Program-made: the position numbers and the translations under genes | Part shown: positions 1-64,000 of the stretch, in pieces | Layout of the letters: every line of letters begins with the position of its first letter | Numbering within the stretch: the stretch's first letter is position 1 | Virus record (IMG/VR): IMGVR_UViG_3300023184_000027 | Coordinates: 124,001 to 188,000 of that record | Source: a virus | Reading direction: 5' to 3' (one strand) | Length of the DNA: 64,000 bases | Notes under the pieces: generated by a model | The model's input: the letters and a program-made list of their open reading frames with translations, nothing else | Database searches by the model: none | What the model was told of the DNA's origin: nothing

Positions 1-156
1 CATCTGAATGATAATTTTGAAATATTTATTCTCAAAATAACTTGTTTCAATCACATCAATAATTGACCTAGAGAAGTCTTTATCGATGACGATTTGGTTT
101 AATAATTGTAGCTGAAATGTGCTACCTAAGTAATCAAAATTTTTGTTTGAAGCCAT
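1..156 (-). CDS. 41: Replicative DNA helicase, gp41-like (N-terminus only, cut by window edge)
   Basis: The gene starts at an ATG at 156 and runs off the left edge, so only about 52 residues are visible. They read MASNKNFDYLGSTFQ, then a segment containing LLNQIVIDKDFSRSII and a later SYFENKYFKIII. This spacing resembles the N-terminus of T4 gp41, which has a similar hydrophobic helix followed by a D-x-x-Y/F-F region and a Y-F-E motif. gp41 is the hexameric DnaB-type helicase of the T4 replisome, and the next genes (RNase H, UvsX, gp32) are its usual partners. A TATTTATC box lies 21 nt upstream. The Walker motifs lie outside the window, so the call rests on a short N-terminal similarity plus context. 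Confidence 0.55.
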   Translation of the reverse strand, partial: MASNKNFDYLGSTFQLQLLNQIVIDKDFSRSIIDVIETSYFENKYFKIIIQM

Positions 157-177
157 ATATTTTCTTTTAGTGTATTA

Positions 178-185
178 GATAAATA
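178..185 (-). promoter_or_regulatory. Candidate late promoter box before gp41-like gene
   Basis: The minus strand reads TATTTATC, 21 nt upstream of the ATG at 156. It is one of 14 copies of TATTTAT(A/C) found just before gene starts in this window. The sequence is seen; its promoter role is inferred by analogy with the T4 late promoter box. Confidence 0.4.
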
Positions 186-638
186 CTATACACTTAGACT
201 AACATCCAGATAGTCGTATGTTAAATTTTCGTCAGAAAAAATGTCAGTCAGGTTCATCAATAAGTTTTTTAGGTGTGGGCGTACATCCACAGTGTATCTT
301 ACCTTCGGAGGGTAGATTTTAGCATCCACCTGTCTATGACAAATTGTCACATCATTTTGTTTAATAAAAATATTAAAGTACTCCGGACCATCAATATATG
401 ATGTTTCTAAAATAGCCGGGTTGTTAATAATTTCGTACATATTGTCCGTCATATACGTCACCGTTTTCAATGATAATTGAGTTTGGATATCATCCTTAAA
501 CTCACGAATTAATTCGTATAATTCTAACGAATGTTTTGCTTTTTCGTTAAATTCTCTAACGTTAAAAAATCTCTGTACTATGATGTTATCATTTACCATC
601 ATTAAGAATTCTAATTTTACCGATTCTTGGTCTTTCAT
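186..638 (-). CDS. Hypothetical protein in the replication cluster
   Basis: This is a 150-residue protein that I do not recognise. It is soluble-looking, with no signal peptide or membrane segment, and mixes helical charged stretches (residues about 25-60) with a beta-rich second half containing RYTVDVRPHLKNLL. It sits between the RNase H/FEN gene (8 nt upstream) and the gp41-like helicase, and is transcribed with them. A role in replication or recombination is therefore possible by context only. Its stop codon lies next to the candidate promoter of the helicase gene. Confidence 0.7.
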   Translation of the reverse strand: MKDQESVKLEFLMMVNDNIIVQRFFNVREFNEKAKHSLELYELIREFKDDIQTQLSLKTVTYMTDNMYEIINNPAILETSYIDGPEYFNIFIKQNDVTICHRQVDAKIYPPKVRYTVDVRPHLKNLLMNLTDIFSDENLTYDYLDVSLSV

Positions 639-646
639 AATTTTAA

Positions 647-1648
647 TTAATTGTTTTTATAATTTCGTTTTTCTTTTCTTGTTAATTTCATAAAGGGTCT
701 AACAAAATTTACCCACGCATCATCACCTTTTGGTAGATACTTAAAAAACCCGTCTTCCATCATCATTTTAATTAATCCCTTATAACCCCTACCATCAGGG
801 TCTAAAGTTTCCTTATAATATAACTCAACAAGCTCTTTAGCATCATCAGTTATTAATGGAGACGACAAATTTATGATTTTTTCGTTAATAATAAAAAATT
901 CTTCACCATAAATTCCACTTTTTGTTTTACCGGACAAAAGATTTTGTAATGTCTTGTTACTTTTGTTCTCCTTTAATAGATTATCAGCCTTTTCTAAAAT
1001 ATCGGTAATTGAAACCGGTTTTTCAAGTAGCTCAGGGAAAAACTTTATAAGAGTTTTTTCTCCCAATCCTGAAATACCATCAATGTTGTCCGATTTATCC
1101 CCCGACAATATTTTATAAGTTTTAATGTTTTCGTGGGGAAATTCGTAAAAATCACATTTGATTTTACTTCCTAAATGATAAGTTTGTTTGGTTCTCGGAT
1201 AAAACACCGATACCTTGTCCGATATAAGTTGGGTAAGGTCTTTATCCCCCGAATAGATGGTCTTTTGTTCGTTTTCCGAGATTTGACAGTAGTACGCTAT
1301 TAAATCGTCGCCTTCGTTATTATCTATGTTGATTTGTCTTATATAACAGTCCTCCAAGTATTGTTTGATTCTTTCTTTCTGCTCTTCAAAAGATTCGTCT
1401 CTAAAGTCCTCAGTTAATCTTCTTTTTTCTTTATATTGGGGATAAATAAGTTTTCTGGCTGATGAATTATTATCACCATCCCACATAACAACAACCTTAT
1501 CAAAATTTTGTTCGTCTATAAAACGTCTGATTGTATTGATAAAATGCCACAATCCTCCTATGTGTTTTCCGTTGTGGTAAAAATCTTTAACCCCGCAAAA
1601 TCCAATCTTAAGTAGATTGTTTCCGTCTACCAAAAGTGTTTTAGTCAC
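647..1648 (-). CDS. rnh: 5'-3' exonuclease / RNase H of the FEN family (T4 Rnh-like)
   Basis: This 333-residue protein is the phage flap endonuclease/RNase H that removes RNA primers on the lagging strand. The acidic metal-binding residues of the PIN/FEN fold are visible in order: LVDGNN (D8), WDGDN (D57, D59), EGDDLIAYY (E112, D114, D115), SGDKDL (D135, D137) and GDKSDNIDGISGLGEKT (D184, D187). The last of these continues into the helix-three-turn-helix DNA-binding motif. T4 Rnh is of similar length at about 305 residues. The gene lies 21 nt after an inserted HNH endonuclease and 8 nt before the small hypothetical gene, in a minus-strand replication operon. No key residue is missing, so the product looks active. 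Confidence 0.92.
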   Translation of the reverse strand: MTKTLLVDGNNLLKIGFCGVKDFYHNGKHIGGLWHFINTIRRFIDEQNFDKVVVMWDGDNNSSARKLIYPQYKEKRRLTEDFRDESFEEQKERIKQYLEDCYIRQINIDNNEGDDLIAYYCQISENEQKTIYSGDKDLTQLISDKVSVFYPRTKQTYHLGSKIKCDFYEFPHENIKTYKILSGDKSDNIDGISGLGEKTLIKFFPELLEKPVSITDILEKADNLLKENKSNKTLQNLLSGKTKSGIYGEEFFIINEKIINLSSPLITDDAKELVELYYKETLDPDGRGYKGLIKMMMEDGFFKYLPKGDDAWVNFVRPFMKLTRKEKRNYKNN

Positions 1649-1669
1649 TTGTTTTGTTTGTATTCGTTA

Positions 1670-2329
1670 CTATAATATTTTGTTACTCTTTTTCAAATTA
1701 TCTTCAGCCCACAAGGGTTGGAGATTTTCATAATGACATAACTTATAAAGTTCGTCTTCTGTTTTTGCCGATGATAATGGAATGATGTGGTCAATGTGCC
1801 ACTCACTCCGGTTATCCCAACTCATACCATCAATAAATTGGATTTCTAAATGTTCTTTTAGAAATTGGGGTGAACACCCAACAATATCAAAGGTTTTGTT
1901 TCGTTTGGTTATATTAAGAATTTTCAAATACTTCCACAATCTACATCTTAATCTATTGGTTAAATTAAAAACAGGGTCACCATCTCTTCTCTCTTTTCTT
2001 CGTTCTTGTTTTCTTGGTTTATAATTTTCACGGTATTCTTTTCTTTTTTCCGGATTTTTAACTAACCAATTTCCCTTTATTTCTTTAACTTTTTCCGGAT
2101 TTTCTTCTCTCCATTTCTTGTGACGATTATAAACCCATTCAGGATTTTTTTTAGTCCAATTTCTAGTTAATTCTAAAACTTTTTCAGGGTTATTTTTACG
2201 GTAATCAACACTTCTTTTATTATTACACTCTTTACAAGAATATAACAACCCATCCTTTGATGATTTTGAATTACCAAATTCACAAACTTTTTTTTCACCC
2301 TTACATTTAGAACAAACTTTAGTTTTCAT
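1670..2329 (-). CDS. HNH endonuclease, probably a free-standing homing endonuclease
   Basis: This 219-residue protein has three parts. An N-terminal zinc-binding CxxC...CxxC segment (CSKCKGEKKVC and YSCKEC, residues 6-36) comes first. Next is a basic middle with four tandem units of about 15 residues built around NPEK or NPEW, probably helical and DNA-binding. The C-terminus holds the catalytic HNH region with WHIDHIIPLSSAK and ending ENLQPLWAEDNLKKSNK. That C-terminal form is typical of phage HNH enzymes that nick or cut DNA and spread by gene conversion. It is wedged between uvsX (8 nt away) and rnh (21 nt away), a common target neighbourhood for intron-less homing genes in T4-like phages. 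It is not needed for the replication pathway itself. Confidence 0.88.
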   Translation of the reverse strand: MKTKVCSKCKGEKKVCEFGNSKSSKDGLLYSCKECNNKRSVDYRKNNPEKVLELTRNWTKKNPEWVYNRHKKWREENPEKVKEIKGNWLVKNPEKRKEYRENYKPRKQERRKERRDGDPVFNLTNRLRCRLWKYLKILNITKRNKTFDIVGCSPQFLKEHLEIQFIDGMSWDNRSEWHIDHIIPLSSAKTEDELYKLCHYENLQPLWAEDNLKKSNKIL

Positions 2330-2337
2330 TTTTTTAA

Positions 2338-3339
2338 TTAATCTTCATCATCTGATATAACATTAGGAATAATATCATCTTTAAATGTTATACTACCTTC
2401 ACCACCAAGAATTTTATTCCAATATTCGGAATATTCTTTTTTGTATTTATCAATTGCGGATTTATCATCTTTAATGTATCCTTGAGGAACAGCAATTATT
2501 TTACCATCCTTAAATGATATCCCATTTACATGGTTTTTCAATATTGATATTTTAGTTCTAACCGCATACGATATTGTCCTACTATTTTTAGTTGCGGTGA
2601 TATGGCTAATTCCCGATTTCTTTTGATTACCAAATAAAAATACAATACTTGATGCTAACCATAATGCCTCACCACCCTTGGCTTTAATTTCTGGTTGACC
2701 GAAAGGGTTATCTGCGGGGAGTACCCATGGCTGATTGATTACGACTAATGTATTATAATACAGATAGTCATCTTTTTTTGATTTAGATATTCTAGAATGA
2801 ACACCCATACCTATTTTATCCGCTAACACCCCAGCCGTGTGCATTTTACCTCCGGCACCATTAAATGTCATCTTACAAGGAATACTTCCAACACTATCCC
2901 ATAAGAAAAGAAGACTATACGATATGTCTCCATTTTCTTGAGCATCAATTATATCATTAATAAATTCGGTAGCTTGTTCAACATAATCAAAACTATCATT
3001 AAAGATAAATTGACCATCCCATTCCCCATTTTCATTTTGTTCAGCTTGTAAACCCAATTCAACAGCATGTTCCCAAGACCATTTTTTTTCTGTTATTATA
3101 AACACGGGTAAATGACCCTTTTTTTGAGCATCAACCGCCGCTAATATCATTGCCGTTGTTTTTGAAGAATTTGAATGTCCCAAGAACATATTGATACCCC
3201 CCATTACAGGACCTGGTAATCCACAAGCATCCATAAAAGCGTCACCGCAGTTATAGAAACTTTCAGGTTTGTATTTTGTTTTTGTAGAGAATTTACCCTT
3301 TATATCCTCTAACGAGAATGTTTTCTTTTTAATCGCCAT
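2338..3339 (-). CDS. uvsX: UvsX-like RecA family recombinase
   Basis: This is a 333-residue strand-exchange recombinase. The Walker A motif is GHSNSSKTT at residues 54-62, in a degenerate form that resembles T4 UvsX (GPSKSFKS) more than bacterial RecA. A Walker B-type strand ends in LLFLWDSVGSI (about residues 143-154). LVVINQPW and KAKGGEALW correspond to the L1/L2 DNA-binding region. The tail is acidic (ISDDED). It pairs DNA and drives recombination-dependent replication with gp32, and the gp32 gene lies directly upstream. A stable RNA hairpin sits in the 95-nt gap between the two genes. The length is slightly less than T4 UvsX at about 390 residues. Confidence 0.92.
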   Translation of the reverse strand: MAIKKKTFSLEDIKGKFSTKTKYKPESFYNCGDAFMDACGLPGPVMGGINMFLGHSNSSKTTAMILAAVDAQKKGHLPVFIITEKKWSWEHAVELGLQAEQNENGEWDGQFIFNDSFDYVEQATEFINDIIDAQENGDISYSLLFLWDSVGSIPCKMTFNGAGGKMHTAGVLADKIGMGVHSRISKSKKDDYLYYNTLVVINQPWVLPADNPFGQPEIKAKGGEALWLASSIVFLFGNQKKSGISHITATKNSRTISYAVRTKISILKNHVNGISFKDGKIIAVPQGYIKDDKSAIDKYKKEYSEYWNKILGGEGSITFKDDIIPNVISDDED

Positions 3340-3376
3340 ATGTCTAAGTTAATTTAATTTTTTAGTTTATTTAGAC

Positions 3377-3410
3377 AAGTTGAGCACCGAGTAATCCCGG
3401 TGCCCAAGTT
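3377..3410 (-). promoter_or_regulatory. Stable hairpin between gp32 and uvsX
   Basis: The minus-strand RNA can form a stem of about 13 bp, AACUUGGGCACCG with CGGUGCUCAACUU, containing one C-C mismatch and one G-U pair around an 8-nt loop. No U-run follows, so it is not a standard terminator. It is flanked by two copies of ATATGTCTAA on the plus strand (3338-3347 and 3411-3420), the first overlapping the uvsX start. It could be a processing or attenuation element that uncouples uvsX from gp32 output. Confidence 0.5.
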
Positions 3411-3434
3411 ATATGTCTAATAAGTTTTGTTTGA

Positions 3435-4295
3435 TTAGAACGGCATTTCATCATCCGCATCGTCATTCGCTTGTGGGTCAACAGGTGCAGATGTTTTACC
3501 ACTACCACCAAATGATGATTCACTATCTTCAGCGTTTCCATATACATAACCACCTTTTTCAGTACTCCATTTAGGACTTTCTCCTCTTGCAAGAGCTTCT
3601 AAATACTCAACAGGTTTTTTAGAATAAACGTCTTCCCAAGTTAGTTCGTCATTAACCCATTCATCACCAATGGTTTTGTTTTCGTTAATAACCGCTGGGT
3701 CATCATACATAACAGTTTGGATAACAGTGTAGAAAGCTCCTTTAGGTGTTTTAGCTTTAGTTAATTCTAAAATAATATCTCTACCTTTTTCAGGGTCAGT
3801 AATATCACCTTTTGCTCTAAAAATAGGAATAATTTTATCTAAAATACCTTCATTTTTGTAGTTGTCTTTAAATCTCCAAAATTTAACACCATCAGCCTCA
3901 TTATCTCTATCAATAACTTTTACGATGTAAAATTTACGAGATAAATACTGTTTAGCTAATTCTTTATCAGAATCTCTACCGGTTGAACGTAATTCTTCGT
4001 AAACCTCGTTTAAAGGTGAACGCTCATTATCGTTTTTTCCCGGGTCATAAAATTTTTGGAATTTTCCGTCAACTTGGATTTCGTGATAAAAAACAACTTT
4101 AAATGGTGAAGAACCATCTTTTGTTGGTAAAATCCTTAATCGTCTTTGCCCTTGAGTTTCCTTATCTTGAAGGATTGCCGCAAAGTACTTTTTCATTCTT
4201 TCTTCTTGTGTGAATTTTGAGGTAGAAGAAGAACCTCCTTGTTTTGATTGCTCATATTGAGCCAAAATCGCGTCTAATGAATTGTTTGTCGCCAT
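3435..4295 (-). CDS. 32: Single-stranded DNA-binding protein, gp32-like
   Basis: This is a 286-residue ssDNA-binding protein. Its layout matches gp32: a short basic N-terminal arm (MATNNSLDAILAQYEQSK), an OB-fold core with RRLRILPTK, FKVVFYHEI and WRFKDNYKNEG, and an acidic, glycine/serine-rich tail. Two things are odd. The whole protein has no cysteine, so the zinc finger of T4 gp32 is absent. The tail ends DDADDEMPF, much like the D-D-D-I/L-P-F tip of cellular SSB rather than the T4 gp32 tail. It protects replication intermediates and should load or displace partners through the acidic tail. A strong host-like promoter (4325-4353) drives it, and uvsX follows in the same direction. Confidence 0.88.
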   Translation of the reverse strand: MATNNSLDAILAQYEQSKQGGSSSTSKFTQEERMKKYFAAILQDKETQGQRRLRILPTKDGSSPFKVVFYHEIQVDGKFQKFYDPGKNDNERSPLNEVYEELRSTGRDSDKELAKQYLSRKFYIVKVIDRDNEADGVKFWRFKDNYKNEGILDKIIPIFRAKGDITDPEKGRDIILELTKAKTPKGAFYTVIQTVMYDDPAVINENKTIGDEWVNDELTWEDVYSKKPVEYLEALARGESPKWSTEKGGYVYGNAEDSESSFGGSGKTSAPVDPQANDDADDEMPF

Positions 4296-4324
4296 AGTTA
4301 TATAAAAATTAAATTGTTTACTAA

Positions 4325-4353
4325 AGTATAAGTGTCTACGAGTGGTTTGTCAA
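4325..4353 (-). promoter_or_regulatory. Host-like promoter for gp32
   Basis: The minus strand reads TTGACA (4353-4348), a 17-nt spacer, then TATACT (4330-4325). The -10 region continues as TATACTTTAG, which also resembles the Bacteroidota form TAnnTTTG. The predicted start is near 4318, giving a leader of about 22 nt rich in A and U with no stem. This suggests early transcription by host polymerase, unlike the structural genes with TATTTAT boxes. Confidence 0.65.
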
Positions 4354-4362
4354 ATTGTTTTG

Positions 4363-4390
4363 TAAAAAAAAATGGTCCGGAGACCATTTT
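4363..4390 (-). terminator. Intrinsic terminator after the proline-rich gene
   Basis: On the minus strand a 9-bp stem AAAATGGTC / GACCATTTT with a 4-nt loop is followed by a run of T. It begins 3 nt beyond the stop codon of the gene at 4393-5052. It separates that gene from the gp32 promoter just downstream. Confidence 0.8.
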
Positions 4391-4392
4391 AA

Positions 4393-5052
4393 TTATCTAA
4401 TCTCTTTAAATGAGGTTGCTTCGTCCTCAAAATTTCTAAATGTTTTTTTAATCTCATTTGGTGAATAGTCTTCTACCTCGTCTTGAGTTAAAATATATTC
4501 ATTTTTTCCCGATTTGTCCATCTCTTCTTCTTTATCAACAAAAAAATCTGTTAATTTCTGATTAAAAGGTCCCGAGTCTAGGCTTCTTAATTCTAATTTT
4601 TCTTGTGGTGTTTTTTCTCTGTATTTTTCAACTTTAGCTTCCAAGTCATTTAATTTATTCATAATACCATCCATTTCACCAAGTTTACTTTCTAAATCCG
4701 TTAAATGGCTGAATAAATTATTAAAATACTCTTCTTGTTTTTGTTCAGTATTTTTTTGAGATTTTACTAAATCGGTAATATCAATTTCTTTAGTATTACT
4801 TTCTTCTTCACCCACTTTTTCAACATCGGGGTCAGCAGCAACATCTACAGGTTGTGGTTCAACCGGTGCTTCAGGAGCTGGTGGCATATTTGGGTCGATA
4901 GGTGGTAAAGCATTTGGGTCTTCAACCGGAGGAAGAGCATTTGGGTCTGTTTCTGGTGGTGGAGGTAAAACAGCCTCTTGTTCCGTGATATAATTATTAA
5001 TTGAGTTATATCTAGCCAATTCCTCTAATATTTGATTATCTATTTTTTTCAT
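4393..5052 (-). CDS. Proline-rich coiled-coil protein with possible capsid-targeting leader
   Basis: I do not recognise a family in this 219-residue protein. Residues 1-27 (MKKIDNQILEELARYN, then SINNYITEQEA) look helical and end in I-T-E, which fits the (L/I)-x-E rule for T4 gp21 protease cleavage. Residues about 28-75 are an acidic, proline-rich disordered stretch with repeats of DPNALPP. Residues about 95-155 form a likely coiled coil (LFSHLTDLESKLGEMD, then KLNDLEAKVEKYRE). The C-terminus is acidic. The layout would suit a prohead core or internal protein, but that is inference. It lies 4 nt after the next small gene and has its own terminator. Confidence 0.7.
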   Translation of the reverse strand: MKKIDNQILEELARYNSINNYITEQEAVLPPPPETDPNALPPVEDPNALPPIDPNMPPAPEAPVEPQPVDVAADPDVEKVGEEESNTKEIDITDLVKSQKNTEQKQEEYFNNLFSHLTDLESKLGEMDGIMNKLNDLEAKVEKYREKTPQEKLELRSLDSGPFNQKLTDFFVDKEEEMDKSGKNEYILTQDEVEDYSPNEIKKTFRNFEDEATSFKEIR

Positions 5053-5056
5053 TTTA

Positions 5057-5281
5057 TTATCCGTTTAATAATTGTTTTACACCGGTTAATGTTTCAACCT
5101 GAATTTTTTTATTTGTTGTCATTGTATTGTCTACTCTTTCGATTAGACCATCTTTCATTCTAATTGTATAACAATCACCTGTGTCTAAATCACAAACTTG
5201 TTTAGAACCATTTCCCAAATCTTTTTCGGTACTTCTAGCCTTTTTACCTAAATAGTTGTCTAATATTAATTTTGTGTCCAT
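5057..5281 (-). CDS. Small hypothetical protein (74 aa)
   Basis: This is a 74-residue soluble protein of unknown function. It contains two cysteines in QVCDLDTGDCYTIR, a short beta-hairpin-like stretch, and ends GVKQLLNG. It is the first gene of a two-gene unit with the proline-rich protein (4-nt gap), and it has a TATTTATA box 11 nt upstream. It may be a virion or assembly protein by its promoter class, but no domain supports this. Confidence 0.65.
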   Translation of the reverse strand: MDTKLILDNYLGKKARSTEKDLGNGSKQVCDLDTGDCYTIRMKDGLIERVDNTMTTNKKIQVETLTGVKQLLNG

Positions 5282-5292
5282 AATCTTTTATT

Positions 5293-5300
5293 TATAAATA
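5293..5300 (-). promoter_or_regulatory. Candidate late promoter box (5281 unit)
   Basis: The minus strand reads GATATTTATAAATAA, with the TATTTATA box 11 nt before the ATG at 5281. The overlapping TATAAATA on the other strand makes its orientation ambiguous, but only the minus-strand gene starts here. Confidence 0.45.
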
Positions 5301-5326
5301 TCATTTAATTGTGAAAAATTTAATCT

Positions 5327-8300
5327 TTATCTATTAGTGACCCCATTATAAAGTGAAATAGATTCTCCTATCTTAAATTCAATATCCTTTAATCGTGTAG
5401 AATCAGTCGCTTTTATAGAATCATAAACATTTTGATTATTACTATTGGCGTTAAAATATAAAATATAGAATTTAGCTATATCAACAGGGGTTGTATTACC
5501 AAACGCGCTAGATTTATCTTTAAACCTAGCAACTAACATTTTAACATGATTATCAGCACTATCAAAATAAACATACGGAATTTCTTTAGGTGAACAATAA
5601 TAATATTTTGTACTACTAAAGAACCCTGAACTACCATCACCCCAAAATTCGCTAATATCAATACCAGCGTAATTATGCTCATAAGATTCTAATCCTTGAG
5701 AACTACCTGATTGTAAATACATCATTGCAAAAATAATATATTTTAATTTAGTGTCGTTAGTTTTTGAATTTATTATCTGAATAATATTTGTATAGTTTAT
5801 AACTGTTTTATTTGGTGTACCCGCTTTATATGTGTTATATTTTGTTGATACCGAACAAGTCTGTTGTGCCGACGCAACCGTTCCATCTTTATCTAACCCT
5901 TTATCTAAAACCTCATTTCTCTGACTAATAATATCATTTTTTTTAACTTTACCATCAGACTTTTTAGGGACTTTATCTTCCTTAATTTTATCAACTATCG
6001 TTGTTAATAAAGTAGTTTTTAATGATTGTATATAAGCACTTATTTTAGGTAATGACGCAATAGGTTGTCTAACCCCCTCCACAATAGTTTCAAAAGAACC
6101 GGGACTTATAATATGATTAACACTTGTAATCATATAAGGACCACTAAACATTGGAACATATCGTAAATTAAAATACATTGTAGGTTGAATCATTGCATTA
6201 CCCATCATATTCACCGTACAATTATAACTTCTAGTTTTGTATAAATTAAATAGGGATACATTTTGTGTTGACGCTTTTCTATTTCCGGATTGATTAGCCA
6301 TTTGATTTAAAAGTTCTAATGATTCTGCGGTTGCAGTACTTCCTCTTTGGTCAACTTGGAATCCGTGGAATATTGATTGATTTTGAGTTCCAATATCAAC
6401 ATTAAAACCAACAACCTTATTTGACATACCCCAATCCTTTTTATTGATTTGACTCTCAACTAATGGATTATCACTAGCTCGTCTTAAATCAAAAGCGTCA
6501 CTTCTAAACCTATAATCAATATTATCTTTTAAATCTAATTGTTCACTTGGTTTACCACCGTAAAAACAAACTAATTTTGATGAAGAGTTTCTATAATCAA
6601 CATTTAAAAATGTTCCAAACATTGTGTTAGCAAATTCTAACGAACCTTCGGCTCTTGGTTTAGGATTTTTAACCGCATCTTGCACATTATAAAAATTAAC
6701 ATATGATGGTAAATTCATAACAACAAAATTATTTTCTACTAATATAGTTTGAACAAAAACTAACATTGATGTTTTTGGATTAATGGTTGCTATATCATTT
6801 TTTAATTTAATAACATCCACCAATATTTTATCCCCAACATCACGACTTGCTCTATCAATTAACATAATGTCCTCAAACAATGTTTTTGTTTTAAAATCAT
6901 TCCCCGAAACCCACTTATCATTGATTGCCTTAAACGATTCCCATAACTCAACTTTGGTTGCCGGTCCTTCCAATACCGAATCAATTGTTTGTTGAGATGA
7001 TGTTACAATTTTTGGTAATTTTGTTTGTAATTTTGGCATTAAATTATTAATAACTTTACCTTTAAATGTCTCACTCGATGTAATATACTCATCCATCAAC
7101 ATAGTAAATGTTGATGTAGTTATAGTGGGGTCATTTAATTTTTGAGTTGCATAAATTTTTATAATAGGAGCCAAATTCTTAATGTTATCAACATTAAAGG
7201 CGATATTTAAATCAATGAAAAAGTCAGTGATATATGAACCATTATTACCATACTTTAGTTTATTAATATCAGAAAACCCTACATAAGTTTCTAAAGTTTT
7301 CCATTGTGTTGGATAATTTGTTTTAGAATAACTTAAAGTAATTCCTCCACCACTATACGGTAAAGTATTTGGTGTGTTAAGACTATATTTCTCCCAAGTA
7401 TAAGGGTCAGAAATTTGATATGTTGAGAAACTATAAAATAGTTTTTTATCAAAGTTTGACGGATTACCGTATTTAAAAACAACATCAGTATTAATAAATT
7501 TAGTTAAAATATTAGATATTGTTGTTAATTGTTCTTGTTGTTGTTTAATAATCACATCTGTCGGTGTTGTTCCAGCAAGTTTTGTTGTTTTCATTAAACT
7601 AATCATCAACATTTGGAAATTCTTAAATGATTTTTCTGTATCCGTCTCAAATTCACCTATAGAAATGTTTGATGAATTTGATAATGTATGTGATGAATTA
7701 TCTTCAAAATCGTACATTGATTTTGAGAATTTTAAAAACTCATATTCAAATCCGTCTAATATGTTTTTTTCAAAAACTGAGAATATCTCGTCAATACTTG
7801 TATAGTCATTTGACAGACCATTTATTGAGAAATTTTGTTGTAAGGTTTGACCTGAAAATACTTCTTTCAAATATTGGTGAGGACTTGGTTTTACCACCTT
7901 ACTATTATCAAAATACCCATAATTAGGGGCTGTCCAAAATAATCTAACAGAACCATTATACATTGCAGTATTACCACTAATCTCATATTTTAATTTATTA
8001 TTGGATGTAATACACTCATCTTTGGTTTGATTAATTAATGACCCTTGTGATGGTAATAGGTATGTGAATTTACCATCAAAAGTATTGATAGCAACAGACC
8101 AAGGAATCACCCTTAAATTTCTATTAACATTTTTTTCATCAAAACCTTTACCCATATCAATGATTGCATCTTTAACATAGTTAAGAGTAACACCTGAACT
8201 AAACCCATTTTGAATATCGGTACTTGTATAAGCAGAATAAATTTCAAAACCTTGATAAAAAATATTAAAATCATTTATTAATTTAGGGTAAAAACCAGTA

Positions 8301-11300
8301 TTAATTAATGTTGAAGTTTCCAATCCTAATGTACTATTTTTCTCTAATACAATATCAATATTTGAATTATTAATCGTTAAACTATATGTTTTTGTCGGGT
8401 CTTTGGTTGTTGGGTCATAATTATCAACATATTTAAAGTCAGACCAAGATGTATTAATAATATCAACACCATTTTCCACATAATTTTTATATCTATGATA
8501 AACAGAACCAAATTTTAAAACCCAAGCGTAAGGCATTTTATGAATGGCACCAAATTTCTTTAATGACGCAAAAATATAATCTAAAGGTTTTTCACTTTTA
8601 TTTTCGTAAGTTTTATATTTTTCTTTTAAAGTGGATAAAGGTAAACTATTGATAAAAAGATATGCCGAACTCACATATGGGGTCACATTATAATTTCTAA
8701 ATTCCTTAACACCTTCTTGTATAGAATTGATGAAATATGGTGTGTTAAACATTGATACTGTTTGGTAAGGTGTTACCAACCCATCATAATTAGTATAGTT
8801 TAAATTACCTTCGGTTAATAACTGAGAAGTAAAATCTCTTTTATTATAAAAAGTTTTTAAATCAGGATTGTTTAATACTGGCTGTTGGATATTTTTATAA
8901 GAAAAATTAGTAAATGGTCTTTTAGTATCATCATTTGCCGTATCTAAAAAATTAGATATTACTTTTTTATTTAAATTATATGTTAATACTTTTCGAGTAT
9001 CAAAAGACGATTTCGCGTCTATAAGAGTTCCCCCATCAGCTAATTTAGTATTACACCAAGTTAAATCTGTAAACGGATATGTATCCCCAAAATCAAAAGA
9101 ATTAGTTGTTGTTGAATTTGAAATATATTCAACCATAGCCTTTTCATTTGATAATGAAACTAATGGTTGTGAAACCGAATCTTTCAAGATACCAGAATTA
9201 ATAAATTCAAAACTAGAATTATTAACTAAATTTTTAATATAAGATGTGTTAAAAATTCCTCGTATATAATTTTGCCAACTTTCTCCAACACCATCATTTG
9301 ATATATGTCTTAAAAGTATCTCAAAATTAGACGCGTTAATACCATATTCTACTAATTTTTTAGTAATAAAAGGATTATCTGTCGATAAACTATTAATAAT
9401 ATTTATACTTTCACCTTCTGAAACAATATCAGAAATTTGACTAGATTCTGAAATAAAATTATTACATCTACTTAATTTTGAATAATAAGATGTTAAAAAT
9501 ATTCTTTCATAAATTTCGTACATATATTTAATCTCTTCTTTATTACTAAAAACAACATTAGTAACCGGAAACTCAATCGCCGATAATGATATTCTTTTTA
9601 CATCACTCAATTCATTTGAGTTAGGCGTGGAAGGTAGCGGGTTATCACTCCTTTGAACAAACCCTTTAATAAATTCTTCAACAAATTCTACTTCAGGCCA
9701 TAATTCAGGTAAATAAGCTTTAGTCTGATTAATAACAGCCCTATCACCCGGATAAGTAATAATAAATTGTTCCTCTTTATCGGGAGTCATTGTCTCAACA
9801 ATCATTTGAGGCCAAGGATATACTGGTTCCGTAGCATTATTTCCGGATGTTAAATTATCAGAACTAACACCTGTTAATATCGCCTTTTTTCTATCTTTAT
9901 CGTCCCTAACACTCCACGCTTGAGTATGAACATCATCCATTAATCGTAAAAAGGCTTCACCATTCGCAAATATCACAGCAAGAACATTTCTGATACTAGG
10001 AACAAACCCAATACCATTACCTTTATTTTGTAATAATTCCGATAGAGCTTCCGTTAATTCATTTTCAATTTGTTCTCGATAAGTTTTTAAATCCTTACCC
10101 ATTTTATCTATCAAATCTTCAAAAGTCCCATTACCCTCAAAAACAAAATAATTAGTTATAGGCGTTTGTTTTCCCGCATCATTCTTAATTACTAAAGAAT
10201 TTAGAACACTATCTTTAGTTAATTCCGCCTCAAATTCTTCTAATTGTTGTTTTGACGGTTCAACATCTAATTTTTTTCTTTGTCTATAAGTTTCCTTAAG
10301 ATTTATATCACCGGCTTGTAATTTTTTTGGAAAAATTTCGTATTTAATACTATTTGGTATTTGAATTGATTTTTCAGTATTATTAATTTTATACTTCCCA
10401 AGTATCCCAAGAGTTTTATTATTTGCTAATTTTTCGGTATAACTTGTAATATATTCTTTTAATTTATTAATCGCCTCATCTTTCTTTTTAGCTGGCGTAT
10501 ATTCTTTTTTAAAGGTATATACTTTAGTTTTTTCAGGATTGTCCATTACAAGAAAGTTATCAGTGTCTAAATATTTAGACCTCCAAGACTCACCATTCAT
10601 AGCGAAAATATCTTTATCGTATTCTCCTAAAATTTTTGAATATTCATTTAAATCCGTTAATGGGTCTAAATTTTGTTTAGTAAATGAATCTAAAACATTT
10701 TTAACAAAATTTTCAAGTCTATTTTGTAATTCCATTAAACTAATTTCCGGAAAATCATCAGATATCATACCTTTTGATTTATATTCACTATACATTTCTT
10801 TTACTTTCTGAAAACCTCTTTCCACAACACTATCTGTTGTTTTAGTTGTTTTACTATCTGTCCCCGTTGAAGGTGTTACCACTTTGTTTTGAACACTAAC
10901 TCTAGATTTATACATATGGGGAACCGCCAATACTGCACCCATAGTTATTTCACTCAATATTGTGTATTTATAGGTATAAAATACTAAATCAATAACAAAA
11001 TTACCAGAATATGTGTCGTATCTTGATGTAAAGTTCTGCAACATTAAAGATAATTTAACCGCTTTACCATAATAACCTTTAATAGTTAAATTAAACATTG
11101 GATATGGTAAATTAAAAAACGCCGCATAAGGTGAGTTATCGCCACCTTCAAATAAGGAGCGACCTTTAACATCTTCTAATTTAACATTGATTTGTGGTAA
11201 GAAATCTAACCCTTGTCTAATAGTTATTTGAGTGATACCCAACATTCCATTATCAGTAGTACCTCTTAAAGTTTGTCTAATGTAAGTATCATCACTTTTA

Positions 11301-11653
11301 TTAGGGTTTGTTACTGATTCTTGTTTTATTTGGTTTTGACCTTTACCTTTTAAACTATCTTTACCTGTCAATTCGTCAGTGTAACTATTATCTAAAAACC
11401 CTTTATTACCCGGATTTAAAAAATTAATTGCTGCAACAGATATTGTTTGTATTTGGTCATTATTTGCAACACCAACAGCTAATTTAGTTCTTGGAATTAC
11501 TTTACACTCTAAATTGGCATAAACAACCAAATCTTCTTGTTTAACTAACCTTTCACTAACTTTACCATTAGAGTCAATAACCTTATTTGGGTCAATAATA
11601 CTAATGTTATTGTAATCAAACTCTACTAATATATTTTCACCACTATCTACCAT
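5327..11653 (-). CDS. Giant baseplate hub-like protein with possible lytic C-terminal domain
   Basis: This 2108-residue protein is probably a central baseplate component. The N-terminal 250 residues include DFLPQINVKLEDVKG and NLTIKGYYGKAVKLSL, typical of tail/baseplate proteins. Near residues 1780-1850 a segment with NCTVNMMGNAMIQPTMYF and PMFSGPYMITSVNHIISPG resembles the core of hub proteins of the gpD/gp27 type, as does the later ETIVEGVRQP. After a lysine-rich linker, the last 190 residues contain YIIFAMMYLQSGSSQGLES, NYAGIDISEFWGDG and FDSADNHVKMLVARF. These read like a glucosaminidase or lysozyme-type muralytic domain. This would parallel T4, where the hub carries the gp5 lysozyme, here in one chain. 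The gene overlaps the gp53-like gene by 11 nt, indicating translational coupling. The lytic activity is inference. Confidence 0.65.
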   Translation of the reverse strand: MVDSGENILVEFDYNNISIIDPNKVIDSNGKVSERLVKQEDLVVYANLECKVIPRTKLAVGVANNDQIQTISVAAINFLNPGNKGFLDNSYTDELTGKDSLKGKGQNQIKQESVTNPNKSDDTYIRQTLRGTTDNGMLGITQITIRQGLDFLPQINVKLEDVKGRSLFEGGDNSPYAAFFNLPYPMFNLTIKGYYGKAVKLSLMLQNFTSRYDTYSGNFVIDLVFYTYKYTILSEITMGAVLAVPHMYKSRVSVQNKVVTPSTGTDSKTTKTTDSVVERGFQKVKEMYSEYKSKGMISDDFPEISLMELQNRLENFVKNVLDSFTKQNLDPLTDLNEYSKILGEYDKDIFAMNGESWRSKYLDTDNFLVMDNPEKTKVYTFKKEYTPAKKKDEAINKLKEYITSYTEKLANNKTLGILGKYKINNTEKSIQIPNSIKYEIFPKKLQAGDINLKETYRQRKKLDVEPSKQQLEEFEAELTKDSVLNSLVIKNDAGKQTPITNYFVFEGNGTFEDLIDKMGKDLKTYREQIENELTEALSELLQNKGNGIGFVPSIRNVLAVIFANGEAFLRLMDDVHTQAWSVRDDKDRKKAILTGVSSDNLTSGNNATEPVYPWPQMIVETMTPDKEEQFIITYPGDRAVINQTKAYLPELWPEVEFVEEFIKGFVQRSDNPLPSTPNSNELSDVKRISLSAIEFPVTNVVFSNKEEIKYMYEIYERIFLTSYYSKLSRCNNFISESSQISDIVSEGESINIINSLSTDNPFITKKLVEYGINASNFEILLRHISNDGVGESWQNYIRGIFNTSYIKNLVNNSSFEFINSGILKDSVSQPLVSLSNEKAMVEYISNSTTTNSFDFGDTYPFTDLTWCNTKLADGGTLIDAKSSFDTRKVLTYNLNKKVISNFLDTANDDTKRPFTNFSYKNIQQPVLNNPDLKTFYNKRDFTSQLLTEGNLNYTNYDGLVTPYQTVSMFNTPYFINSIQEGVKEFRNYNVTPYVSSAYLFINSLPLSTLKEKYKTYENKSEKPLDYIFASLKKFGAIHKMPYAWVLKFGSVYHRYKNYVENGVDIINTSWSDFKYVDNYDPTTKDPTKTYSLTINNSNIDIVLEKNSTLGLETSTLINTGFYPKLINDFNIFYQGFEIYSAYTSTDIQNGFSSGVTLNYVKDAIIDMGKGFDEKNVNRNLRVIPWSVAINTFDGKFTYLLPSQGSLINQTKDECITSNNKLKYEISGNTAMYNGSVRLFWTAPNYGYFDNSKVVKPSPHQYLKEVFSGQTLQQNFSINGLSNDYTSIDEIFSVFEKNILDGFEYEFLKFSKSMYDFEDNSSHTLSNSSNISIGEFETDTEKSFKNFQMLMISLMKTTKLAGTTPTDVIIKQQQEQLTTISNILTKFINTDVVFKYGNPSNFDKKLFYSFSTYQISDPYTWEKYSLNTPNTLPYSGGGITLSYSKTNYPTQWKTLETYVGFSDINKLKYGNNGSYITDFFIDLNIAFNVDNIKNLAPIIKIYATQKLNDPTITTSTFTMLMDEYITSSETFKGKVINNLMPKLQTKLPKIVTSSQQTIDSVLEGPATKVELWESFKAINDKWVSGNDFKTKTLFEDIMLIDRASRDVGDKILVDVIKLKNDIATINPKTSMLVFVQTILVENNFVVMNLPSYVNFYNVQDAVKNPKPRAEGSLEFANTMFGTFLNVDYRNSSSKLVCFYGGKPSEQLDLKDNIDYRFRSDAFDLRRASDNPLVESQINKKDWGMSNKVVGFNVDIGTQNQSIFHGFQVDQRGSTATAESLELLNQMANQSGNRKASTQNVSLFNLYKTRSYNCTVNMMGNAMIQPTMYFNLRYVPMFSGPYMITSVNHIISPGSFETIVEGVRQPIASLPKISAYIQSLKTTLLTTIVDKIKEDKVPKKSDGKVKKNDIISQRNEVLDKGLDKDGTVASAQQTCSVSTKYNTYKAGTPNKTVINYTNIIQIINSKTNDTKLKYIIFAMMYLQSGSSQGLESYEHNYAGIDISEFWGDGSSGFFSSTKYYYCSPKEIPYVYFDSADNHVKMLVARFKDKSSAFGNTTPVDIAKFYILYFNANSNNQNVYDSIKATDSTRLKDIEFKIGESISLYNGVTNR

Positions 11654-11969
11654 AATAAAAGAAATAATTTTCTAACTCGTTTTTATAATCTTGTAGAGAA
11701 GCTACCAAAGGAAATGGAATTGTCAAGATAGAACCATCACTAATATTCCATTCTTGACCACCGAAGATTGGATTTGCTTGTAAAATCAACCAACCAAAAC
11801 TCGCGGCACCATAATATTGTTGGGATAACTTATCTAATCTAGACTGTCCAACTTTATAGATATATCTTTTATCTGTTGTTTTTGATGGCAAAGTAACATA
11901 GGGAACAATACTTTGTTCTCCATTGTTTAAAAACCCATTATATCTATTATAATACTGTTTATTTACCAT
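11643..11969 (-). CDS. 53: Baseplate wedge protein, gp53-like with LysM-type fold
   Basis: This 108-residue protein matches the core of T4 gp53, the wedge subunit that helps join wedges around the hub. The LysM-like segment is clear: YIYKVGQSRLDKLSQQYYG, SFGWLILQANP and WNISDGSILTIPFP. It is shorter than T4 gp53 (about 196 residues), keeping mainly the LysM part. It lies between two giant baseplate genes, 2 nt after the 1663-aa gene and overlapping the hub gene by 11 nt. That arrangement supports a structural role and coupled translation. Confidence 0.75.
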   Translation of the reverse strand: MVNKQYYNRYNGFLNNGEQSIVPYVTLPSKTTDKRYIYKVGQSRLDKLSQQYYGAASFGWLILQANPIFGGQEWNISDGSILTIPFPLVASLQDYKNELENYFFYYGR

Positions 11970-11971
11970 TT

Positions 11972-14900
11972 TTATTTAAATTTGATTTTACCATCATAGG
12001 ATTTATTATCACTATCAGAATTTACACCACTATATAATGTCATAACATCTTTTTGTTGTTGAGCGTCTGTTGCCGTGTCCGGAATTGTTGTGTATTCAAA
12101 TTTCCTTAATTTACCTTTTGGATATACAAACTCATTAACATATTTAGTATATTCAGGGAATTCTTTTATCTTTTTAATATGATTTGATTCTAATAACAAT
12201 TCTTTATCAACAATTTTTTTAAAATTATCACAAATTTTTTCAAATTTATTTTTTAAGTTTGACGGACTTTTTACTGTTAATAACTCCCCTGATATAATTT
12301 TATTAATAAAATCATTATATTTGTTTTTATTTCCAAATATTTGAGCTAGCACCATAAATAGTCGTTTATCCTCAATAGACACCAATCCTGATGGCATAGC
12401 TTTAAATAATCCCGGTTCTGTATATTCGGAAGTTATTATATTAACATCTATTTGACGTTTCAAAAATGTTTCAAAATCTTGTAAACTTTGACCAATCAAT
12501 TTATAATCATTACCTAATTCAATATATGTGTTTAGTGGTGGTCCAGCACTAGCCGAATTAACTTCTGTTGTACCTTTTATGTTATAAACTCTAGGTTTAC
12601 CAGTTTCAAGTATTTTACCATCAGTATTAGTCATTAGTAAATTAATTTTTCTAAAATATTGAACCATACTCTCTTGTTGAGTTGTAATTTCTTGTATTTT
12701 GGTAAAAATACCATTACTAAATTCACCCTGATAATTATTAATGTAACTATTTAAATTTGTTTTAACTTTTTGTATTACAGAATCTGTAAAATTATAATTA
12801 ATCAACCCCTTAATTATTGGATTTTTATTAGACGGGTTGTCCGCATTAATATCAGACAATAAAGTTGAGAATAACGAATTAATTTTATTTTCAACACTCA
12901 CATTTCCATCTCCACCTGGTTTACCATATATGGGAACATTCCATTTAATACCATTAATGTTAAAATGTCCCATACTATATAATCTATCTTGAGTCATCAA
13001 CTGCCATATACCATAATTATAGGACTTTATTATAGATTCACACTGATTAGGAATATTTGTATAATATTCTTTTGTTGCATCTAAAACTTTATCCATAATT
13101 GTCGAATACTCCGTTTGTCCTGTTTGACCATCAGTTATTGGAATATTTGTTAAAACATTTCCAATTGTATTTCCACCATTATTTAAAAGACTATTATCTA
13201 TATTATTTACTGTTGCCAATGGTTGAACCCCTACAATAGCTTCTACAACTCTTGTGTCTAAAGCTTTAGTATCTTCAGTAGCCGTAGCCCTTTCATCATA
13301 TATTTCAGTATTAGCATAATAGTTAAACGATAACGCGTTTTGTAATTGTTCCACCGGTCTAGCCAATCCTTGTCCACCAATAAAGTCAAAACTCATTGTA
13401 ACATTTGCTAGCATTGGTTGTACACCAATACCTTCAGGATTTAAATCATAAAGTAATGGTTCATAAGTAAAGGCAACGCTATTTGGGATTATTTTACTAT
13501 TATAAAAATCGCCAATTCTTAAAACTAAAACCGGAGGTGCTCCGAAAGAAGTGTTAACCGCATCATTATATCTTGGTTTGTTATCTGTTCCAATAACTGG
13601 TATAGTCTCACCAGGTCTAACACATTGATTTAAGAAGGTTAATCGAGAATTTAACCCTTCAGGTGTCATAGAGTGAAACGCTGGGTTAAAATACTTAATT
13701 TTCTCTTTTATTGAGTCATATACCATTGGAGAATTTTCAGCAATAGCCTCAAAATAATCACATTCTGACAATAATTGTCTAATAATTTGTTTACTAATAC
13801 CTTTTTTAATACCATCTATTATATCAACAGTTGGTTGAGGTTTAACTGGTATTATTTTTTCTGGTATTGATGATGTTTCTTTTTTAGGTGGTTCAAGTAT
13901 TGGAGTTGGAGATGGAGTTACTTTAACATTATTAATCTTGACTCTTCTACACGCCATTGCACTTACAGAAAAAATTTGTGAATCATGAGTAACTTTTCCA
14001 TTTTTATCTTTAATATTTTTTGTACAATCAACTTGTTGTCCAATACCTAGTGATGTAGATGGAACTGATGTTGTTTCACCAACACCTTTTGGCGGATTAA
14101 TAATTAATGTTTTATCGGTAATAAAAGGACCTAAACAAGCATCACCAACTTTATATTCCGTTAAAAATTTTACAACAGAATCATTTCTTCTGATAGATAG
14201 TAAAGTATTATACGATGGGTCTGCAGGTGCTGACGCCGAACCTACCATATCAATAGTTATTTTACCCTTTTTCTCCTTTAAAATATTATAAGCATCAACA
14301 ATAAAATTACTTGTACCTCCTGTTATAACATTAATATTATTAATAACAACATTATTAAAAAATTCCGTTACATTTTTATTAGAACTACCATCATTAAAAA
14401 TTCCATTAGCATAATATTGATACCTTTCAATATTTTTGGTATCCGTATAATTACCATACGTGACATCGTATCTAACTGAAGACGTTGTTTGTCTTGTATG
14501 TGGGTCCGGAGTATCATTATCAAAATAAAAAGCAAATTCTTTATATTTTGTTTCAAAATCCGATATTGATGTGTCAGATGTTAATTTTTTTTGTTCACTC
14601 GATAAATCACCATTTGTTCCCGCATTATCCGCCGAAATTTTACTATTAATTTTTTTAAGTTGGTCAGGTGTTAAATTAGGGTCACTTAACGCTTTTTGAT
14701 ATGTATATAAATCTTTAGTTGGAATAGTATTAAATTTAATAGCCAATTCATATATATCGTATTTAACACATCCAGCAAAAAATGAATCAATAATTGAGTT
14801 AATTCTATCTTTGTTCTTTCCTTTTAATTGATGTTTAACAATCGCATTCATTATCGAAGGATGGTCAACAATCATTTTCCAACTTAAACTACCTGTTCTA

Positions 14901-16963
14901 GTTGTATCTTTATATGTATATATTGGTTCAGGTCTCCCTAAAAAAGTTTGTTTATTCCAACCGGCAGTACTAGTATCACTAAATTTTAAATCATACGGAG
15001 GAAACCACATAACTCTACCCCCATTTGGACCTTTCTCACAAACAGGTAATTCATCATAAGTAAATCCAGGTTTACTTGATGTTCTCCAAGCTAAATTCTC
15101 AATAGAGAACATATATTTTTTAGCATAACCACCTTTACCATTAACATCCGGAATAATATTTGTTGACCCATTTGAAAGTGGTGCAATATTTAGATTAAAT
15201 GTACTATCTAAAACTGAATTGGTAAAACCTCTATTTTTTGTGGTAATACCTTCTGTTTTTTGTAAATCGGCATAAGTGTAATATGGTGTATCTTTAGTAA
15301 ACACACGACAATACTCAATACCTACATTTTCACCGGTCGTTTGATTTGAATATGAAAGAACCTGTGAACCTTTCGTTATTTCTTTATAACCATCATGGAA
15401 TACCTTACTAACTTGATTAATTGCATTACCAACATGCTTTAATCTAGCAATCCCCGAAACATTATCTGCTGAATTAACTAATCGTTGTGTTTGGTCTAAT
15501 ATTGAGGTATCTTTAAAATCTATATTGGTAGATTCAGAACTACTAAAACTACTACTAATTTCATTAAACTCTGTGTCTAAACTTCCACTTCCACCACCAG
15601 GTGTTGCGTGAAATCCGGCATTTGATTTGTATTTTGGTGATGTCCAAACTAATTGACCATCAATTCCACCACCATCACTTGATGATTTTCCCGCTAAACC
15701 AAATTTTAAAATACCTTCGTTACCCTCAAATAATATACCCAATTCTGAAGGTCCATAAACCGGAGAGGATTCTTGTTGTCCGAAAGCATTAACAGGAACT
15801 TTATTTGGGGGAGATGTTATTGATGAAGGTTCAGAATTTTTACTACCAACATAATAACCCCCAATTAATGTACCATTACTAGGTTTAATAAGGTCAACGG
15901 CAAGATTCACTAAACCTTGAGCAACACCTAATAACCCACCATAGTTTTTATCATACGATGGTTGGTATCTATTGTAATTAACATTTGCAAATAAAGCTGA
16001 ACGCTGTCCGTTACCAGTATTATTTAAAAATATTTCAGAGGGGTTTCTTTTTAAATTTAAAATTGGTCCTAAAAATCCACCCGTTAATTGATTAATTACA
16101 TTTAACGCGGTTGATGTTTGTTTGGTCTGACTATTTTCATTATTATCATCAAAATAATCTCCCGGTATTAATGAAACCGGCCAATACGCTCCCGCCAATC
16201 TTGTTGCAAAATCAGCCGCAGCAATAACAGGGTTTTCCGGAACCGTAATTTTCCAATTTTTATATATTAGAGGTTGTTTCCCCGATACCATCATACTAAC
16301 CTCAAAAGGGTCTTGTAATGATTGTAAATTTACTTGTCCAACCGTTTTTTTAATAAGTTCAGCAGCAATCCTTTCTTGGAAAAGATAGTTTAATTGGGAA
16401 GCACCTAATTTAGCTATATATGAATCTTGAGATAACGAACCATTATCCCCATTTGGATTTTTTGAATATAATATATCATATGGACTATAGGTTGATGATA
16501 CAAAACTACTTGGGTCCCAATATGGTAAATATAATTTATCGTTATTTTGAGTATCCGTAACAATAAGCATTTCATTATAACCACCAATGGGTCCATAAGA
16601 ATTTGTAATGTAAGCAGCATCAATATAAAATTCATTAACTAAATCTAATACCGTATCATTTGGACTATATTCTCCCTGATTTGATTTTACAGGTAAAGGA
16701 GCTCTATTATAGGTTATATTCGTATTAAAACCACCATTCGGTCCATACTCATTTAATGGATATAATAGTGTCGCATATGGGTCATTAGCTATTAAATCAT
16801 TAGGGGAATCAATCACCGGAGATTGAGATAAAGTTACCTCATAATTTAAATCTGATGATGTGGGGGTATAAACACCCATAACACTATACGCGGCTAAATT
16901 TTTAGCCATAAGTATATTTCTAAATGATGATGATGAAGTAAAGGATAATGAACTATCTGACAT
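11972..16963 (-). CDS. Giant baseplate/tail protein with embedded OmpA-like domain
   Basis: This is a 1663-residue structural protein. The N-terminal half is rich in G, S, P and N, with repeats such as GPNGG, YGPIGGYN and PLNEYGPNGG. Around residues 865-1015 there is an OmpA-like signature: ITIDMVGSASAP, then YNTLLSIRRNDSVVKFL, and after an insertion MACRRVKI. These correspond to the GH(T/S)D, NxxLSxxRA and NRRVxI elements of OmpA C-terminal domains that bind peptidoglycan. A proline-rich linker (TPSPTPILEPP) follows. The later part contains VTMSFDFIGGQGLARPV and LSFNYYANTEIYDERA, characteristic of phage tail-associated structural proteins. It precedes the gp53-like gene by 2 nt and follows the tape measure. 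The baseplate assignment is by context; peptidoglycan binding is inferred. Confidence 0.65.
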   Translation of the reverse strand: MSDSSLSFTSSSSFRNILMAKNLAAYSVMGVYTPTSSDLNYEVTLSQSPVIDSPNDLIANDPYATLLYPLNEYGPNGGFNTNITYNRAPLPVKSNQGEYSPNDTVLDLVNEFYIDAAYITNSYGPIGGYNEMLIVTDTQNNDKLYLPYWDPSSFVSSTYSPYDILYSKNPNGDNGSLSQDSYIAKLGASQLNYLFQERIAAELIKKTVGQVNLQSLQDPFEVSMMVSGKQPLIYKNWKITVPENPVIAAADFATRLAGAYWPVSLIPGDYFDDNNENSQTKQTSTALNVINQLTGGFLGPILNLKRNPSEIFLNNTGNGQRSALFANVNYNRYQPSYDKNYGGLLGVAQGLVNLAVDLIKPSNGTLIGGYYVGSKNSEPSSITSPPNKVPVNAFGQQESSPVYGPSELGILFEGNEGILKFGLAGKSSSDGGGIDGQLVWTSPKYKSNAGFHATPGGGSGSLDTEFNEISSSFSSSESTNIDFKDTSILDQTQRLVNSADNVSGIARLKHVGNAINQVSKVFHDGYKEITKGSQVLSYSNQTTGENVGIEYCRVFTKDTPYYTYADLQKTEGITTKNRGFTNSVLDSTFNLNIAPLSNGSTNIIPDVNGKGGYAKKYMFSIENLAWRTSSKPGFTYDELPVCEKGPNGGRVMWFPPYDLKFSDTSTAGWNKQTFLGRPEPIYTYKDTTRTGSLSWKMIVDHPSIMNAIVKHQLKGKNKDRINSIIDSFFAGCVKYDIYELAIKFNTIPTKDLYTYQKALSDPNLTPDQLKKINSKISADNAGTNGDLSSEQKKLTSDTSISDFETKYKEFAFYFDNDTPDPHTRQTTSSVRYDVTYGNYTDTKNIERYQYYANGIFNDGSSNKNVTEFFNNVVINNINVITGGTSNFIVDAYNILKEKKGKITIDMVGSASAPADPSYNTLLSIRRNDSVVKFLTEYKVGDACLGPFITDKTLIINPPKGVGETTSVPSTSLGIGQQVDCTKNIKDKNGKVTHDSQIFSVSAMACRRVKINNVKVTPSPTPILEPPKKETSSIPEKIIPVKPQPTVDIIDGIKKGISKQIIRQLLSECDYFEAIAENSPMVYDSIKEKIKYFNPAFHSMTPEGLNSRLTFLNQCVRPGETIPVIGTDNKPRYNDAVNTSFGAPPVLVLRIGDFYNSKIIPNSVAFTYEPLLYDLNPEGIGVQPMLANVTMSFDFIGGQGLARPVEQLQNALSFNYYANTEIYDERATATEDTKALDTRVVEAIVGVQPLATVNNIDNSLLNNGGNTIGNVLTNIPITDGQTGQTEYSTIMDKVLDATKEYYTNIPNQCESIIKSYNYGIWQLMTQDRLYSMGHFNINGIKWNVPIYGKPGGDGNVSVENKINSLFSTLLSDINADNPSNKNPIIKGLINYNFTDSVIQKVKTNLNSYINNYQGEFSNGIFTKIQEITTQQESMVQYFRKINLLMTNTDGKILETGKPRVYNIKGTTEVNSASAGPPLNTYIELGNDYKLIGQSLQDFETFLKRQIDVNIITSEYTEPGLFKAMPSGLVSIEDKRLFMVLAQIFGNKNKYNDFINKIISGELLTVKSPSNLKNKFEKICDNFKKIVDKELLLESNHIKKIKEFPEYTKYVNEFVYPKGKLRKFEYTTIPDTATDAQQQKDVMTLYSGVNSDSDNKSYDGKIKFK

Positions 16964-16978
16964 TTTTTATTATTTTAT

Positions 16979-16986
16979 TATAAATA
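16979..16986 (-). promoter_or_regulatory. Candidate late promoter box (baseplate unit)
   Basis: The minus strand reads CTATTTATAATAAAA, with the box 15 nt upstream of the ATG at 16963. It is almost identical to the box before the protease gene at 43738-43745. Confidence 0.45.
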
Positions 16987-17002
16987 GACAAAATATTTAT
17001 TT

Positions 17003-18850
17003 TTAAGCTTGCATTTGTTTTGTTCTAGACCCTGTTTTGCTACTTGTTAAATTATTATTTGGGTCTAATTTACCAATAGAATATATTGCCTGAATCATTT
17101 GTGGGTCTTTAAATGCCAACGCTAATTGTGTTGTATCAATATTTGGATTGTTAGAATCTATTTTAATATTTAAATTAACATTTGAATCAACCGTGTGTTT
17201 AGTGTTTGCCTCTGTTACCCCACCAGGGGTTGTTGAACTAACATTTCTTAATGTGTTTGTTGTTTCAGCATTTGATGATTGATTACCAATTACTTCTTTA
17301 ACTTGGGGTATTGATTCAATCACTTTTTTTAATCTTTCACCAGAATTAACCATTAATTCTATAAAAATATTTTGGGATGTTGTTAAATTTTTCATTGATT
17401 CATCAGCTTTATCAACAGTCTCATTAAAAGCTGTTTTAAGACCTTTCTGAACATTTTTACTAGCAGATTGTAAACTCTCCAAAACTTTAGATAACGAAGA
17501 TTCTCCTTTAACAAACTTGTTAAAATCCTCTAAAACACCACCAACATTTTTATCAATCCCTTGTCTTATAGTTTTGATAGACCCCGATTCAATATTAAGA
17601 GTATTTTCTAATTGTTTATATAATTCTCTTGGAGCGTCTAACGCCGCTTGACCAACTTTTGTCCCCGCTAAAGCTCTACCAGGTCTATTTGCAATAGTAT
17701 CTAACGACGCTTTCATCGATTGTTGTTGAGTAAGTTGTGATTTTGCAACATCTTCAAGTGTTTTAGGTTGTTTAGACAACGCTTCTATATCGTCTTTACT
17801 TAATTCAGTAACACTTTTCCCCACAACCGCTTCACCCTGTTTATCAGTAAAACTAACCTCATATTTTCCTGTACCTTTATTCATTTCTGCCATATTGGCA
17901 ATCATAGTTCTTTGGTCTTCACTTATATCACCACCCGGAAACTTAATAGATTTCATTTTTTCAGACAATTCAGCACTACCTAAAGCCATTTTAGATAATT
18001 GTTCAGTATTTCCAAAAAGTTCCATAGAAATTTCTTTCATTTGTCTTTTAGCCCCTGGCATAATTTCAAAATTACCATCTTTGTTCAATCGAACAAATTG
18101 TTCACTCATTTTAGCAATTTGATTCTGAAGTTCCGCTGGGTCATTTTGCGCCAAATCCATTAATCGAAGTGGGTCTAATAAATCACTTTGTGCCACACCT
18201 AATCTTTGCATCGATGCCGCCATAGAAATCGCTTTCTCAGGGTCAAACAATCTATCAGCAAGGTCTAAAGTACTTTTCATATCAACTCGTAAACCGGTTG
18301 CTTGTGCTGCCATTTTAGCTAAACCATCAACACCATTAGCAAAGTTAAATTTATTAAGTGCTGACATATTTTCAAGAACTTGTTTAGACACTGTTTGAGA
18401 ATTAACACCTAAACTATTCGCTTTTAAAACTACTTTTTCCATTTGGGAAGACGCATTATACATAGAAAACCCCGCATCTTTAAATCCTGCGGTAATTTGT
18501 TCAATACTTTGACCCGACACTTCTTTAGCCGCATATAATTTAGCATAAGATTCTGAATTAAGTATTAAATTTCTACCTAAAGTTTTTGCTGCACTGTTTT
18601 GCATATCAATAATTGCCCTAAAGTCACCACCTAAAGCAACAACACTAGTTGATGCATCAACCATTGAAGCTTTTATCGCAACCAAATTTTGATTGCTGAC
18701 ACCCATAGTTTTCATAACTTCAGATGCCGCACTATCTACCTCATGTAAAATCCCTTTAATTTTTGCGTTGTCAAAATTATTTGAAAAAATCTCCCCGAGT
18801 TCTTTGATAGATTCTTTAAATGAATTTAGAATACCGTCCTTATCATCCAT
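17003..18850 (-). CDS. Tail tape measure protein
   Basis: This 615-residue protein is helical throughout, with many A, K, S, M and L residues and no cysteine. Its N-terminal 300 residues include repeated patterns such as SKQVLENMSALNKF, MAAQATGLRVDMKSTLDL and ISMAASMQRLGVAQSD, typical of tape measure proteins. The C-terminal part is serine/threonine-rich. Its position directly after the frameshifted tail assembly chaperone is the classical place for this gene. The length is close to the T4 tape measure gp29 (590 residues), so a tail of roughly T4 length is expected; that estimate is inference. It determines tube length and is packed inside the tube. A TATTTATA box lies 17 nt upstream. Confidence 0.8.
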   Translation of the reverse strand: MDDKDGILNSFKESIKELGEIFSNNFDNAKIKGILHEVDSAASEVMKTMGVSNQNLVAIKASMVDASTSVVALGGDFRAIIDMQNSAAKTLGRNLILNSESYAKLYAAKEVSGQSIEQITAGFKDAGFSMYNASSQMEKVVLKANSLGVNSQTVSKQVLENMSALNKFNFANGVDGLAKMAAQATGLRVDMKSTLDLADRLFDPEKAISMAASMQRLGVAQSDLLDPLRLMDLAQNDPAELQNQIAKMSEQFVRLNKDGNFEIMPGAKRQMKEISMELFGNTEQLSKMALGSAELSEKMKSIKFPGGDISEDQRTMIANMAEMNKGTGKYEVSFTDKQGEAVVGKSVTELSKDDIEALSKQPKTLEDVAKSQLTQQQSMKASLDTIANRPGRALAGTKVGQAALDAPRELYKQLENTLNIESGSIKTIRQGIDKNVGGVLEDFNKFVKGESSLSKVLESLQSASKNVQKGLKTAFNETVDKADESMKNLTTSQNIFIELMVNSGERLKKVIESIPQVKEVIGNQSSNAETTNTLRNVSSTTPGGVTEANTKHTVDSNVNLNIKIDSNNPNIDTTQLALAFKDPQMIQAIYSIGKLDPNNNLTSSKTGSRTKQMQA

Positions 18851-18867
18851 ATCAAATTGTGTTTATA

Positions 18868-18875
18868 TATAAATA
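18868..18875 (-). promoter_or_regulatory. Candidate late promoter box (tape measure)
   Basis: The minus strand reads GTATTTATATATAAAC, with the box 17 nt before the ATG at 18850. It overlaps the 3' arm of a hairpin (18872-18913), so promoter and RNA structure share bases. The related TATATAAACA also occurs upstream of the chaperone gene at 19793. Confidence 0.4.
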
Positions 18876-18913
18876 CGCCAACAACAATTTTATTATTCTT
18901 GTTTTGGCGTATT
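18872..18913 (-). promoter_or_regulatory. Long hairpin at the end of the frameshift product
   Basis: The minus-strand RNA can pair AAUACGCCAAAACAA with UUGUUGUUGGCGUAUU: about 15 bp with one bulge and an 11-nt loop. The stop codon of the frameshifted chaperone lies in the loop. No U-run follows, so termination is doubtful. It could limit read-through into the tape measure, which is needed in few copies per virion, or affect its translation start. Confidence 0.5.
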
Positions 18914-19793
18914 GTCTTCGATTATTCTATCAATTAAATATTTTCTCATATAGGTTGGCATGATGTTAAAATCATTATATGATGTTCTAATAAATTTAGA
19001 GAGTAAATAATACTCTTCGACTAGAAGTTGTCGATAATTAGAAGAAAGGCCGAAAAAACTCCACCCCAAAGGTAATCTCGAAAGTTACCAAGTCTCCTGA
19101 AGGGGCTTTTACTGTTTGTTTTAAGTCTAATGATGGTTGGTTTTCTTTGATGAAATTACGAACATATTTTGAGTCCATAATTGGTAATGAATCAACAAAT
19201 AATGAAATGTCCCCAGAATTTGAATTACCGTCAATTTCCACAATTTGTTTAGCCAATCTCCAAGTAACAACAGGAGCTGTTCTACCCACTGGGTAAGACT
19301 CCTCTAATGTTGAGAGATTAAGAATGTCTCCGTAAGATAAAGGTTTTAATTTTACGGTATGCCCCGTTTTAGGTAGTTTTGTAGTAAACAACCCATTTTC
19401 ATCTGGTTGAACACTAGTTTTCTTAATATTTAATTCATCAAGAATTACTGTATATGGGAATTGTTTAGATGTCTTTGGGTCAACTAAATTTACATTATAT
19501 TCAGGACCAAATGATGTGTTTCTTAAGAAAATTAAAATAGCCTCAACATCGCCATCCAATAACTCTTCAGGTTTTAAATCGTGCTCATAAATTTTATTTC
19601 TTAATAAGGTCATAATAATATTACTATTATTTTGAGATGCCCCCATTAAAAAATTCTCATCATTAGCGGTTAAATAACCGACTTTAATAGATTTCTTTTT
19701 TGATTTGTAAAATATCCCACCAGAGGGTAATATTACTACATCGTGAGGTAATGAAAAATTTTCAGTTGCAGCGTTAATTAAATCTTGTTCCAT
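18893..19793 (-). CDS. Tail assembly chaperone, long form by +1 (or -2) frameshift
   Basis: Reading from 19793, ribosomes that shift at the T-run (19058-19052) leave the zero frame after codon 247. They continue from 19051 to the stop at 18893, adding 52 residues: GLSSNYRQLLVEEYYLLSKF, then IRTSYNDFNIMPTYMRKYL and IDRIIEDNTPKQE. The added frame has no ATG upstream of this point (a TAA precedes it by about 9 codons), so it cannot easily be made on its own. The predicted product is 299 residues. Its gene order (tube, chaperone, tape measure) is the one in which many long-tailed phages express a G/GT-type pair by programmed frameshifting. The long form should recruit tape measure and tube subunits. 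The frame shift is seen in the sequence; that it is used is inference. Confidence 0.75.
19038..19793 (-). CDS. Tail assembly chaperone, short form (gp26-like)
   Basis: This zero-frame product has 251 residues, ending GVEFFRPFF. The N-terminus (LPHDVVILPSGGIFY, then VGYLTANDENFLMG) and the middle (LKPLSYGDILNLSTLEE) resemble T4-type proteins annotated as gp26 baseplate hub. I read it instead as the short form of a tail assembly chaperone. The reasons are its place between tube and tape measure and its overlap with an in-register downstream frame. The short product ends only four codons after the slip site. A TATATAAACA element lies about 15-25 nt upstream of the ATG, and a terminator closes the tube gene before it. 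Confidence 0.75.
   Translation of the reverse strand: MEQDLINAATENFSLPHDVVILPSGGIFYKSKKKSIKVGYLTANDENFLMGASQNNSNIIMTLLRNKIYEHDLKPEELLDGDVEAILIFLRNTSFGPEYNVNLVDPKTSKQFPYTVILDELNIKKTSVQPDENGLFTTKLPKTGHTVKLKPLSYGDILNLSTLEESYPVGRTAPVVTWRLAKQIVEIDGNSNSGDISLFVDSLPIMDSKYVRNFIKENQPSLDLKQTVKAPSGDLVTFEITFGVEFFRPFF
19048..19061 (-). other. Putative programmed frameshift site
   Basis: The minus strand reads GAG TTT TTT CGG CCT in the zero frame. The tRNA-Phe on the second TTT can re-pair on TTC one base forward, leaving GGC as the next codon. The zero-frame A-site codon is CGG, which should be rare in such an AT-rich genome and could slow decoding. A -2 slip from TTT to the preceding TTT gives the same frame. 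Confidence 0.65.
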
Positions 19794-19849
19794 ATAACTT
19801 ATTGTTTATATATAATTATAGTTAACATCTTTTTTTAATAAACATTAAA

Positions 19850-19893
19850 TATTTTAAAAAATAAAACCCATACATCATTTATATGACATATGG
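19850..19893 (-). terminator. Terminator after the tail tube gene
   Basis: On the minus strand CCATATGTCAT and ATGATGTATGG form an 11-bp stem (two G-U pairs, 4-nt loop), followed by the U-rich stretch GTTTTATTTTTT. It lies about 35 nt past the tube stop codon. It isolates the abundant tube message from the chaperone and tape measure. Confidence 0.7.
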
Positions 19894-19926
19894 ATTTACG
19901 TTTTAATTATATAGATATTTTGAAAA

Positions 19927-20415
19927 TTAATAAACTAATATACAACGGTCCATACGAATTGTCGCCGTAATAGACGCAAGAGCATCCGTTGAATATCCTA
20001 ATGAATCAAAATTAACATCACTTAAAAACGAACCTTCTAAAATCCATTTTTCAACAACAACACCTGTTGGGTCTAACATTTCTAAATCAATATTTTTCTT
20101 ATATCCCGCAGCATACCCCATTCTACCTGTTACAGATTCTGCACATAATCTAACCCACTCCATAAGAGCTTGAGACGCTGAAGGTCCAATTGGGTCTCTA
20201 AACTTAACATTAATTACTCCCCAAGTAAATCTACCAGCAACATATGTTGAAGTATTTAGAAAAGGAATTTCTGTTGCGTTAATTGTAATATGTGGTCTAG
20301 CCGCGGTTTCAACAAACCATTCATTAATTCCCAAAGAAGATGGAAAACGAACAATAAACCTATTCTGTCTTTTAGGTTCATACGGTATGGGCATTTTCAT
20401 TAATAAATCAGCCAT
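19927..20415 (-). CDS. 19: Tail tube protein, gp19-like
   Basis: This 162-residue protein is almost the same length as T4 gp19 (163 residues). Characteristic stretches are MPIPYEPKRQNRFIVRFP at the N-terminus, WGVINVKFRDPIGPSASQAL in the middle, and WILEGSFLSDVNFDSLGY followed by ASITATIRMDRCILVY at the C-terminus. It forms the hexameric rings of the inner tube through which DNA passes. It stands alone between a TATTTATA box and a terminator, which fits a highly expressed late gene. No oddities are visible. Confidence 0.88.
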   Translation of the reverse strand: MADLLMKMPIPYEPKRQNRFIVRFPSSLGINEWFVETAARPHITINATEIPFLNTSTYVAGRFTWGVINVKFRDPIGPSASQALMEWVRLCAESVTGRMGYAAGYKKNIDLEMLDPTGVVVEKWILEGSFLSDVNFDSLGYSTDALASITATIRMDRCILVY

Positions 20416-20456
20416 TTTAAATTGTTTTTAATTTTATTTTATTTTATTGTTATTCT

Positions 20457-20464
20457 TATAAATA
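20457..20464 (-). promoter_or_regulatory. Candidate late promoter box (tail tube)
   Basis: The minus strand reads GATATTTATAAGAATAACAA, with the box 41 nt before the ATG at 20415. The sequence is nearly repeated upstream of the plus-strand gene at 30496 (GATATTTATATGAATAACAA). Confidence 0.5.
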
Positions 20465-20555
20465 TCGTCAATTAAAATTTTTTCTATTTACTTTTAAAAC
20501 TTTAAAAATTATAATTAAGCATAACTAACTAGATTTTTATTACTAGTTTTTTTAT

Positions 20556-21377
20556 TTAATATTCTTTTTTTATTCCTCCCGCTGTTGAATAAGTCTTAAT
20601 TATGTTTTCTGGTTCTTTTTCAAAATGTTTTTTTACTACATCAACATTTTTTATATCATCATCTGAAAATCCTACTTTAGGTATAAAATAATTGCTTATC
20701 TTATTTTTTAAAAATGCTTTTTTCTGGATATGATTAGAAACTTTTTTAACATATTCTACAAATTCTTTTAATGCCTTAATTTTACCTTCTTCTGGGTTGA
20801 CAGCAGAACCCTCACCAAAAGTCACCGGGTAAAACTTACATAAATTTAAATATTCCCTAATCATCTCACTTTTAGAGATTTCTTCTTCATCAGCCAAGTC
20901 TCTATATTTTTCTAAATTTTTTATTAATTCTTCAGAATCAATTCCGTTAAAATTAGAAACAATATAGTTATAACAACCCTCTTTAAGTACTGACGGAGTA
21001 TGTCCCCTAGCAGTCACGATTGAAAAAATCGACCCATTGTTAATTGCTTCTGCAAAATCAGGCCAAGCTGGTCCTGGTTTAGCTAACATAGCATCGACAA
21101 TAAATTGTTTATCACCTTTTATACCAAAATATCTAAATGGTTCATCAGCAAACCCAACAATTTTATGTTCATCATAATCAAACGGTTCTTTACCAATTTG
21201 TTCTCTATATTCCGCAAAATCTTCAGTTGACATACCTACCTCATCACCGTCCTCATCTTTTAATATGATTTTAGTTGGCATAGATACAATATTGTCGTCC
21301 CAATCAAATGCGTAGTATTTTTCATCAGGGGCTCCTGTTTCATCAATACCTTCTATTAATTTTCTATTTTTTAACAT
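20556..21377 (-). CDS. HAD-like hydrolase between sheath and tube genes
   Basis: This 273-residue protein has the main HAD signatures. Motif I is FDWDDN (D25, D27), motif II is in IVTARGHTP (near residue 121), and an acidic motif IV-like VGFSDDDIKNVD lies near residue 240. Such enzymes are phosphatases or related phosphotransferases acting on small molecules, nucleic acid ends or proteins; the substrate cannot be told here. Between motifs I and II there is an acidic insertion with EVGMSTEDFAEYREQIG. The first ten residues, MLKNRKLIEG, contain L-I-E, which could be a prohead protease site if this is a packaged or assembly protein; that is speculative. It sits between the sheath and tube genes, so it is expressed with structural proteins. 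Confidence 0.65.
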   Translation of the reverse strand: MLKNRKLIEGIDETGAPDEKYYAFDWDDNIVSMPTKIILKDEDGDEVGMSTEDFAEYREQIGKEPFDYDEHKIVGFADEPFRYFGIKGDKQFIVDAMLAKPGPAWPDFAEAINNGSIFSIVTARGHTPSVLKEGCYNYIVSNFNGIDSEELIKNLEKYRDLADEEEISKSEMIREYLNLCKFYPVTFGEGSAVNPEEGKIKALKEFVEYVKKVSNHIQKKAFLKNKISNYFIPKVGFSDDDIKNVDVVKKHFEKEPENIIKTYSTAGGIKKEY

Positions 21378-21400
21378 ATGTTTTTGTATGGCTATATTAC

Positions 21401-21426
21401 AACCGACCGGAATTCACCGGTCAGTC
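21401..21426 (-). promoter_or_regulatory. GC-rich hairpin between sheath and HAD genes
   Basis: GACTGACCGG and CCGGTCGGTT on the minus strand form a stem of about 10 bp (two G-U pairs) with a 6-nt loop containing GAATTC. It lies just past the sheath stop codon. No T-run follows, so it may be a processing or mRNA-stability element rather than a terminator. Confidence 0.45.
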
Positions 21427-21439
21427 ATAACAATTTTAA

Positions 21440-24400
21440 TTATATATTCTCAAAAGAAGCTCCGGTTGGAGTAATATAGAATGTGATATCTATAAATTCT
21501 AATGATTTGGTTGGTTTGATATAAATCTTACCAGTCATTTGATTTCTGTCTAAATCAGCAGCATCTGATGATACTGTTACACGGAAATCATATAAACCTC
21601 TATCTCTTCTGATAGCATCCAAAATAGGGTTAACAGCGTCCAAGAAGTCTTGTCTTACTTTAGCGTCGTTTTGTTCAAACAATAATCTTACAGATACCGC
21701 AGAAATCAATTTACGAGCTTGAAGTAATAATCTTCTAACATTGATTCTATCTAAAGCCGATTGTCTTACTTGAAGAGTTTTATTACCCCAAATTACAGTA
21801 CCAACATCAGAGAAAGTAGCAATTGGGTTAATACGACCTTGATAAAGTGTATCTCTATCTTCTTGGGTTAGTTTACGTCTCGCTTTAACCGCATTTACAA
21901 TACCTCTTGTGTAACCCGCCGCAGCGAACCAAGGGAAAGCAATGTTATCAGTTAATGCTAAATTTCTCGTAACCTCAGCCGTTGCCGGTAAGTAGATTTG
22001 AGTATTGTTAACACTATCTCTTGTTAATACCCAAGGGTAGTAAGTTGCCGTGTAATTAGAATCTACACCTATTTGGTCTAAATTATCCACAGCTTCTTGA
22101 GGGTAGATTAAATCTAATTGGTCTCCGGTAGAAGGTACAAACATATTGTAATCAGGAGTTGTTGTAATATACAACGAATCCGCTCTATCATTCTCAATCA
22201 TATCAATAGCACTTTCAACTAAATCTGAATTGTTAAGATAATCAATACCCGGTGTTACAAAAACATTGATGTTAACCGCCTCAGGATTAGAAAATGTCAT
22301 TTGTCCTAATTTATATGCGTAATAATCAGTGTTACCATAATCTTGAGTATTGTCCCCAACTGTAATTTGTTTAAATGCTCCCCAACCTGTTGCTGTAGGA
22401 TATTTAATCGAAGGACAAGAACCGTGTAAGTAACCATTTCTACCTAATACAAACGTATCACCATTTGTTCTGTGTTCTCTGTAGATATCCCACCCGTCAA
22501 AACCTCCTTGAACAAGGAGACTGAATTTACGAGAATATAGTCTATAGTAAGGACTTGATTCGTTATCAGGGTCTTTAGTGAATGTTGCATCTCCAACATA
22601 GAATGCTGGTGTACCACTTGTTGCAAAAGCATTAGGAATTAAGATACTATTAGCGTCTTTATCCATGTGGAAACCTTTAGTTCTTGTTGACCAATCATCA
22701 CCTGTGATATCATTACAAACATCTAACGGAAGTTGTTTACCTTTATAACCAAAGAAATCAGCATCAATACCAATACTATCAGATATACCAAGATAAGTTC
22801 TTCTTACATTGTCACCACCACTTCTAGTTGCGTCATCCGCTCCTGAACCTAATCCAAATGGGGGGTTATAAACAACCTCACCAGGATAATCGTATTTAGT
22901 TTTCATAATCGGGAATGGTGATTTAACACCTGCGTAATCTCTAGAATTAAACCCTAAAAATCCACAAGGAAGAGCGTCCATTGGGGCATCTTCGTTAATC
23001 TCAATCATAACATATTTTGAATTTAATTCGTACTCACCATCCATAGTACCAATTTTCTTAGCAATGAATGAATTGTCGTTTATATTCATATTACAATTTG
23101 TAAATTTCTCAAGAACAACAGGTGCACTATCTGAATCATAAAAATCTCTAACTAACACATCAAAAGTTCCATTGTTAAATGAAATATTTGCGATAGATAT
23201 TTTAACCTCTGTGTTAGCAGCTTCACCATCAGCGATTGTTGTAAATTTAAATAAGTTGTAAACTTTATTACCTCTTAATTCAGATACAACCCAAGGAGAT
23301 GTTGGTGATTGATATTTTTCTAAGTACCAAGCGATTGATGTTGGGTCATTTTGTTGTCTAGCATTAGGTAATGCTGTTAATTGACAATTTAAACCTCTAA
23401 TATACCCTTTTCTATATCCGTATGTTAATAATGTTTGATATCTCTCTTCTACATACAATGGAACTGTTGTTCTTGGTTTTGCAAAATTGGACGAACCAAA
23501 TACTTTACTAATATATTTAGAATCAGAATTTTGGAATGAGGTTTCAAAGAAATATGACTCACCATCTTTATTAGTAACATTTAAACCAAAAGTAGAATAT
23601 GGGTTTTTAGTAATTCCTGAATAAACTGAAGTACAATCTATGGAAACATCTGTTAAACCAGATACTTCATAAACAGCTCCGTCATCACTACCGTAAGTAG
23701 CTAATCCTCTTGAACGAAGTGTTGCAATAACTAAATCGTCAAAATCAGTATAAGCCATTCCTGAATAAACATAAATTTCACCTACAACTGAACCTGAATA
23801 ACAAGATTTAGTTGTACCTGTGTTAGGTGTTCCAGTATTACCAGCAATATTAACATTACAAGGTACTACAGTTTCAACACAAACAGTCCAAGTAGTTGTA
23901 ACACTTTCATCTTCTGAAAGTAAATTATAAGATAAACATCCACTTGAAAAATCGTTAGCCGTATGTCCACTAATTTGATTTGTCAAAATTGACACATTTC
24001 CTGCACAAGTATTGAACCCACAAACAATTTTTGATAAGTCTACACCTACCGGAACGACAACGTCTATTCTATTTGTGTTATAATTAATACTACCAATTGT
24101 TGTAGCACTTAAACTTGATATAACAATTTTTGCATCACTATGAATTCCTTGTATTATAGTGATTGTGTCACCAACTTGATACCCCGTCCCTGGTGAATTA
24201 ATCGTTACTCCGGTAATCACATTACTAACATTAACTGCAACATTAACCGTTAAACCAGTTCCGTAAGTACTACCTGATGTTGTACCACTTCCTGCGGAAT
24301 ATCCTGTTCCACCTGATAATGAACCAGTGTTAAAACCTGAAACATATCCGCCAACACTAAATCCAAAGAAAGTAGCACAAGTTGATGAGGTAAATGTTGG

Positions 24401-25240
24401 AACAATAGTGTCTATAACACCATAAAAAGACGAACCCGTATATGAACCACCACCAATATTGTCAAACAATGAATAATACCAAGGGTCGTTTTGTGGTGCT
24501 GTGTAATCAGCTAAATCTGAACTAACATTTTCAACACCAAAAACATTTGTTGATGCTGTATATGATGTTAATCCTGAATAACTACTTGTTGGTATTGTAC
24601 CAAAATATGAAATACCTGAATACGAATCGCCATAATTGGTAATTGAGTTAAATATTAAATTATTAATATCTGAACGAAGAGTTGAGATGCTACCGTTAAA
24701 TAATTCATAAGGTAAATCTATTCTATCTGTTATGAAATCTTGTAAATTATCTCCAGTATCAGTTATAGATGATAAACTATCATTACAACCTGAAAAGTCA
24801 TAATGATACACATATGTTTCATAACTATCACAACCATCAACACAATCAACTATTGTTGGAACATCACAATAAAAATCTATTGTGGTTGGGTCTACATTTG
24901 CTTTTGTTGTGATTGACCAAGATGGTCCCGCATCATATCCGGAAAGACCTAAAACTCTAGTTACAAATAATTGATTAGATTGTTGTAAATATGCTTTAGC
25001 GATATAGGACGCCTCATACTTTGGTATTTGTGTGTTTATAAATTTTTCAGGGGAAGTTCCTCCAAAATACGCCGAGAATTCATCAAAATTTCGTATAAAA
25101 ATAGGTTCGAAGGCTGGACCTTTTAAGGTTTCACCAACAATACCTAATGTAGTTACACCCACACTTTGGGCTACGAAACTTAAATCAACTTCAGAAGTAT
25201 ATACTCCAGGAGATACGAATACTTTACTGTTTGATGCCAT
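21440..25240 (-). CDS. 18: Contractile tail sheath protein, gp18-like, with large insertion
   Basis: The N-terminus MASNSKVFVSPGVYTSEVDL is the standard start of phage sheath proteins, followed by VTTLGIVGETLKGPAFEP. The C-terminal 400 residues include WFAAAGYTRGIVNAVKARRK, LYQGRINPIATFSDVG, VRRLLLQARKLISAVSVRLL and the final GKIYIKPTKSLEFIDITFYI, all typical of gp18. The protein is 1266 residues against about 659 in T4. The extra length is mainly a G/S/T-rich, beta-type region (residues about 115-560) with cysteines and a GTGYxVGDTITI element. That region is probably exposed on the outer face of the sheath. The protein surrounds the tube and contracts at infection. It has a TATTTATC box 37 nt upstream. 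Confidence 0.9.
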   Translation of the reverse strand: MASNSKVFVSPGVYTSEVDLSFVAQSVGVTTLGIVGETLKGPAFEPIFIRNFDEFSAYFGGTSPEKFINTQIPKYEASYIAKAYLQQSNQLFVTRVLGLSGYDAGPSWSITTKANVDPTTIDFYCDVPTIVDCVDGCDSYETYVYHYDFSGCNDSLSSITDTGDNLQDFITDRIDLPYELFNGSISTLRSDINNLIFNSITNYGDSYSGISYFGTIPTSSYSGLTSYTASTNVFGVENVSSDLADYTAPQNDPWYYSLFDNIGGGSYTGSSFYGVIDTIVPTFTSSTCATFFGFSVGGYVSGFNTGSLSGGTGYSAGSGTTSGSTYGTGLTVNVAVNVSNVITGVTINSPGTGYQVGDTITIIQGIHSDAKIVISSLSATTIGSINYNTNRIDVVVPVGVDLSKIVCGFNTCAGNVSILTNQISGHTANDFSSGCLSYNLLSEDESVTTTWTVCVETVVPCNVNIAGNTGTPNTGTTKSCYSGSVVGEIYVYSGMAYTDFDDLVIATLRSRGLATYGSDDGAVYEVSGLTDVSIDCTSVYSGITKNPYSTFGLNVTNKDGESYFFETSFQNSDSKYISKVFGSSNFAKPRTTVPLYVEERYQTLLTYGYRKGYIRGLNCQLTALPNARQQNDPTSIAWYLEKYQSPTSPWVVSELRGNKVYNLFKFTTIADGEAANTEVKISIANISFNNGTFDVLVRDFYDSDSAPVVLEKFTNCNMNINDNSFIAKKIGTMDGEYELNSKYVMIEINEDAPMDALPCGFLGFNSRDYAGVKSPFPIMKTKYDYPGEVVYNPPFGLGSGADDATRSGGDNVRRTYLGISDSIGIDADFFGYKGKQLPLDVCNDITGDDWSTRTKGFHMDKDANSILIPNAFATSGTPAFYVGDATFTKDPDNESSPYYRLYSRKFSLLVQGGFDGWDIYREHRTNGDTFVLGRNGYLHGSCPSIKYPTATGWGAFKQITVGDNTQDYGNTDYYAYKLGQMTFSNPEAVNINVFVTPGIDYLNNSDLVESAIDMIENDRADSLYITTTPDYNMFVPSTGDQLDLIYPQEAVDNLDQIGVDSNYTATYYPWVLTRDSVNNTQIYLPATAEVTRNLALTDNIAFPWFAAAGYTRGIVNAVKARRKLTQEDRDTLYQGRINPIATFSDVGTVIWGNKTLQVRQSALDRINVRRLLLQARKLISAVSVRLLFEQNDAKVRQDFLDAVNPILDAIRRDRGLYDFRVTVSSDAADLDRNQMTGKIYIKPTKSLEFIDITFYITPTGASFENI

Positions 25241-25277
25241 TTTTTTTGTTGTTTTTATTTGTTAATTTATTTTTATT

Positions 25278-25285
25278 GATAAATA
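25278..25285 (-). promoter_or_regulatory. Candidate late promoter box (tail sheath)
   Basis: The minus strand reads ATATTTATCAATAAAAATAA, with the box 37 nt before the ATG at 25240. It shares the longer form ATATTTATCAA with the boxes at 28634 and 61925. Confidence 0.45.
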
Positions 25286-25322
25286 TTCTGAAAAAAAACA
25301 AAAGACTTTACTTTGTGCTAAC

Positions 25323-25330
25323 TATTTATA
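25323..25330 (+). promoter_or_regulatory. Candidate promoter box for the small RHH gene
   Basis: The plus strand reads CTATTTATATTTTAG, 35 nt before the ATG at 25366. It may act as a TATTTATA box, or as a host-like -10 (TATATTTTAG). Confidence 0.35.
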
Positions 25331-25333
25331 TTT

Positions 25334-25366
25334 TAGGTAGACTTTTTTCTACCTTTTTTCTACCTA
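25334..25366 (+). promoter_or_regulatory. Inverted and tandem repeat at the RHH gene start (possible operator)
   Basis: TAGGTAGA (25334-25341) and TCTACCTA (25359-25366) form a perfect 8-bp inverted repeat. Between and including the right arm is a tandem 11-bp repeat TTTTTTCTACC (25343-25353 and 25354-25364). The right arm ends on the A of the start codon. This is a plausible self-binding operator for the ribbon-helix-helix product, or an RNA stem hiding the start. Confidence 0.45.
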
Positions 25367-25530
25367 TGGATAAAGACATTAAAAAGATTAAAAATTTGAA
25401 GATTTCTGTGGAAACCCACGAAATTCTTAAAACTTATTGTGAAAAAAAGGGTATTAAAATGTACCGGTTTTTGGAAAGATTAATTGTTGAGAAATGCTCA
25501 CCTAAAAAGGATATCTATGGTGAGGACTAA
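25366..25530 (+). CDS. Small ribbon-helix-helix-like DNA-binding protein
   Basis: I chose the ATG at 25366, giving 54 residues. An upstream in-frame extension would be a hydrophobic stretch encoded by the repeat-rich leader and looks unreal. The sequence KIKNLKISVETHEILKTYC has the beta-strand then helix pattern of Arc/MetJ-type ribbon-helix-helix proteins, followed by a second helix (YRFLERLIVEKC). Such proteins dimerise and bind short repeats as repressors. It is the only plus-strand gene in a long minus-strand stretch and lies between the sheath and tail-terminator genes. It overlaps the latter tail-to-tail by 4 nt. An inverted repeat at its start suggests autoregulation. Confidence 0.6.
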   Translation: MDKDIKKIKNLKISVETHEILKTYCEKKGIKMYRFLERLIVEKCSPKKDIYGED

Positions 25531-26564
25531 ATTAAGTGGTTTTCTAATGTAATTGACCCCTCTTTAGTGTTGTCTTTTTTGACCACAACAATTTTTAAAA
25601 CATCATTTGTATTGATTTGTATTTGAGGTAAATCAGACCCATAATATTCATTATTAATGAACACATCAAACGACTCAATGTTAATTGATTTACCCAAATT
25701 TAAGTCTGCTGTATAATCAAAAATTTGTGAAATAATATTATTATTTTCAGTAAATAAAACATTTAAAGTTGTGCTACTTGGATTTGAATTTAATTTTTTT
25801 TGTTTTTTTGTTGTGTTTTTATCAAGTTCCACGACCTGTAATAATCTAGAAATTGCAGGAGAAACTTCAAATTCATTTTCATCAATTAAAAAACCAAGTA
25901 AGGTAAATTCATAACTTTGAATGTAGTATTTTCTTTTTTCAAGTTCCATAACAGATTCGTCCGATATGTTTCCCATAACGATTGGAATGTAATGTCCTTT
26001 GATTGATGTATAGGCTTGTTTTGACGCAAACTTCTCAAGTACATTTTTATTAAACTCGTTTAATTCCCTCATTCTATTACAAATTATTTTTACAACAAAT
26101 GAAATATCAACAGGAACTGGTTGAGGTATTTTATATACATCCGACCCGTGTCTTTGTCCGTCCCAAGTTGGTACTTGAGCGTAAAAGAATTGTTTTCTGT
26201 TTGGTATGTTATAAACTATTGCAGGATTTGTACCATATTTAACTTCGGGTACTCTAACCACGGTTATAAATGGGGTCTCAACATTTTTATCTATATTTTG
26301 TAAATTCCAAGTTTCTGTGAATTGTGACCAATTTTGTGTTGTTACCAAAATATCAACCATTGATATAGTTTTACCCTCAACAACGGTTTTTAAATCATTT
26401 TTAACAAAATCTAAAAACCCCCTATCCAAATCCGCATGTAAAATTGATTTTGGTAGGAAAGTTCCGTCTTTATTAATTTTATCCAAAAGTTCTTCTCTTC
26501 TTGGTAGAAGAGTTTTTGAGGATGTTAACGGAATATGTTTTTTTATTTTGTTTGGTAATGGCAT
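25527..26564 (-). CDS. Putative tail terminator / sheath-stabilising protein (gp15-like)
   Basis: This is a 345-residue structural-type protein. The region around residues 145-235, with PVPVDISFVVKIICNRM, LEKFASKQAYTSIKGHYIPI and then ELEKRKYYIQSYEFTLLGFL, has the same order of features as T4 gp15. That order is a strand-rich core, a helix pair with a FxP/IPI turn, and a basic KR..YY/RRR.EW strand. gp15 caps the tail at the neck and stabilises the sheath. The C-terminal 100 residues are beta-rich and of unknown use. It is the last gene of the minus operon from 28628 and directly precedes the sheath unit, which suits a tail-completion role. The similarity is weak, and a generic tail-completion protein is the alternative. 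Confidence 0.5.
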   Translation of the reverse strand: MPLPNKIKKHIPLTSSKTLLPRREELLDKINKDGTFLPKSILHADLDRGFLDFVKNDLKTVVEGKTISMVDILVTTQNWSQFTETWNLQNIDKNVETPFITVVRVPEVKYGTNPAIVYNIPNRKQFFYAQVPTWDGQRHGSDVYKIPQPVPVDISFVVKIICNRMRELNEFNKNVLEKFASKQAYTSIKGHYIPIVMGNISDESVMELEKRKYYIQSYEFTLLGFLIDENEFEVSPAISRLLQVVELDKNTTKKQKKLNSNPSSTTLNVLFTENNNIISQIFDYTADLNLGKSINIESFDVFINNEYYGSDLPQIQINTNDVLKIVVVKKDNTKEGSITLENHLI

Positions 26565-26566
26565 CT

Positions 26567-27001
26567 TTATTTTGTTATAAAAATTTTATTTTTTAAATTA
26601 ATCATTTCCACTTCATTGGCGTGAAATATAGGTTCTTCGGTGTCTTTCATAACATAAGAATTATACTTGTATGGGTTGTAGGTGACAATATTATTGTTAG
26701 GTTCTTCTGGTAAATTCTCACAAGGGAATATACAATAGTCCATTAAAGTTCCGATAACAAATGAATGTACGTTTTTTCTTTTTTCTTTTAAAACTTTTTC
26801 TCTACCACCGGGTCTAACTCTAAACTCAACATCTTTTAATTTAACATAATCGGCATGAAATATAACTAAACTTTTGTATATAATAGAAAATGTTTGTTTA
26901 TGTAGGTTATAATAAAGCATAACTTTTTTACCGATATAATCGTTATCTGAATAATTTTCAAATAATCTTTTTGATTGAGATTCTGTTATTAATATTTTCA
27001 T
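26567..27001 (-). CDS. Small protein with MKILITE leader (candidate internal head protein)
   Basis: This 144-residue protein is not recognised beyond its leader MKILITESQSKRLFENY. The leader is shared, nearly unchanged, with the next two genes upstream. I-T-E fits the (L/I)-x-E site cut by the T4 gp21 prohead protease, and T4 internal proteins carry short leaders of this type (MK... ending in E) as capsid-targeting sequences. The body is basic in the middle (FRVRPGGREKVLKEKRKN) and beta-rich. Its ATG shares one base with the stop codon of the upstream gene (TAATG), so the two are translationally coupled. Packaging and injection with the DNA is inference. Confidence 0.65.
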   Translation of the reverse strand: MKILITESQSKRLFENYSDNDYIGKKVMLYYNLHKQTFSIIYKSLVIFHADYVKLKDVEFRVRPGGREKVLKEKRKNVHSFVIGTLMDYCIFPCENLPEEPNNNIVTYNPYKYNSYVMKDTEEPIFHANEVEMINLKNKIFITK

Positions 27002-27405
27002 TATTCGTAATATGCTGATACCGATTTAACCGGTAAATTAAATTTATCTTCAACCCATTTTTTCATAGGTTCTCTCCAACTACTTCCAAACATATTGTCT
27101 AAATGTTCACCATATTCACCCCATACCTCTACAATTGGTGCCCTGTCTTTATGTGGTTTACTTGATGGTTCATCACTATAGTAATCAACATTAAGATAAT
27201 TAAATACAATATCAGAATAATCTTCACCAGCCCAAGTACCACCTTTATAAAAATGTAAAAGGTTTTCATCTTCAGGATTTTCCTGCCAATCGTCACCGTC
27301 GTAATTTGAACCATAGACCCAATCAATTTCATTTGAGTCTAAATAACCATCAATATACTTATATATTGAATCAAATAATTTACTTTCTGTTATTAATATT
27401 TTCAT
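27001..27405 (-). CDS. Small acidic protein with MKILITE leader (paralogue pair, copy 2)
   Basis: This is a 134-residue acidic protein starting MKILITESKLFDSIYKY. It is a paralogue of the next gene upstream. Both have YYSD followed by a P-I-hydrophobic strand, and both end NMFG, W, EPMKxW, a charged helix and LPVK. Aspartate and tryptophan are common in the middle (WVYGSNYDGDDWQENPED). It overlaps both neighbours by one base as TAATG. The leader suggests targeting into the prohead, where the mature protein would begin at the serine after E7. The body function is unknown; acidic DNA-mimic or takeover proteins would look like this, but that is conjecture. Confidence 0.65.
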   Translation of the reverse strand: MKILITESKLFDSIYKYIDGYLDSNEIDWVYGSNYDGDDWQENPEDENLLHFYKGGTWAGEDYSDIVFNYLNVDYYSDEPSSKPHKDRAPIVEVWGEYGEHLDNMFGSSWREPMKKWVEDKFNLPVKSVSAYYE

Positions 27406-27794
27406 TAGTCGGCTACGATTGTTTTTACTGGTAAATCAAAGTTATCTTTAAACCACTCTTTCATAGGTTCTACCCAATAATTTCCAAACATATTGGTTAA
27501 TTTTTCATAATCAGTAACAATTAATATTGGTGTCTTTTCTCTAAAAGATTTATTTGAATGTTTATCACTATAATATTCCTTTTGAATATATGCAAAAGCA
27601 ACACCATCTTGGTCGTAATCACCTTCATATATATGATAAAAATACTCTCGTATATATGGGTTTTCCTCATCATCATATTCATCATCATTCCATGTGGTTG
27701 GATGAAAATAATCTATGTTACTTACATCAAAAGTATCTTCAAGATAATTATATATTGTTCTATATAATTTATTTTCTGTTATTAATATTTTCAT
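27405..27794 (-). CDS. Small acidic protein with MKILITE leader (paralogue pair, copy 1)
   Basis: This is a 129-residue acidic protein starting MKILITENKLYRTIYNYL. The C-terminal half (NMFGNYWVEPMKEWF, then LPVKTIVAD) matches the neighbouring copy at 27001-27405, so the pair arose by tandem duplication and has since diverged. The middle has WNDDEYDDEENPYI, a dense acidic run. The ATG shares one base with the stop of the neck-like gene upstream. The conserved leader against a diverged body indicates that the leader itself is under selection. Confidence 0.65.
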   Translation of the reverse strand: MKILITENKLYRTIYNYLEDTFDVSNIDYFHPTTWNDDEYDDEENPYIREYFYHIYEGDYDQDGVAFAYIQKEYYSDKHSNKSFREKTPILIVTDYEKLTNMFGNYWVEPMKEWFKDNFDLPVKTIVAD

Positions 27795-28306
27795 TATAGA
27801 CCTCTAAATTCATTATTCATTACCGGTGAAGCAATAATACTACGATAAAAAGGTTTATACCCCCCGATTGTGTGTTTATTATCTGAAGTCACCCTTCCAT
27901 CATTATTTACCGTATAGTATCTTACTTTATCCTCCGTTTCGTAGTATCCGATATAATCACCATAATTAATATCCACATCTAATTCTTCCAAATCTCTTTG
28001 ATAAACAGAAAGTTTCATATTACCCGGCTCCATTTGGTCTAATTTTGATGTCCCCAAATATTTGTTCTCGGGAGCCAAAATTTGGACATAACCTTTGAGT
28101 TCAACGGGAGGGTGAAACTTAATACTATCAACTGACGCCTCTCCGTAAATGTCGTCTGTCTTGGTTTTGTATCTATCAATACGATATAGAACCACGGTAA
28201 AATTCATGTCTCCGTGTAACCATTCTTGACCGAATGAAACCTCTAAATTAAAATCTTCGGCTCCAAAGAACTTTCCAATTCTTGTGATGGGCACTTTATT
28301 ATTCAT
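27794..28306 (-). CDS. Putative neck / head-completion protein (gp14-like)
   Basis: This is a 170-residue protein without signal or membrane segments. The N-terminal RIGKFFGAEDFNLEVSFG, the middle KFHPPVELKGYVQIL, and especially the C-terminal YGDYIGYYETEDKVRYYTV, then GGYKPFYRSIIASPV, recall neck proteins of T4-like phages. In those, a G-D-hydrophobic strand and a P-F-Y-Q/R element occur in the same order. It lies between a small unknown gene (8-nt overlap) and the MKILITE cluster, and near tail-completion and connector-type genes. The assignment is tentative. Another connector or head-closure protein would fit equally well. Confidence 0.45.
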   Translation of the reverse strand: MNNKVPITRIGKFFGAEDFNLEVSFGQEWLHGDMNFTVVLYRIDRYKTKTDDIYGEASVDSIKFHPPVELKGYVQILAPENKYLGTSKLDQMEPGNMKLSVYQRDLEELDVDINYGDYIGYYETEDKVRYYTVNNDGRVTSDNKHTIGGYKPFYRSIIASPVMNNEFRGL

Positions 28307-28628
28307 ATTGTTTTCGTCTTTTGTATTCGGATTCCGAACGAGTACCTGAATTATTAATTATAACATTAACACCAAAATAATTTTTTATGGTCTTTTGTAT
28401 TTCATTATTCCACCCACTTCTGTAATTTACGGGAATTGCTCGAGTATTTGGATTAACTTTCAGATATTTACTATCGTCAGGAACAACATATGTTACCCTC
28501 ATATAATATTCGTCACCAGTATCATCAGTAGGTTCTAATGTATAAATAAGTTCAGACACACCATTAGGTTTAATGTGTTTTATCGTTTTATTTATTAATT
28601 TGTCTAATATCTCTTGTCTCATTCTCAT
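28299..28628 (-). CDS. Hypothetical protein, first gene of the neck operon
   Basis: This is a 109-residue basic protein of unknown family. It starts MRMRQEILDKLINKTIKHIK and has a central strand region (ELIYTLEP, then YYMRVTYVVPDD). Residues near 75-95 (WNNEIQKTIKNYFGVNVIIN) look like a helix followed by a strand. The second ATG (residue 3) is an equally good start, because the promoter-like box is only 5 nt from the first. It overlaps the next gene by 8 nt. A head-to-tail connection role is possible by position. Confidence 0.6.
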   Translation of the reverse strand: MRMRQEILDKLINKTIKHIKPNGVSELIYTLEPTDDTGDEYYMRVTYVVPDDSKYLKVNPNTRAIPVNYRSGWNNEIQKTIKNYFGVNVIINNSGTRSESEYKRRKQYE

Positions 28629-28632
28629 ATCT

Positions 28633-28661
28633 TGATAAATATTATAAAATATGTTATATTT
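28633..28661 (+). promoter_or_regulatory. Possible host-like promoter for the SNF2-type helicase
   Basis: The plus strand reads TTGATA, a 17-nt spacer, then TATATT, with the extended form TATATTTCT close to TAnnTTTG. The leader to the TTG start at 28679 would be short, about 12 nt. The site shares bases with the minus-strand TATTTATC box, so both directions compete here. Confidence 0.45.
28634..28641 (-). promoter_or_regulatory. Candidate late promoter box (neck operon)
   Basis: The minus strand reads ATATTTATCAAGATATGAG. The box is 5 nt from the first ATG (28628) and 11 nt from the second (28622). It overlaps a host-like promoter for the divergent helicase gene. Confidence 0.4.
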
Positions 28662-28678
28662 CTACTAAAAGAATAAAA

Positions 28679-30454
28679 TTGGAAAACAATACATCTGAAA
28701 ATTCTAATTTAACAGTAGAACAACGAGCAATATCCCTTCTTGAAACTTATCAGGGAGCGAATAACTATATCCTAAAATTAAAATTACAAAAGGAAACTAA
28801 TAAGAGATTCTTCCCTACTCGGGCACAATCTGACTACATAATAAATTATCACGAAGTAATACCAAAGGTGGCTAAAAGATGGGTTGATTTAGACCCCTAC
28901 TTCGCCAAAAAAATTGCTGATGAAAAACTATTAACAAATATTCCCGAACAAGTATGGGTGGAAAAGTTATTAGTTGAGAAAGAAAAATCGTATCATATTT
29001 GGGGTAAAGTTTTATCCGGTGAAACTATTAACGAATTTTGGTTACCGAAGGGTGCCTTAATTAAAACTCACACAATTAAAGATGTTGTGGTTGATTATGA
29101 AAAATATTCTAATAGACCACCACTTGAACATCAAAAACTTGCAATTGAGAAACTTGCCGGGTCTAAAAGATTTATTTTAGCCGACGATATGGGACTTGGT
29201 AAGACAACTTCCACCATTATCGCCGCATTAGAAACGGGAGCGAAGAAAATATTAATTGTTTGTCCGGCATCCCTAAAGATTAACTGGCAAAGAGAGATTG
29301 AGAATTATACCGATAGAAGTGTTTATATTTCTGAAGGTAAGAATTTCTCAATAGAACACGATTTTGTGATTGTAAATTACGATATTCTTAAAAACTTTTA
29401 CGACCTTAAAGGTAAGACAGAATCTTTAATCACTCAAGGAAATTTTGATTTAATTATTTTGGACGAAGCTCATTATGTGAGTAATGGACAAGCTGCGAGA
29501 ACCAAACTTGTTAATAGTTTTTCTAAAAATTGTGAAAGAGTGTGGTTGTTAACGGGGACACCTATGACAAATCGTCCGATGAATTACTTTAACCTATTAT
29601 CTCTTATTGAGAGTCCGGTTTCCCAAAATTGGATGGCTTACGCAATACGATATTGTCAAGGTTATCAATTTATGGCGGGAAAAAGAAAAATATGGAATGT
29701 TTCGGGAGCATCAAATTTAGAAGAATTAAGAGACAGAACATCAAGACAAGTATTGAGAAGATTAAAAACTGAAGTTTTAGATTTACCTGAAAAAATTATT
29801 ACCCCAATTTATTTAAGATTAAAATCAAAACTTTATGAAGGGTTGATGGGAGAATACTATGATTGGTATAATAAAAACCCCGATGAATCAACATCACTTA
29901 CCGTTCAGTTCAGTAAGTTAATGAAAGTTCGTCAAGTGATTGCTGAAGAAAAAGTTAAAGACACAATAGAATTAGCTGAAAATATTTTGGAACAAGATAA
30001 AAAAGTTATTATTTTTACCAATTTTACGGACACATTAAATCAGATTGCCGAACATTTTGGAAAAATTGCGGTTAAATTAGATGGTTCAACATCAAAACCT
30101 CAACGACAATACGCTGTTGACCAATTTCAAGATAATGAAAAGATTAAAGTGTTTGTTGGTAATGTGAAGGCAGCCGGAGTTGGTATAACTTTAACCGCCG
30201 CTGAAGCTGTAATCATCAATGACTTATCTTTTGTTCCTGGTGACTTAGCACAAGCTGAAGATAGAGCATATAGATATGGACAAAAAAATTCGGTATCAGT
30301 TTATTACCCAATATTCGATAATAGTATAGAAGGAATCATTTATGATATGGTGAATCATAAGAAACAAAATATTAATACCGTAATGGGTGATAATATAGAA
30401 GAGAAGGGTGATTTCATCGGAGAACTTATGAATAAAATTAACAACCGAGGTTAA
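28679..30454 (+). CDS. SNF2/SMARCAL1-type DNA helicase or translocase
   Basis: This 591-residue superfamily 2 protein has the Snf2 motif set. Walker A is ADDMGLGKTTS (near residue 170), then motif Ia VCPASLKINWQREI and Walker B DLIILDEAHYV. Motif III is LLTGTPMTNRP, motif IV-V is VIIFTNFTDTLNQI with VKLDGSTS, and motif VI is AQAEDRAYRYGQ. The R-x-G-Q ending and a compact size point to SMARCAL1-like annealing helicases or phage branch-migration helicases rather than T4 UvsW itself. It probably remodels forks or recombination intermediates. The start is TTG at 28679. No in-frame ATG exists upstream, and the first internal ATG lies inside the helicase core. A hairpin overlaps its stop codon. Confidence 0.88.
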   Translation: MENNTSENSNLTVEQRAISLLETYQGANNYILKLKLQKETNKRFFPTRAQSDYIINYHEVIPKVAKRWVDLDPYFAKKIADEKLLTNIPEQVWVEKLLVEKEKSYHIWGKVLSGETINEFWLPKGALIKTHTIKDVVVDYEKYSNRPPLEHQKLAIEKLAGSKRFILADDMGLGKTTSTIIAALETGAKKILIVCPASLKINWQREIENYTDRSVYISEGKNFSIEHDFVIVNYDILKNFYDLKGKTESLITQGNFDLIILDEAHYVSNGQAARTKLVNSFSKNCERVWLLTGTPMTNRPMNYFNLLSLIESPVSQNWMAYAIRYCQGYQFMAGKRKIWNVSGASNLEELRDRTSRQVLRRLKTEVLDLPEKIITPIYLRLKSKLYEGLMGEYYDWYNKNPDESTSLTVQFSKLMKVRQVIAEEKVKDTIELAENILEQDKKVIIFTNFTDTLNQIAEHFGKIAVKLDGSTSKPQRQYAVDQFQDNEKIKVFVGNVKAAGVGITLTAAEAVIINDLSFVPGDLAQAEDRAYRYGQKNSVSVYYPIFDNSIEGIIYDMVNHKKQNINTVMGDNIEEKGDFIGELMNKINNRG

Positions 30455-30464
30455 TTCGGTTGTT
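30440..30464 (+). promoter_or_regulatory. Hairpin over the helicase stop codon
   Basis: AACAACCGA and TCGGTTGTT form a perfect 9-bp stem with a 7-nt loop that contains the TAA stop. Only a weakly U-containing sequence follows, so termination would be partial at best. A TATTTATA box begins 5 nt further on. Confidence 0.5.
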
Positions 30465-30468
30465 AAGA

Positions 30469-30476
30469 TATTTATA
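30469..30476 (+). promoter_or_regulatory. Candidate late promoter box (superoxide dismutase fusion)
   Basis: The plus strand reads GATATTTATATGAATAACAA, 19 nt before the ATG at 30496. It nearly matches the box and flanking bases of the tail tube promoter. Confidence 0.5.
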
Positions 30477-30495
30477 TGAATAACAAATAAGTCAA

Positions 30496-32034
30496 ATGAA
30501 AAAGATTGAAGAAAAAATCAATCTCATAACAGAAGAACTAAAAAAAGTTGAAACCCTCGAAAATCAACAAATGTTCATTAATGAGATGAAAAAAATAGGG
30601 ATAGAGAAATTACCCTACGCCTATTCAGCACTAAAACAATTTATTGATGCTGAAACAATGAATTACCATTATAATAAACACTATAAAGGATATGTTGATA
30701 AATTAAATTCAGCCCTTAAAAAGAAAGATTATGGTGATTTAGAATTAGAAGAAATTATTAAATCAATAAGTAGATTTGATAAGACAATTAGGAACAATGC
30801 CGGAGGAGCTTTTAACCACGCATTGTTTTGGAAAATGTTAACCCCAAAAAAACAAACACCAAATGGTGAAATTATTAGGCAAATTAAAAAAGATTTTACT
30901 ACCTTTGTCAAGTTTAAAAATAAGTTTGAGGAAATTGCTCAAGAAAAATTTGGTTCAGGTTGGGTTTGGTTAGTTTTAACAAAACGAAATACCTTAAAAA
31001 TTGTAACCACAGAAAATCAAGACAACCCTCTTATGAATGTTATAGACGACGGAGGTTATCCAATATTAGGATTAGATTTATGGGAACACGCATATTATTT
31101 AAAATATAGAAATAAAAAAAATGACTATATTAAGAATTTTTGGAAATGTGTTAATTGGGAATTTGTTAATAAACTATATACAATGAGAATTGAGACTAAA
31201 CTAAATGAATCATTAAATTTTAAATCTGTAATTTCTGAAGGTAAATCAGAAAGATGTAGTAGAGAAGAAAACGAGGCCATTCGTATGGTTTTTAATATCA
31301 ACCCGAAAATTAAACAAATTTTTATGGAAGGTATTAATCACATCCTTAAAGAAGTTTTTCCGGATAACTATTATGGATATGGTGAATACGCTAAAGGTGA
31401 AATGTCGGGAGTGTATGATTTAGAAAGAGATGGTCGTTCTGTCTTAAATAAATTAAACACAAACTATAGTTGTTTCTGTGTTCTTCTTAATGATACAAAT
31501 CAAGTTTTAAGTTCTAAAAATTTACCAAACATTAAATTAATTGGTTTAAAACCATTGGAACAAATTGAAGAAACTAAAAAATTACTTATTTTCTTACACG
31601 AATATAAATTTAGAATATTCACACAAACTTCAGCAACATTTCAAAACATTATGAAAGTTTTAACCCAAACAGATACTTGGGGACAAGCTCGTGAAGACAA
31701 AACTGTTGAGATTTTAAAGAAAAAATTTGGAAAAGATAATGTTAACGCCATCGGTAAATTAGGTAGTAAAGCTGATATGATTGGTGGTATAGATTGTGAA
31801 GTTATTATTAATGGTAGAAAATTAAGTAGTCAAATTAAACCATTTGGAAGTATTGAAACTACCGGTGAAGAAATTACCGTTATTGGTTCAGGTGCCGTTA
31901 AAAAATACTATACAGATTGGTTAATTTTCACTAGAAATAATAAAGATGTTTTAATTTTCAGAAATAAAAATTCAAAAATTGTTAATGGACAATATGTTTT
32001 TCCTAAAGGAGATTTAATTTATTCATTAAATTGA
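30496..32034 (+). CDS. Fe/Mn superoxide dismutase fused to a PD-(D/E)xK-like nuclease domain
   Basis: Residues 38-230 of this 512-residue protein form a complete Fe/Mn superoxide dismutase. The four metal ligands are present: H58 in MNYHYNKHY, H108 in NNAGGAFNHALFW, and D194 and H198 in LDLWEHAYYLKY. The second-shell tyrosine is present at about 66, as is FGSGWVWLV. After a linker with SVISEGKSERC (residues 244-254), the rest is a separate domain. Its C-terminal part (residues about 395-470) has QAREDKTVEILKKKFG, KADMIGGIDCEVIING and SSQIKPF, the layout of a PD-(D/E/Q)xK nuclease fold. The N-terminus MKKIEEKINLITEE ends in I-T-E and the linker has I-S-E, both fitting a prohead protease site. 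This suggests a packaged polyprotein, which is inference. A late-type promoter box lies upstream. Confidence 0.8.
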   Translation: MKKIEEKINLITEELKKVETLENQQMFINEMKKIGIEKLPYAYSALKQFIDAETMNYHYNKHYKGYVDKLNSALKKKDYGDLELEEIIKSISRFDKTIRNNAGGAFNHALFWKMLTPKKQTPNGEIIRQIKKDFTTFVKFKNKFEEIAQEKFGSGWVWLVLTKRNTLKIVTTENQDNPLMNVIDDGGYPILGLDLWEHAYYLKYRNKKNDYIKNFWKCVNWEFVNKLYTMRIETKLNESLNFKSVISEGKSERCSREENEAIRMVFNINPKIKQIFMEGINHILKEVFPDNYYGYGEYAKGEMSGVYDLERDGRSVLNKLNTNYSCFCVLLNDTNQVLSSKNLPNIKLIGLKPLEQIEETKKLLIFLHEYKFRIFTQTSATFQNIMKVLTQTDTWGQAREDKTVEILKKKFGKDNVNAIGKLGSKADMIGGIDCEVIINGRKLSSQIKPFGSIETTGEEITVIGSGAVKKYYTDWLIFTRNNKDVLIFRNKNSKIVNGQYVFPKGDLIYSLN

Positions 32035-32042
32035 TATTTATA
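32035..32042 (+). promoter_or_regulatory. Candidate late promoter box (neck-like gene)
   Basis: The plus strand reads GATATTTATAAATAAAAAG, 13 nt before the ATG at 32056. It is almost identical to the minus-strand box at 5293-5300 (GATATTTATAAATAAAAG). Confidence 0.5.
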
Positions 32043-32055
32043 AATAAAAAGAACT

Positions 32056-33168
32056 ATGTCAATAATCCCAGAACCTCAAAGAACCGCATTATACACAAGA
32101 ATTAAACATTTACTTGGAGCACCACTTCGTTCGATAGAAATTGAAGACGAAATGATGGATAGTTTATTAGAATTATCTATCGGTGATTATTCTCAATATG
32201 TCCAAGATTGGTTAATCGAGTCTCAATGGACATCCTTATATAATCTTAATCTTGATACTCAATCATTATCAAAAGCTTTTATAACAAAAAGTTTAGATTT
32301 TGAAACGAGATACACCTATGCGTATTCTAAAATTGTTGGATTACAGGCTGGTGGTGATTGGGAACTTAAAAAAGATTATATACAACTTCAACGGAATCAA
32401 CAAATATATGAAATTCCTGCAAATAGAGAAATTAATGAAGTTTTATGGTTTACACCCGCAGAACTTAATAATTTATTATTTGACCCTTGGACTTTTGGAG
32501 CTTTAGGTGCCGGTGGTTTAGGAGGACCTGGTGGTTTTTCACAAATGGGCATGACAGGTTCATTTTTTATGATGCCAGCGTTTGATATGTTATTGAGAAT
32601 GCAAGAAATTAATATTCAAAGAAGAATAATTGCTGGTGAATTAACGTATAGAATTACCGCACTTCCTGAAGGTAAAAAAGCGTTACACTTAATGAATACT
32701 CCAGGTGGTAAATTTGATTTCGGTAATTCAACATTAACAAGAGGTAAAGTATGGTATTGGTACTACGATGTTGGTCCGGCAGATAGAGATAAATGTTTAA
32801 AAGCAAATCCGGATATTATTACACTTCCTTCTGATGTTCCATTTGAAGAAATTTCTTGGGTTGATTTAAATAATCCCGCTCAACAATGGGTTAGAAGATG
32901 GTTTACCGCATATGTAAAACAAACATTGGCGAGAGTTAGAGGTAAATTTAGTGGAAATGTTAAAACACCCGATAGTGAATTAACAATGGATTACGCATCA
33001 TTAGCAACAGAAGGTGCCGACGAAAAATCAAAACTTGAAGAGGAATTAAAATTAAGATTGGAAAGATTACGACCTGATAAAATGATGGAAAGGGAAGCTT
33101 TATTGGCCGAGAATTTAAATAAATCTTTGAAATTTAGAGCAATGCCAAGACAAATTTATGTAATTTAA
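32056..33168 (+). CDS. Neck / head-completion protein (gp13-like)
   Basis: The N-terminus of this 370-residue protein, LYTRIKHLLGAPLRSIEIED, then MMDSLLELSIGDYSQYVQDW, is the pattern of phage neck adaptor proteins: a short helix, L-G-A-P, an acidic strand, then a D-x-A/L-x-E helix. The middle has a Gly/Pro-rich loop (LGAGGLGGPGGFSQMG), then LRMQEINIQRRIIAGELTYR and LPEGKKALHLMNTPGG. These match the beta part of gp13-like proteins of T4-like phages. The C-terminus is a charged helix. Such proteins sit under the portal and close the head after packaging. It has its own promoter box and is followed after 5 nt by a small gene. Confidence 0.6.
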   Translation: MSIIPEPQRTALYTRIKHLLGAPLRSIEIEDEMMDSLLELSIGDYSQYVQDWLIESQWTSLYNLNLDTQSLSKAFITKSLDFETRYTYAYSKIVGLQAGGDWELKKDYIQLQRNQQIYEIPANREINEVLWFTPAELNNLLFDPWTFGALGAGGLGGPGGFSQMGMTGSFFMMPAFDMLLRMQEINIQRRIIAGELTYRITALPEGKKALHLMNTPGGKFDFGNSTLTRGKVWYWYYDVGPADRDKCLKANPDIITLPSDVPFEEISWVDLNNPAQQWVRRWFTAYVKQTLARVRGKFSGNVKTPDSELTMDYASLATEGADEKSKLEEELKLRLERLRPDKMMEREALLAENLNKSLKFRAMPRQIYVI

Positions 33169-33173
33169 AAAAT

Positions 33174-33533
33174 ATGTTAAATTTAAACAGACAAACAGAA
33201 AAAAAAGTGGTTGGAGATAAAAGATTTTATAATGAAGTTTATGAACCTAATGTTGAACACATTAAAAAAGTTATTATAGATGAGGTTTATAATACTAAAG
33301 GAGAAGTTTTAATATTGGCTAAAGGTGTTAGTGAATGTAGGATAATTTTAGATTCAGAAACCACAGAACATATAATAATTAAAGCTTTAACAAAAGTTTA
33401 TATAACCGCTAGTTTAAACAAAATTGATGAACATTATGATGAGATTTTTATTGATAAAGGGGCTTGTGTAGAATTTTATTTAATAGAGAATCATTGGTAT
33501 ATAGTCTCAAGTGATGGGTTAAAATTAGATTAA
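33174..33533 (+). CDS. Small beta-rich hypothetical protein
   Basis: This is a 119-residue protein without a recognised family. The second half alternates short strands (ECRIILDSETTEHIIIKA, KVYITASLNKI, then CVEFYLIENHWYIVSSDGL). This resembles trimeric phage decoration or fibre-attachment beta domains, where a W-Y-hydrophobic-S-S-D-G ending is common. It is cotranscribed with the gp13-like protein (5-nt gap) and ended by a strong terminator. A head or neck decoration role is possible, but only from fold impression and context. Confidence 0.6.
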   Translation: MLNLNRQTEKKVVGDKRFYNEVYEPNVEHIKKVIIDEVYNTKGEVLILAKGVSECRIILDSETTEHIIIKALTKVYITASLNKIDEHYDEIFIDKGACVEFYLIENHWYIVSSDGLKLD

Positions 33534-33571
33534 ATAAAAAAGGTGTCGAATACGACACCTTTTCTGTTTTT
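33534..33571. terminator. Bidirectional terminator between convergent genes
   Basis: AAAAGGTGTCG and CGACACCTTTT form an 11-bp stem with a 4-nt loop. T-runs follow in both directions (TTTTCTGTTTTT on plus, TTTTTTATTTAA on minus). It separates the plus-strand unit ending at 33533 from the polymerase gene ending at 33570. Confidence 0.88.
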
Positions 33572-36359
33572 AACTAATATGTTCTTCCCATCCTGGTTCA
33601 GCCAATTCATAAATATATTCAGAACTAACACCAACTCTATCCCAAAATTTTAATTCCAAATCGGTGATAGTTAATAAATCCTCAATCGTATCTTGGTCAC
33701 CCTCTTTATTTGGAACCCCACCTATCAACTCACATTGTGTTTTAGTAAAAAATCCTCTGTCTTCCGGGTTAGCAATTAATAAACTTTCTCTTAATTCTTT
33801 ATTAAAGACAATCAATAACGGCTCAACTTTTTTATTAAATGTTGAGATTGCTCTCGGAACATTATAATCACCTGTTAAATTGGGGTTATTCTCAATTTCT
33901 GTTTGGTCTAACATATAACAATTAAGTTGTATTGTTGAGGTTGATTTATCTTCAGGTTCTGTACCATTTACTGATGTAAACAAATCCAATTCTTTTTTAG
34001 TGTAATTGTTTTTAGTTATTTTCTGAACATCTCCGTGTGATGCCCTTACACCATTATTAACATAACTTATGACATCACCCAATGATACTTTCAAATCATG
34101 TTTGATTGCCAATTCCATATGTGCCATTCTACTCATAAGTGAACCCGCCTTTGTTTTTTGAGTACATCTTTTTTTATAATCATCAATAGATAGTTTAACT
34201 CTCGCTCTTTGGGCGATTTGTTTTAATGGAATTTGTTGGTCAAAGATTCTTTGGTGATATTCAAAATACCACTCAATAAATTCTTGGCCTTTTCCCTCCA
34301 ACAATAATTTAACTCCTTTATCTAAAAACACCTCAATATATAGTGGTAATTTTTTAGATTTAATTGAGTTTCCGGTTAATTTAATTTTACCGTTGGATTC
34401 CATCGTAGCATAATTCTTTCTACTTAAATTAATACAAGAATCCCAAGTTCCATCACAATCAAGACCCATTTCGCCTTTCATAAACAAATCGTTGTATTCT
34501 GCCGTGTCGGCGTAATATCCTCGGTATTCTTGACCCTCTTTAACCAACCAATTTAATCCTTTTCCGATATACACTCTATCATCAACACCACCTTCAGGTA
34601 AACTAAAGTTAACACCATCGGTATCAAGTACAAGAGGTGTATAACCTCTTTTAACGAAGTATTTTACCATCTGACGAAGATATTGTCGTCCGGTACAAGT
34701 AATTCGTTCTCCGCTATTCATTTCACCCCATTCATAAACGTGGGGAGCGGATAATCCGCCGAACATTGAGTTGATAAAGATTTTTAACGGTAATTGTTTT
34801 CTATCGTATGAAAGAGATTTTTTAGAATCGATTGATTTATACTCGGACGCTAAGTTTTTATACATAATACGAGCATTACGGAAATAAGTTAACATACCTT
34901 TCATTCCACCCATTACATCACATTCAGGAAACACATCGTGTACCAACTGAATTGATGGGTATAAGGAAGAGTAGTCAAGTTTTAATACATTGGTAGAGTA
35001 CCCCACTTTAAGTAGTCTTGAAAGTCCCCCTACAAAGTCCGTCTTCTCTTCTTTAGCGGGGATGGCTAATTTATTCTTATAAGACCAAGCCAACATAATC
35101 ATTCTCCATAGAGTTGCGGTTCCCATTGTGGAAACTCTTTCATATGTTGTTGGTACCATCGATGCGAGTAGAAACGTTCCTTGGTTAAATTCATCATCCA
35201 CCGTTAACGTCTCCTCTAAATCGTCGTCAAGATATCTCTCCACAATGTTATCACCTGTAACCTTTAGGTATTTCCCGGGGAATCTTGTGTCTAAATTATT
35301 GAAGTCCGGATTATCGGCTCTCTTATATTTCCCATTCTCAACATTTAACCAATATTCTTCTTTTTTGGCGTACATCGGACCAATCTCTAAATGGTCAATA
35401 TAAACTCGGTCGGGAGCTTCAGCTTTAATATATTGAGTTATGTATTTAAGTCCCGCTGATTTAATACTTGAGTTAATTGCTTGAGCTCTACGAACAGAGT
35501 GAATAATGTCAATAATGTTATAACCCCACAATTGAGTTTGAGAGAATCTCTCTACCTCATTAGCAAGTTTTAACATACCATCTTTTTGAGAGATAGGTCT
35601 TGCAGGATTTAAAGATTTAGCTATCTTTTTAATATCTAAATGAAGAGCTTTACATCTCTCAAATATCCAAAACCAGTCAAAGTTTGCTGAATTATACCCG
35701 CCGATGATTGATGGTTTAAGTTCGTCTATAATATTGAAAAATTCTACTAAACCTTTTCTCTCTTGGTCTTCATCGGCACACTCAATAACTTTTTGATAAC
35801 CTTTATTGGTTTTAATTCCAATCATAAATATACGACCATCTTTAGGTTCTAAAGCGGTCGTCTCCAAGTCAAATCCGAGTCGGGTGATGTCGTTGTATTC
35901 CTCATACCCTTTGAATAATCTTTTCTCTCTTGAAATTAGGAATTGTTCTACCGGTGGAAGTACCGTTAATTTTCCTTTTGTTTTTTCACCCCACGGGTCA
36001 ACACCACCATCTCTAAAGAATTGGATAAGTGAACGATAACCCTTCATTGATTTAACCATATATTTGAGACCTTTTTCTAATCTCTCATTACCTTTGGTTT
36101 CTAACTTATCAATGATTATTCCGTGTTTTTTCATTGCTTCTCGTTGTTGGTCTTTGGATTTTGAATAAAAATTCAAATCTCTCAAATCACCAACCCAAGC
36201 AAATGCCGTAAATGTATCTTTTTTGATTATTTTTCCCTGACCAGGGATTTCTTTAATTTTGTAGATTGAGTCTGACCCATAATCATACTCAATAGCGACG
36301 ATGTGTTCTTCAGGGTCATTCCCTTCTAGGAACGCCTTAATCTCTTCTTGTGTAACCAT
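33570..36359 (-). CDS. 43: Family B DNA polymerase, gp43-like
   Basis: This 929-residue protein is the replicative polymerase with proofreading exonuclease; T4 gp43 has 898 residues. Exonuclease motifs are visible: Exo I GFDLETTAL (near residue 158), Exo II GGYNSANFDWFW, and a candidate Exo III VERYLDDDLEET. Polymerase motif A is KLDYSSLYPSIQ (near 460), motif B is KIFINSMFGGLSA (near 520), and motif C is LVLDTDGVNF (near 576), with both catalytic aspartates. A KKxY-like element follows (RKNYATME). All catalytic residues are present. It stands apart from the other replication genes and is transcribed alone from a box 58 nt upstream. It ends at a bidirectional terminator. Confidence 0.95.
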   Translation of the reverse strand: MVTQEEIKAFLEGNDPEEHIVAIEYDYGSDSIYKIKEIPGQGKIIKKDTFTAFAWVGDLRDLNFYSKSKDQQREAMKKHGIIIDKLETKGNERLEKGLKYMVKSMKGYRSLIQFFRDGGVDPWGEKTKGKLTVLPPVEQFLISREKRLFKGYEEYNDITRLGFDLETTALEPKDGRIFMIGIKTNKGYQKVIECADEDQERKGLVEFFNIIDELKPSIIGGYNSANFDWFWIFERCKALHLDIKKIAKSLNPARPISQKDGMLKLANEVERFSQTQLWGYNIIDIIHSVRRAQAINSSIKSAGLKYITQYIKAEAPDRVYIDHLEIGPMYAKKEEYWLNVENGKYKRADNPDFNNLDTRFPGKYLKVTGDNIVERYLDDDLEETLTVDDEFNQGTFLLASMVPTTYERVSTMGTATLWRMIMLAWSYKNKLAIPAKEEKTDFVGGLSRLLKVGYSTNVLKLDYSSLYPSIQLVHDVFPECDVMGGMKGMLTYFRNARIMYKNLASEYKSIDSKKSLSYDRKQLPLKIFINSMFGGLSAPHVYEWGEMNSGERITCTGRQYLRQMVKYFVKRGYTPLVLDTDGVNFSLPEGGVDDRVYIGKGLNWLVKEGQEYRGYYADTAEYNDLFMKGEMGLDCDGTWDSCINLSRKNYATMESNGKIKLTGNSIKSKKLPLYIEVFLDKGVKLLLEGKGQEFIEWYFEYHQRIFDQQIPLKQIAQRARVKLSIDDYKKRCTQKTKAGSLMSRMAHMELAIKHDLKVSLGDVISYVNNGVRASHGDVQKITKNNYTKKELDLFTSVNGTEPEDKSTSTIQLNCYMLDQTEIENNPNLTGDYNVPRAISTFNKKVEPLLIVFNKELRESLLIANPEDRGFFTKTQCELIGGVPNKEGDQDTIEDLLTITDLELKFWDRVGVSSEYIYELAEPGWEEHIS

Positions 36360-36417
36360 AAATATATTTTTTAGAATGACATATTGGCTCTGATTAATTT
36401 CAGGTTTGTCTTGTTTC

Positions 36418-36425
36418 TATAAATA
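36418..36425 (-). promoter_or_regulatory. Candidate promoter box (DNA polymerase)
   Basis: The minus strand reads TTATATTTATAGAAACAAG, 58 nt before the ATG at 36359. The greater spacing and the early role of polymerase make this the least typical copy of the box. Confidence 0.35.
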
Positions 36426-36451
36426 TAATTATTTAACAATTATAAATCAAA

Positions 36452-39400
36452 TTAAAATGACCCAATATCACCAACAATATTCCACTCACATATGTTTGTC
36501 AAAATATATCGTGCATTACTTGCGGATACTGATGTGTATAAAAACCCGGGTACATCTAATCTAACACCAATTGCGACGTTATTGGTTAATCGTAATTGCG
36601 ACCATTTAATTAACAAATTATTATAATTTGTTGAGCTCATCGGTGTAGTGTTGGTAAACATATATATCATTGATTGAACTTTACTAATATTCCAGTTGGA
36701 TATGTCTTGACTAAAACTTGTATTGTAAGAAAACATTGACGACATATTATTCACATTACTTACATTCCAAGAGTTAAGGGGTTGATTGAATGATGAAGTG
36801 TTAAACATTGAGCTCATACTGGTAACATTACTTACATCCCAATTATTGATTGATTGATTGAATAAATTATTTTCCGTAAACATTCCAGTCATATTAGTGA
36901 CTTTACTAACATCCCAATTACCGATTGGTTGGTTAAAAGATGACCTTCTAAACATATATGACATATCAGTAACATTACTCACATTCCAATTACCGATTGG
37001 TTGATTGAATGGTGTGCCATGGAACATATACGACATATCGGTAACACCACTCACATTCCAAGATGAAATATTTTGGTTAAATGATGAATTATAGAACATT
37101 TGAGACATAGACACAACATTACTAACATCCCAATTATTAATGTTTGGTTGATTAAAAGATGTGTTATAACTAAACATACCACCCATATATCGGATACCAC
37201 TAATATTCCAAGACGATATATCTTGATTGAATTGTGTACCATCAAACATAGATGATAAACTAGTAATATATCTTAAATCCCAAGAAGTAATATTATTAAT
37301 TGTTCTTATACTATGACATTTATAAAATAATCCAGAAATTGTTATATAACCATAATTTTCCTCTTCATCATAATCGGTAAGGTTTAAAACCCCAATAACA
37401 GAATCTAACGTTAAATTAACACAATAGCTAAATTGTGCGTATGTTCCCCCTCTTAAAGAGAAATTTCCCCAATTTAATATAGAATATATTTTATAGTTAT
37501 TTGGGTAAATACCACTATCCTCATAATCCAAAGCTTCGTCAGAATTAAATTCCCATCCACGCACTAAACCAGTTACCTTAATAATATAATAACCTATCGA
37601 CGAGTAAGTGTGGGCTCTATTTGCATAACTATTCACAGAAGTTGTTCCATCACCCCAATCTATCGTACCACCATAATTTCCATCAACAATATATGGGAGA
37701 GTTATTGTATCGTTTATAACTAATGTTCTCCACCTTGATGTAAAGTCATTTCCATACGGATTTGGTGTTCTTGTTGGTGTCCGAGTCATTGTAGGGGTTT
37801 GAGTTATTGTAGGTGTTGGACTCATTGTTATTGTAGGTGTTGGTGTTGGTGTAGGGGCAACAACTAATGTTGTTAAACCATTTTGATATAAATAAACATC
37901 TGAAAATACAGAACTTCCATCAACATATCTTTGAAATATTTTTACATATATAAAACTTACGTAAGTTGAGTAGGTTTGGAACGTAGTCGTTGTTGTACAA
38001 GTCATATTATTAGTGTTGGCCCATGTAACATTATCAAACGAATAATATATTGACATAAATTGACAAGGTAATGTATTACCAATTACCATATAGACCTGAT
38101 ATACTGTTGTACTTCTTTGAATGATACTAGATATGGTTGGTACTAATTGAGGTCCACTCACTATTGGTGTTGTAGTTGGTGTTGGTGTAATTGTTGGTGT
38201 TGTGGTTTTTGTTGGTGTTGGTGTCGGAGTTACCGAGGGAAACGTGTATAGAACAACATTTGAATAATCACTATTAGTACTATTACTTGAACAATATTGG
38301 ATAAGTCTAACATATACATCTCCGGTTGTTTTAAACGAATTAAAACTAATTGGGGAAGAGCAATTTGTCTCCCCATAAGTTACACTAGCGTATCCCCAAC
38401 TAATGTTATCGTAAGAATATTGTACTATCACACTATTACAGGAAACTGGAGGAGTAAAATCAACTAATAATGTGCTGGATGAGAGATTACTAACACTTAT
38501 AATTGTTGGTGGAAGACACGATGTTTCCGATATCGGAGTAATTACCACCCCTCCCGAATATAGAGATATGTCAGAATAAATCACTGTTTGACTACCAACA
38601 TAAGTTTGACCAATTTTAATATAGACAATCCCTGTATAACTAAATGAGCCAAAGGGAAATAATGAACCACAATTATATACTCCGTAATAAGACCAATCAA
38701 CATTATTAAAAGAATAATATAGTATTATATTTAGACAAGCACTGGTATTCCCTGGTGTTACAAATATATTATATGTTGAACCACCTGTTCTAACAATGTT
38801 AGTTATTACAGGAAGATTTTGAGCTCCTAATCCCGGGGTTGGCGTTGGTGTAGGTGTTGGTGTGGGTGTTGGTGTGGGTAGAGAGGTTGTGAAAGCGTCA
38901 TTTGTATATAACGCAATATTTGAATAACTCTCAACACCATAAATTGATATTTGTTTAATTTTCACATATATAGTACCTGAACTATCCAAAGAGGTACTTA
39001 GACCAACGGGTGAACTACAACTATTTGATGTACCACTAAACCATGTTATATTATCTAACGAACCATACGATAAAACACTATTACAAGGGTAATTATTTGC
39101 TGTTGTAAAATAAATTAAATAATAATTTATGGATACTCTTTGTACATTATAGATTATTGGTGTCTCATAAATTATACCACTTGTTTGTGTTGGTGTTTGT
39201 GTTGGTGTTTTAGTGTTTGTCGGTGTTGGAGTTGAAGTTTTAGTGTTTGTTGGTGTTTGTGTAGGTGTTTTAGTCGGAGTTCTTGTTGGTGTTGATGTTA
39301 ATGTTGGTGTCGGGGTTAGAGTTGGTGTTTTTGTTAAAGTTTTAGTTGGTGTTGGTGTTTTAGTTGGGGTTTTAGTTGGGGTTGGAGTTTTAGTTGGGGT

Positions 39401-42400
39401 TGGAGATAATCCTGGTGTTGGTGTTAGTGTTGGTGTTGGAGTTGGATTTAAACCTTTTGTTGGTGTTGGTGTTTGTGTTGGTGTTTTAGTTGGTGTTGGT
39501 GTTTGTGTTGGTGTTTTAGTTGGCGTTTTAGTTGGCGTTGGAGTTTTAGTGTTTGTAGGTGTTGGTGTTGGTGTAACTGATATAGCATCGCCGGTTATTA
39601 TCCAACCAAAAGTATTTATAAGCACACCTCGTGGATTGTCCTCTATTATGGTATATGTTAATCCGACAGCACCTAACGGAACATTATATTTTTTTATTGG
39701 TAACACCGACCATTTTAATAATAAATTATCATAATTTGTTAAGCTCATAGTACTTCCGTTAAACATGTTCTCCATGTTAACGACTGATTTAATATCCCAA
39801 TTTGATATATCTTGATTAAATAGTGTTGAATAGAACATACCTCCCATATGAGTCACATTACTAACATTCCAATTACCAATTGGTTGGTCAAATTGACAAT
39901 CGTAGAACATACCACGCATTGTAGTTACCCCACTAACATTCCAATTTTCAAGACTTTCATTATATTTTGAATTACGAAACATATAACTCATGTTAACAAC
40001 ACTATTGACATTCCAATCACCTATTGGTTGATTAAACGATGAGACGTAAAACATATAAGACATATCTTTAACGTTACTAACATTCCAGGAGTTAAGAGAT
40101 TGATTAAATAATGATGTGTTAAACATATGTGACATATTGGTAACACCGCTAACATTCCAACTAGAGATATCTTGATTAAATTTTGAAGACGCGAACATAT
40201 ATATCATATTACGAACATTACCAACGTTCCAATTTGAAATATTTTCATCAAAAATTGTTGCGTTAAACATATAACTCATATTAATAACTTTTGATGTGTC
40301 CCAATTATTTAAATCTTGATTAAATGGTGTTGAATAAAACATGTATGTCATATTGGTAACATTACTAACATTCCAATTACCTATTGGTTGATTAAACGAT
40401 GCGTTATAAAACATAAATGACATATCGGTAACATGACTAACAACCCAATTTGATATATCTTCATTAAATATTGACCCTCTAAACATCCCTAACATAGTCG
40501 TAACACTACTAACATCCCAATTTGATATACCCTGATTAAACACAGACTCTCTAAACATACTTGTCATAGTCGTAACACTACTGACAACCCAATTACCGAT
40601 TGGTTGATTAAATGATGAAGAGTAAAACATAGATGACATATCTTTAACATTATTAACATTCCAATCACCGATTGGTTGGTTAAATCTTGATAAAGTAAAC
40701 ATATTTGACATATCAATAACGTTACTAACATCCCACATAGAAATATCTTGGTCAAATAACGATGAAGTAAACATACTTCTCATATCTGTTACATTACTAA
40801 CATCCCAAGTCGATATGTCTTGGTTAAATAATGAATCATAAAACATGGTTGCCATATTGGTAACACTACTAACGACCCAATTACCGATTGGTTGATTAAA
40901 TATTGATTTATAAAACATGTTTGACATATCGGTAACATTACTAACATCCCAATTTGATATATCTTGATTAAACGATGTGTTATAAAACATTCCTGTCATA
41001 TTTGTTATATTACTAACATCCCACAATTCTATATTATTAATTAAGGTTAAATTGGTACAATTAAAGAATAACCGGTATAAACTAGTTGTGCCTGTTAATG
41101 TTAATGCGTCGTTAACATTGTCTAAAACTAAATTAGTACACCCATAAAAACAAGAAGTACTATTCCCTAAATTTAAACAACCCCAATTAACTATTGATAA
41201 GAGCTTAGTTTTGTCAATATTATTCCCAAAAGACCACTTTACTACCACACCAGTTATTGTAATTGTATAATCACCACCATCAGCATAAATGTGTTTTCTG
41301 TTTGCATAACTATTCACAGAAGTCGTTCCATCCCCCCAATCTATCGTACCACTATATGTTCCTCCGACTACATAAGGTAATGTAACACTATTAAATGACG
41401 ATTTTAACCTCCATGTTGATATAAAATCTAGATTATGTGATATTACTATTGGGGTGGGTGTAGGTGTTGGTGTTAGAGTTTCTGTTGGTGTATTAGTTGG
41501 GGTTGAAGTGTTAGTTGGGGTTAAAGTCAAGGATAATCCTGATGTTGGTGTAGGTGTAGGTGATAATCCTGGCGTTGGAGTTGGAGTTGATGTCTCTGTA
41601 GGAGTTGGAGTGGGTGTCTCTGTAGGAGTGACTTCAGGAGTGACTAATGTATAGTCAATATATACAACCTCACCAAAAGTGAAATTGGTGTTTGTTTGAT
41701 TTACTAATGTAATCCCCGCTTCCGAAACAGTGTCTATAAAATAACCACTTTCGTCGCTAAGTATCTGAACTGAATCTGACCCACCACTAAACACCGCAAC
41801 AGATTCATTCTGACCAATTGTAAGTAAAAAATTATTACCAACCATATTACCAAAATAATCGGTTTGATTAACACCATTATTATCAATGTTATTAAAATAT
41901 ATTCCACCATTCTCTGATATATTATTAGGGTTATTATCTGCAATATGTAAACTATAATTAGCCAATAATGTTTCACCTGATAATGGAATATCAATATTAC
42001 TTATTAAAGAATACGGAATACCATCATTTATTGATGATATATCGAGAGAATTAATTAATAATATGGATTCGGAAAATTTATACTGTGTGTTCTCAATAAA
42101 ATAACCATCAATTGTTATATCACCTACAATACAATCGATGGATGTTATTGGTAAATTTATAACTCCAGGTCCATAAACAAACCAACCAACCTTTATATCA
42201 CATAAATTAGTGTTAGAAAATTTACCTATGTTTCCTGTTGGGTTTTGATTGGTATATGGCCCTAAAAATGATTGAGTTGGGGTTGCAGTTGGAGTTGGAG
42301 TTGGAGTATTCGTAGGTGTTTGGGTTGGTGTTTGGTCCGGTGTTTGGTTTGGAGTTACTCGTATTCTTTCATATTTTATATCTGAAGGTGGCCAACTAAT

Positions 42401-42595
42401 ACTCGTTAACACTCTTATACGACCTAAACTATTATTACTAGAAGAAAAAGTCCCATTAATGCACCAAATATTTTTTATTTGGTTTGGCATTAACTCCACC
42501 TGTCTTTTCCAAACAGAATCAGACAAATTTTGAAAAGTTATAGTTATTTTTTCATCACCATCATTTATTACCACTAGTCTTTGACCTATTGACAT
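36452..42595 (-). CDS. Giant modular adhesin: Thr/Pro stalks, PKD-like, DUF285 and Fn3-like repeats
   Basis: This is a 2047-residue, probably fibre-like virion protein. In order it has an N-terminal beta domain, a short TP stalk (about 82-107), a beta domain, and a second TP stalk (about 320-382). A PKD-like domain with [17 protein letters not shown] follows, then 18 BspA-like DUF285 repeats of 24 residues (consensus [20 protein letters not shown]). A long TP stalk (about 1008-1137) leads to four Fn3-like domains of about 85 residues, each with a YSFDNVTW-type strand. Another TP stalk, a second PKD-like domain with nearly the same motif, and 9 further DUF285 repeats complete it. DUF285 repeats are surface adhesin modules in Bacteroidota, mycoplasmas and protists. 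It follows the protease gene by 24 nt. Host or glycan binding is inferred. Confidence 0.8.
36643..37279 (-). repeat. DUF285 repeat block 2 (9 copies)
   Basis: These are nine units of about 72-75 nt, each coding for 24 or 25 residues around WNVSNVxxMSxMF. They are preceded by a PKD-like domain whose DNA near 37620-37675 closely matches that near 41310-41360, indicating a duplication of the whole PKD plus DUF285 module. Confidence 0.85.
38838..39573 (-). repeat. Thr/Pro codon minisatellites in the adhesin
   Basis: Runs of ACNCCN codons (plus strand GTTGGTGTT-type) lie at 38838-38880 and 39184-39573. They encode TPTPT, TPTKTPT, TPTQTPT and TNTPT units. Shorter copies lie at 37770-37858, 38166-38230, 41449-41636 and 42277-42357. 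The protein stretches are extended, mucin-like linkers. Confidence 0.85.
39748..41022 (-). repeat. DUF285 repeat block 1 (18 copies)
   Basis: These are eighteen tandem units, almost all exactly 72 nt. Alternating subtypes are visible ([16 protein letters not shown] and [16 protein letters not shown]), suggesting expansion by duplication of unit pairs. The regular unit length makes copy-number change by slippage or recombination likely. Confidence 0.9.
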
Positions 42596-42619
42596 ACTAT
42601 TTTCTTTTTAATCACAATG

Positions 42620-43723
42620 TTATGTTGGTATCTCAACGGCAAAACAAATTTCACCATGTTCTCTTATTAATCTTTCCATATCAGCAAATGAAATATAGGA
42701 GTGTCCTGATTGACCCCAAGATTTTCCCCAACTATTTTTAATTCTGAAAAGTCTCGTCACCGTATTAACACCATTAATAACATAAGCGTGTCCTCCAGCA
42801 ATACGACCACTAATTCTAATTAAACCATTTCTATCTGGATAAAACATCCCATTATACCAATTAGTTCCAACAACAACAGGACCTAAATTTAAAACAGAAT
42901 TTATTAAACTTGTTAAATCAAAACCCCAATAATAGGAAGAAACTTTACGAACACTTTGTAAATATTTAACACCACCTCTAACTGATGTACCATCATAATT
43001 CTCACCAACCCATTCGTCAACTCTTTGAGCGTTTTCATAAATAACCCTAGGCGGTATTATCGGAGCAACCCCACTTTGAGGAACCGGACCATCTTCTAAC
43101 CAATGAGCCCAAGCATATCCAACACATTGGGGTGTATTACCTTGGTTACCCCACCATCCATTATCATCCCAGTATCTATTGGTAATTCTAACAGGTACGG
43201 CACTTAAAAGATTATTTATAGAATATTTATGGTCTCTTTCATCAGGTATATATTGTCTACCTAATTGATATGTTTTATTAATACTTTCTATAAGAACAAT
43301 TGGTTCGTTAACACAACAAGGAAATTCTGAAACATAACAACTATCATACACCAAATCATCGGCAATGAATGATTCCTGAACATTAATATTAAGTTTTTCT
43401 CTAATTGGTAAGATAAGTACACCATCAGAATTTCTTAACATAAACTCACCTTCATACCTACCAACACGATTGGTGTCTTTGGATGTGAATTGGTAATATA
43501 TGTAATATTCTGGTTCGGCATTGGGGTCTATTGAGGTTTTCTCAACAAATCCACCCGGTCTTGAAGTAATTTTTGGTATTCCCGTTTCTACATCTACCAT
43601 TGAAAAGAAAATTGACGATAACTCTATGGTTTTCATAAAATTATTGTAATCACTTCTTCCATCTTTTACGACTTGGAATTTTAAAACAGGTAAAGTCGAG
43701 TTTTTCTTAATAAAAAAATCCAT
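42620..43723 (-). CDS. Virion-type protein with papain-like (C1A) cysteine peptidase domain
   Basis: Residues 1-125 (MDFFIKKNSTLPVLKFQVVK, then YYIYYQFTSKDTNRVGRYEG and LILPIREKLNINVQ) look like a baseplate or receptor-binding attachment domain of the BppU kind. Residues about 150-367 form a C1A peptidase. The oxyanion Gln and catalytic Cys are in WWGNQGNTPQCVGYAWAHW, the catalytic His is in GGHAYVINGV, and the Asn is in FRIKNSWGKSWGQSG. All active-site residues are present and there is no obvious prodomain or signal peptide. It probably degrades host surface protein at adsorption, or processes neighbouring fibres. It is transcribed with the giant adhesin (24-nt gap) from a TATTTATA box. Confidence 0.85.
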   Translation of the reverse strand: MDFFIKKNSTLPVLKFQVVKDGRSDYNNFMKTIELSSIFFSMVDVETGIPKITSRPGGFVEKTSIDPNAEPEYYIYYQFTSKDTNRVGRYEGEFMLRNSDGVLILPIREKLNINVQESFIADDLVYDSCYVSEFPCCVNEPIVLIESINKTYQLGRQYIPDERDHKYSINNLLSAVPVRITNRYWDDNGWWGNQGNTPQCVGYAWAHWLEDGPVPQSGVAPIIPPRVIYENAQRVDEWVGENYDGTSVRGGVKYLQSVRKVSSYYWGFDLTSLINSVLNLGPVVVGTNWYNGMFYPDRNGLIRISGRIAGGHAYVINGVNTVTRLFRIKNSWGKSWGQSGHSYISFADMERLIREHGEICFAVEIPT

Positions 43724-43737
43724 CTATTATTTTTTAT

Positions 43738-43745
43738 TATAAATA
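43738..43745 (-). promoter_or_regulatory. Candidate late promoter box (protease and adhesin)
   Basis: The minus strand reads CTATTTATAATAAAAAATAA, 14 nt before the ATG at 43723. It is nearly the same as the box at 16979-16986. Confidence 0.5.
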
Positions 43746-43769
43746 GTTGGATTTTTAAAAATAAATGAT

Positions 43770-45446
43770 TTAACTCTCTTTTCTTAATGAACCATCGTAA
43801 TGTTCAAATCGGTCGTGTTCTGTTGGTGTTAACAATAATAATCCCGGATTGATTTTTCCTTTGACGGTTTCTTGATAACTATATGACATAAGGGTCTGTT
43901 CAAATGGATGCGCCCACTTTGTTTCTAAATAACATTTGTAATTGCCCTCTCTTGATAACACAATTGGCCAATTTGAAAGGTAGACTTCTCCTGTAACATA
44001 TGGTAACCCTTTGTGAATATGAATTTCTTTAAATTTTGTTTTTGGCGAATTGGGGTCTAAACCTTGAACAGGTAATTTAGGGTTGTTTGGCCAATGTTTT
44101 TGTCTAAAATCTTGGGGTACATTATACCAACTCCATTGTACACTATTATCACCAAAAAACTCACTAAAATTAAGTTTAAGAAAATCAAAATTTTCTTTAG
44201 CAAGTATATCTAATGATTTTTGATATAAGTTATCAACAAAACGGGGGAATCCATTTCTACAAACTTCACCTTTTTTAGGGTAAAACGCCATATCATCTTC
44301 AAACCACCAATAACAATCTAAATCAGTTTCGTCAAAATGTTCAGCAACAAATACTCTACCACCAACAATACCAATATTATCTTTTTTAATATGTTCAAAA
44401 CCATATTGCTCACATAGTTCAATATATCTCGGTGTTGTGGATAAATCTGTTGAGTTGTCTAATAAAAATTTCTTTGGTTTCTCCACAAAATCTTTATCGT
44501 AGTCCAACATAGATTGGATAAGAACTTCTAATTGTTTTGGTGAATTAAATGTAATGACATAAAGACCAACTTTTGATGTGTCTAAATTATTCACAATAAC
44601 ATCTTTAGATACTTCCGATTTAACCTCAACCGTCATATCTTTTAAATCTTCAAAAAACTTACCCATTAACCCATTACCATCTATTTCTGAATAAGTAATT
44701 AAGTTTGGGTACTTATATGTCATAATAGTAAATAATGATTCTTCAGTACCCATTAAACCATTTGAAAGGGTTTCATTCATTAATCCGTAATAAATGTTAT
44801 TAATTTCGGATATAACATCTTTTTTTCCACCAAAGAAACCTGCTCGAGCAACCATATTAACAGGTTTACCTGCTAAATCACATAACTCTTGATACTTGAA
44901 TCCGTGAATTTCACTATTAGTTTCATAAGGAAAACAAACAAAGTGGAAATTCTTAACTAATTTAGGTAATTTATCTAAAACTTTGTCATGAGTAAAGTAT
45001 CCAGGGTGGATTGTATTGGTTAATCCGGCATCAATCCAAAACATATATTCCGAATCAAACTTATCTAATATTTTCGCATCATGTAAAAGATAAACTTTTG
45101 ACATAACCAAAGGGTTATACATTTCTAATTTGGCTTGTGTTGAATCAGTTAACCAACCGACCTGATTATACCAATCAGGGTTTGTTCTTATCTTTTTAAT
45201 TTTATCGTAAAATTCGTTATTTTTAAACCAAGATAAATCTCTACGAACAAATTGAGTGTTTTCACTTCGTCGATTATTTAATACAAAATTCTCTAATTCT
45301 TCATCTCCAAAAATTATCATATTAACATCAACTTGTAATAATTGTTGAAACTTATCTAAATAATGTTGGAATGAACGGGACCACCCTTCTTGAAGGTCTC
45401 CTCTACCTATGTCCCATAATCCTGTAACTAATGTTATTTTACTCAT
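43770..45446 (-). CDS. Two-domain glycosyltransferase (HtrL/YibB-like plus GT-A-like)
   Basis: The N-terminal half of this 558-residue protein, with TLVTGLWDIGRGDL, FVRRDLSWF, MYNPLVMSKVYLL and YMFWIDAGLTNTIHPG, follows the HtrL/YibB pattern linked to surface polysaccharide synthesis. The C-terminal half starts near residue 290 (VGLYVITFNSPKQLEVLI) and has YWWFEDDMAFYP, a DxD-like nucleotide-sugar site. It looks like a second GT-A glycosyltransferase. It is the last gene of a seven-gene sugar-modification operon, one base after its neighbour. The acceptor is unknown; virion stalks or host glycans are candidates. Confidence 0.7.
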   Translation of the reverse strand: MSKITLVTGLWDIGRGDLQEGWSRSFQHYLDKFQQLLQVDVNMIIFGDEELENFVLNNRRSENTQFVRRDLSWFKNNEFYDKIKKIRTNPDWYNQVGWLTDSTQAKLEMYNPLVMSKVYLLHDAKILDKFDSEYMFWIDAGLTNTIHPGYFTHDKVLDKLPKLVKNFHFVCFPYETNSEIHGFKYQELCDLAGKPVNMVARAGFFGGKKDVISEINNIYYGLMNETLSNGLMGTEESLFTIMTYKYPNLITYSEIDGNGLMGKFFEDLKDMTVEVKSEVSKDVIVNNLDTSKVGLYVITFNSPKQLEVLIQSMLDYDKDFVEKPKKFLLDNSTDLSTTPRYIELCEQYGFEHIKKDNIGIVGGRVFVAEHFDETDLDCYWWFEDDMAFYPKKGEVCRNGFPRFVDNLYQKSLDILAKENFDFLKLNFSEFFGDNSVQWSWYNVPQDFRQKHWPNNPKLPVQGLDPNSPKTKFKEIHIHKGLPYVTGEVYLSNWPIVLSREGNYKCYLETKWAHPFEQTLMSYSYQETVKGKINPGLLLLTPTEHDRFEHYDGSLRKES

Positions 45447-45447
45447 A

Positions 45448-46206
45448 TTATCTTTCTAAATATTGTAATTTATAAAACTTATCGGCGTTATCAGATGCAC
45501 TTTCTGAGCGGTACCACCAACAACCACCTCTTTCATTTGGTAAATGTCCGATAATTGGAAATGATTCTACTCTTGGGGAGAAATCGGTATCTTTATCATA
45601 ACTAACTACCCATTTTTCAATATTGTGTTTACCCATATATGCTGATAAAATTATATCGTCACTCCAAGATTCACCAACAAATTCAGTAAAAAAATCGGAT
45701 TTAAAAAAACTTCTCTTATATGATGCTGTTTTGTAACCCTCAATAATCTTAACTCTAACATCTTGTGTAACTGTTGTACAAAAATGACAAGTACCATTCA
45801 AAGCCGACATACCAGCAAACCCAATTACAGCATTTGGGTATTGTTTTCTTTTTTCTAAATGATATTCTATAAAACCATCTTCGTAAGATAAATCATCATC
45901 AACAATAATAATAATAATATCTTCATTTTCGTCTGTTCGTAAAATTGTTGGTAAAATTTTAGTCATAGACCCATAATCATCAGTTCTAAATATTTTTAAT
46001 TTTGAATCGGTAATTTCCGACAACCAAGAAGGTATTGAATACTCTTCGTTTGTTTTTTTAACAATATATGGTATGTTAAGATGAATTTCATAATTAGTAT
46101 ATGAAAGGGTTAATAATCTATTTATAACTGGTTGTAAACCCCCATTTGGGTCGTGGTAATTTAGTCTTGAAGGAATAGTTGTTAAACTAATAATTATTTT
46201 TTCCAT
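45448..46206 (-). CDS. GT-A-type glycosyltransferase
   Basis: This 252-residue protein starts MEKIIISLTTIPSRLNY, a common opening of small glycosyltransferases. It has the DxD-type motif IIIVDDDLSYEDGFIEYH near residue 100, and later EFVGESWSDDIILSAYM with an acidic pair typical of the acceptor side. The tail has GGCWWYRSES. The fold and motif support transfer from a nucleotide sugar. The sugar and acceptor are not determined. It lies between a methyltransferase-like gene (9 nt) and the two-domain transferase (1 nt). Confidence 0.72.
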   Translation of the reverse strand: MEKIIISLTTIPSRLNYHDPNGGLQPVINRLLTLSYTNYEIHLNIPYIVKKTNEEYSIPSWLSEITDSKLKIFRTDDYGSMTKILPTILRTDENEDIIIIIVDDDLSYEDGFIEYHLEKRKQYPNAVIGFAGMSALNGTCHFCTTVTQDVRVKIIEGYKTASYKRSFFKSDFFTEFVGESWSDDIILSAYMGKHNIEKWVVSYDKDTDFSPRVESFPIIGHLPNERGGCWWYRSESASDNADKFYKLQYLER

Positions 46207-46215
46207 TATTGTAAT

Positions 46216-46911
46216 TTATTTATTTTTATTAATATCGTATTTTAAAAACAAAGTTTGTCTCCCATTAAATAATGGGATATACCCTTCTTCTAATAAAACA
46301 GGAGATAGTAAAGCATCTTTACCACCATCATTTGTTATGTAATCAGTATCATCAATTAAAATTAAATTTGTGTCTGATAGTTTATCTTTTGATGCGTAAT
46401 ACGCCTCTAAATGTTTTTCAGCATACATTGGAGTACCTTTATCCCAACCATCTAAAAATAAGACATCAATTTTAGATGGAAATTCTTTTAAAAATTCTAT
46501 ACCGTCTTTTGGTATTACAATATTTAAATTATTAGGTACCTCTCGACCTAAATTAGAATAAGACCATTTAACACCATTAATACAATTTATATCAATATCT
46601 ACGGTATGTACATCAAACCCTGCTTCTACCCAAAAAAAACCTCCGTGACCATCACAACAACAAGGGGGTGATAAATAAGAATTGTTTTCACTATTATAAT
46701 AATCAACACATCCTTGTGTAACAGATAATCTTGTTGACCCAATTTCAACAACGGTTTTCATTTGCAAATAGTTAGCGATTTCTATAGCTTTTTTTAAATA
46801 ATATGCGGGTTTAGAACGTTTAAAATCATAATCTTCTCCGGTTAAATTATCGTATGTCCAAAATTTCTTATCAATTTTGAAATTATGAACCATTTCATAT
46901 ATTTTTTTCAT
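46216..46911 (-). CDS. SAM-dependent methyltransferase-like protein
   Basis: This 231-residue protein has a class I methyltransferase layout: motif I TVVEIGSTRLSVTQG (near residue 55), an acidic strand end VHTVDIDINC, and IDVLFLDGWDKG and LILIDDTDYITN later. A cluster PPCCCDGHGG (residues about 83-92) interrupts the first loop and could bind metal. In this cassette it would methylate a sugar or a glycan-linked group. It sits 5 nt after an FkbM-type gene. Motif I is somewhat irregular, so the call is at family level only. Confidence 0.6.
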   Translation of the reverse strand: MKKIYEMVHNFKIDKKFWTYDNLTGEDYDFKRSKPAYYLKKAIEIANYLQMKTVVEIGSTRLSVTQGCVDYYNSENNSYLSPPCCCDGHGGFFWVEAGFDVHTVDIDINCINGVKWSYSNLGREVPNNLNIVIPKDGIEFLKEFPSKIDVLFLDGWDKGTPMYAEKHLEAYYASKDKLSDTNLILIDDTDYITNDGGKDALLSPVLLEEGYIPLFNGRQTLFLKYDINKNK

Positions 46912-46916
46912 TTTTT

Positions 46917-47600
46917 TTACATTATAGGGTTTAGATATGAATCTCCATTTATTGTTAAATCAACGGAATGATATCCACATTTTTCCGAAAAATCATTAAC
47001 TATTTTTTGAGCATCATCTAAAGTTAAATCATTATGAAAATTATTTTCAAATAAAATAAATGGTTTGATATTATTTTTAATCAAATATCCCATCATATCT
47101 TTTATAATTGGTAAATCTCTATTTTCAGTATCTATTTTAATAAATGTAATTTCATTTGGTAAAATAGTATTTATTTTTTCTAAAAAATAATCCATTTTAT
47201 AAAATTTAGTTTCACCATAAGATTTTGAAACTTTAGATAACCCTAAGTTAATACTATCATCTAAATCTTTATTTGACCAATAATCAATTCCCGAATCGTC
47301 AAAAAGAAAATCCCCCTCAACATCTGACAACCCAAAATTATGTACGGTCACCTCAAGATTATTTTTAAATTTTTCAACCATATATTCACTAAGTCTTTTA
47401 GATGCCTCAACAATTATACATTTATCTACTTTATATTTTTTAGACACTTCATCATAAAATTTACCAACATTCCCCCCAATATCAATAAATGAAACATTCT
47501 TAATATCTTTAGAATCAAGATAATCAAATAACCATTTTAATTCTATTCCTATGTGTCTTAAAACAATTGTTTCATCCCAATATTTTATTGCATTATTCAT
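46917..47600 (-). CDS. FkbM-type methyltransferase
   Basis: This 227-residue protein has the FkbM pattern. Motif I is VSFIDIGGNVGKFYDEV (near residue 38), followed by KCIIVEASKRLSEYM, LEVTVHNFGLSDVEG and the C-terminal EITFIKIDTENRDLPIIKDM. FkbM proteins commonly methylate hydroxyl groups of sugars or polyketides and are frequent in glycan clusters. It is cotranscribed with the GT25-like gene (19-nt gap) and the second methyltransferase (5-nt gap). Confidence 0.8.
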   Translation of the reverse strand: MNNAIKYWDETIVLRHIGIELKWLFDYLDSKDIKNVSFIDIGGNVGKFYDEVSKKYKVDKCIIVEASKRLSEYMVEKFKNNLEVTVHNFGLSDVEGDFLFDDSGIDYWSNKDLDDSINLGLSKVSKSYGETKFYKMDYFLEKINTILPNEITFIKIDTENRDLPIIKDMMGYLIKNNIKPFILFENNFHNDLTLDDAQKIVNDFSEKCGYHSVDLTINGDSYLNPIM

Positions 47601-47619
47601 TATATTTTAATTTATTTTT

Positions 47620-48390
47620 TTATTTTAAATGTGGGTTTATTTTTAATTTATCTATATTCACATAAGCATCAATACAACCTCTAACCCAAATTGAATAATC
47701 AACATCTCTATCAATTATATTAGAAAATGAGGCTCCTTGATTAAAAATTAAAGGAGATGACATATAAACTTTTAAATCATTTTTTAGTATATTTTCACCA
47801 TTTTCGAATGAATTAATTTGCCAACAATTTTTTTCAGTTAGTTGAGAAATGAAATAATCTATCGGAAGCCTAGAACTAAAATGTTTGTTATCGGCATAAC
47901 GTAAATTTTCGATTAAAAATTTTGCATATTTTAATGAACCAAGATATGCGTGGGACATTAAAGTTTTCTTAGTTTTTACCAAATTATTGGAAATATAATC
48001 TGTGTCTTCTTCAGGTCTAACACCTAACCATAAAACATCGGGTTTATATTTTTCTAAATCTTCAATTATTGATTTAGAAACTTTTTTTCTATCAACCGTT
48101 TCTAACGGTATTGTTTGAGAATAATAATATTCTGTTTTTATATCATCCTCCAAATAAAGAACATATCCCCAATTATTTTCTACCTGTTTTTTAGCGATTT
48201 CAATATGGCTTTGAGTACACCCATATTTATTAAAATTTGGGTCAGATATGGATACGGCCTCAAATATTTGAACACCCTCAATCCCACTATCAATAAGTTC
48301 TTTTTCAGCGATTAATAATCTATCAGTTCTTTCTTTTAAATTTATTAAAAACCCGGTATCACAAAGATACTCCCCAAACCATTTAATCAT
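47620..48390 (-). CDS. GT25-type glycosyltransferase
   Basis: This 256-residue protein has GT25 features: GFLINLKERTDRLLIAEKEL at the N-terminus, the G-C-x-x-S-H motif in YGCTQSHIEIAKK, and the DxD-like YVLYLEDDIKTEY. Later come DVLWLGVRPEED and SHAYLGSLKYAKFLIE, typical of the lipooligosaccharide and collagen galactosyltransferase group. It overlaps the fucosyltransferase-like gene by 4 nt, so the two are coupled. The donor is probably a UDP-hexose by family; the acceptor is unknown. Confidence 0.8.
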   Translation of the reverse strand: MIKWFGEYLCDTGFLINLKERTDRLLIAEKELIDSGIEGVQIFEAVSISDPNFNKYGCTQSHIEIAKKQVENNWGYVLYLEDDIKTEYYYSQTIPLETVDRKKVSKSIIEDLEKYKPDVLWLGVRPEEDTDYISNNLVKTKKTLMSHAYLGSLKYAKFLIENLRYADNKHFSSRLPIDYFISQLTEKNCWQINSFENGENILKNDLKVYMSSPLIFNQGASFSNIIDRDVDYSIWVRGCIDAYVNIDKLKINPHLK

Positions 48391-49283
48391 ATAAAATTTT
48401 TTTCTTTTAATATGTCATACAAATTATCTTCACTATTTAATTTGTCAAGAGTGTATTCGTAATTCTGTTTAATTGAGTTATTGTGAGAATAATAATCATC
48501 ATTTTTTAATATTAATTGAATAATCATATCAAGGTTTGAAAATGATTCATCAAAATTAAAATCTACTTTATCGATATTTGGTGAAAAATAAAACACTGAC
48601 TCTTCATTATAATTTTTATCAATTAATCTTGACCCCCAATATATCGGTATTGACCCAGTTAAAAAACAATCATTAAGTTTTTCAGAATTAAACCCTTTTT
48701 GTAATGAGTTCTCACAACAAATTGTGTATTTGTAATCCACCATAGCATTTCTAAATTCTCCCGAAAAATTCTCAACACCACTACCATAAAAATCTATAAT
48801 ATTTTCATTTTTATATTTTTCATAAATTAAATGTCTAATTCTATGCCCTTCTGAAAAATTTTTATATGAAAATGACATTGAAATATTTTTTGTTTTTTTA
48901 TGTAATCCAATATGTTCTTCTGATAACCAAGAAGTTGTTAAACATTTTGTGGAATAATGAAATTTATCAGGACGAGATTCTATTAAATCTCCCAATAATT
49001 GTAAATTGTGTGTGATTATTAAATCAAATTTTTCAAAATCCGTTCTAATATAATCGTACACATCAGTCCATGGTGGGTTGGTATATGGTTCTAATAAAAT
49101 GCAAATATTGTAATTACCATCGTTTGGTATGTCAATATGTGTTTTTTTAATTAAATTATCGGTATACACATTTAATTTTCTTCTAACACCATCTCTTTTC
49201 CATATTATTTTTTTAGAATTTAAATAAGGTGTTAAATATGTTTGATGTCCAAAACTATTATCGTTTAATGTGATTTCTATCAT
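48387..49283 (-). CDS. GT10-type (alpha-1,3-fucosyltransferase-like) glycosyltransferase
   Basis: This 298-residue protein carries the GT10 donor-binding signature near residues 190-225: YKYTICCENSLQKGFNSEKL, then NDCFLTGSIPIYWGS. It corresponds to the F-x-L-x-F-E-N-S...Y-x-T-E-K...P-V-x-x-G pattern of fucosyltransferases. The N-terminal half (NICILLEPYTNPPWTDVYDY) forms the acceptor domain. GDP-fucose is the expected donor by family. It is 4 nt after the GlcNAc-transferase-like gene and overlaps the GT25 gene by 4 nt. No membrane anchor is seen, so it acts in the cytoplasm. Confidence 0.8.
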   Translation of the reverse strand: MIEITLNDNSFGHQTYLTPYLNSKKIIWKRDGVRRKLNVYTDNLIKKTHIDIPNDGNYNICILLEPYTNPPWTDVYDYIRTDFEKFDLIITHNLQLLGDLIESRPDKFHYSTKCLTTSWLSEEHIGLHKKTKNISMSFSYKNFSEGHRIRHLIYEKYKNENIIDFYGSGVENFSGEFRNAMVDYKYTICCENSLQKGFNSEKLNDCFLTGSIPIYWGSRLIDKNYNEESVFYFSPNIDKVDFNFDESFSNLDMIIQLILKNDDYYSHNNSIKQNYEYTLDKLNSEDNLYDILKEKNFI

Positions 49284-49287
49284 TTTT

Positions 49288-50535
49288 TTACAAATTACCT
49301 GTTATTCTTTCACACCAACCTTTTGACGTACTAAACGGCCAAACAACCCAATACTTTGGTTTATGTGCTGTTTGAAATTCTCTCCAAACTTTACAATACC
49401 CATCAGGGTCTCTCATCATATTATTAATCTCATTAATATCGGCGTCTCGTCTATTTAATGTTTCGTCGTTTTCATCGTGAAAAGCAACAACCCAAAATTC
49501 ATAATCTTTTTCCGGAACTTGAGTAAATCCAATATCAATACAATGTTTAAAAATACTGGCATAACTCGCCAACCATTCTTCTTCAGTTTCATAAATTGTT
49601 GGATTCGGAGCGTAATGTTTGTCTAATGTGTATTGTTGAACAGCCCTATTTGAAAATTTAAGACCTGAATAAATTTCATAATCTTTTAATGTTCTTTCAG
49701 TTCCAAAACCATAGTAACTAAAATCCATAGTAACCTCCTCACCATCCATACCAAATAGTTGACGGTTTTTTAAATGAGATAATTCGTTTTTCTTACCCCA
49801 TTCTTTATCGTCATCCCATTGTTTGGTTCTACCCTTACGAGTATATTCGTGCCAAATAACGGTTTTATGTGGGTGGAATAAATCATATCCGTGAGTATAT
49901 GCTCTAACGGCAATTGAGATTTCTTCACCGTGGAAATAGAACTCTGGGTCGTGTTGAACCTCAACACTAAATTGACCTAATGTGAAGGCCATGTGTGCAG
50001 AATAAAATCTTGAAGTAACTGGTTCTTTAAGGTTTTCCCATCCCGGAATTGTTTCAGGTAAGAAGAAGACAGCTCCTTCAGGTATGAATCTATCAAACGA
50101 CATTCTCCATGGGTCTGTGACTCTTCCTGCCGGGTCATTGTCAGGGTCAAATGAAGAAACATATCCTGTTAATAAAGGTTTCTTAAATCCTTTCTTTTGA
50201 AGTTGTTTAATCATTTTGATTAAGGTGTCGTCCCAATCTTTCTCAAATCTCATATGAGAGTCAATTTGTAGGGTATATTCCTCACCTTTATATAATTGTT
50301 GTACTTGGTTTCTTGCCCAACAAACACCTTTAGATTCGGTGTATAAAACGTCAACAACTCTAAATCTTTTATCTTTTGCGTATTCAGATAAATCATCAAA
50401 CCCATCTTCCGGGTGATATTGACGACAGATTCCAATTACCAAATTTTTAGGTTTTTTTGCATTCTCCAACATTGACTTAATTGTTGGAATAAGTTGGGGG
50501 TCACGATAGGACGCGATTTGTACAAAAATTTTCAT
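49288..50535 (-). CDS. GlcNAc-transferase-like glycosyltransferase (GT60/Skp1-type family)
   Basis: This 415-residue protein starts MKIFVQIASYRDPQLIPTIK, followed by NLVIGICRQYHPEDGF, SKGVCWARNQVQQLYKGEEY and the D-x-H motif LQIDSHMRFEKDWDD. Later are YFHGEEISIAVRAYTHGYDL and VIWHEYTRKGR. This is the Pfam GlcNAc family, known from the transferase that puts GlcNAc on hydroxyproline of Skp1 in Dictyostelium. It is the first gene of the operon, with a TATTTATC box 42 nt upstream and a terminator beyond that. Protein O-glycosylation is therefore a reasonable guess for the cassette; the target is unproven. Confidence 0.8.
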   Translation of the reverse strand: MKIFVQIASYRDPQLIPTIKSMLENAKKPKNLVIGICRQYHPEDGFDDLSEYAKDKRFRVVDVLYTESKGVCWARNQVQQLYKGEEYTLQIDSHMRFEKDWDDTLIKMIKQLQKKGFKKPLLTGYVSSFDPDNDPAGRVTDPWRMSFDRFIPEGAVFFLPETIPGWENLKEPVTSRFYSAHMAFTLGQFSVEVQHDPEFYFHGEEISIAVRAYTHGYDLFHPHKTVIWHEYTRKGRTKQWDDDKEWGKKNELSHLKNRQLFGMDGEEVTMDFSYYGFGTERTLKDYEIYSGLKFSNRAVQQYTLDKHYAPNPTIYETEEEWLASYASIFKHCIDIGFTQVPEKDYEFWVVAFHDENDETLNRRDADINEINNMMRDPDGYCKVWREFQTAHKPKYWVVWPFSTSKGWCERITGNL

Positions 50536-50577
50536 ATTTATTTTAATTTAAATAAAAAATAATGTTTAAAAAAAAAA

Positions 50578-50585
50578 GATAAATA
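50578..50585 (-). promoter_or_regulatory. Candidate late promoter box (glycosylation operon)
   Basis: The minus strand reads TTATATTTATCTTTTTT, 42 nt before the ATG at 50535. It lies directly after the U-run of the preceding terminator, giving a clean operon border. Confidence 0.45.
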
Positions 50586-50587
50586 TA

Positions 50588-50632
50588 AAAAAAAATAACT
50601 TTAACATTGTTAATCTGTTAAAGTTATTTTTT
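50588..50632 (-). terminator. Strong terminator after the FISUMP adhesin
   Basis: A 16-bp perfect stem (AAAAATAACTTTAACA on minus, pairing with its complement, 9-nt loop) is followed by T-rich sequence on the minus strand. It starts 4 nt past the stop codon of the gene at 50636. Confidence 0.85.
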
Positions 50633-50635
50633 GTG

Positions 50636-53600
50636 TTAAATTTCATCACAATAATCGAGAATTGGTGATGTGTTTGGATAACAATTAATTGTTAGGAGAG
50701 TATTTACTGGAACAAAAACCGATATAAATAATCCCTCGCAATTACGATAATTATAATAACATCCGGTGTATTTTGTAGTTTCAATTCCCATATCTTTATT
50801 AGAATTAAGTACGTACTGAATACATTTTGAAACACTTTCTATTGTCGTTGGTATTTGGATTGGTGGTAAAAGACTTTCATCAATTTTGACACAACGAACA
50901 GATAATCCATTTTGGTTATTCGGTTCAATTACATTCCCTGATTTTTTGACATAAGTATCTAATTCAATAGTGTTTTTAAAAGAACTGATTGTTATTGTTC
51001 TATTATAATTCAACAACCCTTTTGATGCCCAAAATGATGCGGAATAGCGAAAAGAATCCTCATATTCAAAAAAACCGGTAGTTTGATTATCACCTCTAAC
51101 TCCGGCTGGTAAAATACATAACCCGAACTTATCTGATGTTTTAAAATTTTTATTAGTAATCCAATGTCTTGTTCCTATTTCACACATTTTAGCACCTGAT
51201 GTGGGTCCACCCAATGACTCAATTAGATTCTCCCACTCAACACTTGTTGGTATACGATACCCAATTGGAGCTAAACCACCTGAATCTGTATTATTCACAG
51301 CATAGGAGTTATAAAGAAGACCATAACCTGGTTCACTGTTGACTGTTATTTTAATATTCCAAATATTAGATACTCTAAGACCATCGATTAAACATGTAGC
51401 ACCAATACCCTGATTAAAACTAATGATATTTGGTGTGATACCACTTTTAGTCCCGATTAACGGGCCTATTGTTGGTGATGGTTCTAATCCAAACTCATCA
51501 CCCTCTTTGAATACATAAAGACTTACACTTGGTGATGTTTTACTATATTTAACAACTACAAGATATTTTTCGTTAAAATTATATGTGGTGGTACTAACCG
51601 ATTGAGGGGTTGTTTGGGTATCATCAAATGATAAACCAAATTTAAATGTTGATGTGTTTATTTGTATTATAAATATTCTACCTCTTTCACCACCATCTTT
51701 ACTTTCTCTAAAACTAAAAAACTTTCCACTAACAGTTGTTAATATTGATACCTTAATAAGAAATGAACAATAAATATTGTTTGACTCTGCCCCGTTAAAT
51801 GTGTTATAAACGCTTTCTCCAATAGCATTTAAAGAAATTGAGTTTTTACTCCAAGTTTCATTATAATAGGTAAAAGTTAATCCTGTTGGTACTACTTTAA
51901 TCGGGTTAACCCCTGAATTTGTTGTGTGAGATAACCATTGATGTTTGTTCCCTAAATAATCAATGGTTGATTGATATGTTAAGTTAGTTGTTGCCAAATA
52001 ATCAAAATTATCGTCTAAAAGTATGTTTTGATATGTGTCTATATAATCGTAGTTTGGTCTAGTATTAGGGTAACACCAAGCACCTTCTGTTTGTATCATC
52101 CAATCACTATCGCTCAAATCATTACCATTACTAATTTTGGTGGTCCCATTCGCATAAACTTTCACATCCAAATTGGATGTTCTCCAAAAATTACCACCCA
52201 CGTATACATCACCACTTTTTACAGTTCCAATACGAGGTGTCAAAGGTGGGAAATTATGTGAAGAATTTTCTATACTAACGGTAATGGTCACAGGCCCTTC
52301 GGGTGTGATAATTGTAAATTTGTTCCTCGATGGGTCCGTACTTATATATTCTACACCAGCACTCCATGACCCATCCCATGTAGAGATAGTCACATAGTTT
52401 TGTTTTTGATAATATTTGTCACGTGCCGGAGCTACGATTGCTACATTCGGTGTTTTTGTCATTTTTAAATTAAACTCAATAGAGTTATTTAACCCTATTT
52501 CGTCTACACCTTCGTTAACAGTTAGGTGTCCAATTTGTGTCTCACCATAAACACCCCAATTAAATATTTTAATAGAACCGTTTATTGGGTTCGATAAAGT
52601 CCAGTTACCGGATGGGTTTTTGTAATCATAATCAACAAAGGTTAATGTTGACGTAGACAAATAAATTGGTTTTGGTGTTGGTGTTGGTGTCTTAGTGTTT
52701 GTTGGTGTTGGTGTTGGGGTTGGATTAGGGGTTCTTGTTTGTGTTGGTGTTTTTGTTTGCGTTGGTGTTGGCGTCGGAGTTTGGGTTAATCCTGGTGTTT
52801 GTGTTGGTGTTGGCGTCGGAGTTGGTGTTACATTACATATTTCACACTCCTCACTAAATTCATAACCATTCCAATATCTAACATGAAGACCACTAAAATA
52901 ATATCCCTCTGGTGCATCATCATAACATTTAACACCATCGGAATATTGGATATTTGTTGCTTCACAAAAATAAGGACTATCCAAACAAAAACTCTCCGTT
53001 GTTCCACGGTCAGTACACGCTTGTTCAAAAGTACCGTGTTGAAGTGGTAGAATTTTTCTACCAAGTGTTGGTGTCGGTGTTGAAGTTGATGTTCTAGTTG
53101 GTGTAGGTTGTAGCTTTTGGGTTTTAGTTGGTGTTGGTGTTTTAGTCGGGGTTTTAGTTGGTGTTGGTGTTGCACGAGGGGTTTTTGTAACTGTTGGGGT
53201 TGGGGTTGGGGTGGCCAACCAAGACTCATCTGATTGGCATGGATTATATTTAATACTTGAGGTTAAAGTTGATGTTGAGCCTGTTGCGTAGTATATAGTG
53301 TTATTTTTATTTTTGTAATTATCTTTGTTAGCCTCGTATTTTACTGTTCTAAATTCTAAACTACAATTAAATTTAAAATTGGCGGTTGATGAAATTTTAA
53401 AAGTATAAACATCTCTATTGTTAACATTCGCACTGTCCTTAGTGAGTATATTAAGATTATTATTAATTAAATCATGTCCTGGGATTCTTTGGGGTAGATA
53501 GCTCGTGTTCCAAGTAGTTGCAGAATACCAAGGTGTTTGAGTGATATTTGAAGTTGATTTAACTTCTTTATATGGATTAGTCTGTAGAAACCAATGTGTG

Positions 53601-54166
53601 AAAGAGGTGTTAGGAAATGTTGTTTTATTGATGATGGGATACGTAGTACCAGAAGGGTATACTAATGGTTCAGTGGAGCTAGATTTTGATTTAACAACGT
53701 TAACCGTCTTAGATGATTTTTTAATTTCAACACCATTTTTAAATAAATGTGTTTTAAATATGAATGTTTGGTTTGTCAATACTTGAATTTCTAACGCAAC
53801 TTCTCTAAGATAAAAATCTCCCGCATCAAAAGAAAAACTACTAGTGTTAGCGGAGTATAAAAATCCTGAGGTATTTCCTGAACATACTTCGTTCTTAATA
53901 TAAATTGGGAATGTTAATAGTTTTTTATCGGAAAAATTAGTTTTTTTTGCAAAAATAGATGTTGCATTAATAGGTACTTCAACTCTAACTCCAGGGTCGG
54001 TAATTAATCTATCTTGAGTTATACCTGAAGCAATAACAGTGCTAGTACCTAACGGATTGTATATTTTGGCGGGGTACGATGTTTTCCCTACAATGTAGTA
54101 ATTAATATCGTAAATACCATCGATGTCTCCTTGACTTACTTTTATATCAAATTGTTTATATTCCAT
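50636..54166 (-). CDS. Adhesin-like virion protein with Thr/Pro stalks and FISUMP tip
   Basis: This is a 1176-residue protein. Residues 1-315 are beta-rich with no recognised family. A TP stalk (about 317-367) leads to a small cysteine-rich module with FCLDSPYFCEATNIQYSDG (about 370-440) and a second TP stalk (about 445-498). A long beta region (about 500-940) with LLDDNFDYLATTNLTYQ and YLVVVKYSKTSPSVSLYVFK resembles a lectin/laminin-G sandwich. The last 200 residues contain a FISUMP (Fib_succ_major) domain: YGLLYNSYAVNNTDSGGLAP, GYRIPTSVEWENLIESLGG, and GLSVRCVKI. FISUMP has a C-type-lectin-like look and is common in Bacteroidota surface proteins. It is probably a tail fibre or tip; the tail ends in a Cys-rich segment. 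Confidence 0.75.
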   Translation of the reverse strand: MEYKQFDIKVSQGDIDGIYDINYYIVGKTSYPAKIYNPLGTSTVIASGITQDRLITDPGVRVEVPINATSIFAKKTNFSDKKLLTFPIYIKNEVCSGNTSGFLYSANTSSFSFDAGDFYLREVALEIQVLTNQTFIFKTHLFKNGVEIKKSSKTVNVVKSKSSSTEPLVYPSGTTYPIINKTTFPNTSFTHWFLQTNPYKEVKSTSNITQTPWYSATTWNTSYLPQRIPGHDLINNNLNILTKDSANVNNRDVYTFKISSTANFKFNCSLEFRTVKYEANKDNYKNKNNTIYYATGSTSTLTSSIKYNPCQSDESWLATPTPTPTVTKTPRATPTPTKTPTKTPTPTKTQKLQPTPTRTSTSTPTPTLGRKILPLQHGTFEQACTDRGTTESFCLDSPYFCEATNIQYSDGVKCYDDAPEGYYFSGLHVRYWNGYEFSEECEICNVTPTPTPTPTQTPGLTQTPTPTPTQTKTPTQTRTPNPTPTPTPTNTKTPTPTPKPIYLSTSTLTFVDYDYKNPSGNWTLSNPINGSIKIFNWGVYGETQIGHLTVNEGVDEIGLNNSIEFNLKMTKTPNVAIVAPARDKYYQKQNYVTISTWDGSWSAGVEYISTDPSRNKFTIITPEGPVTITVSIENSSHNFPPLTPRIGTVKSGDVYVGGNFWRTSNLDVKVYANGTTKISNGNDLSDSDWMIQTEGAWCYPNTRPNYDYIDTYQNILLDDNFDYLATTNLTYQSTIDYLGNKHQWLSHTTNSGVNPIKVVPTGLTFTYYNETWSKNSISLNAIGESVYNTFNGAESNNIYCSFLIKVSILTTVSGKFFSFRESKDGGERGRIFIIQINTSTFKFGLSFDDTQTTPQSVSTTTYNFNEKYLVVVKYSKTSPSVSLYVFKEGDEFGLEPSPTIGPLIGTKSGITPNIISFNQGIGATCLIDGLRVSNIWNIKITVNSEPGYGLLYNSYAVNNTDSGGLAPIGYRIPTSVEWENLIESLGGPTSGAKMCEIGTRHWITNKNFKTSDKFGLCILPAGVRGDNQTTGFFEYEDSFRYSASFWASKGLLNYNRTITISSFKNTIELDTYVKKSGNVIEPNNQNGLSVRCVKIDESLLPPIQIPTTIESVSKCIQYVLNSNKDMGIETTKYTGCYYNYRNCEGLFISVFVPVNTLLTINCYPNTSPILDYCDEI
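52671..53214 (-). repeat. Two Thr/Pro minisatellite tracts around a Cys-rich module
   Basis: Tracts at 52671-52831 and 53065-53214 encode TPTPTPT, TQTPGLTQTPT and TKTPT units. The DNA repeats match those in the 2047-aa adhesin closely enough to pair. They bracket a self-contained domain of about 75 residues, an arrangement that favours domain exchange. Confidence 0.8.
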
Positions 54167-54205
54167 TTTAATTCTTAATTTATTTATTTTTGTGTTAGTT
54201 TAATT

Positions 54206-57200
54206 TTATGATAAACAGTTAAAGTCAACGGAAAATTCACCGGTTAAGATGTTATATGTGTATAATCCAACACAAGAAAGGTTTGAACAACCCTTACCAT
54301 AAACATCAAACGAATCAAAAGGGTATTCACATAATAGCGAACCTTTTTCTATTGTATTTTTAAAACCATAATTACCATTACTAATCATTTCACCACCTGA
54401 ATAGACTGACATTTTTATTCCGACTACACCATCTTTAAGTTGTCCGTACCAATCTGCTTTACAGTTAAGTTGAATTGATGTTACACTACCATTAAGTTTT
54501 AATTTTTTAATATCAACGTATACACTTTCTAAACCAGTCGATGATGTATTATCTCCTCCCCACCATAAATAAGGTCCACCATATTTACCACTCTTTCTTA
54601 TGCTCCCTTGTTTACAATATCCAACCGGAATAGACTCCATATAAGGGGTTGTTTCACCATTTACGTATAGTGTGGTCAAAGTATCTAAATCCTGTCCAGA
54701 TGTTTGTGAAAAACTATATGTAAATACAACATAATCAGCATTAAGTATTATTGGTATTTTTGTTGGTGTTGGTGTAAGTGTTGGTGTAATTGTTGGTTTT
54801 GGTGTCCTAGTTGGTGTGTGGGTTGGTGTTTGAGTTGGTGTTGGTGTTGGTACACCAATTTCTTGTGCGATGAAATTATATACAGGGTTAAGAACGCCTA
54901 AATTTTTTCCATCTATGTAAAAGGTGATATGCTTAGTTGATATTAATACTCTAGCAACATATGTCATTGGTTGTGTGTAATCCACATTAAATGTGTAGTA
55001 ATCGGTAACATTTTCACAGTTTGATAAACTGGATAATAAAGTACCCCCTTTAGACCATTCATTCTCAATTGTGGTTGATGTTACACTAGAAAAGAATATA
55101 TCGTTTTTATATATTGTTAATGTAATAGGAACGCCACCTGTTGATGATTTTATTTCTAAAGACGCAGTTCTTTCTGTGTATGGACTTAATAATTTAAACT
55201 CATCACATTTTGAAAATGATATGGAATCTCTTGTATCGTTAAAAACAAACCCAAATCTATTATCAGGTGATAATGTACTATCACTTTTAAGTCGATATTT
55301 AAATGGTATTATATTAGGTGGTGTGAAACAACGTAATTTATCTATTGACCAATTAGACCCTCCAATTGGTGAAATCGCAACAATTCTAATTGTTGTTACA
55401 CCAGAAGTTGTTTTATTAAATTTTAATCTAATATTTCCATCGGCAATATTTATGCCATAATACTTATCGACACCTATTTGAGGTGATGGTGTTGAGGTTC
55501 CATAAAATCTGTCCCCGTCACTCGCAATGTCTCTTAAATCAAAAGATACGTTAATTATTGGTGTAATATGTGGTCTCCATCCATTATTTTCGTATATATA
55601 TCTATTTAATGATTTTACTTTAATAATCTCGTCAATATAATATTGGCGTTCATCACTAAACAATTTATTCCCAATAAATAAAGAATCACAAACCAATTTG
55701 TTATCCCAATAAATTTGGAATCTATCGGGAAGTTCTGCAGAATCAAAATCTAACGATGTTATTCCGGTTAATGTTCCAATATTTGTTGTCATCTCATAAT
55801 AACCTTTACCAAAATTTGAGATTTGATTAAAACCTTCACCACAAGGTATAACTATGACGTTATTATTTTTACATAAATATGTCGACCCAATTGTGTACGT
55901 AATGTTATTTAATGGTGATTTTGTGATTATACTATTTATAGTAATTTCAGATATAATATCGGATGAACTAAAATATGTACCATAAGGTATTAATGTTTTT
56001 GATAATGTAGGTGATGTTGTTGCGGTATATGTTTTAGTTTTATTACCACTTTTAACATCAACAGATAAACTAACCTCATTGTGTGTTGGTGTGTTAGCAT
56101 TTGTTGTTTTACTAACACCAACAATATAAAAACCTTTAGATGTTTTATCATCACAATTTTCAGAAATGTTTAATATAATTTCATCCGGTTTACTATAATA
56201 AAAAGGTGTATAATTAATCCAATCAATTAAAGGTAAATAAAACCCTTCAGGTGCTGAAACATATGAACCACCTGAAAATATTAATAAGTCATTAATTGAT
56301 GAATAATCAGAAGATGTTTTTTTTACCAAACCTTGATAACATTTATCATTACTTTCTAATGTTGTTGGGTCAAAAGTTCGGGAATCATCCATTAATAATT
56401 TAGTTTGTGTTAATGAAGTGATAGAGGTATCCGTTAAAAACCAATTACTAATATATGATGGGTAAAAAGAATTGGTTTGGGTTTCATTATTAATTCTTAT
56501 TATTTTCCCAGATTCAACCTGATATGTTTTAATAGGTTGGGTTGGGAGTATTCTTGAAGGGCTCCCATCAATAGTCCCTCCGTATGGCGCACCTGTGTAG
56601 AACCCTTTTAAGGCTTTATTACAACCTGATGGGTCTAAATAAACGTTTCTACCAACAGTCAAACCAAATGTGTCTCTGTTATCAAAAAATAATCTAACGG
56701 ATTCTGAAACAACTGGTGATTTGGTTGTCCCAAACTCAACCCATGATATATTTGTATATTTTGAATCTAAAATCCCCATATATATGTCGGGGATTGATTC
56801 AGAATAGTTCCCATGTGTTATAGCAAATTCATACGATGAATCCAATAATGCTTTTGCTTTGTTATTAGCATCTAATTGACTGATACAACTAAACACTTGT
56901 CCCGCAGGAATTGTGATTTTTGATGATGTAAAAATTTCTAAATCACAAGAATTGTCGGGGATTTCTTGTTCTAACAGTGTGTTAAAATAAGTAAAGTTAA
57001 TACCGTTTTTACATAATGGTTCAGGTTTACCTGATATGTAAGGTAATATTATTAGGCGTTCCCAAGATGTGACTAATGTGGGGTCATCGGGCATTATTGA
57101 GGATTGACTAGATTGTGTTATCGTTTTTGCACCTTCTTGGAAATAATCATAAAAAATACCCGAACATTGAGTCTTACTTGTTATCTTTCCTTCGTTGTTT

Positions 57201-58675
57201 GGAGTGTAATAATAAATCCCATCACAATAAATCCCTGGTAATGCCGCAGAATTTGTTTTGTCTGACAATGTGTCGTTAATTTCTATATATGGTGAAGGTG
57301 TATATCTATGTAAAAATATCTTACAATCTTCTTTTGTGGTTATTGTTGTTTTTTTGAAAAGTTTAATAACCACCGTAAAAACTAAAATCACTAAACCAAC
57401 AATTGCTAATATTGTACCAATACCGGGGGCTACATTCATACCCAAAATACTTGCAACCGCAGTCTGACAACCACAAGCAGCCATAAGATGCCAACCAGCA
57501 CCTATGTTAATTATGTCAACAACTAACACTCCAATTCCAAGAGCTGCCCCTGTTGCTGCGAAATTAGCCCCACTTTTCCAAGTCATAATTCCTGACATTC
57601 CTTTAATACTTAATATTTTACGCCAATCAGTTTCACTAGAATCATAACCATTTACTAATCCCGACCCTAATTTAATTAACGCGTGTAAAGAACCTATGAT
57701 GGGATAATGTGACTTATTAGAATAACTATATAAAGTAAAAGTATTTTTACTTGAATCGTCGATAACATTATCATCATACCCAAGGTAATAACGATAACTC
57801 TCCGGATTAACTAAATCTGTTTGTGAAATAATTTCTTTAATTTTACCAATATCGCTCATTTTTGGAATAACACAAGCCGATGATGTGTCGGTATCACTAC
57901 TATAATATGACCTAGGTCCATCAGTTATTGTTGTTGTTTTTGTTTTAGAGAAAGCATTTTTTTTAACTGTTCTATAATATGTTGTCGAACCAAAAGCTCT
58001 ATCAAGTTCCCCACCAACTTTATATACATTACGACCGTACCCATAATAATAGGGTAAAGCCGGATTACTAAAAAATGGTGAAGAATAAACCAATGTGTTA
58101 GTGGTCCAACCAGTTATGTTAGTAAAAGAATATAGTTTTGTTCTTAATTTAGGGGTATTGAATGAGTCGTAAGGTGAATAAACGTGCATTCCAACATCAT
58201 ATGAATAAACATCATCAGGACATCCATATTTTATATATACTGACGATGGTTCGTCTTTAACTTTATATTGTCCTAACCCAATATTAATTAATAATGTCTC
58301 TGAAGTATTAGTTTGGTCTGAATTTACAATAATATGGTATGTTATTTCACCTATAACTCCGTCTTTCTTAAACACGTTCACATTCATTAAATCTGAATCT
58401 GCGGGAATATATAACCCATTTTTATTTGTCGAGACAGACGCTGGTGCCCCATTAGGGTGTACAAAAGACACACATCCGTAATCAACATTATCGGATGGGC
58501 GAATCTCAATTGTTATTACACCATGATTTGTGTTATCATGACTTAATTTTAAAGGGATTATTTTGGTTGCGAATCGTAAATCTCTAGGAAAATCAGAACT
58601 CTTTATGAATTTTGGTGATGACGAATCATAATCGGATTCGGTAAAAATGTATATTGGTGATGTATTTTGTAACAT
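54206..58675 (-). CDS. Large virion-associated protein with hydrophobic, possibly membrane-inserting segment
   Basis: I do not recognise a family in this 1489-residue protein. The N-terminal 370 residues are beta-rich, with many tyrosines (YYYGYGRNVYKVGG). Residues about 375-442 are unusual: FAATGAALGIGVLVVDIINI, WHLMAACGCQTAVASILGMN and GIGTILAIVGLVILVFTVVI form two or three hydrophobic, glycine-rich stretches ending in KLFKKTT. These could insert into a membrane. The middle has repeated strand-turn patterns with YCDGIYYYTPNN. A TP stalk lies at about 1275-1303. The final 180 residues are a beta domain with YLWWGGDNTSS, possibly carbohydrate-binding. It lies between two FISUMP proteins and is probably a fibre or adsorption protein. 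Confidence 0.65.
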   Translation of the reverse strand: MLQNTSPIYIFTESDYDSSSPKFIKSSDFPRDLRFATKIIPLKLSHDNTNHGVITIEIRPSDNVDYGCVSFVHPNGAPASVSTNKNGLYIPADSDLMNVNVFKKDGVIGEITYHIIVNSDQTNTSETLLINIGLGQYKVKDEPSSVYIKYGCPDDVYSYDVGMHVYSPYDSFNTPKLRTKLYSFTNITGWTTNTLVYSSPFFSNPALPYYYGYGRNVYKVGGELDRAFGSTTYYRTVKKNAFSKTKTTTITDGPRSYYSSDTDTSSACVIPKMSDIGKIKEIISQTDLVNPESYRYYLGYDDNVIDDSSKNTFTLYSYSNKSHYPIIGSLHALIKLGSGLVNGYDSSETDWRKILSIKGMSGIMTWKSGANFAATGAALGIGVLVVDIINIGAGWHLMAACGCQTAVASILGMNVAPGIGTILAIVGLVILVFTVVIKLFKKTTITTKEDCKIFLHRYTPSPYIEINDTLSDKTNSAALPGIYCDGIYYYTPNNEGKITSKTQCSGIFYDYFQEGAKTITQSSQSSIMPDDPTLVTSWERLIILPYISGKPEPLCKNGINFTYFNTLLEQEIPDNSCDLEIFTSSKITIPAGQVFSCISQLDANNKAKALLDSSYEFAITHGNYSESIPDIYMGILDSKYTNISWVEFGTTKSPVVSESVRLFFDNRDTFGLTVGRNVYLDPSGCNKALKGFYTGAPYGGTIDGSPSRILPTQPIKTYQVESGKIIRINNETQTNSFYPSYISNWFLTDTSITSLTQTKLLMDDSRTFDPTTLESNDKCYQGLVKKTSSDYSSINDLLIFSGGSYVSAPEGFYLPLIDWINYTPFYYSKPDEIILNISENCDDKTSKGFYIVGVSKTTNANTPTHNEVSLSVDVKSGNKTKTYTATTSPTLSKTLIPYGTYFSSSDIISEITINSIITKSPLNNITYTIGSTYLCKNNNVIVIPCGEGFNQISNFGKGYYEMTTNIGTLTGITSLDFDSAELPDRFQIYWDNKLVCDSLFIGNKLFSDERQYYIDEIIKVKSLNRYIYENNGWRPHITPIINVSFDLRDIASDGDRFYGTSTPSPQIGVDKYYGINIADGNIRLKFNKTTSGVTTIRIVAISPIGGSNWSIDKLRCFTPPNIIPFKYRLKSDSTLSPDNRFGFVFNDTRDSISFSKCDEFKLLSPYTERTASLEIKSSTGGVPITLTIYKNDIFFSSVTSTTIENEWSKGGTLLSSLSNCENVTDYYTFNVDYTQPMTYVARVLISTKHITFYIDGKNLGVLNPVYNFIAQEIGVPTPTPTQTPTHTPTRTPKPTITPTLTPTPTKIPIILNADYVVFTYSFSQTSGQDLDTLTTLYVNGETTPYMESIPVGYCKQGSIRKSGKYGGPYLWWGGDNTSSTGLESVYVDIKKLKLNGSVTSIQLNCKADWYGQLKDGVVGIKMSVYSGGEMISNGNYGFKNTIEKGSLLCEYPFDSFDVYGKGCSNLSCVGLYTYNILTGEFSVDFNCLS

Positions 58676-58688
58676 ATGTATTTATTTA

Positions 58689-60731
58689 TTAATCTCTTAT
58701 TAATCTTATTGATAACCCAGCCTTTTTATTCCAACCATCATTACTCGATACTTGTCTAACAGTAAGGGATGGTGAATCATAACTTATTTCAATTATACCG
58801 CCATGAGGACCAAAAGGTCCGACATCACTACCGTTTGATGACCACCAATAACCTATCCGATTTAAGTTGGTGAATGCGTTCTGACCATAGTTAAAACCTT
58901 TATAAGTCCACGCAACATTTCTGAAACCACCTGGTAAAGCCGTGAAACCAGTATCATTAGTAGCACCTGAATTAGGTGATAACCAGTGAGTTGTTCCTGT
59001 TTCTTTTAGTTTACCACCGGCGGTTCCACCTAAAGCATTTTTTAACATAGACCAGTCGTAGTCTGTGGGTATTTTCCAACCTGTTGGTGCTAACCCTCTT
59101 TTGTCGTTCACAGCGTACCAATTATATAAATATCCGTATGTATTACGATTGGACGGGTCATTGTTATAATAACAATAAGCACCTGTAGTTAATTTTGCCC
59201 AATCTGTTGCACTCGTTACAAGTGGGATTGGGTCTCCATTAATATAATGGTCAACCTCTAAATTTTTAGAAGACCAAATTTTGTTGTAATTTGTTCCTTT
59301 AATAATTGTAGTATCTGGAATACCGCTTGATTCTGAACCATTACATTCAAGAATATTAGAACTACAATATGATTTATCTATAATCAAACCGTTGAGTACT
59401 TCATATATAACAGAATACTGTGAATAATTACCATTAATTATTTGTGAATAATAACCATTTGGGGATATAGGTGGTGATAATTTTGTTTTAGTTTTTATGG
59501 TTGAATAATAATAGTCATAACCACCATTACAAATCAGTCCACTCGTGGATTTTTCAAATAGTGTCTCGGTGGATACTGTAAATGAAATGGTTTGCAAACC
59601 TTCGGATATATATTTTAATTGATAAACATCATCAAAATTATTAGAGTTTTTTGCAACCCTTAATATCTCAATATTGTAATTTCCAGTAATATTGTTAAAT
59701 GATTTGATTTTTTCACCGTTTTTATATAAATAAAAAGAATAACTCATGGTTGAAACTGATGGTTCACACTTAAGACTTATAATTTTTGTACCAAGCCACC
59801 TGTCACATCCGATACTACTACTATAATTGGAGACATATACTTCTTTAAAAGTTCCGCCGCCAGATGATACCATTGTGGATGTACTGAACTCCCAACCAAC
59901 TCGGATTGCCTTGTCTGGCGGTAAAAATATCATTATTGATTGTAATTTTGGGCTACCATACCAAAATGAATTAACTGTGAGACCATTATTAATATACAGA
60001 TTATCCCTATTATCAAAATACACTGTTTTTTGTTCGTCGCACGATGAACATAATTTATCCTTGTCAATATTAAAACAAAACTCAGAAGTTTGATATGAAC
60101 AATCCTTATAAAATAACGCATACAAAGTTGTTCCATCCTTTATCTGAGCATTAATTGACTCATCGCTTTCACTTCCCCGACGACCTGGTTCATTTACTCT
60201 CCATTTTTCATTTGTCCACCCATAAAACGACGAACCAAATGCGGGTATAGCAGTTATGTTAACCTTAGTATTTTCTTTACTAATTTTAGTTATTGTGGTT
60301 GCGGTAATTGTTCCATCGGTAACTAAACCGGAAGAACAAGGAGTTTGGGGTGAAGCAACGAAAACCGTTGTGGCGGTATATGGATTAACCTGAGTTATAA
60401 CAATTCCAACATCGCACGGAATTTCAACAGGTGCGGATATAGATGTAGTAGGACAAACCTTATCAAATAATGCATACAAAGTAACACCATCGTATATTTG
60501 TAACCTAAATGATTTATCCTGTTCCGCACCACGAATACCTGAATACCCACCTCTCCATTGTTCAGGTGTCCACCCATTAAAGTTTGAACCATTTTTAGTT
60601 ATTGCCGTTATCTGAACCCTTTGACCCTGTTTACCTGATATATATATTGTGGTACCAGTATTTCCTTGGGCAGCAATTTCACCATAAGCACAAGAAGATT
60701 GGAATAAAGCTTTGAGAACCATTGTTGCCAT
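58689..60731 (-). CDS. Adhesin-like protein with two InlB-type repeats and C-terminal FISUMP domain
   Basis: This is a 680-residue protein. Two copies of a repeat of about 70 residues open it: VQITAITKNGSNFNGWTPEQ to GVTLYALF (about 30-93) and VNITAIPAFGSSFYGWTNEK to GTTLYALF (about 150-213). These resemble InlB B-type/listeria-bacteroides repeats. A beta-rich middle follows. The last 210 residues are FISUMP: WSSKNLEVDHYINGDPIPLV, YGYLYNWYAVNDKRGLAP, GWKIPTDYDWSMLKNALGG, GYWWSSNGSD and the ending GLSIRLIRD. It is likely a secondary tail fibre or tip protein. It has no TP stalk, unlike its neighbours. The gene ends 13 nt before the next one begins. Confidence 0.78.
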   Translation of the reverse strand: MATMVLKALFQSSCAYGEIAAQGNTGTTIYISGKQGQRVQITAITKNGSNFNGWTPEQWRGGYSGIRGAEQDKSFRLQIYDGVTLYALFDKVCPTTSISAPVEIPCDVGIVITQVNPYTATTVFVASPQTPCSSGLVTDGTITATTITKISKENTKVNITAIPAFGSSFYGWTNEKWRVNEPGRRGSESDESINAQIKDGTTLYALFYKDCSYQTSEFCFNIDKDKLCSSCDEQKTVYFDNRDNLYINNGLTVNSFWYGSPKLQSIMIFLPPDKAIRVGWEFSTSTMVSSGGGTFKEVYVSNYSSSIGCDRWLGTKIISLKCEPSVSTMSYSFYLYKNGEKIKSFNNITGNYNIEILRVAKNSNNFDDVYQLKYISEGLQTISFTVSTETLFEKSTSGLICNGGYDYYYSTIKTKTKLSPPISPNGYYSQIINGNYSQYSVIYEVLNGLIIDKSYCSSNILECNGSESSGIPDTTIIKGTNYNKIWSSKNLEVDHYINGDPIPLVTSATDWAKLTTGAYCYYNNDPSNRNTYGYLYNWYAVNDKRGLAPTGWKIPTDYDWSMLKNALGGTAGGKLKETGTTHWLSPNSGATNDTGFTALPGGFRNVAWTYKGFNYGQNAFTNLNRIGYWWSSNGSDVGPFGPHGGIIEISYDSPSLTVRQVSSNDGWNKKAGLSIRLIRD

Positions 60732-60802
60732 TTGTAATCTTTTTATTAATTTTTATTGTTAATCTTATCTTATTATATATATCCATAAATTACACATATT
60801 CT

Positions 60803-61921
60803 TTAACATTGTACCGCAATATGAGTTCTAGTAAAAAGATAAGAATCTAAAACACTATTATCTGTTGCGTCTTTAATATCAAGACGTATATTACTTGTAT
60901 ATGTGTTAGTTCCCGTTCCCATATATCTAAATGCCGCAATTCCAAAATTATATTTTTTACTATTTCCAGCAGATATTGAATTATTTGAAAGATTACTAAA
61001 CACTTTAGTAACTCCTGTCCCACCAGGAAGGGTGGTAGTATATGCTGCTCCTCCCGTAAATATAGATGTAATATCCACTTTTATATTTATTGACGTATTA
61101 ACCGTAACGGTAACACTATTCCAACATTCCGGGAAATTTTCAAAATCGTTAACAACTGTTAAAGATGTTAAAAGATGTGTTGGTGTAGGTGTTTTTGTCG
61201 GTGTAGGTGTTTTTGTAGGAGTTAATGACTGTGTGGGGGTTATTGTTGGGGTTAATGTTGGAGTATTTGTTGGGGTTTCCATCGGAGACGCCCCTGGCGT
61301 TCCAGTAACAGTTGATGTTACAGTCGTTGTTGGTGTTTGAGTTGGAGTTGTCGTTGGTGTTTGAGTTAATGTCATCGTAGGTGTTATTGTTGGTGTAGAT
61401 GTGTTAGTGATTGTTGGTGTTTGAGTATTTGTTGGTGTTGGAGATATTTCGATTGTTTGACAACTATTATTAACACAAACATCTGTAATTGAAATGTTCA
61501 CATTTTCATCCGCAAATGGCAATCTACCACAAACATAAAATGTTGTTGATTGAGGGATTATACCAGTAAACATAGTTCCATTACATTGAGTATATCCAAA
61601 ATTTAAATTACCTATCCCAACATTAATAAACGCAATACAATTACATGAAATGTTTGTTGGAGTTATTGTTGGTGTTTGTGTTAATGTTGGTGTTGGTGTA
61701 GGGGTAAAACAATTAATATAATTCATTGTTTCACATCCTTTACTATCAGTTATAACTACTAATAATTGGTTAACTCCATTTAGTTGTGTTGGAGGTGTTA
61801 TTGTTATAGGTGCTGAAGTCACACCACTAATTACAAAATAACAATAAGTGTATGTCATATCACATACTGTGATAATAAAGGGTGGATGCCCCACTAAACT
61901 AGTGATTTCTATTGACTGCAT
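60803..61921 (-). CDS. Thr/Pro-stalked small virion or surface protein
   Basis: This is a 372-residue protein. The N-terminal 70 residues (IEITSLVGHPPFIITVCDM, then LLVVITDSKGCETMNYINC) look like a small Ig-like domain. A TP linker leads to a cysteine-rich domain (ISCNCIAFINVGIGNLNFG). A long stalk (about 160-250) of TPT, TQTPT and TKTPT units follows, and a C-terminal beta domain of about 120 residues ends THIAVQC. No enzyme motif is visible. It is the outermost gene of the adhesin block, divergent from a glycosyltransferase. A TATTTATC box lies only 3 nt before the ATG, so the message may be leaderless or the start may lie further in. Confidence 0.65.
   Translation of the reverse strand: MQSIEITSLVGHPPFIITVCDMTYTYCYFVISGVTSAPITITPPTQLNGVNQLLVVITDSKGCETMNYINCFTPTPTPTLTQTPTITPTNISCNCIAFINVGIGNLNFGYTQCNGTMFTGIIPQSTTFYVCGRLPFADENVNISITDVCVNNSCQTIEISPTPTNTQTPTITNTSTPTITPTMTLTQTPTTTPTQTPTTTVTSTVTGTPGASPMETPTNTPTLTPTITPTQSLTPTKTPTPTKTPTPTHLLTSLTVVNDFENFPECWNSVTVTVNTSINIKVDITSIFTGGAAYTTTLPGGTGVTKVFSNLSNNSISAGNSKKYNFGIAAFRYMGTGTNTYTSNIRLDIKDATDNSVLDSYLFTRTHIAVQC
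61180..61438 (-). repeat. Thr/Pro minisatellite in the small stalked protein
   Basis: This tract of ACNCCNACN-type codons encodes TPTITPTMTLTQTPTTTPT-like units. A shorter tract lies at 61660-61708. Gly/Ala interruptions (GTPGASPMETP) split the long tract. Confidence 0.8.
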
Positions 61922-61924
61922 ATT

Positions 61925-61932
61925 GATAAATA
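61925..61932 (-). promoter_or_regulatory. Candidate late promoter box (stalked protein)
   Basis: The minus strand reads ATTATATTTATCAATATG, so only 3 nt separate the box from the ATG at 61921. Confidence 0.35.
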
Positions 61933-61994
61933 TAATTACAACTCATTTTAATTAAATTGTTTTTCTTGACAAACATATTCGTTTTATTATTTTT

Positions 61995-64000
61995 ATGTCT
62001 ATGAAAAAAGTTTTAATTATAACACCCCATTTAAGTACAGGTGGTGCACCTCAAGTCACCCTTAATAAAATAAAGTTATTAAAAGACGATTACATTATTA
62101 AATGTGTCGAATATTCTTTGGTTGCTTGGAACTATGTAGTCCAACGAAATCAAATTGAAAATATGTTATTAGATAATTTCCACCCATTAGGAGATAATAA
62201 ATCTGAACTTATTAATATTTTAAAAGATTTTAATCCTGATGTTGTTAGTATGGAAGAATTTCCTGAATTCTTTATGGATGATGAAATAACAAAAGAAATA
62301 TATAAGGAAGACCGTAGATACACTATTTTTGAAACTACCCACGATTCTAGCTTTCCTGTAACATCAAAGAGATACTTTCCAGATAAGTTTATATTTGTAA
62401 GCGCGTTTAACGCGTTCAGATATTCTATCTTTGATATTCCATATGAAATAATTGAATATCCTGTGGATGTTAAAATAAAAAATCAAAAAGAGAATCAGGA
62501 GAAATTAGATTTAAGTTCTGATTGGAAACATGTTGTTAATGTTGGTTTATTCACCTCAAGAAAAAATCAAAAATATCTTTTTGAGATTGCCGAATACTTA
62601 AAGAATTATAAAATTAAATTTCATTTTATTGGGAATCAAGCGGACAACTTTAAAGATTATTGGGAACCTTTAATAACTAACAAACCTAAAAACGCCATTA
62701 TTTGGGGTGAGAGAAATGATGTGGATAGTTTTATTCAAGCATCCGATGTATTTTTCTTTTCATCAAAAGGTGACCGAAATAATAAGGAGTTAAACCCTAT
62801 CGCAATTAAAGAAGCTTTAGAGTATAGAATACCTATGATGATGTATAATTTGGAAGTTTATTGTGATAAGTATAGTAACGAAGAATTTATAACATTTTTA
62901 ACAGGTGATTTAAAAATAGATTCGGAAAATTTATTAAATATTTTGGGTGTTGAGATTGATAAAGAATTAACATCTCATATTAATGATGATGAAGTCATTA
63001 TCATTAGTACTTATCCCGACACTATTAAACGCAAAAATCTAACGATTGAATGTATAGAAAGTTTTAAAAAATTAGGTAGAAAAATTATATTAGTTTCTCA
63101 TTATCCGGTACCAAATGAGATACAAGAAATGGCAGACTATTATATTTTTGATTCAAATAATTTATTGATTCCTCATTCATATTACACCCATTTTTATCAT
63201 AATACGGACCAATATAATGCTCAAATAAATATCAATGGGTTGTCAAAATCAAATCAATCATTAGCTGCTCATATTAATTTTATGAATGGTGCAAAATTCG
63301 CTAAAGTTATTGGAGCGACAAAATTTATGATAATAACTTATGATGTTACCTTAAACGAATTAGACATTCCTTTAATTGAAGAATATTTTAATAAATTAAC
63401 AAATTGGAATTGTTGTTTATCTTACATGGATAATGGTGTTGAAACAACCTCTATGGTGTTTAAAACTAGTTATTTTCTAAATACTTTTTTAGATATTAAT
63501 GATGAAGAAACATTTAATAATCATTGTTCTGAATTAAAGTGTCATAATTTTTTAGAAAATTACTATATGAAAATTTTAGAAGGTAAAGAAAACCTTTGGA
63601 TTGAACATAATAATAAAAAAACAATTTTACCAAATTCAGGTTTGGGGGTATCATCTAATTCTGAATATTATTCAATTTTACCTGTTAATGACACCAAAAA
63701 TAGGTGGGTGTTTTATTTTTACACATATAATATTGACAATCGCAGATTGGAATTATCAATTAATAAATCGGGTAAAAACATCTTTAACGATTCAATCATT
63801 ATCTCTGAACATACATTAATTGCTGGTTCAAATAGGGCAAAGTATTTTAAGTACATTGATTATAATGGAAACCCTATGGAGATTACCATTTCATTTTATG
63901 ATGAAGATAATTTACATAAAACAGAAACTTATGAATTAAACAATACAACAATTCACCAATATTATGACAATGGGTTCTTTAATGAAATAAATAAAACAGA
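61995..64000 (+). CDS. Glycosyltransferase, GT4-like N-terminal part (cut by window edge)
   Basis: The gene starts MSMKKVLIITPHLSTGGAPQ at 61995 (or at the second ATG, 62001) and stays open to the right edge, giving at least 668 residues. The opening and the later KHVVNVGLFTSRKNQKYLFE, FHFIGNQADNFKDYW and SDVFFFSSKGDRNNKELNP, then IAIKEALEYRIPMM, are the GT-B pattern of family 4 transferases, including the E-A-L donor region. From about residue 335 a second part begins (VIIISTYPDTIKRKNLTIEC, later CCLSYMDNGVETTS), resembling a GT-A/GT2-type module. TTGACA lies at 61966-61971, but no convincing -10 follows at normal spacing. The gene may open another sugar-modification unit to the right. Confidence 0.75.
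   Translation, partial: MSMKKVLIITPHLSTGGAPQVTLNKIKLLKDDYIIKCVEYSLVAWNYVVQRNQIENMLLDNFHPLGDNKSELINILKDFNPDVVSMEEFPEFFMDDEITKEIYKEDRRYTIFETTHDSSFPVTSKRYFPDKFIFVSAFNAFRYSIFDIPYEIIEYPVDVKIKNQKENQEKLDLSSDWKHVVNVGLFTSRKNQKYLFEIAEYLKNYKIKFHFIGNQADNFKDYWEPLITNKPKNAIIWGERNDVDSFIQASDVFFFSSKGDRNNKELNPIAIKEALEYRIPMMMYNLEVYCDKYSNEEFITFLTGDLKIDSENLLNILGVEIDKELTSHINDDEVIIISTYPDTIKRKNLTIECIESFKKLGRKIILVSHYPVPNEIQEMADYYIFDSNNLLIPHSYYTHFYHNTDQYNAQININGLSKSNQSLAAHINFMNGAKFAKVIGATKFMIITYDVTLNELDIPLIEEYFNKLTNWNCCLSYMDNGVETTSMVFKTSYFLNTFLDINDEETFNNHCSELKCHNFLENYYMKILEGKENLWIEHNNKKTILPNSGLGVSSNSEYYSILPVNDTKNRWVFYFYTYNIDNRRLELSINKSGKNIFNDSIIISEHTLIAGSNRAKYFKYIDYNGNPMEITISFYDEDNLHKTETYELNNTTIHQYYDNGFFNEINKT

Follow-up and report, generated by a model that had tools for sequence, protein, structure and literature searches.

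Frameshifting in tail assembly chaperone genes was described as widely conserved among long-tailed phages, with the exception of T4 (PMC5009743). In most of the known cases the ribosome shifts backwards. In lambda gpG/gpGT and other tail assembly chaperone frameshifts (Xu, Hendrix and Duda 2004, cited in PMC5009743), the gene lies between those of the tail tube and the tape measure, and a short extension in a second frame, without a conserved start, is reached near the 3' end of the chaperone through -1 tandem slippage with a downstream structure. Phage Mu makes its GT protein by a -2 shift (PMC3498833), and in the archaeal myovirus HSTV-2 the tail chaperone shift was reported to be very likely +1 (PMC5009743, PMC8211752). 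UUU_Ynn codons are prone to +1 shifting in bacteria (PMC5009743), and for influenza A PA-X a +1 shift has been proven at UUU_CGU, within UCC_UUU_CGU, where the P-site tRNA re-pairs from UUU to UUC (PMC3498833). The latter study also predicted a class of UUU_C sites in which CGN occupies the A site; its predicted examples are viruses of eukaryotes (PMC3498833). The RF2 gene (prfB) likewise shifts +1 through P-site slippage, with a slow A-site codon, which is a stop, and a G-rich element just upstream. In T4, gp26 and gp51 are encoded by two separate genes on opposite strands without any shift; both are listed as hub assembly chaperones, and gp51 is essential but of unknown function (PMC3004832).

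The locus described here shares features with each of these systems. Very probably, a programmed +1 ribosomal frameshift allows a single gene to encode two tail assembly chaperones, as judged from comparative sequence evidence; the product and its efficiency have not been shown. The coding arrangement and the direction are held with high confidence, and no confidence can yet be attached to an efficiency. The gene position and the short second-frame extension without a conserved start resemble those of lambda, whereas the predicted shift is +1 on a single UUU in a chaperone of the T4 gp26 family, with a probable structure upstream rather than downstream. The core UUU_CGN, the predicted UUU to UUC re-pairing in the P site, and CGN in the A site are those of PA-X, but the ribosome is bacterial and the E-site codon is UUU or UUC instead of UCC. 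The target frame and the kind of gene are those of Mu. A predicted +1 shift in a tail assembly chaperone is shared with HSTV-2, which belongs to another virus group and host.

The window, i.e., the whole stretch of 64,000 nucleotides that was analyzed, covers positions 124001-188000 of a source record of 207,952 bases. The features of the locus are as follows.

19927..20415, minus strand: tail tube protein, the gene preceding the chaperone (phrog_4542 tail tube, E 6e-25)
19793-19038, minus strand: G-like tail assembly chaperone of the T4 gp26 family, read in the zero frame, 251 aa, with TAA at 19040-19038
19063..19106, minus strand: candidate stimulatory stem, GCCCCU (19106-19101) with UGGGGU (19068-19063), based on a conserved helix and folding energy
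19050..19058, minus strand: putative shift site UUU UUU_CGG, with TTTTTT at 19058-19053 and CGG at 19052-19050, then CCT TTC TTC and the stop
18893..19051, minus strand: +1-frame extension (T-like domain, gp51-related), 52 codons and a stop
17003..18850, minus strand: presumed tape measure, the gene following the chaperone, 615 aa, assigned by position

The chaperone matched PF12322 (T4_baseplate) over residues 30-232 of 251 (E 1e-10, 42.1 bits against a curated cut-off of 24.5) and phrog_150, the T4 gp26 family (E 1e-13). Family and profile searches gave no match for the 615-aa gene of the window, and the same slot carries a tail tape measure annotation in two relatives (L061 and L066). The order of tube gene, chaperone, and presumed tape measure is thus the position expected for a G/GT frameshift gene. 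Several other products are encoded nearby on the minus strand. A 1663-aa protein without a clear family match follows the presumed tape measure (11972-16963). The tail sheath (21440-25240) has 1266 aa, of which only the last 300 residues matched sheath domains, and the approximately 960 preceding residues include glycine/serine-rich stretches. Additionally, three adjoining small genes at 26567-27794, whose products begin with MKILITES, MKILITES, and MKILITEN, are probably tandem paralogues with a conserved N-terminus.

An AlphaFold model, which covers the zero-frame protein only (pLDDT 87), aligned modestly with the HK97 tail assembly chaperone 2ob9 (Z 5.5, 85 aligned residues, rmsd 3.5). Scores were 6.6 for 3fgx and 5.3 for 3klu, which is YqbN, a relative of prophage tail chaperones, and the next entries were at 4.3 and below. 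No significant match to solved structures was found by Foldseek. The predicted likeness to the HK97 chaperone is a modest support for the role and not a proof of it.

The chaperone gene ends with GGG GTG GAG TTT TTT CGG CCT TTC TTC TAA, while the +1 frame runs on as GLSSNYRQLL... from GGC (19051-19049) to TAA (18895-18893), which gives a full extension of 52 codons (GLSSNYRQLLVEEYYLLSKFIRTSYNDFNIMPTYMRKYLIDRIIEDNTPKQE). The coordinates and sequence of the chaperone end and of the 52-codon frame to 18893, first given in a sequence-only reading, were correct when read again. The same reading had described the hidden frame as lacking any ATG, which is true upstream of the site but not within the extension, where codons 31 and 35 are ATG. 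Its expectation that the waiting codon CGG should be rare was borne out: CGG occurs seven times in the 35 ORFs of the window, or 0.36 per thousand codons, and is among the rarest codons of the phage. A tRNA gene search of the record found none, and a phage-encoded tRNA that relieves or causes a pause at CGG was rejected on this ground. An Rfam search at the shift site also gave no match.

Relatives were gathered with peptides from other parts of the gene, excluding the shift site, which yielded 57 and then 80 loci. The non-redundant set numbered 65, or 64 for those counts in which L056 was set aside. A search of bacterial genomes found no relative. The +1 extension was present in all relatives with a readable end, and the chaperone always stopped a few codons past the site. 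Over the 36 codons beyond the chaperone stop, the +1 frame contained no stop among 64 sequences, whereas 261 and 278 stops interrupt the remaining two frames. The ratio of pN to pS was 0.225 in the extension frame and 1.3-1.5 in the others, and a dN/dS of approximately 0.13 was estimated for the extension from disjoint pairs. The extension frame is therefore, by these comparisons, under strong purifying selection, and what had only looked like a conserved frame is one in fact. While a single open frame of 52 codons has a chance of about 1.5% at 31% GC, chance is not the explanation, as the frame is both open and conserved in every relative with a readable end. The gene is dual-coding, with selection on both frames. 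Some pieces of the extension have entered existing annotations: short "hypothetical" genes in Flavobacterium phage immuto (NC_055915; L066, 3839-3949) and Bacillus phage SP-15 (L063, 3755-3874) are truncated parts of it, and it is wholly unannotated in the isolates Streptococcus phage GXN1 and Listeria phage LIS04.

Codon choice at the site was strongly constrained. The second Phe codon was TTT in 64 of 64 relatives of the clade, whereas TTC accounts for 28% of Phe codons in the same genes. The next codon was CGG in 42, CGC in 14, CGT in seven, and CGA in one of the 64 relatives (excluding L056), and never AGA or AGG, while AGA alone makes up approximately 70% of the Arg codons in these chaperone genes. 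Arg was thus encoded by CGN at the site in 64/64 cases against 84/573 elsewhere in the same genes, and by CGG in 42/64 against 3/573. The corresponding Fisher p of approximately 1e-46 overstates the independence of the sequences, as they are related, and dual coding accounts for part of the codon bias, because UUY is required at this place in the +1 frame. Altogether, UUU_C with CGN in the A site was found in 64 of 65 clade members, the exception being L056 with UUU_UAC, and the E-site codon was UUU, or UUC in three.

The sequence-only reading had proposed that tRNA-Phe re-pairs from TTT to TTC one base forward, leaving a shift of -2 open as the other way into the same frame. In a -2 shift as in Mu, the P-site tRNA-Phe would move back two bases within TTTTTT and one extra Phe would be inserted; in the window a UUU does lie two bases back for such re-pairing, and TTTTTT taken alone would permit either direction. 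The exclusion of -2 accordingly rests on relatives only. Where the site reads TTC TTT CGN (L094, L099, L100, and L101), a -2 shift would put tRNA-Phe on UCU, and this argues against it. The clade that includes the isolated phage immuto comprises 79 loci, of which 37 are unique, with the sites TTT CTT TGG, TTT TTT TGG, TTT CTA TGG, and TTT CTT TAC; the TTT CTA TGG form leaves the first TTT as the sole codon able to slip, onto UUC, and a -2 shift there would meet CCU. Similarly, the site of LR756508 is AAC TTT CTA, where -2 would meet ACU. None of these relatives has lost the extension, and such natural variants leave -2 very unlikely. A +1 shift on UUU_Y is the common denominator, as UUU followed by a pyrimidine occurs in every site that uses the +1 frame, including those of phages GXN1 (TTC TTT CGT), SP-15, LIS04 (first TTT), and Microcystis phage Mel-JY01. 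The proposed re-pairing is thereby supported, and of the two directions only +1 remains. A canonical -1 heptamer X_XXY_YYZ was also rejected, because the extension lies in the +1 frame and the -1 frame is not conserved and ends quickly, in the window about 12 codons past the site.

A second explanation would dispense with a shift and have the extension made as a separate small gp51-like protein, from an internal start such as TTG 19069 or by reinitiation. Separate gp51 genes of 54-57 codons with an ATG are annotated in KVP40, P-SSM2, and S-SCSM1, and the TTG, located 11 nt upstream of the site, is present in 58 of 65 relatives and is the only start-like codon upstream in the hidden frame of the window. 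This TTG is, however, a by-product of the chaperone codons TTT GGG and is lost where TTC is used, and in three relatives (L104, L146, and L148) neither ATG nor GTG nor TTG precedes codon 8 of the extension. Upstream of the site the +1 frame stays open for a median of only 26 nt, and ribosome-binding (Shine-Dalgarno-like) sites precede merely two of 35 ORFs of this phage. A separate start would also leave the invariant UUU_C and the CGN unexplained, and it is considered about as improbable as the -2 shift. As in a G/GT gene, the overlapping second frame of this locus is therefore selected as protein although no start codon is conserved for it.

Transcriptional slippage, by which the frame would be shifted in some of the mRNAs, has the T6 run at the junction in its favor, but six T make a short run, no T-run exceeds three in the TTCTTTCG and ACCTTTCTATGG relatives, and the conserved CGN would remain unexplained, so that hardly any weight is left to it. 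A sequencing error or a decayed former fusion, for which nothing speaks beyond the broken frame itself, is already refuted by the low dN/dS and by a break that recurs at the identical place in isolates as well as in numerous contigs assembled independently of each other, and scarcely merits further consideration.

In the preferred reading of a +1 ribosomal shift, the stretch before the site also requires explanation. Beyond the stretch that is read in two frames, synonymous codon bias was strongest for GGG (Gly 243) and GCC (Ala 230), which coincide with the arms of the candidate stem; as only the zero frame is read there, the conserved GGG needs another reason. The stem ends four bases before TTTTTT and ranked first in conservation among the 6-bp helices that an exhaustive scan considered, with 96.8% paired in 145 unique sequences, some of which were collected by a scan for the shift-site core. 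In 31 of 31 sequences, the 51 nt preceding the site had a lower folding energy than synonymous redraws (mean z -2.1), compared with a z of -0.26 in control stretches of the same gene. The free wobble pair of the stem was C-G in 130, A-U in eight, G-U in two, and unpaired in five of the 145 sequences. A targeted covariation search identified 15 sequences with a non-G wobble base, of which ten keep the pair and five do not; for example, L120 and L141 changed both sides of the stem, while their close relative L185 broke the pair. The marine clade keeps the pairing only partly, and in the flavobacterial clade different local hairpins occur, which are less well supported (z -1.16). As the covariation support is weakened by the targeted search, the stem is regarded as probable for the clade of the window only, and its stimulatory role is an inference. 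Within the same region, the codons of an APSGE motif (GCC CCN TCA GGA GA; 19092-19106, minus strand) are synonymously conserved beyond what the stem needs.

Two other stimulators were considered. A downstream hairpin was rejected, with none found by consensus folding and a z of -0.06 against synonymous redraws. A Shine-Dalgarno element as the sole cause was also rejected, since the GGAG of the window, at the place of the prfB-type element 3 nt before the P-site codon, is GAA or GAC in many relatives, the GGGG is absent in the marine clade, and such sites are few in the phage. A G-rich element just upstream is a feature shared with prfB, but the G-run here looks like an arm of an RNA stem and is missing from other clades, and the A-site codon CGN is a sense codon. 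Ribosomes of the Bacteroidia occlude their anti-Shine-Dalgarno (PMC8710568), and the genes of this phage, mostly without Shine-Dalgarno elements, resemble those of the Bacteroidia. A host in this class, suggested by this scarcity and by immuto, is a guess.

The following mechanism is proposed. Most ribosomes would read to the stop at 19038 and release a G-like protein ending in EFFRPFF. With tRNA-Phe on UUU (19055-19053) in the P site and the rare CGG waiting in the A site, the tRNA may move one base forward onto UUC (19054-19052), where pairing is better, and translation would continue in the +1 frame to give a G-T fusion of 299 aa, EFF-GLSSNYR...TPKQE. The RNA stem, re-forming behind the ribosome at the place where prfB has its Shine-Dalgarno element, would probably favor this movement. 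If lambda G/GT is taken as a model, the tape measure protein would be coated by the short form, and the T-like tail would recruit tube subunits. The occurrence and efficiency of the shift, the part played by the stem, and the role in assembly are all inferred here without protein or ribosome-profiling data.

The identity of the extension connects this gene to the T4 exception. The extension of the window alone gave no family match in profile searches, phrog_634 (baseplate hub assembly catalyst) included. Extensions of the marine clade matched phrog_634 (E 0.001-0.007), and a pooled extension profile matched gp51 of P-SSM2, KVP40, and S-SCSM1 with a probability of 93.7 (E 1.9e-7), so that the extension appears, on profile evidence, related to gp51 of T4-like phages. 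In KVP40 (L069), P-SSM2 (L071), and Atu_ph07 (L070) the extension lies in the -1 frame, and T_TTT_TTC stands in phase just before the gp26 stop; XacN1 has T_TTT_TTT at the same position. A -1 shift may be used in KVP40, P-SSM2, and Atu_ph07 beside or instead of the annotated ATG of gp51, of which no report was found in the literature searched.

T4 gp26 (L382 3806-4429, minus strand) has 208 aa and consists of the PF12322 domain alone. T4 gp51 (L382 4480-5226, plus strand) has 249 aa and carries the PF12322 domain (E 4e-52) and a phrog_634 tail (E 1e-23) in one frame. The two share 20% identity (E 2e-6). In T4, two genes thus encode one short and one extended chaperone, the products that the frameshift would make at this locus, and gp26 and gp51 look like paralogues, a G/GT-like pair that arose from duplication instead of frameshifting. 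This link to T4 rests on family profiles: the profile of the window's chaperone set had no direct match to the single T4 gp26 or gp51 sequences, and neither had the pooled extension profile to the single T4 gp51 tail. No paper linking T4 gp26/gp51 to G/GT was found in the literature searched, outside which subscription papers mostly fall. Related phages with the two frames fused or separately started had been named in the sequence-only reading as grounds for refutation. Separate starts are met only in distant T4-type phages (KVP40 and the cyanophages), and a fusion looks to be met in T4 gp51; both are alternative routes to the same pair and do not refute the shift at this locus. The remark that a +1 site in a T4-type tail cluster would be unusual is fair in general, while within the gp26-like family +1 is the rule.

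The PA-X-type UUU_CGN +1 site is new in phages, its direction being inferred without peptide proof. A broader proposal, which may equally well hold or fail, is that a widespread class of such sites exists in which an upstream stem acts as the forward pusher in hosts hardly using Shine-Dalgarno elements, and that the T4 exception is explained by gp26 being G and gp51 being GT after duplication replaced the shift. The natural bacterial UUU_CGN +1 class, with its many variants, offers material for studies of forward slippage, and for annotators the missing gene product is located in the extension. The chaperone family of T4 itself would use frameshifting, in the +1 direction, across several phage groups, and gp26 and gp51, hub proteins of T4 that are still poorly understood, gain a testable role as tape measure chaperones.

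Follow-up and report, generated by a model that had tools for sequence, protein, structure and literature searches.

A phage fusion of superoxide dismutase and a probable nuclease with conserved prohead-protease-type sites in its leader and linker

Why would a virus join a superoxide dismutase to a nuclease-like domain in a single gene, and do the two halves stay together once the protein is made? The question is raised by a gene found in a window of 64,000 nucleotides, which corresponds to positions 124,001 to 188,000 of a viral record of 207,952 bases (G000). On the forward strand of this window, positions 30496..32034 form a complete frame of 512 amino acids, with its ATG at 30496 and its stop at 32034, exactly where a preliminary description of this DNA had placed it. 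The putative dismutase-nuclease precursor can be divided into a leader ahead of the dismutase fold (residues 1-30; 30496..30585), a Mn-type superoxide dismutase domain (residues 31-229; 30586..31182), a linker outside both folds (residues 230-255; 31183..31260) and a C-terminal domain (residues 249-512; 31240..32031), all on the forward strand, the last of them having in the AlphaFold model a helical N-terminal part and a probable PD-(D/E)xK nuclease core. Judging by the conservation of its sequences, the fusion is a real and widespread arrangement that is constrained at its (L/I)-x-E sites.

The dismutase and the C-terminal domain

The N-terminal half certainly belongs to the Fe/Mn superoxide dismutase family, as residues 36-226 match PF02777 (E 2.5e-39) and PF00081 (E 1.6e-23), both above the cut-off. 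The metal ligands H58, H108, D194 and H198 (three His and one Asp) are invariant in 69 distinct fusions, so that the dismutase and the four ligand positions named in the preliminary description are borne out. The domain also carries N174-Q175-D-N-P and, at residues 100-104, NNAGG, which together we take to be the Mn-type arrangement, and the outer-sphere positions that were checked are invariant or nearly so in the same 69 sequences. In sequence comparison with the PDB, the homology to solved dismutases (3tjt, E 7e-57) spans from residue 31-38 to about residue 229, and in the C-domain model the first predicted helix starts at about residue 256, thus delimiting the leader and the linker.

In a scan that detects close relatives only, most of the nearest bacterial dismutases came from Flavobacterium, with at most 48% identity. 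Among phages, the free-standing Fe/Mn dismutases of the Pseudomonas phage PA5oct group and of Vibrio phage 2.275.O are of the same family, at 27-28% identity, but are single-domain genes of about 180-190 amino acids without a nuclease domain. The PA5oct homologue (L105, 4031-4579) is annotated as 'hypothetical protein' with an ESI-MS/MS note, meaning that it was seen by mass spectrometry; the same note is borne by non-virion enzymes. Bacterial-looking dismutase genes with 44-48% identity to the query were also encountered in short phage-named records of 1.5-8.8 kb (OR845917, OR851122, OR850395, OR850012 and OR846937), which may be host DNA.

Regarding the second half, a PD-(D/E/Q)xK-like core had been proposed from the sequence. 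The core GGIDCEV...SQIKP is indeed present, and its D433, Q446 and K448 are invariant in 61 of 61 sequences dereplicated at 94%. Across this alignment the residues follow the order of a PD-(D/E)xK core: E400, a candidate active-site Glu on a long helix (31693..31695, forward strand), likewise invariant in 61/61, then D433, a candidate metal-binding Asp (31792..31794, forward), and Q446-I-K448, a candidate (D/E/Q)xK motif (31831..31839, forward). Structure prediction, which the preliminary description had proposed for residues 255-512, also points to a PD-(D/E)xK fold. Since the active-site loop came out poorly in a first model built on 35 sequences, the model used here is one from the 61-sequence alignment, with pLDDT 91.1, pTM 0.85 and a weakest block of about 60 around residues 419-428. 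Its predicted layout is a helical first half, the long helix with E400 and then strands with D433 and Q446-x-K448.

When either model was compared with the PDB by Foldseek, the top 12 matches were all members of the PD-(D/E)xK superfamily, namely I-Ssp6803I and the Hjc Holliday-junction resolvases. The best of them, I-Ssp6803I, reaches E 0.026 with a probability of 0.98-0.99 and a TM of about 0.4 by target length; because no match passes E 0.001 and TM stays below 0.5, the fold is considered only probable. The proposed core stands as a motif of invariant residues, with a fold match that is specific yet weak. Unlike these enzymes, the C-domain has an extra helical half at its N-terminal side, and it shares no detectable sequence similarity with them. 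Its spacing from the Asp to QxK is 13, which agrees with that of I-Ssp6803I and Hjc, and I-Ssp6803I is itself noted for the QxK variant.

In sequence searches, the C-domain of the window copy had no match of useful E in Pfam or PHROG and nothing reliable in the PDB, and no relative of it was found in the genome-contig scan or the phage collection; a weak PF20290 match was obtained for 6 of the 61 members. Profile comparisons with the T4 head-completion nuclease gp4 and the DNA-end protector gp2, which had single T4 sequences as targets, were negative. Only the fold search revealed UniProt A0A6J5L953, a protein of 501 amino acids from an uncultured Caudovirales phage that is named solely 'superoxide dismutase', part of whose predicted structure matches the C-domain with TM 0.88 and 36% identity.

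Glutamate sites in the leader and the linker

The preliminary description pointed out LITE in the leader (residues 10-13) and VISEG in the linker (residues 245-249), both of the form (L/I)-x-E. Both are present; outside the folded domains there are, however, four such sites and not two. In the leader, the proposed cleavage sites are ITE|E at E13 (30526..30534), whose motif is seen in 29/34 representatives, and INE|M at E30 (FINE|M; 30577..30585), whose motif is seen in 34/34 with N, T, F, V, L or S as the middle residue. In the linker, they are LNE|S at E238 (31201..31209), with Glu in 34/34 and the full motif in 31/34, the three exceptions reading M-x-E or V-N-E, and ISE|G at E248 (31231..31239), with Glu and the full motif in 33/34, one representative lacking it. 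All four lie on the forward strand, and the counts refer to 34 fusions dereplicated at 93%. The E30 and E238 sites, which had been overlooked, are conserved better than LITE, the least conserved of the four, whose motif is missing in 5/34.

Chance accounts poorly for the motifs at E30, E238 and E248, because they are kept in 34, 31 and 33 of the 34 sequences, compared to 6.0, 3.6 and 4.1 expected when the same residues are shuffled (9.5 for E13). Residue shuffles ignore shared ancestry, so a comparison among columns weighs more: except for the start Met, E30, E238 and E248 are the most conserved columns of the leader and the linker, at 1.00, 1.00 and 0.97 against a mean of 0.55 for the rest. 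The middle residue varies, with N/T/F/V/L/S at position 29 and S/T/N/K/M/V at position 247, position 237 being mostly N, as the L/I-X-E rule allows. Elsewhere in the protein, (L/I)xE is kept in only 6-9 of 14 representatives of an earlier set, with the exception of LWEHAY, the metal motif of the dismutase. The P1' residue at E30 is Met in 32/34 representatives, which leaves room for M31 being a start codon, either internal or a former one.

The locus, its relatives and other leader-bearing proteins

The gene was said to lie beside neck genes, which holds for one side: downstream, a neck gene for a head-tail adaptor adjoins it (32056..33168, forward; PHROG 211, E 2.8e-10), but upstream there is a SNF2-type helicase gene (28679..30454, forward; PF00176, E 6.5e-31). 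Both are kept in relatives, and 11/11 loci compared have helicase, [dismutase-]nuclease and neck gene in this order. Between the helicase gene and the precursor gene lies an inverted repeat that is terminator-like by consensus match only (30438..30466, forward), followed by TATTTATA, a probable late-promoter element of the phage, 27 nt before the ATG (30469..30476, forward). The pattern TATTTAT[AC] occurs 11-50 nt before the start of 10 of the 38 ORFs of the window, against 0.8 expected (ORFs at 11972, 17003, 19927, 21440, 28299, 30496, 32056, 42620, 49288 and 60803). Several of the genes it precedes are virion genes, among them the neck gene, the gene at 21440-25240, whose product is presumably the tail sheath, and further large genes in the virion region. 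The enrichment makes TATTTAT[AC] a probable late-promoter element for these phages. No enrichment before the ORFs of the window was seen for the T4 late consensus, TATAAATA in sense orientation, and sigma-70-like sites were no more frequent than in shuffles. The late-type promoter suggested before is hence retained as a motif enriched at virion genes, not as the T4 consensus. Further along, 36452-42595 (reverse strand) encodes a protein of 2047 amino acids in which MFxxxxFNQxIxxWxVSxVxxM units recur together with long PT-rich linkers and which the relative L002 lacks at this position, and a glycosyltransferase/methyltransferase-like cluster, recognized by eye, adjoins virion genes at 43770-50535 (reverse).

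Among the matches listed in similarity-ranked searches, which are no census, there are at least 96 distinct proteins: at least 68 fusions (IMG/VR), at least 27 with the C-domain only and one with the dismutase only. PF02777 was not found anywhere in four related records of 272-318 kb that may be fragments (G002, G003, G004 and G007). On the unrooted C-domain tree, the presence and absence of the dismutase needs two changes, of which one may be a gain or a loss; the other is a clear recent loss in the L315 group, inside the fusion clade, where the leader is joined to the IISEG linker. The leader is kept in fusions and partly kept in forms without the dismutase. The two enzymes are encoded by separate neighbouring genes in L298, the break falling in the linker: the dismutase ends with KINNLKK*, just at the place of the LNE site, and the nuclease begins with a leader of its own, ILLTE|K. 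Such a split would be expected if the precursor matured into its two halves. Some nucleases without the dismutase have imperfect sites, such as VLIQT (L080) and EIPTEK (L307), suggesting that cleavage may not be needed everywhere.

Among the relatives searched, G001-G004 encode a gp21-type prohead protease (PF03420, E about 1e-24). One of them, G001, is a 322-kb relative with a 97% identical copy of the gene, possessing a T4-type capsid protein (PF07068) as well as the protease. The gp23-type capsid proteins of the relatives read FLINE|ATSDG or FLINE|ATGEG in their N-terminal region, and this FLINE|A site presumably parallels that of T4 gp23. The capsid gene was not found in the window's own record, which is a fragment. 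In T4, gp21 cleaves its substrates after L/I-X-E, the propeptides of mature head proteins have 7 to 65 residues, and Alt, like many of the internal proteins, is packaged and later ejected (PMC9026906). T4 Alt begins with MELITE, and T4 IPI contains STITE|A.

Short leaders of this kind recur in the same genome. Fifteen of its ORFs begin with MK-x(1-3)-[LI]xE-[SNDQAGT], whereas shuffles give 0.3 and none of 996 internal Met residues starts such a motif, and [LI]xE falls exactly at residues 5-7 in 21 ORFs, compared to 2.6 per position. DNA for MKxxITE leaders was found in 7 of 8 related records (1-10 matches each; control 0). Near the precursor gene, on the reverse strand, MKILITE|S leaders are borne by an L5-gp82-like protein (26567..27001), where the leader sits just ahead of the known domain PF25735 (residues 24-135, E 7.7e-29), and by the product of 27001..27405; the N-terminal sequence encoded at 27405..27794 has MKILITE|N. 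The 15 ORFs with short MKxx(L/I)xE leaders would make a possible set of head-packaged proteins. They are located at 26567-27794 (reverse) of the window and at 0.7-98.7 kb of G000 (L096-L100), and include a DHH-like protein besides the L5-gp82-like one. A longer leader with (L/I)xE sites was observed in a protein of 219 amino acids encoded at 4393-5052 (reverse), with the N-terminus MKKIDNQILEELARYNSINNYITE|QEAVLPPPP.

As for the host, these uncultured giant lake phages probably infect Bacteroidetes, since the relatives G001 and G011 carry a bS21 gene (PF01165), a signature with which the mostly Flavobacterium closest dismutases fit. In G001 this gene is on the opposite strand, beside the capsid and protease genes, antisense in the head-gene cluster. 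Freshwater phages encoding bS21 are predicted to infect Bacteroidetes (Chen 2022, PMC9723584).

Packaging, its alternatives and its meaning

Prohead-protease-type sites are thus conserved in the leader and the linker, as read from the sequences, and relatives encode the protease. Such sites make it rather likely that the gene product is packed into the head as a precursor and that the prohead protease trims it and parts the two enzymes. Its expression would coincide with that of the virion genes, as suggested by the common upstream motif, and the leader, by analogy with the capsid-targeting sequences of T4, would act as a propeptide that carries the precursor into the prohead core. There, a protease of the T4 gp21 type would cut after E30 (perhaps also E13), E238 and E248, as the conserved sites, the matching site of the capsid protein and the protease gene of the relatives suggest, so that the head would contain the dismutase (31-238) and the nuclease (249-512) as two proteins. 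Both enzymes may then enter the next host with the DNA, the dismutase shielding from superoxide either the DNA as it arrives or the newly infected cell's metal enzymes, and the nuclease, as the conserved part of the locus, processing DNA on entry or while it is packaged. Inside the head, such a nuclease could be a danger to the phage's own genome, unless it were specific or inactive there. The complete scheme, a two-enzyme polyprotein matured in the capsid as one of perhaps at least 15 packed and injected leader-tagged proteins, with the dismutase as an entry factor delivered with the nuclease, is proposed tentatively, at somewhat less than even confidence.

An uncleaved, bifunctional cytoplasmic fusion, made late, in which the dismutase guards the replicating phage or its host and the (L/I)xE motifs play a structural part in leader and linker, would suit the intact state of at least 68 distinct proteins and the adjoining helicase, which is not in any obvious way a virion protein. 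Such a fusion is nevertheless unlikely, given three site Glu residues that are nearly invariant within variable segments around a free middle residue, the protease and matching capsid site of the relatives, the same kind of leader on other genes and the split form of L298.

Loci without the dismutase retain the nuclease, which adjoins the neck gene in every locus that was compared, indicating that the nuclease is the core function of the locus; it might do the job of T4 gp4 or gp2 in head morphogenesis or DNA-end processing, with the dismutase as a passenger on its leader. This is improbable, as the domain has no profile similarity to gp4 or gp2 (a single T4 sequence each as target) and two relatives have a separate gp4-family gene elsewhere (PHROG 218, E 3e-11 and 7e-10), although none was found in three others. 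Lastly, the loss of the dismutase at least once, in the L315 group, marks it as dispensable, as it would be in a relic of gene fusion where one of the enzymes has no activity and remains solely as a partner in folding or packaging. Invariant metal ligands and invariant or nearly invariant outer-sphere positions in 69 sequences, together with nuclease core residues that do not vary in 61, make a relic very improbable.

A head-packaged precursor resembles T4 Alt and IPI-IPIII, whose propeptides are cleaved by gp21, in its conserved short N-terminal leader ending in (L/I)-x-E, in the T4-type protease and capsid protein of the same phage group and in being accessory, variable cargo. It differs in joining two enzyme domains in one precursor with internal candidate cleavage sites. 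Engineered T4 capsid-targeting fusions with beta-galactosidase, staphylococcal nuclease or EcoRI are also packaged and delivered via a cleavable leader (PMC9026906); those are laboratory-made, whereas the phage precursor is natural and would carry two cargoes, if packaged as proposed. Polyvalent phage proteins such as P1 DdrB likewise combine dissimilar activities in a single polypeptide, proposed to be injected together with the DNA, and some are processed, but by proposed autoproteolysis rather than by a prohead protease (Iyer 2017, PMC5512222); the word 'superoxide' is absent from that paper. Searches of the open-licence literature found neither a dismutase-nuclease fusion nor a phage dismutase described as packaged.

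If the packaging scheme is true, the capsid-targeting system of T4 would be extended from single proteins to a two-enzyme precursor, and phage dismutases could be given a possible site of action, in the virion and during the first minutes of infection. In that case, MKxx(L/I)xE leaders and (L/I)xE linkers would also give a sequence rule for listing injected proteins from genomes alone, covering a large uncultured phage group and testable by mass spectrometry.
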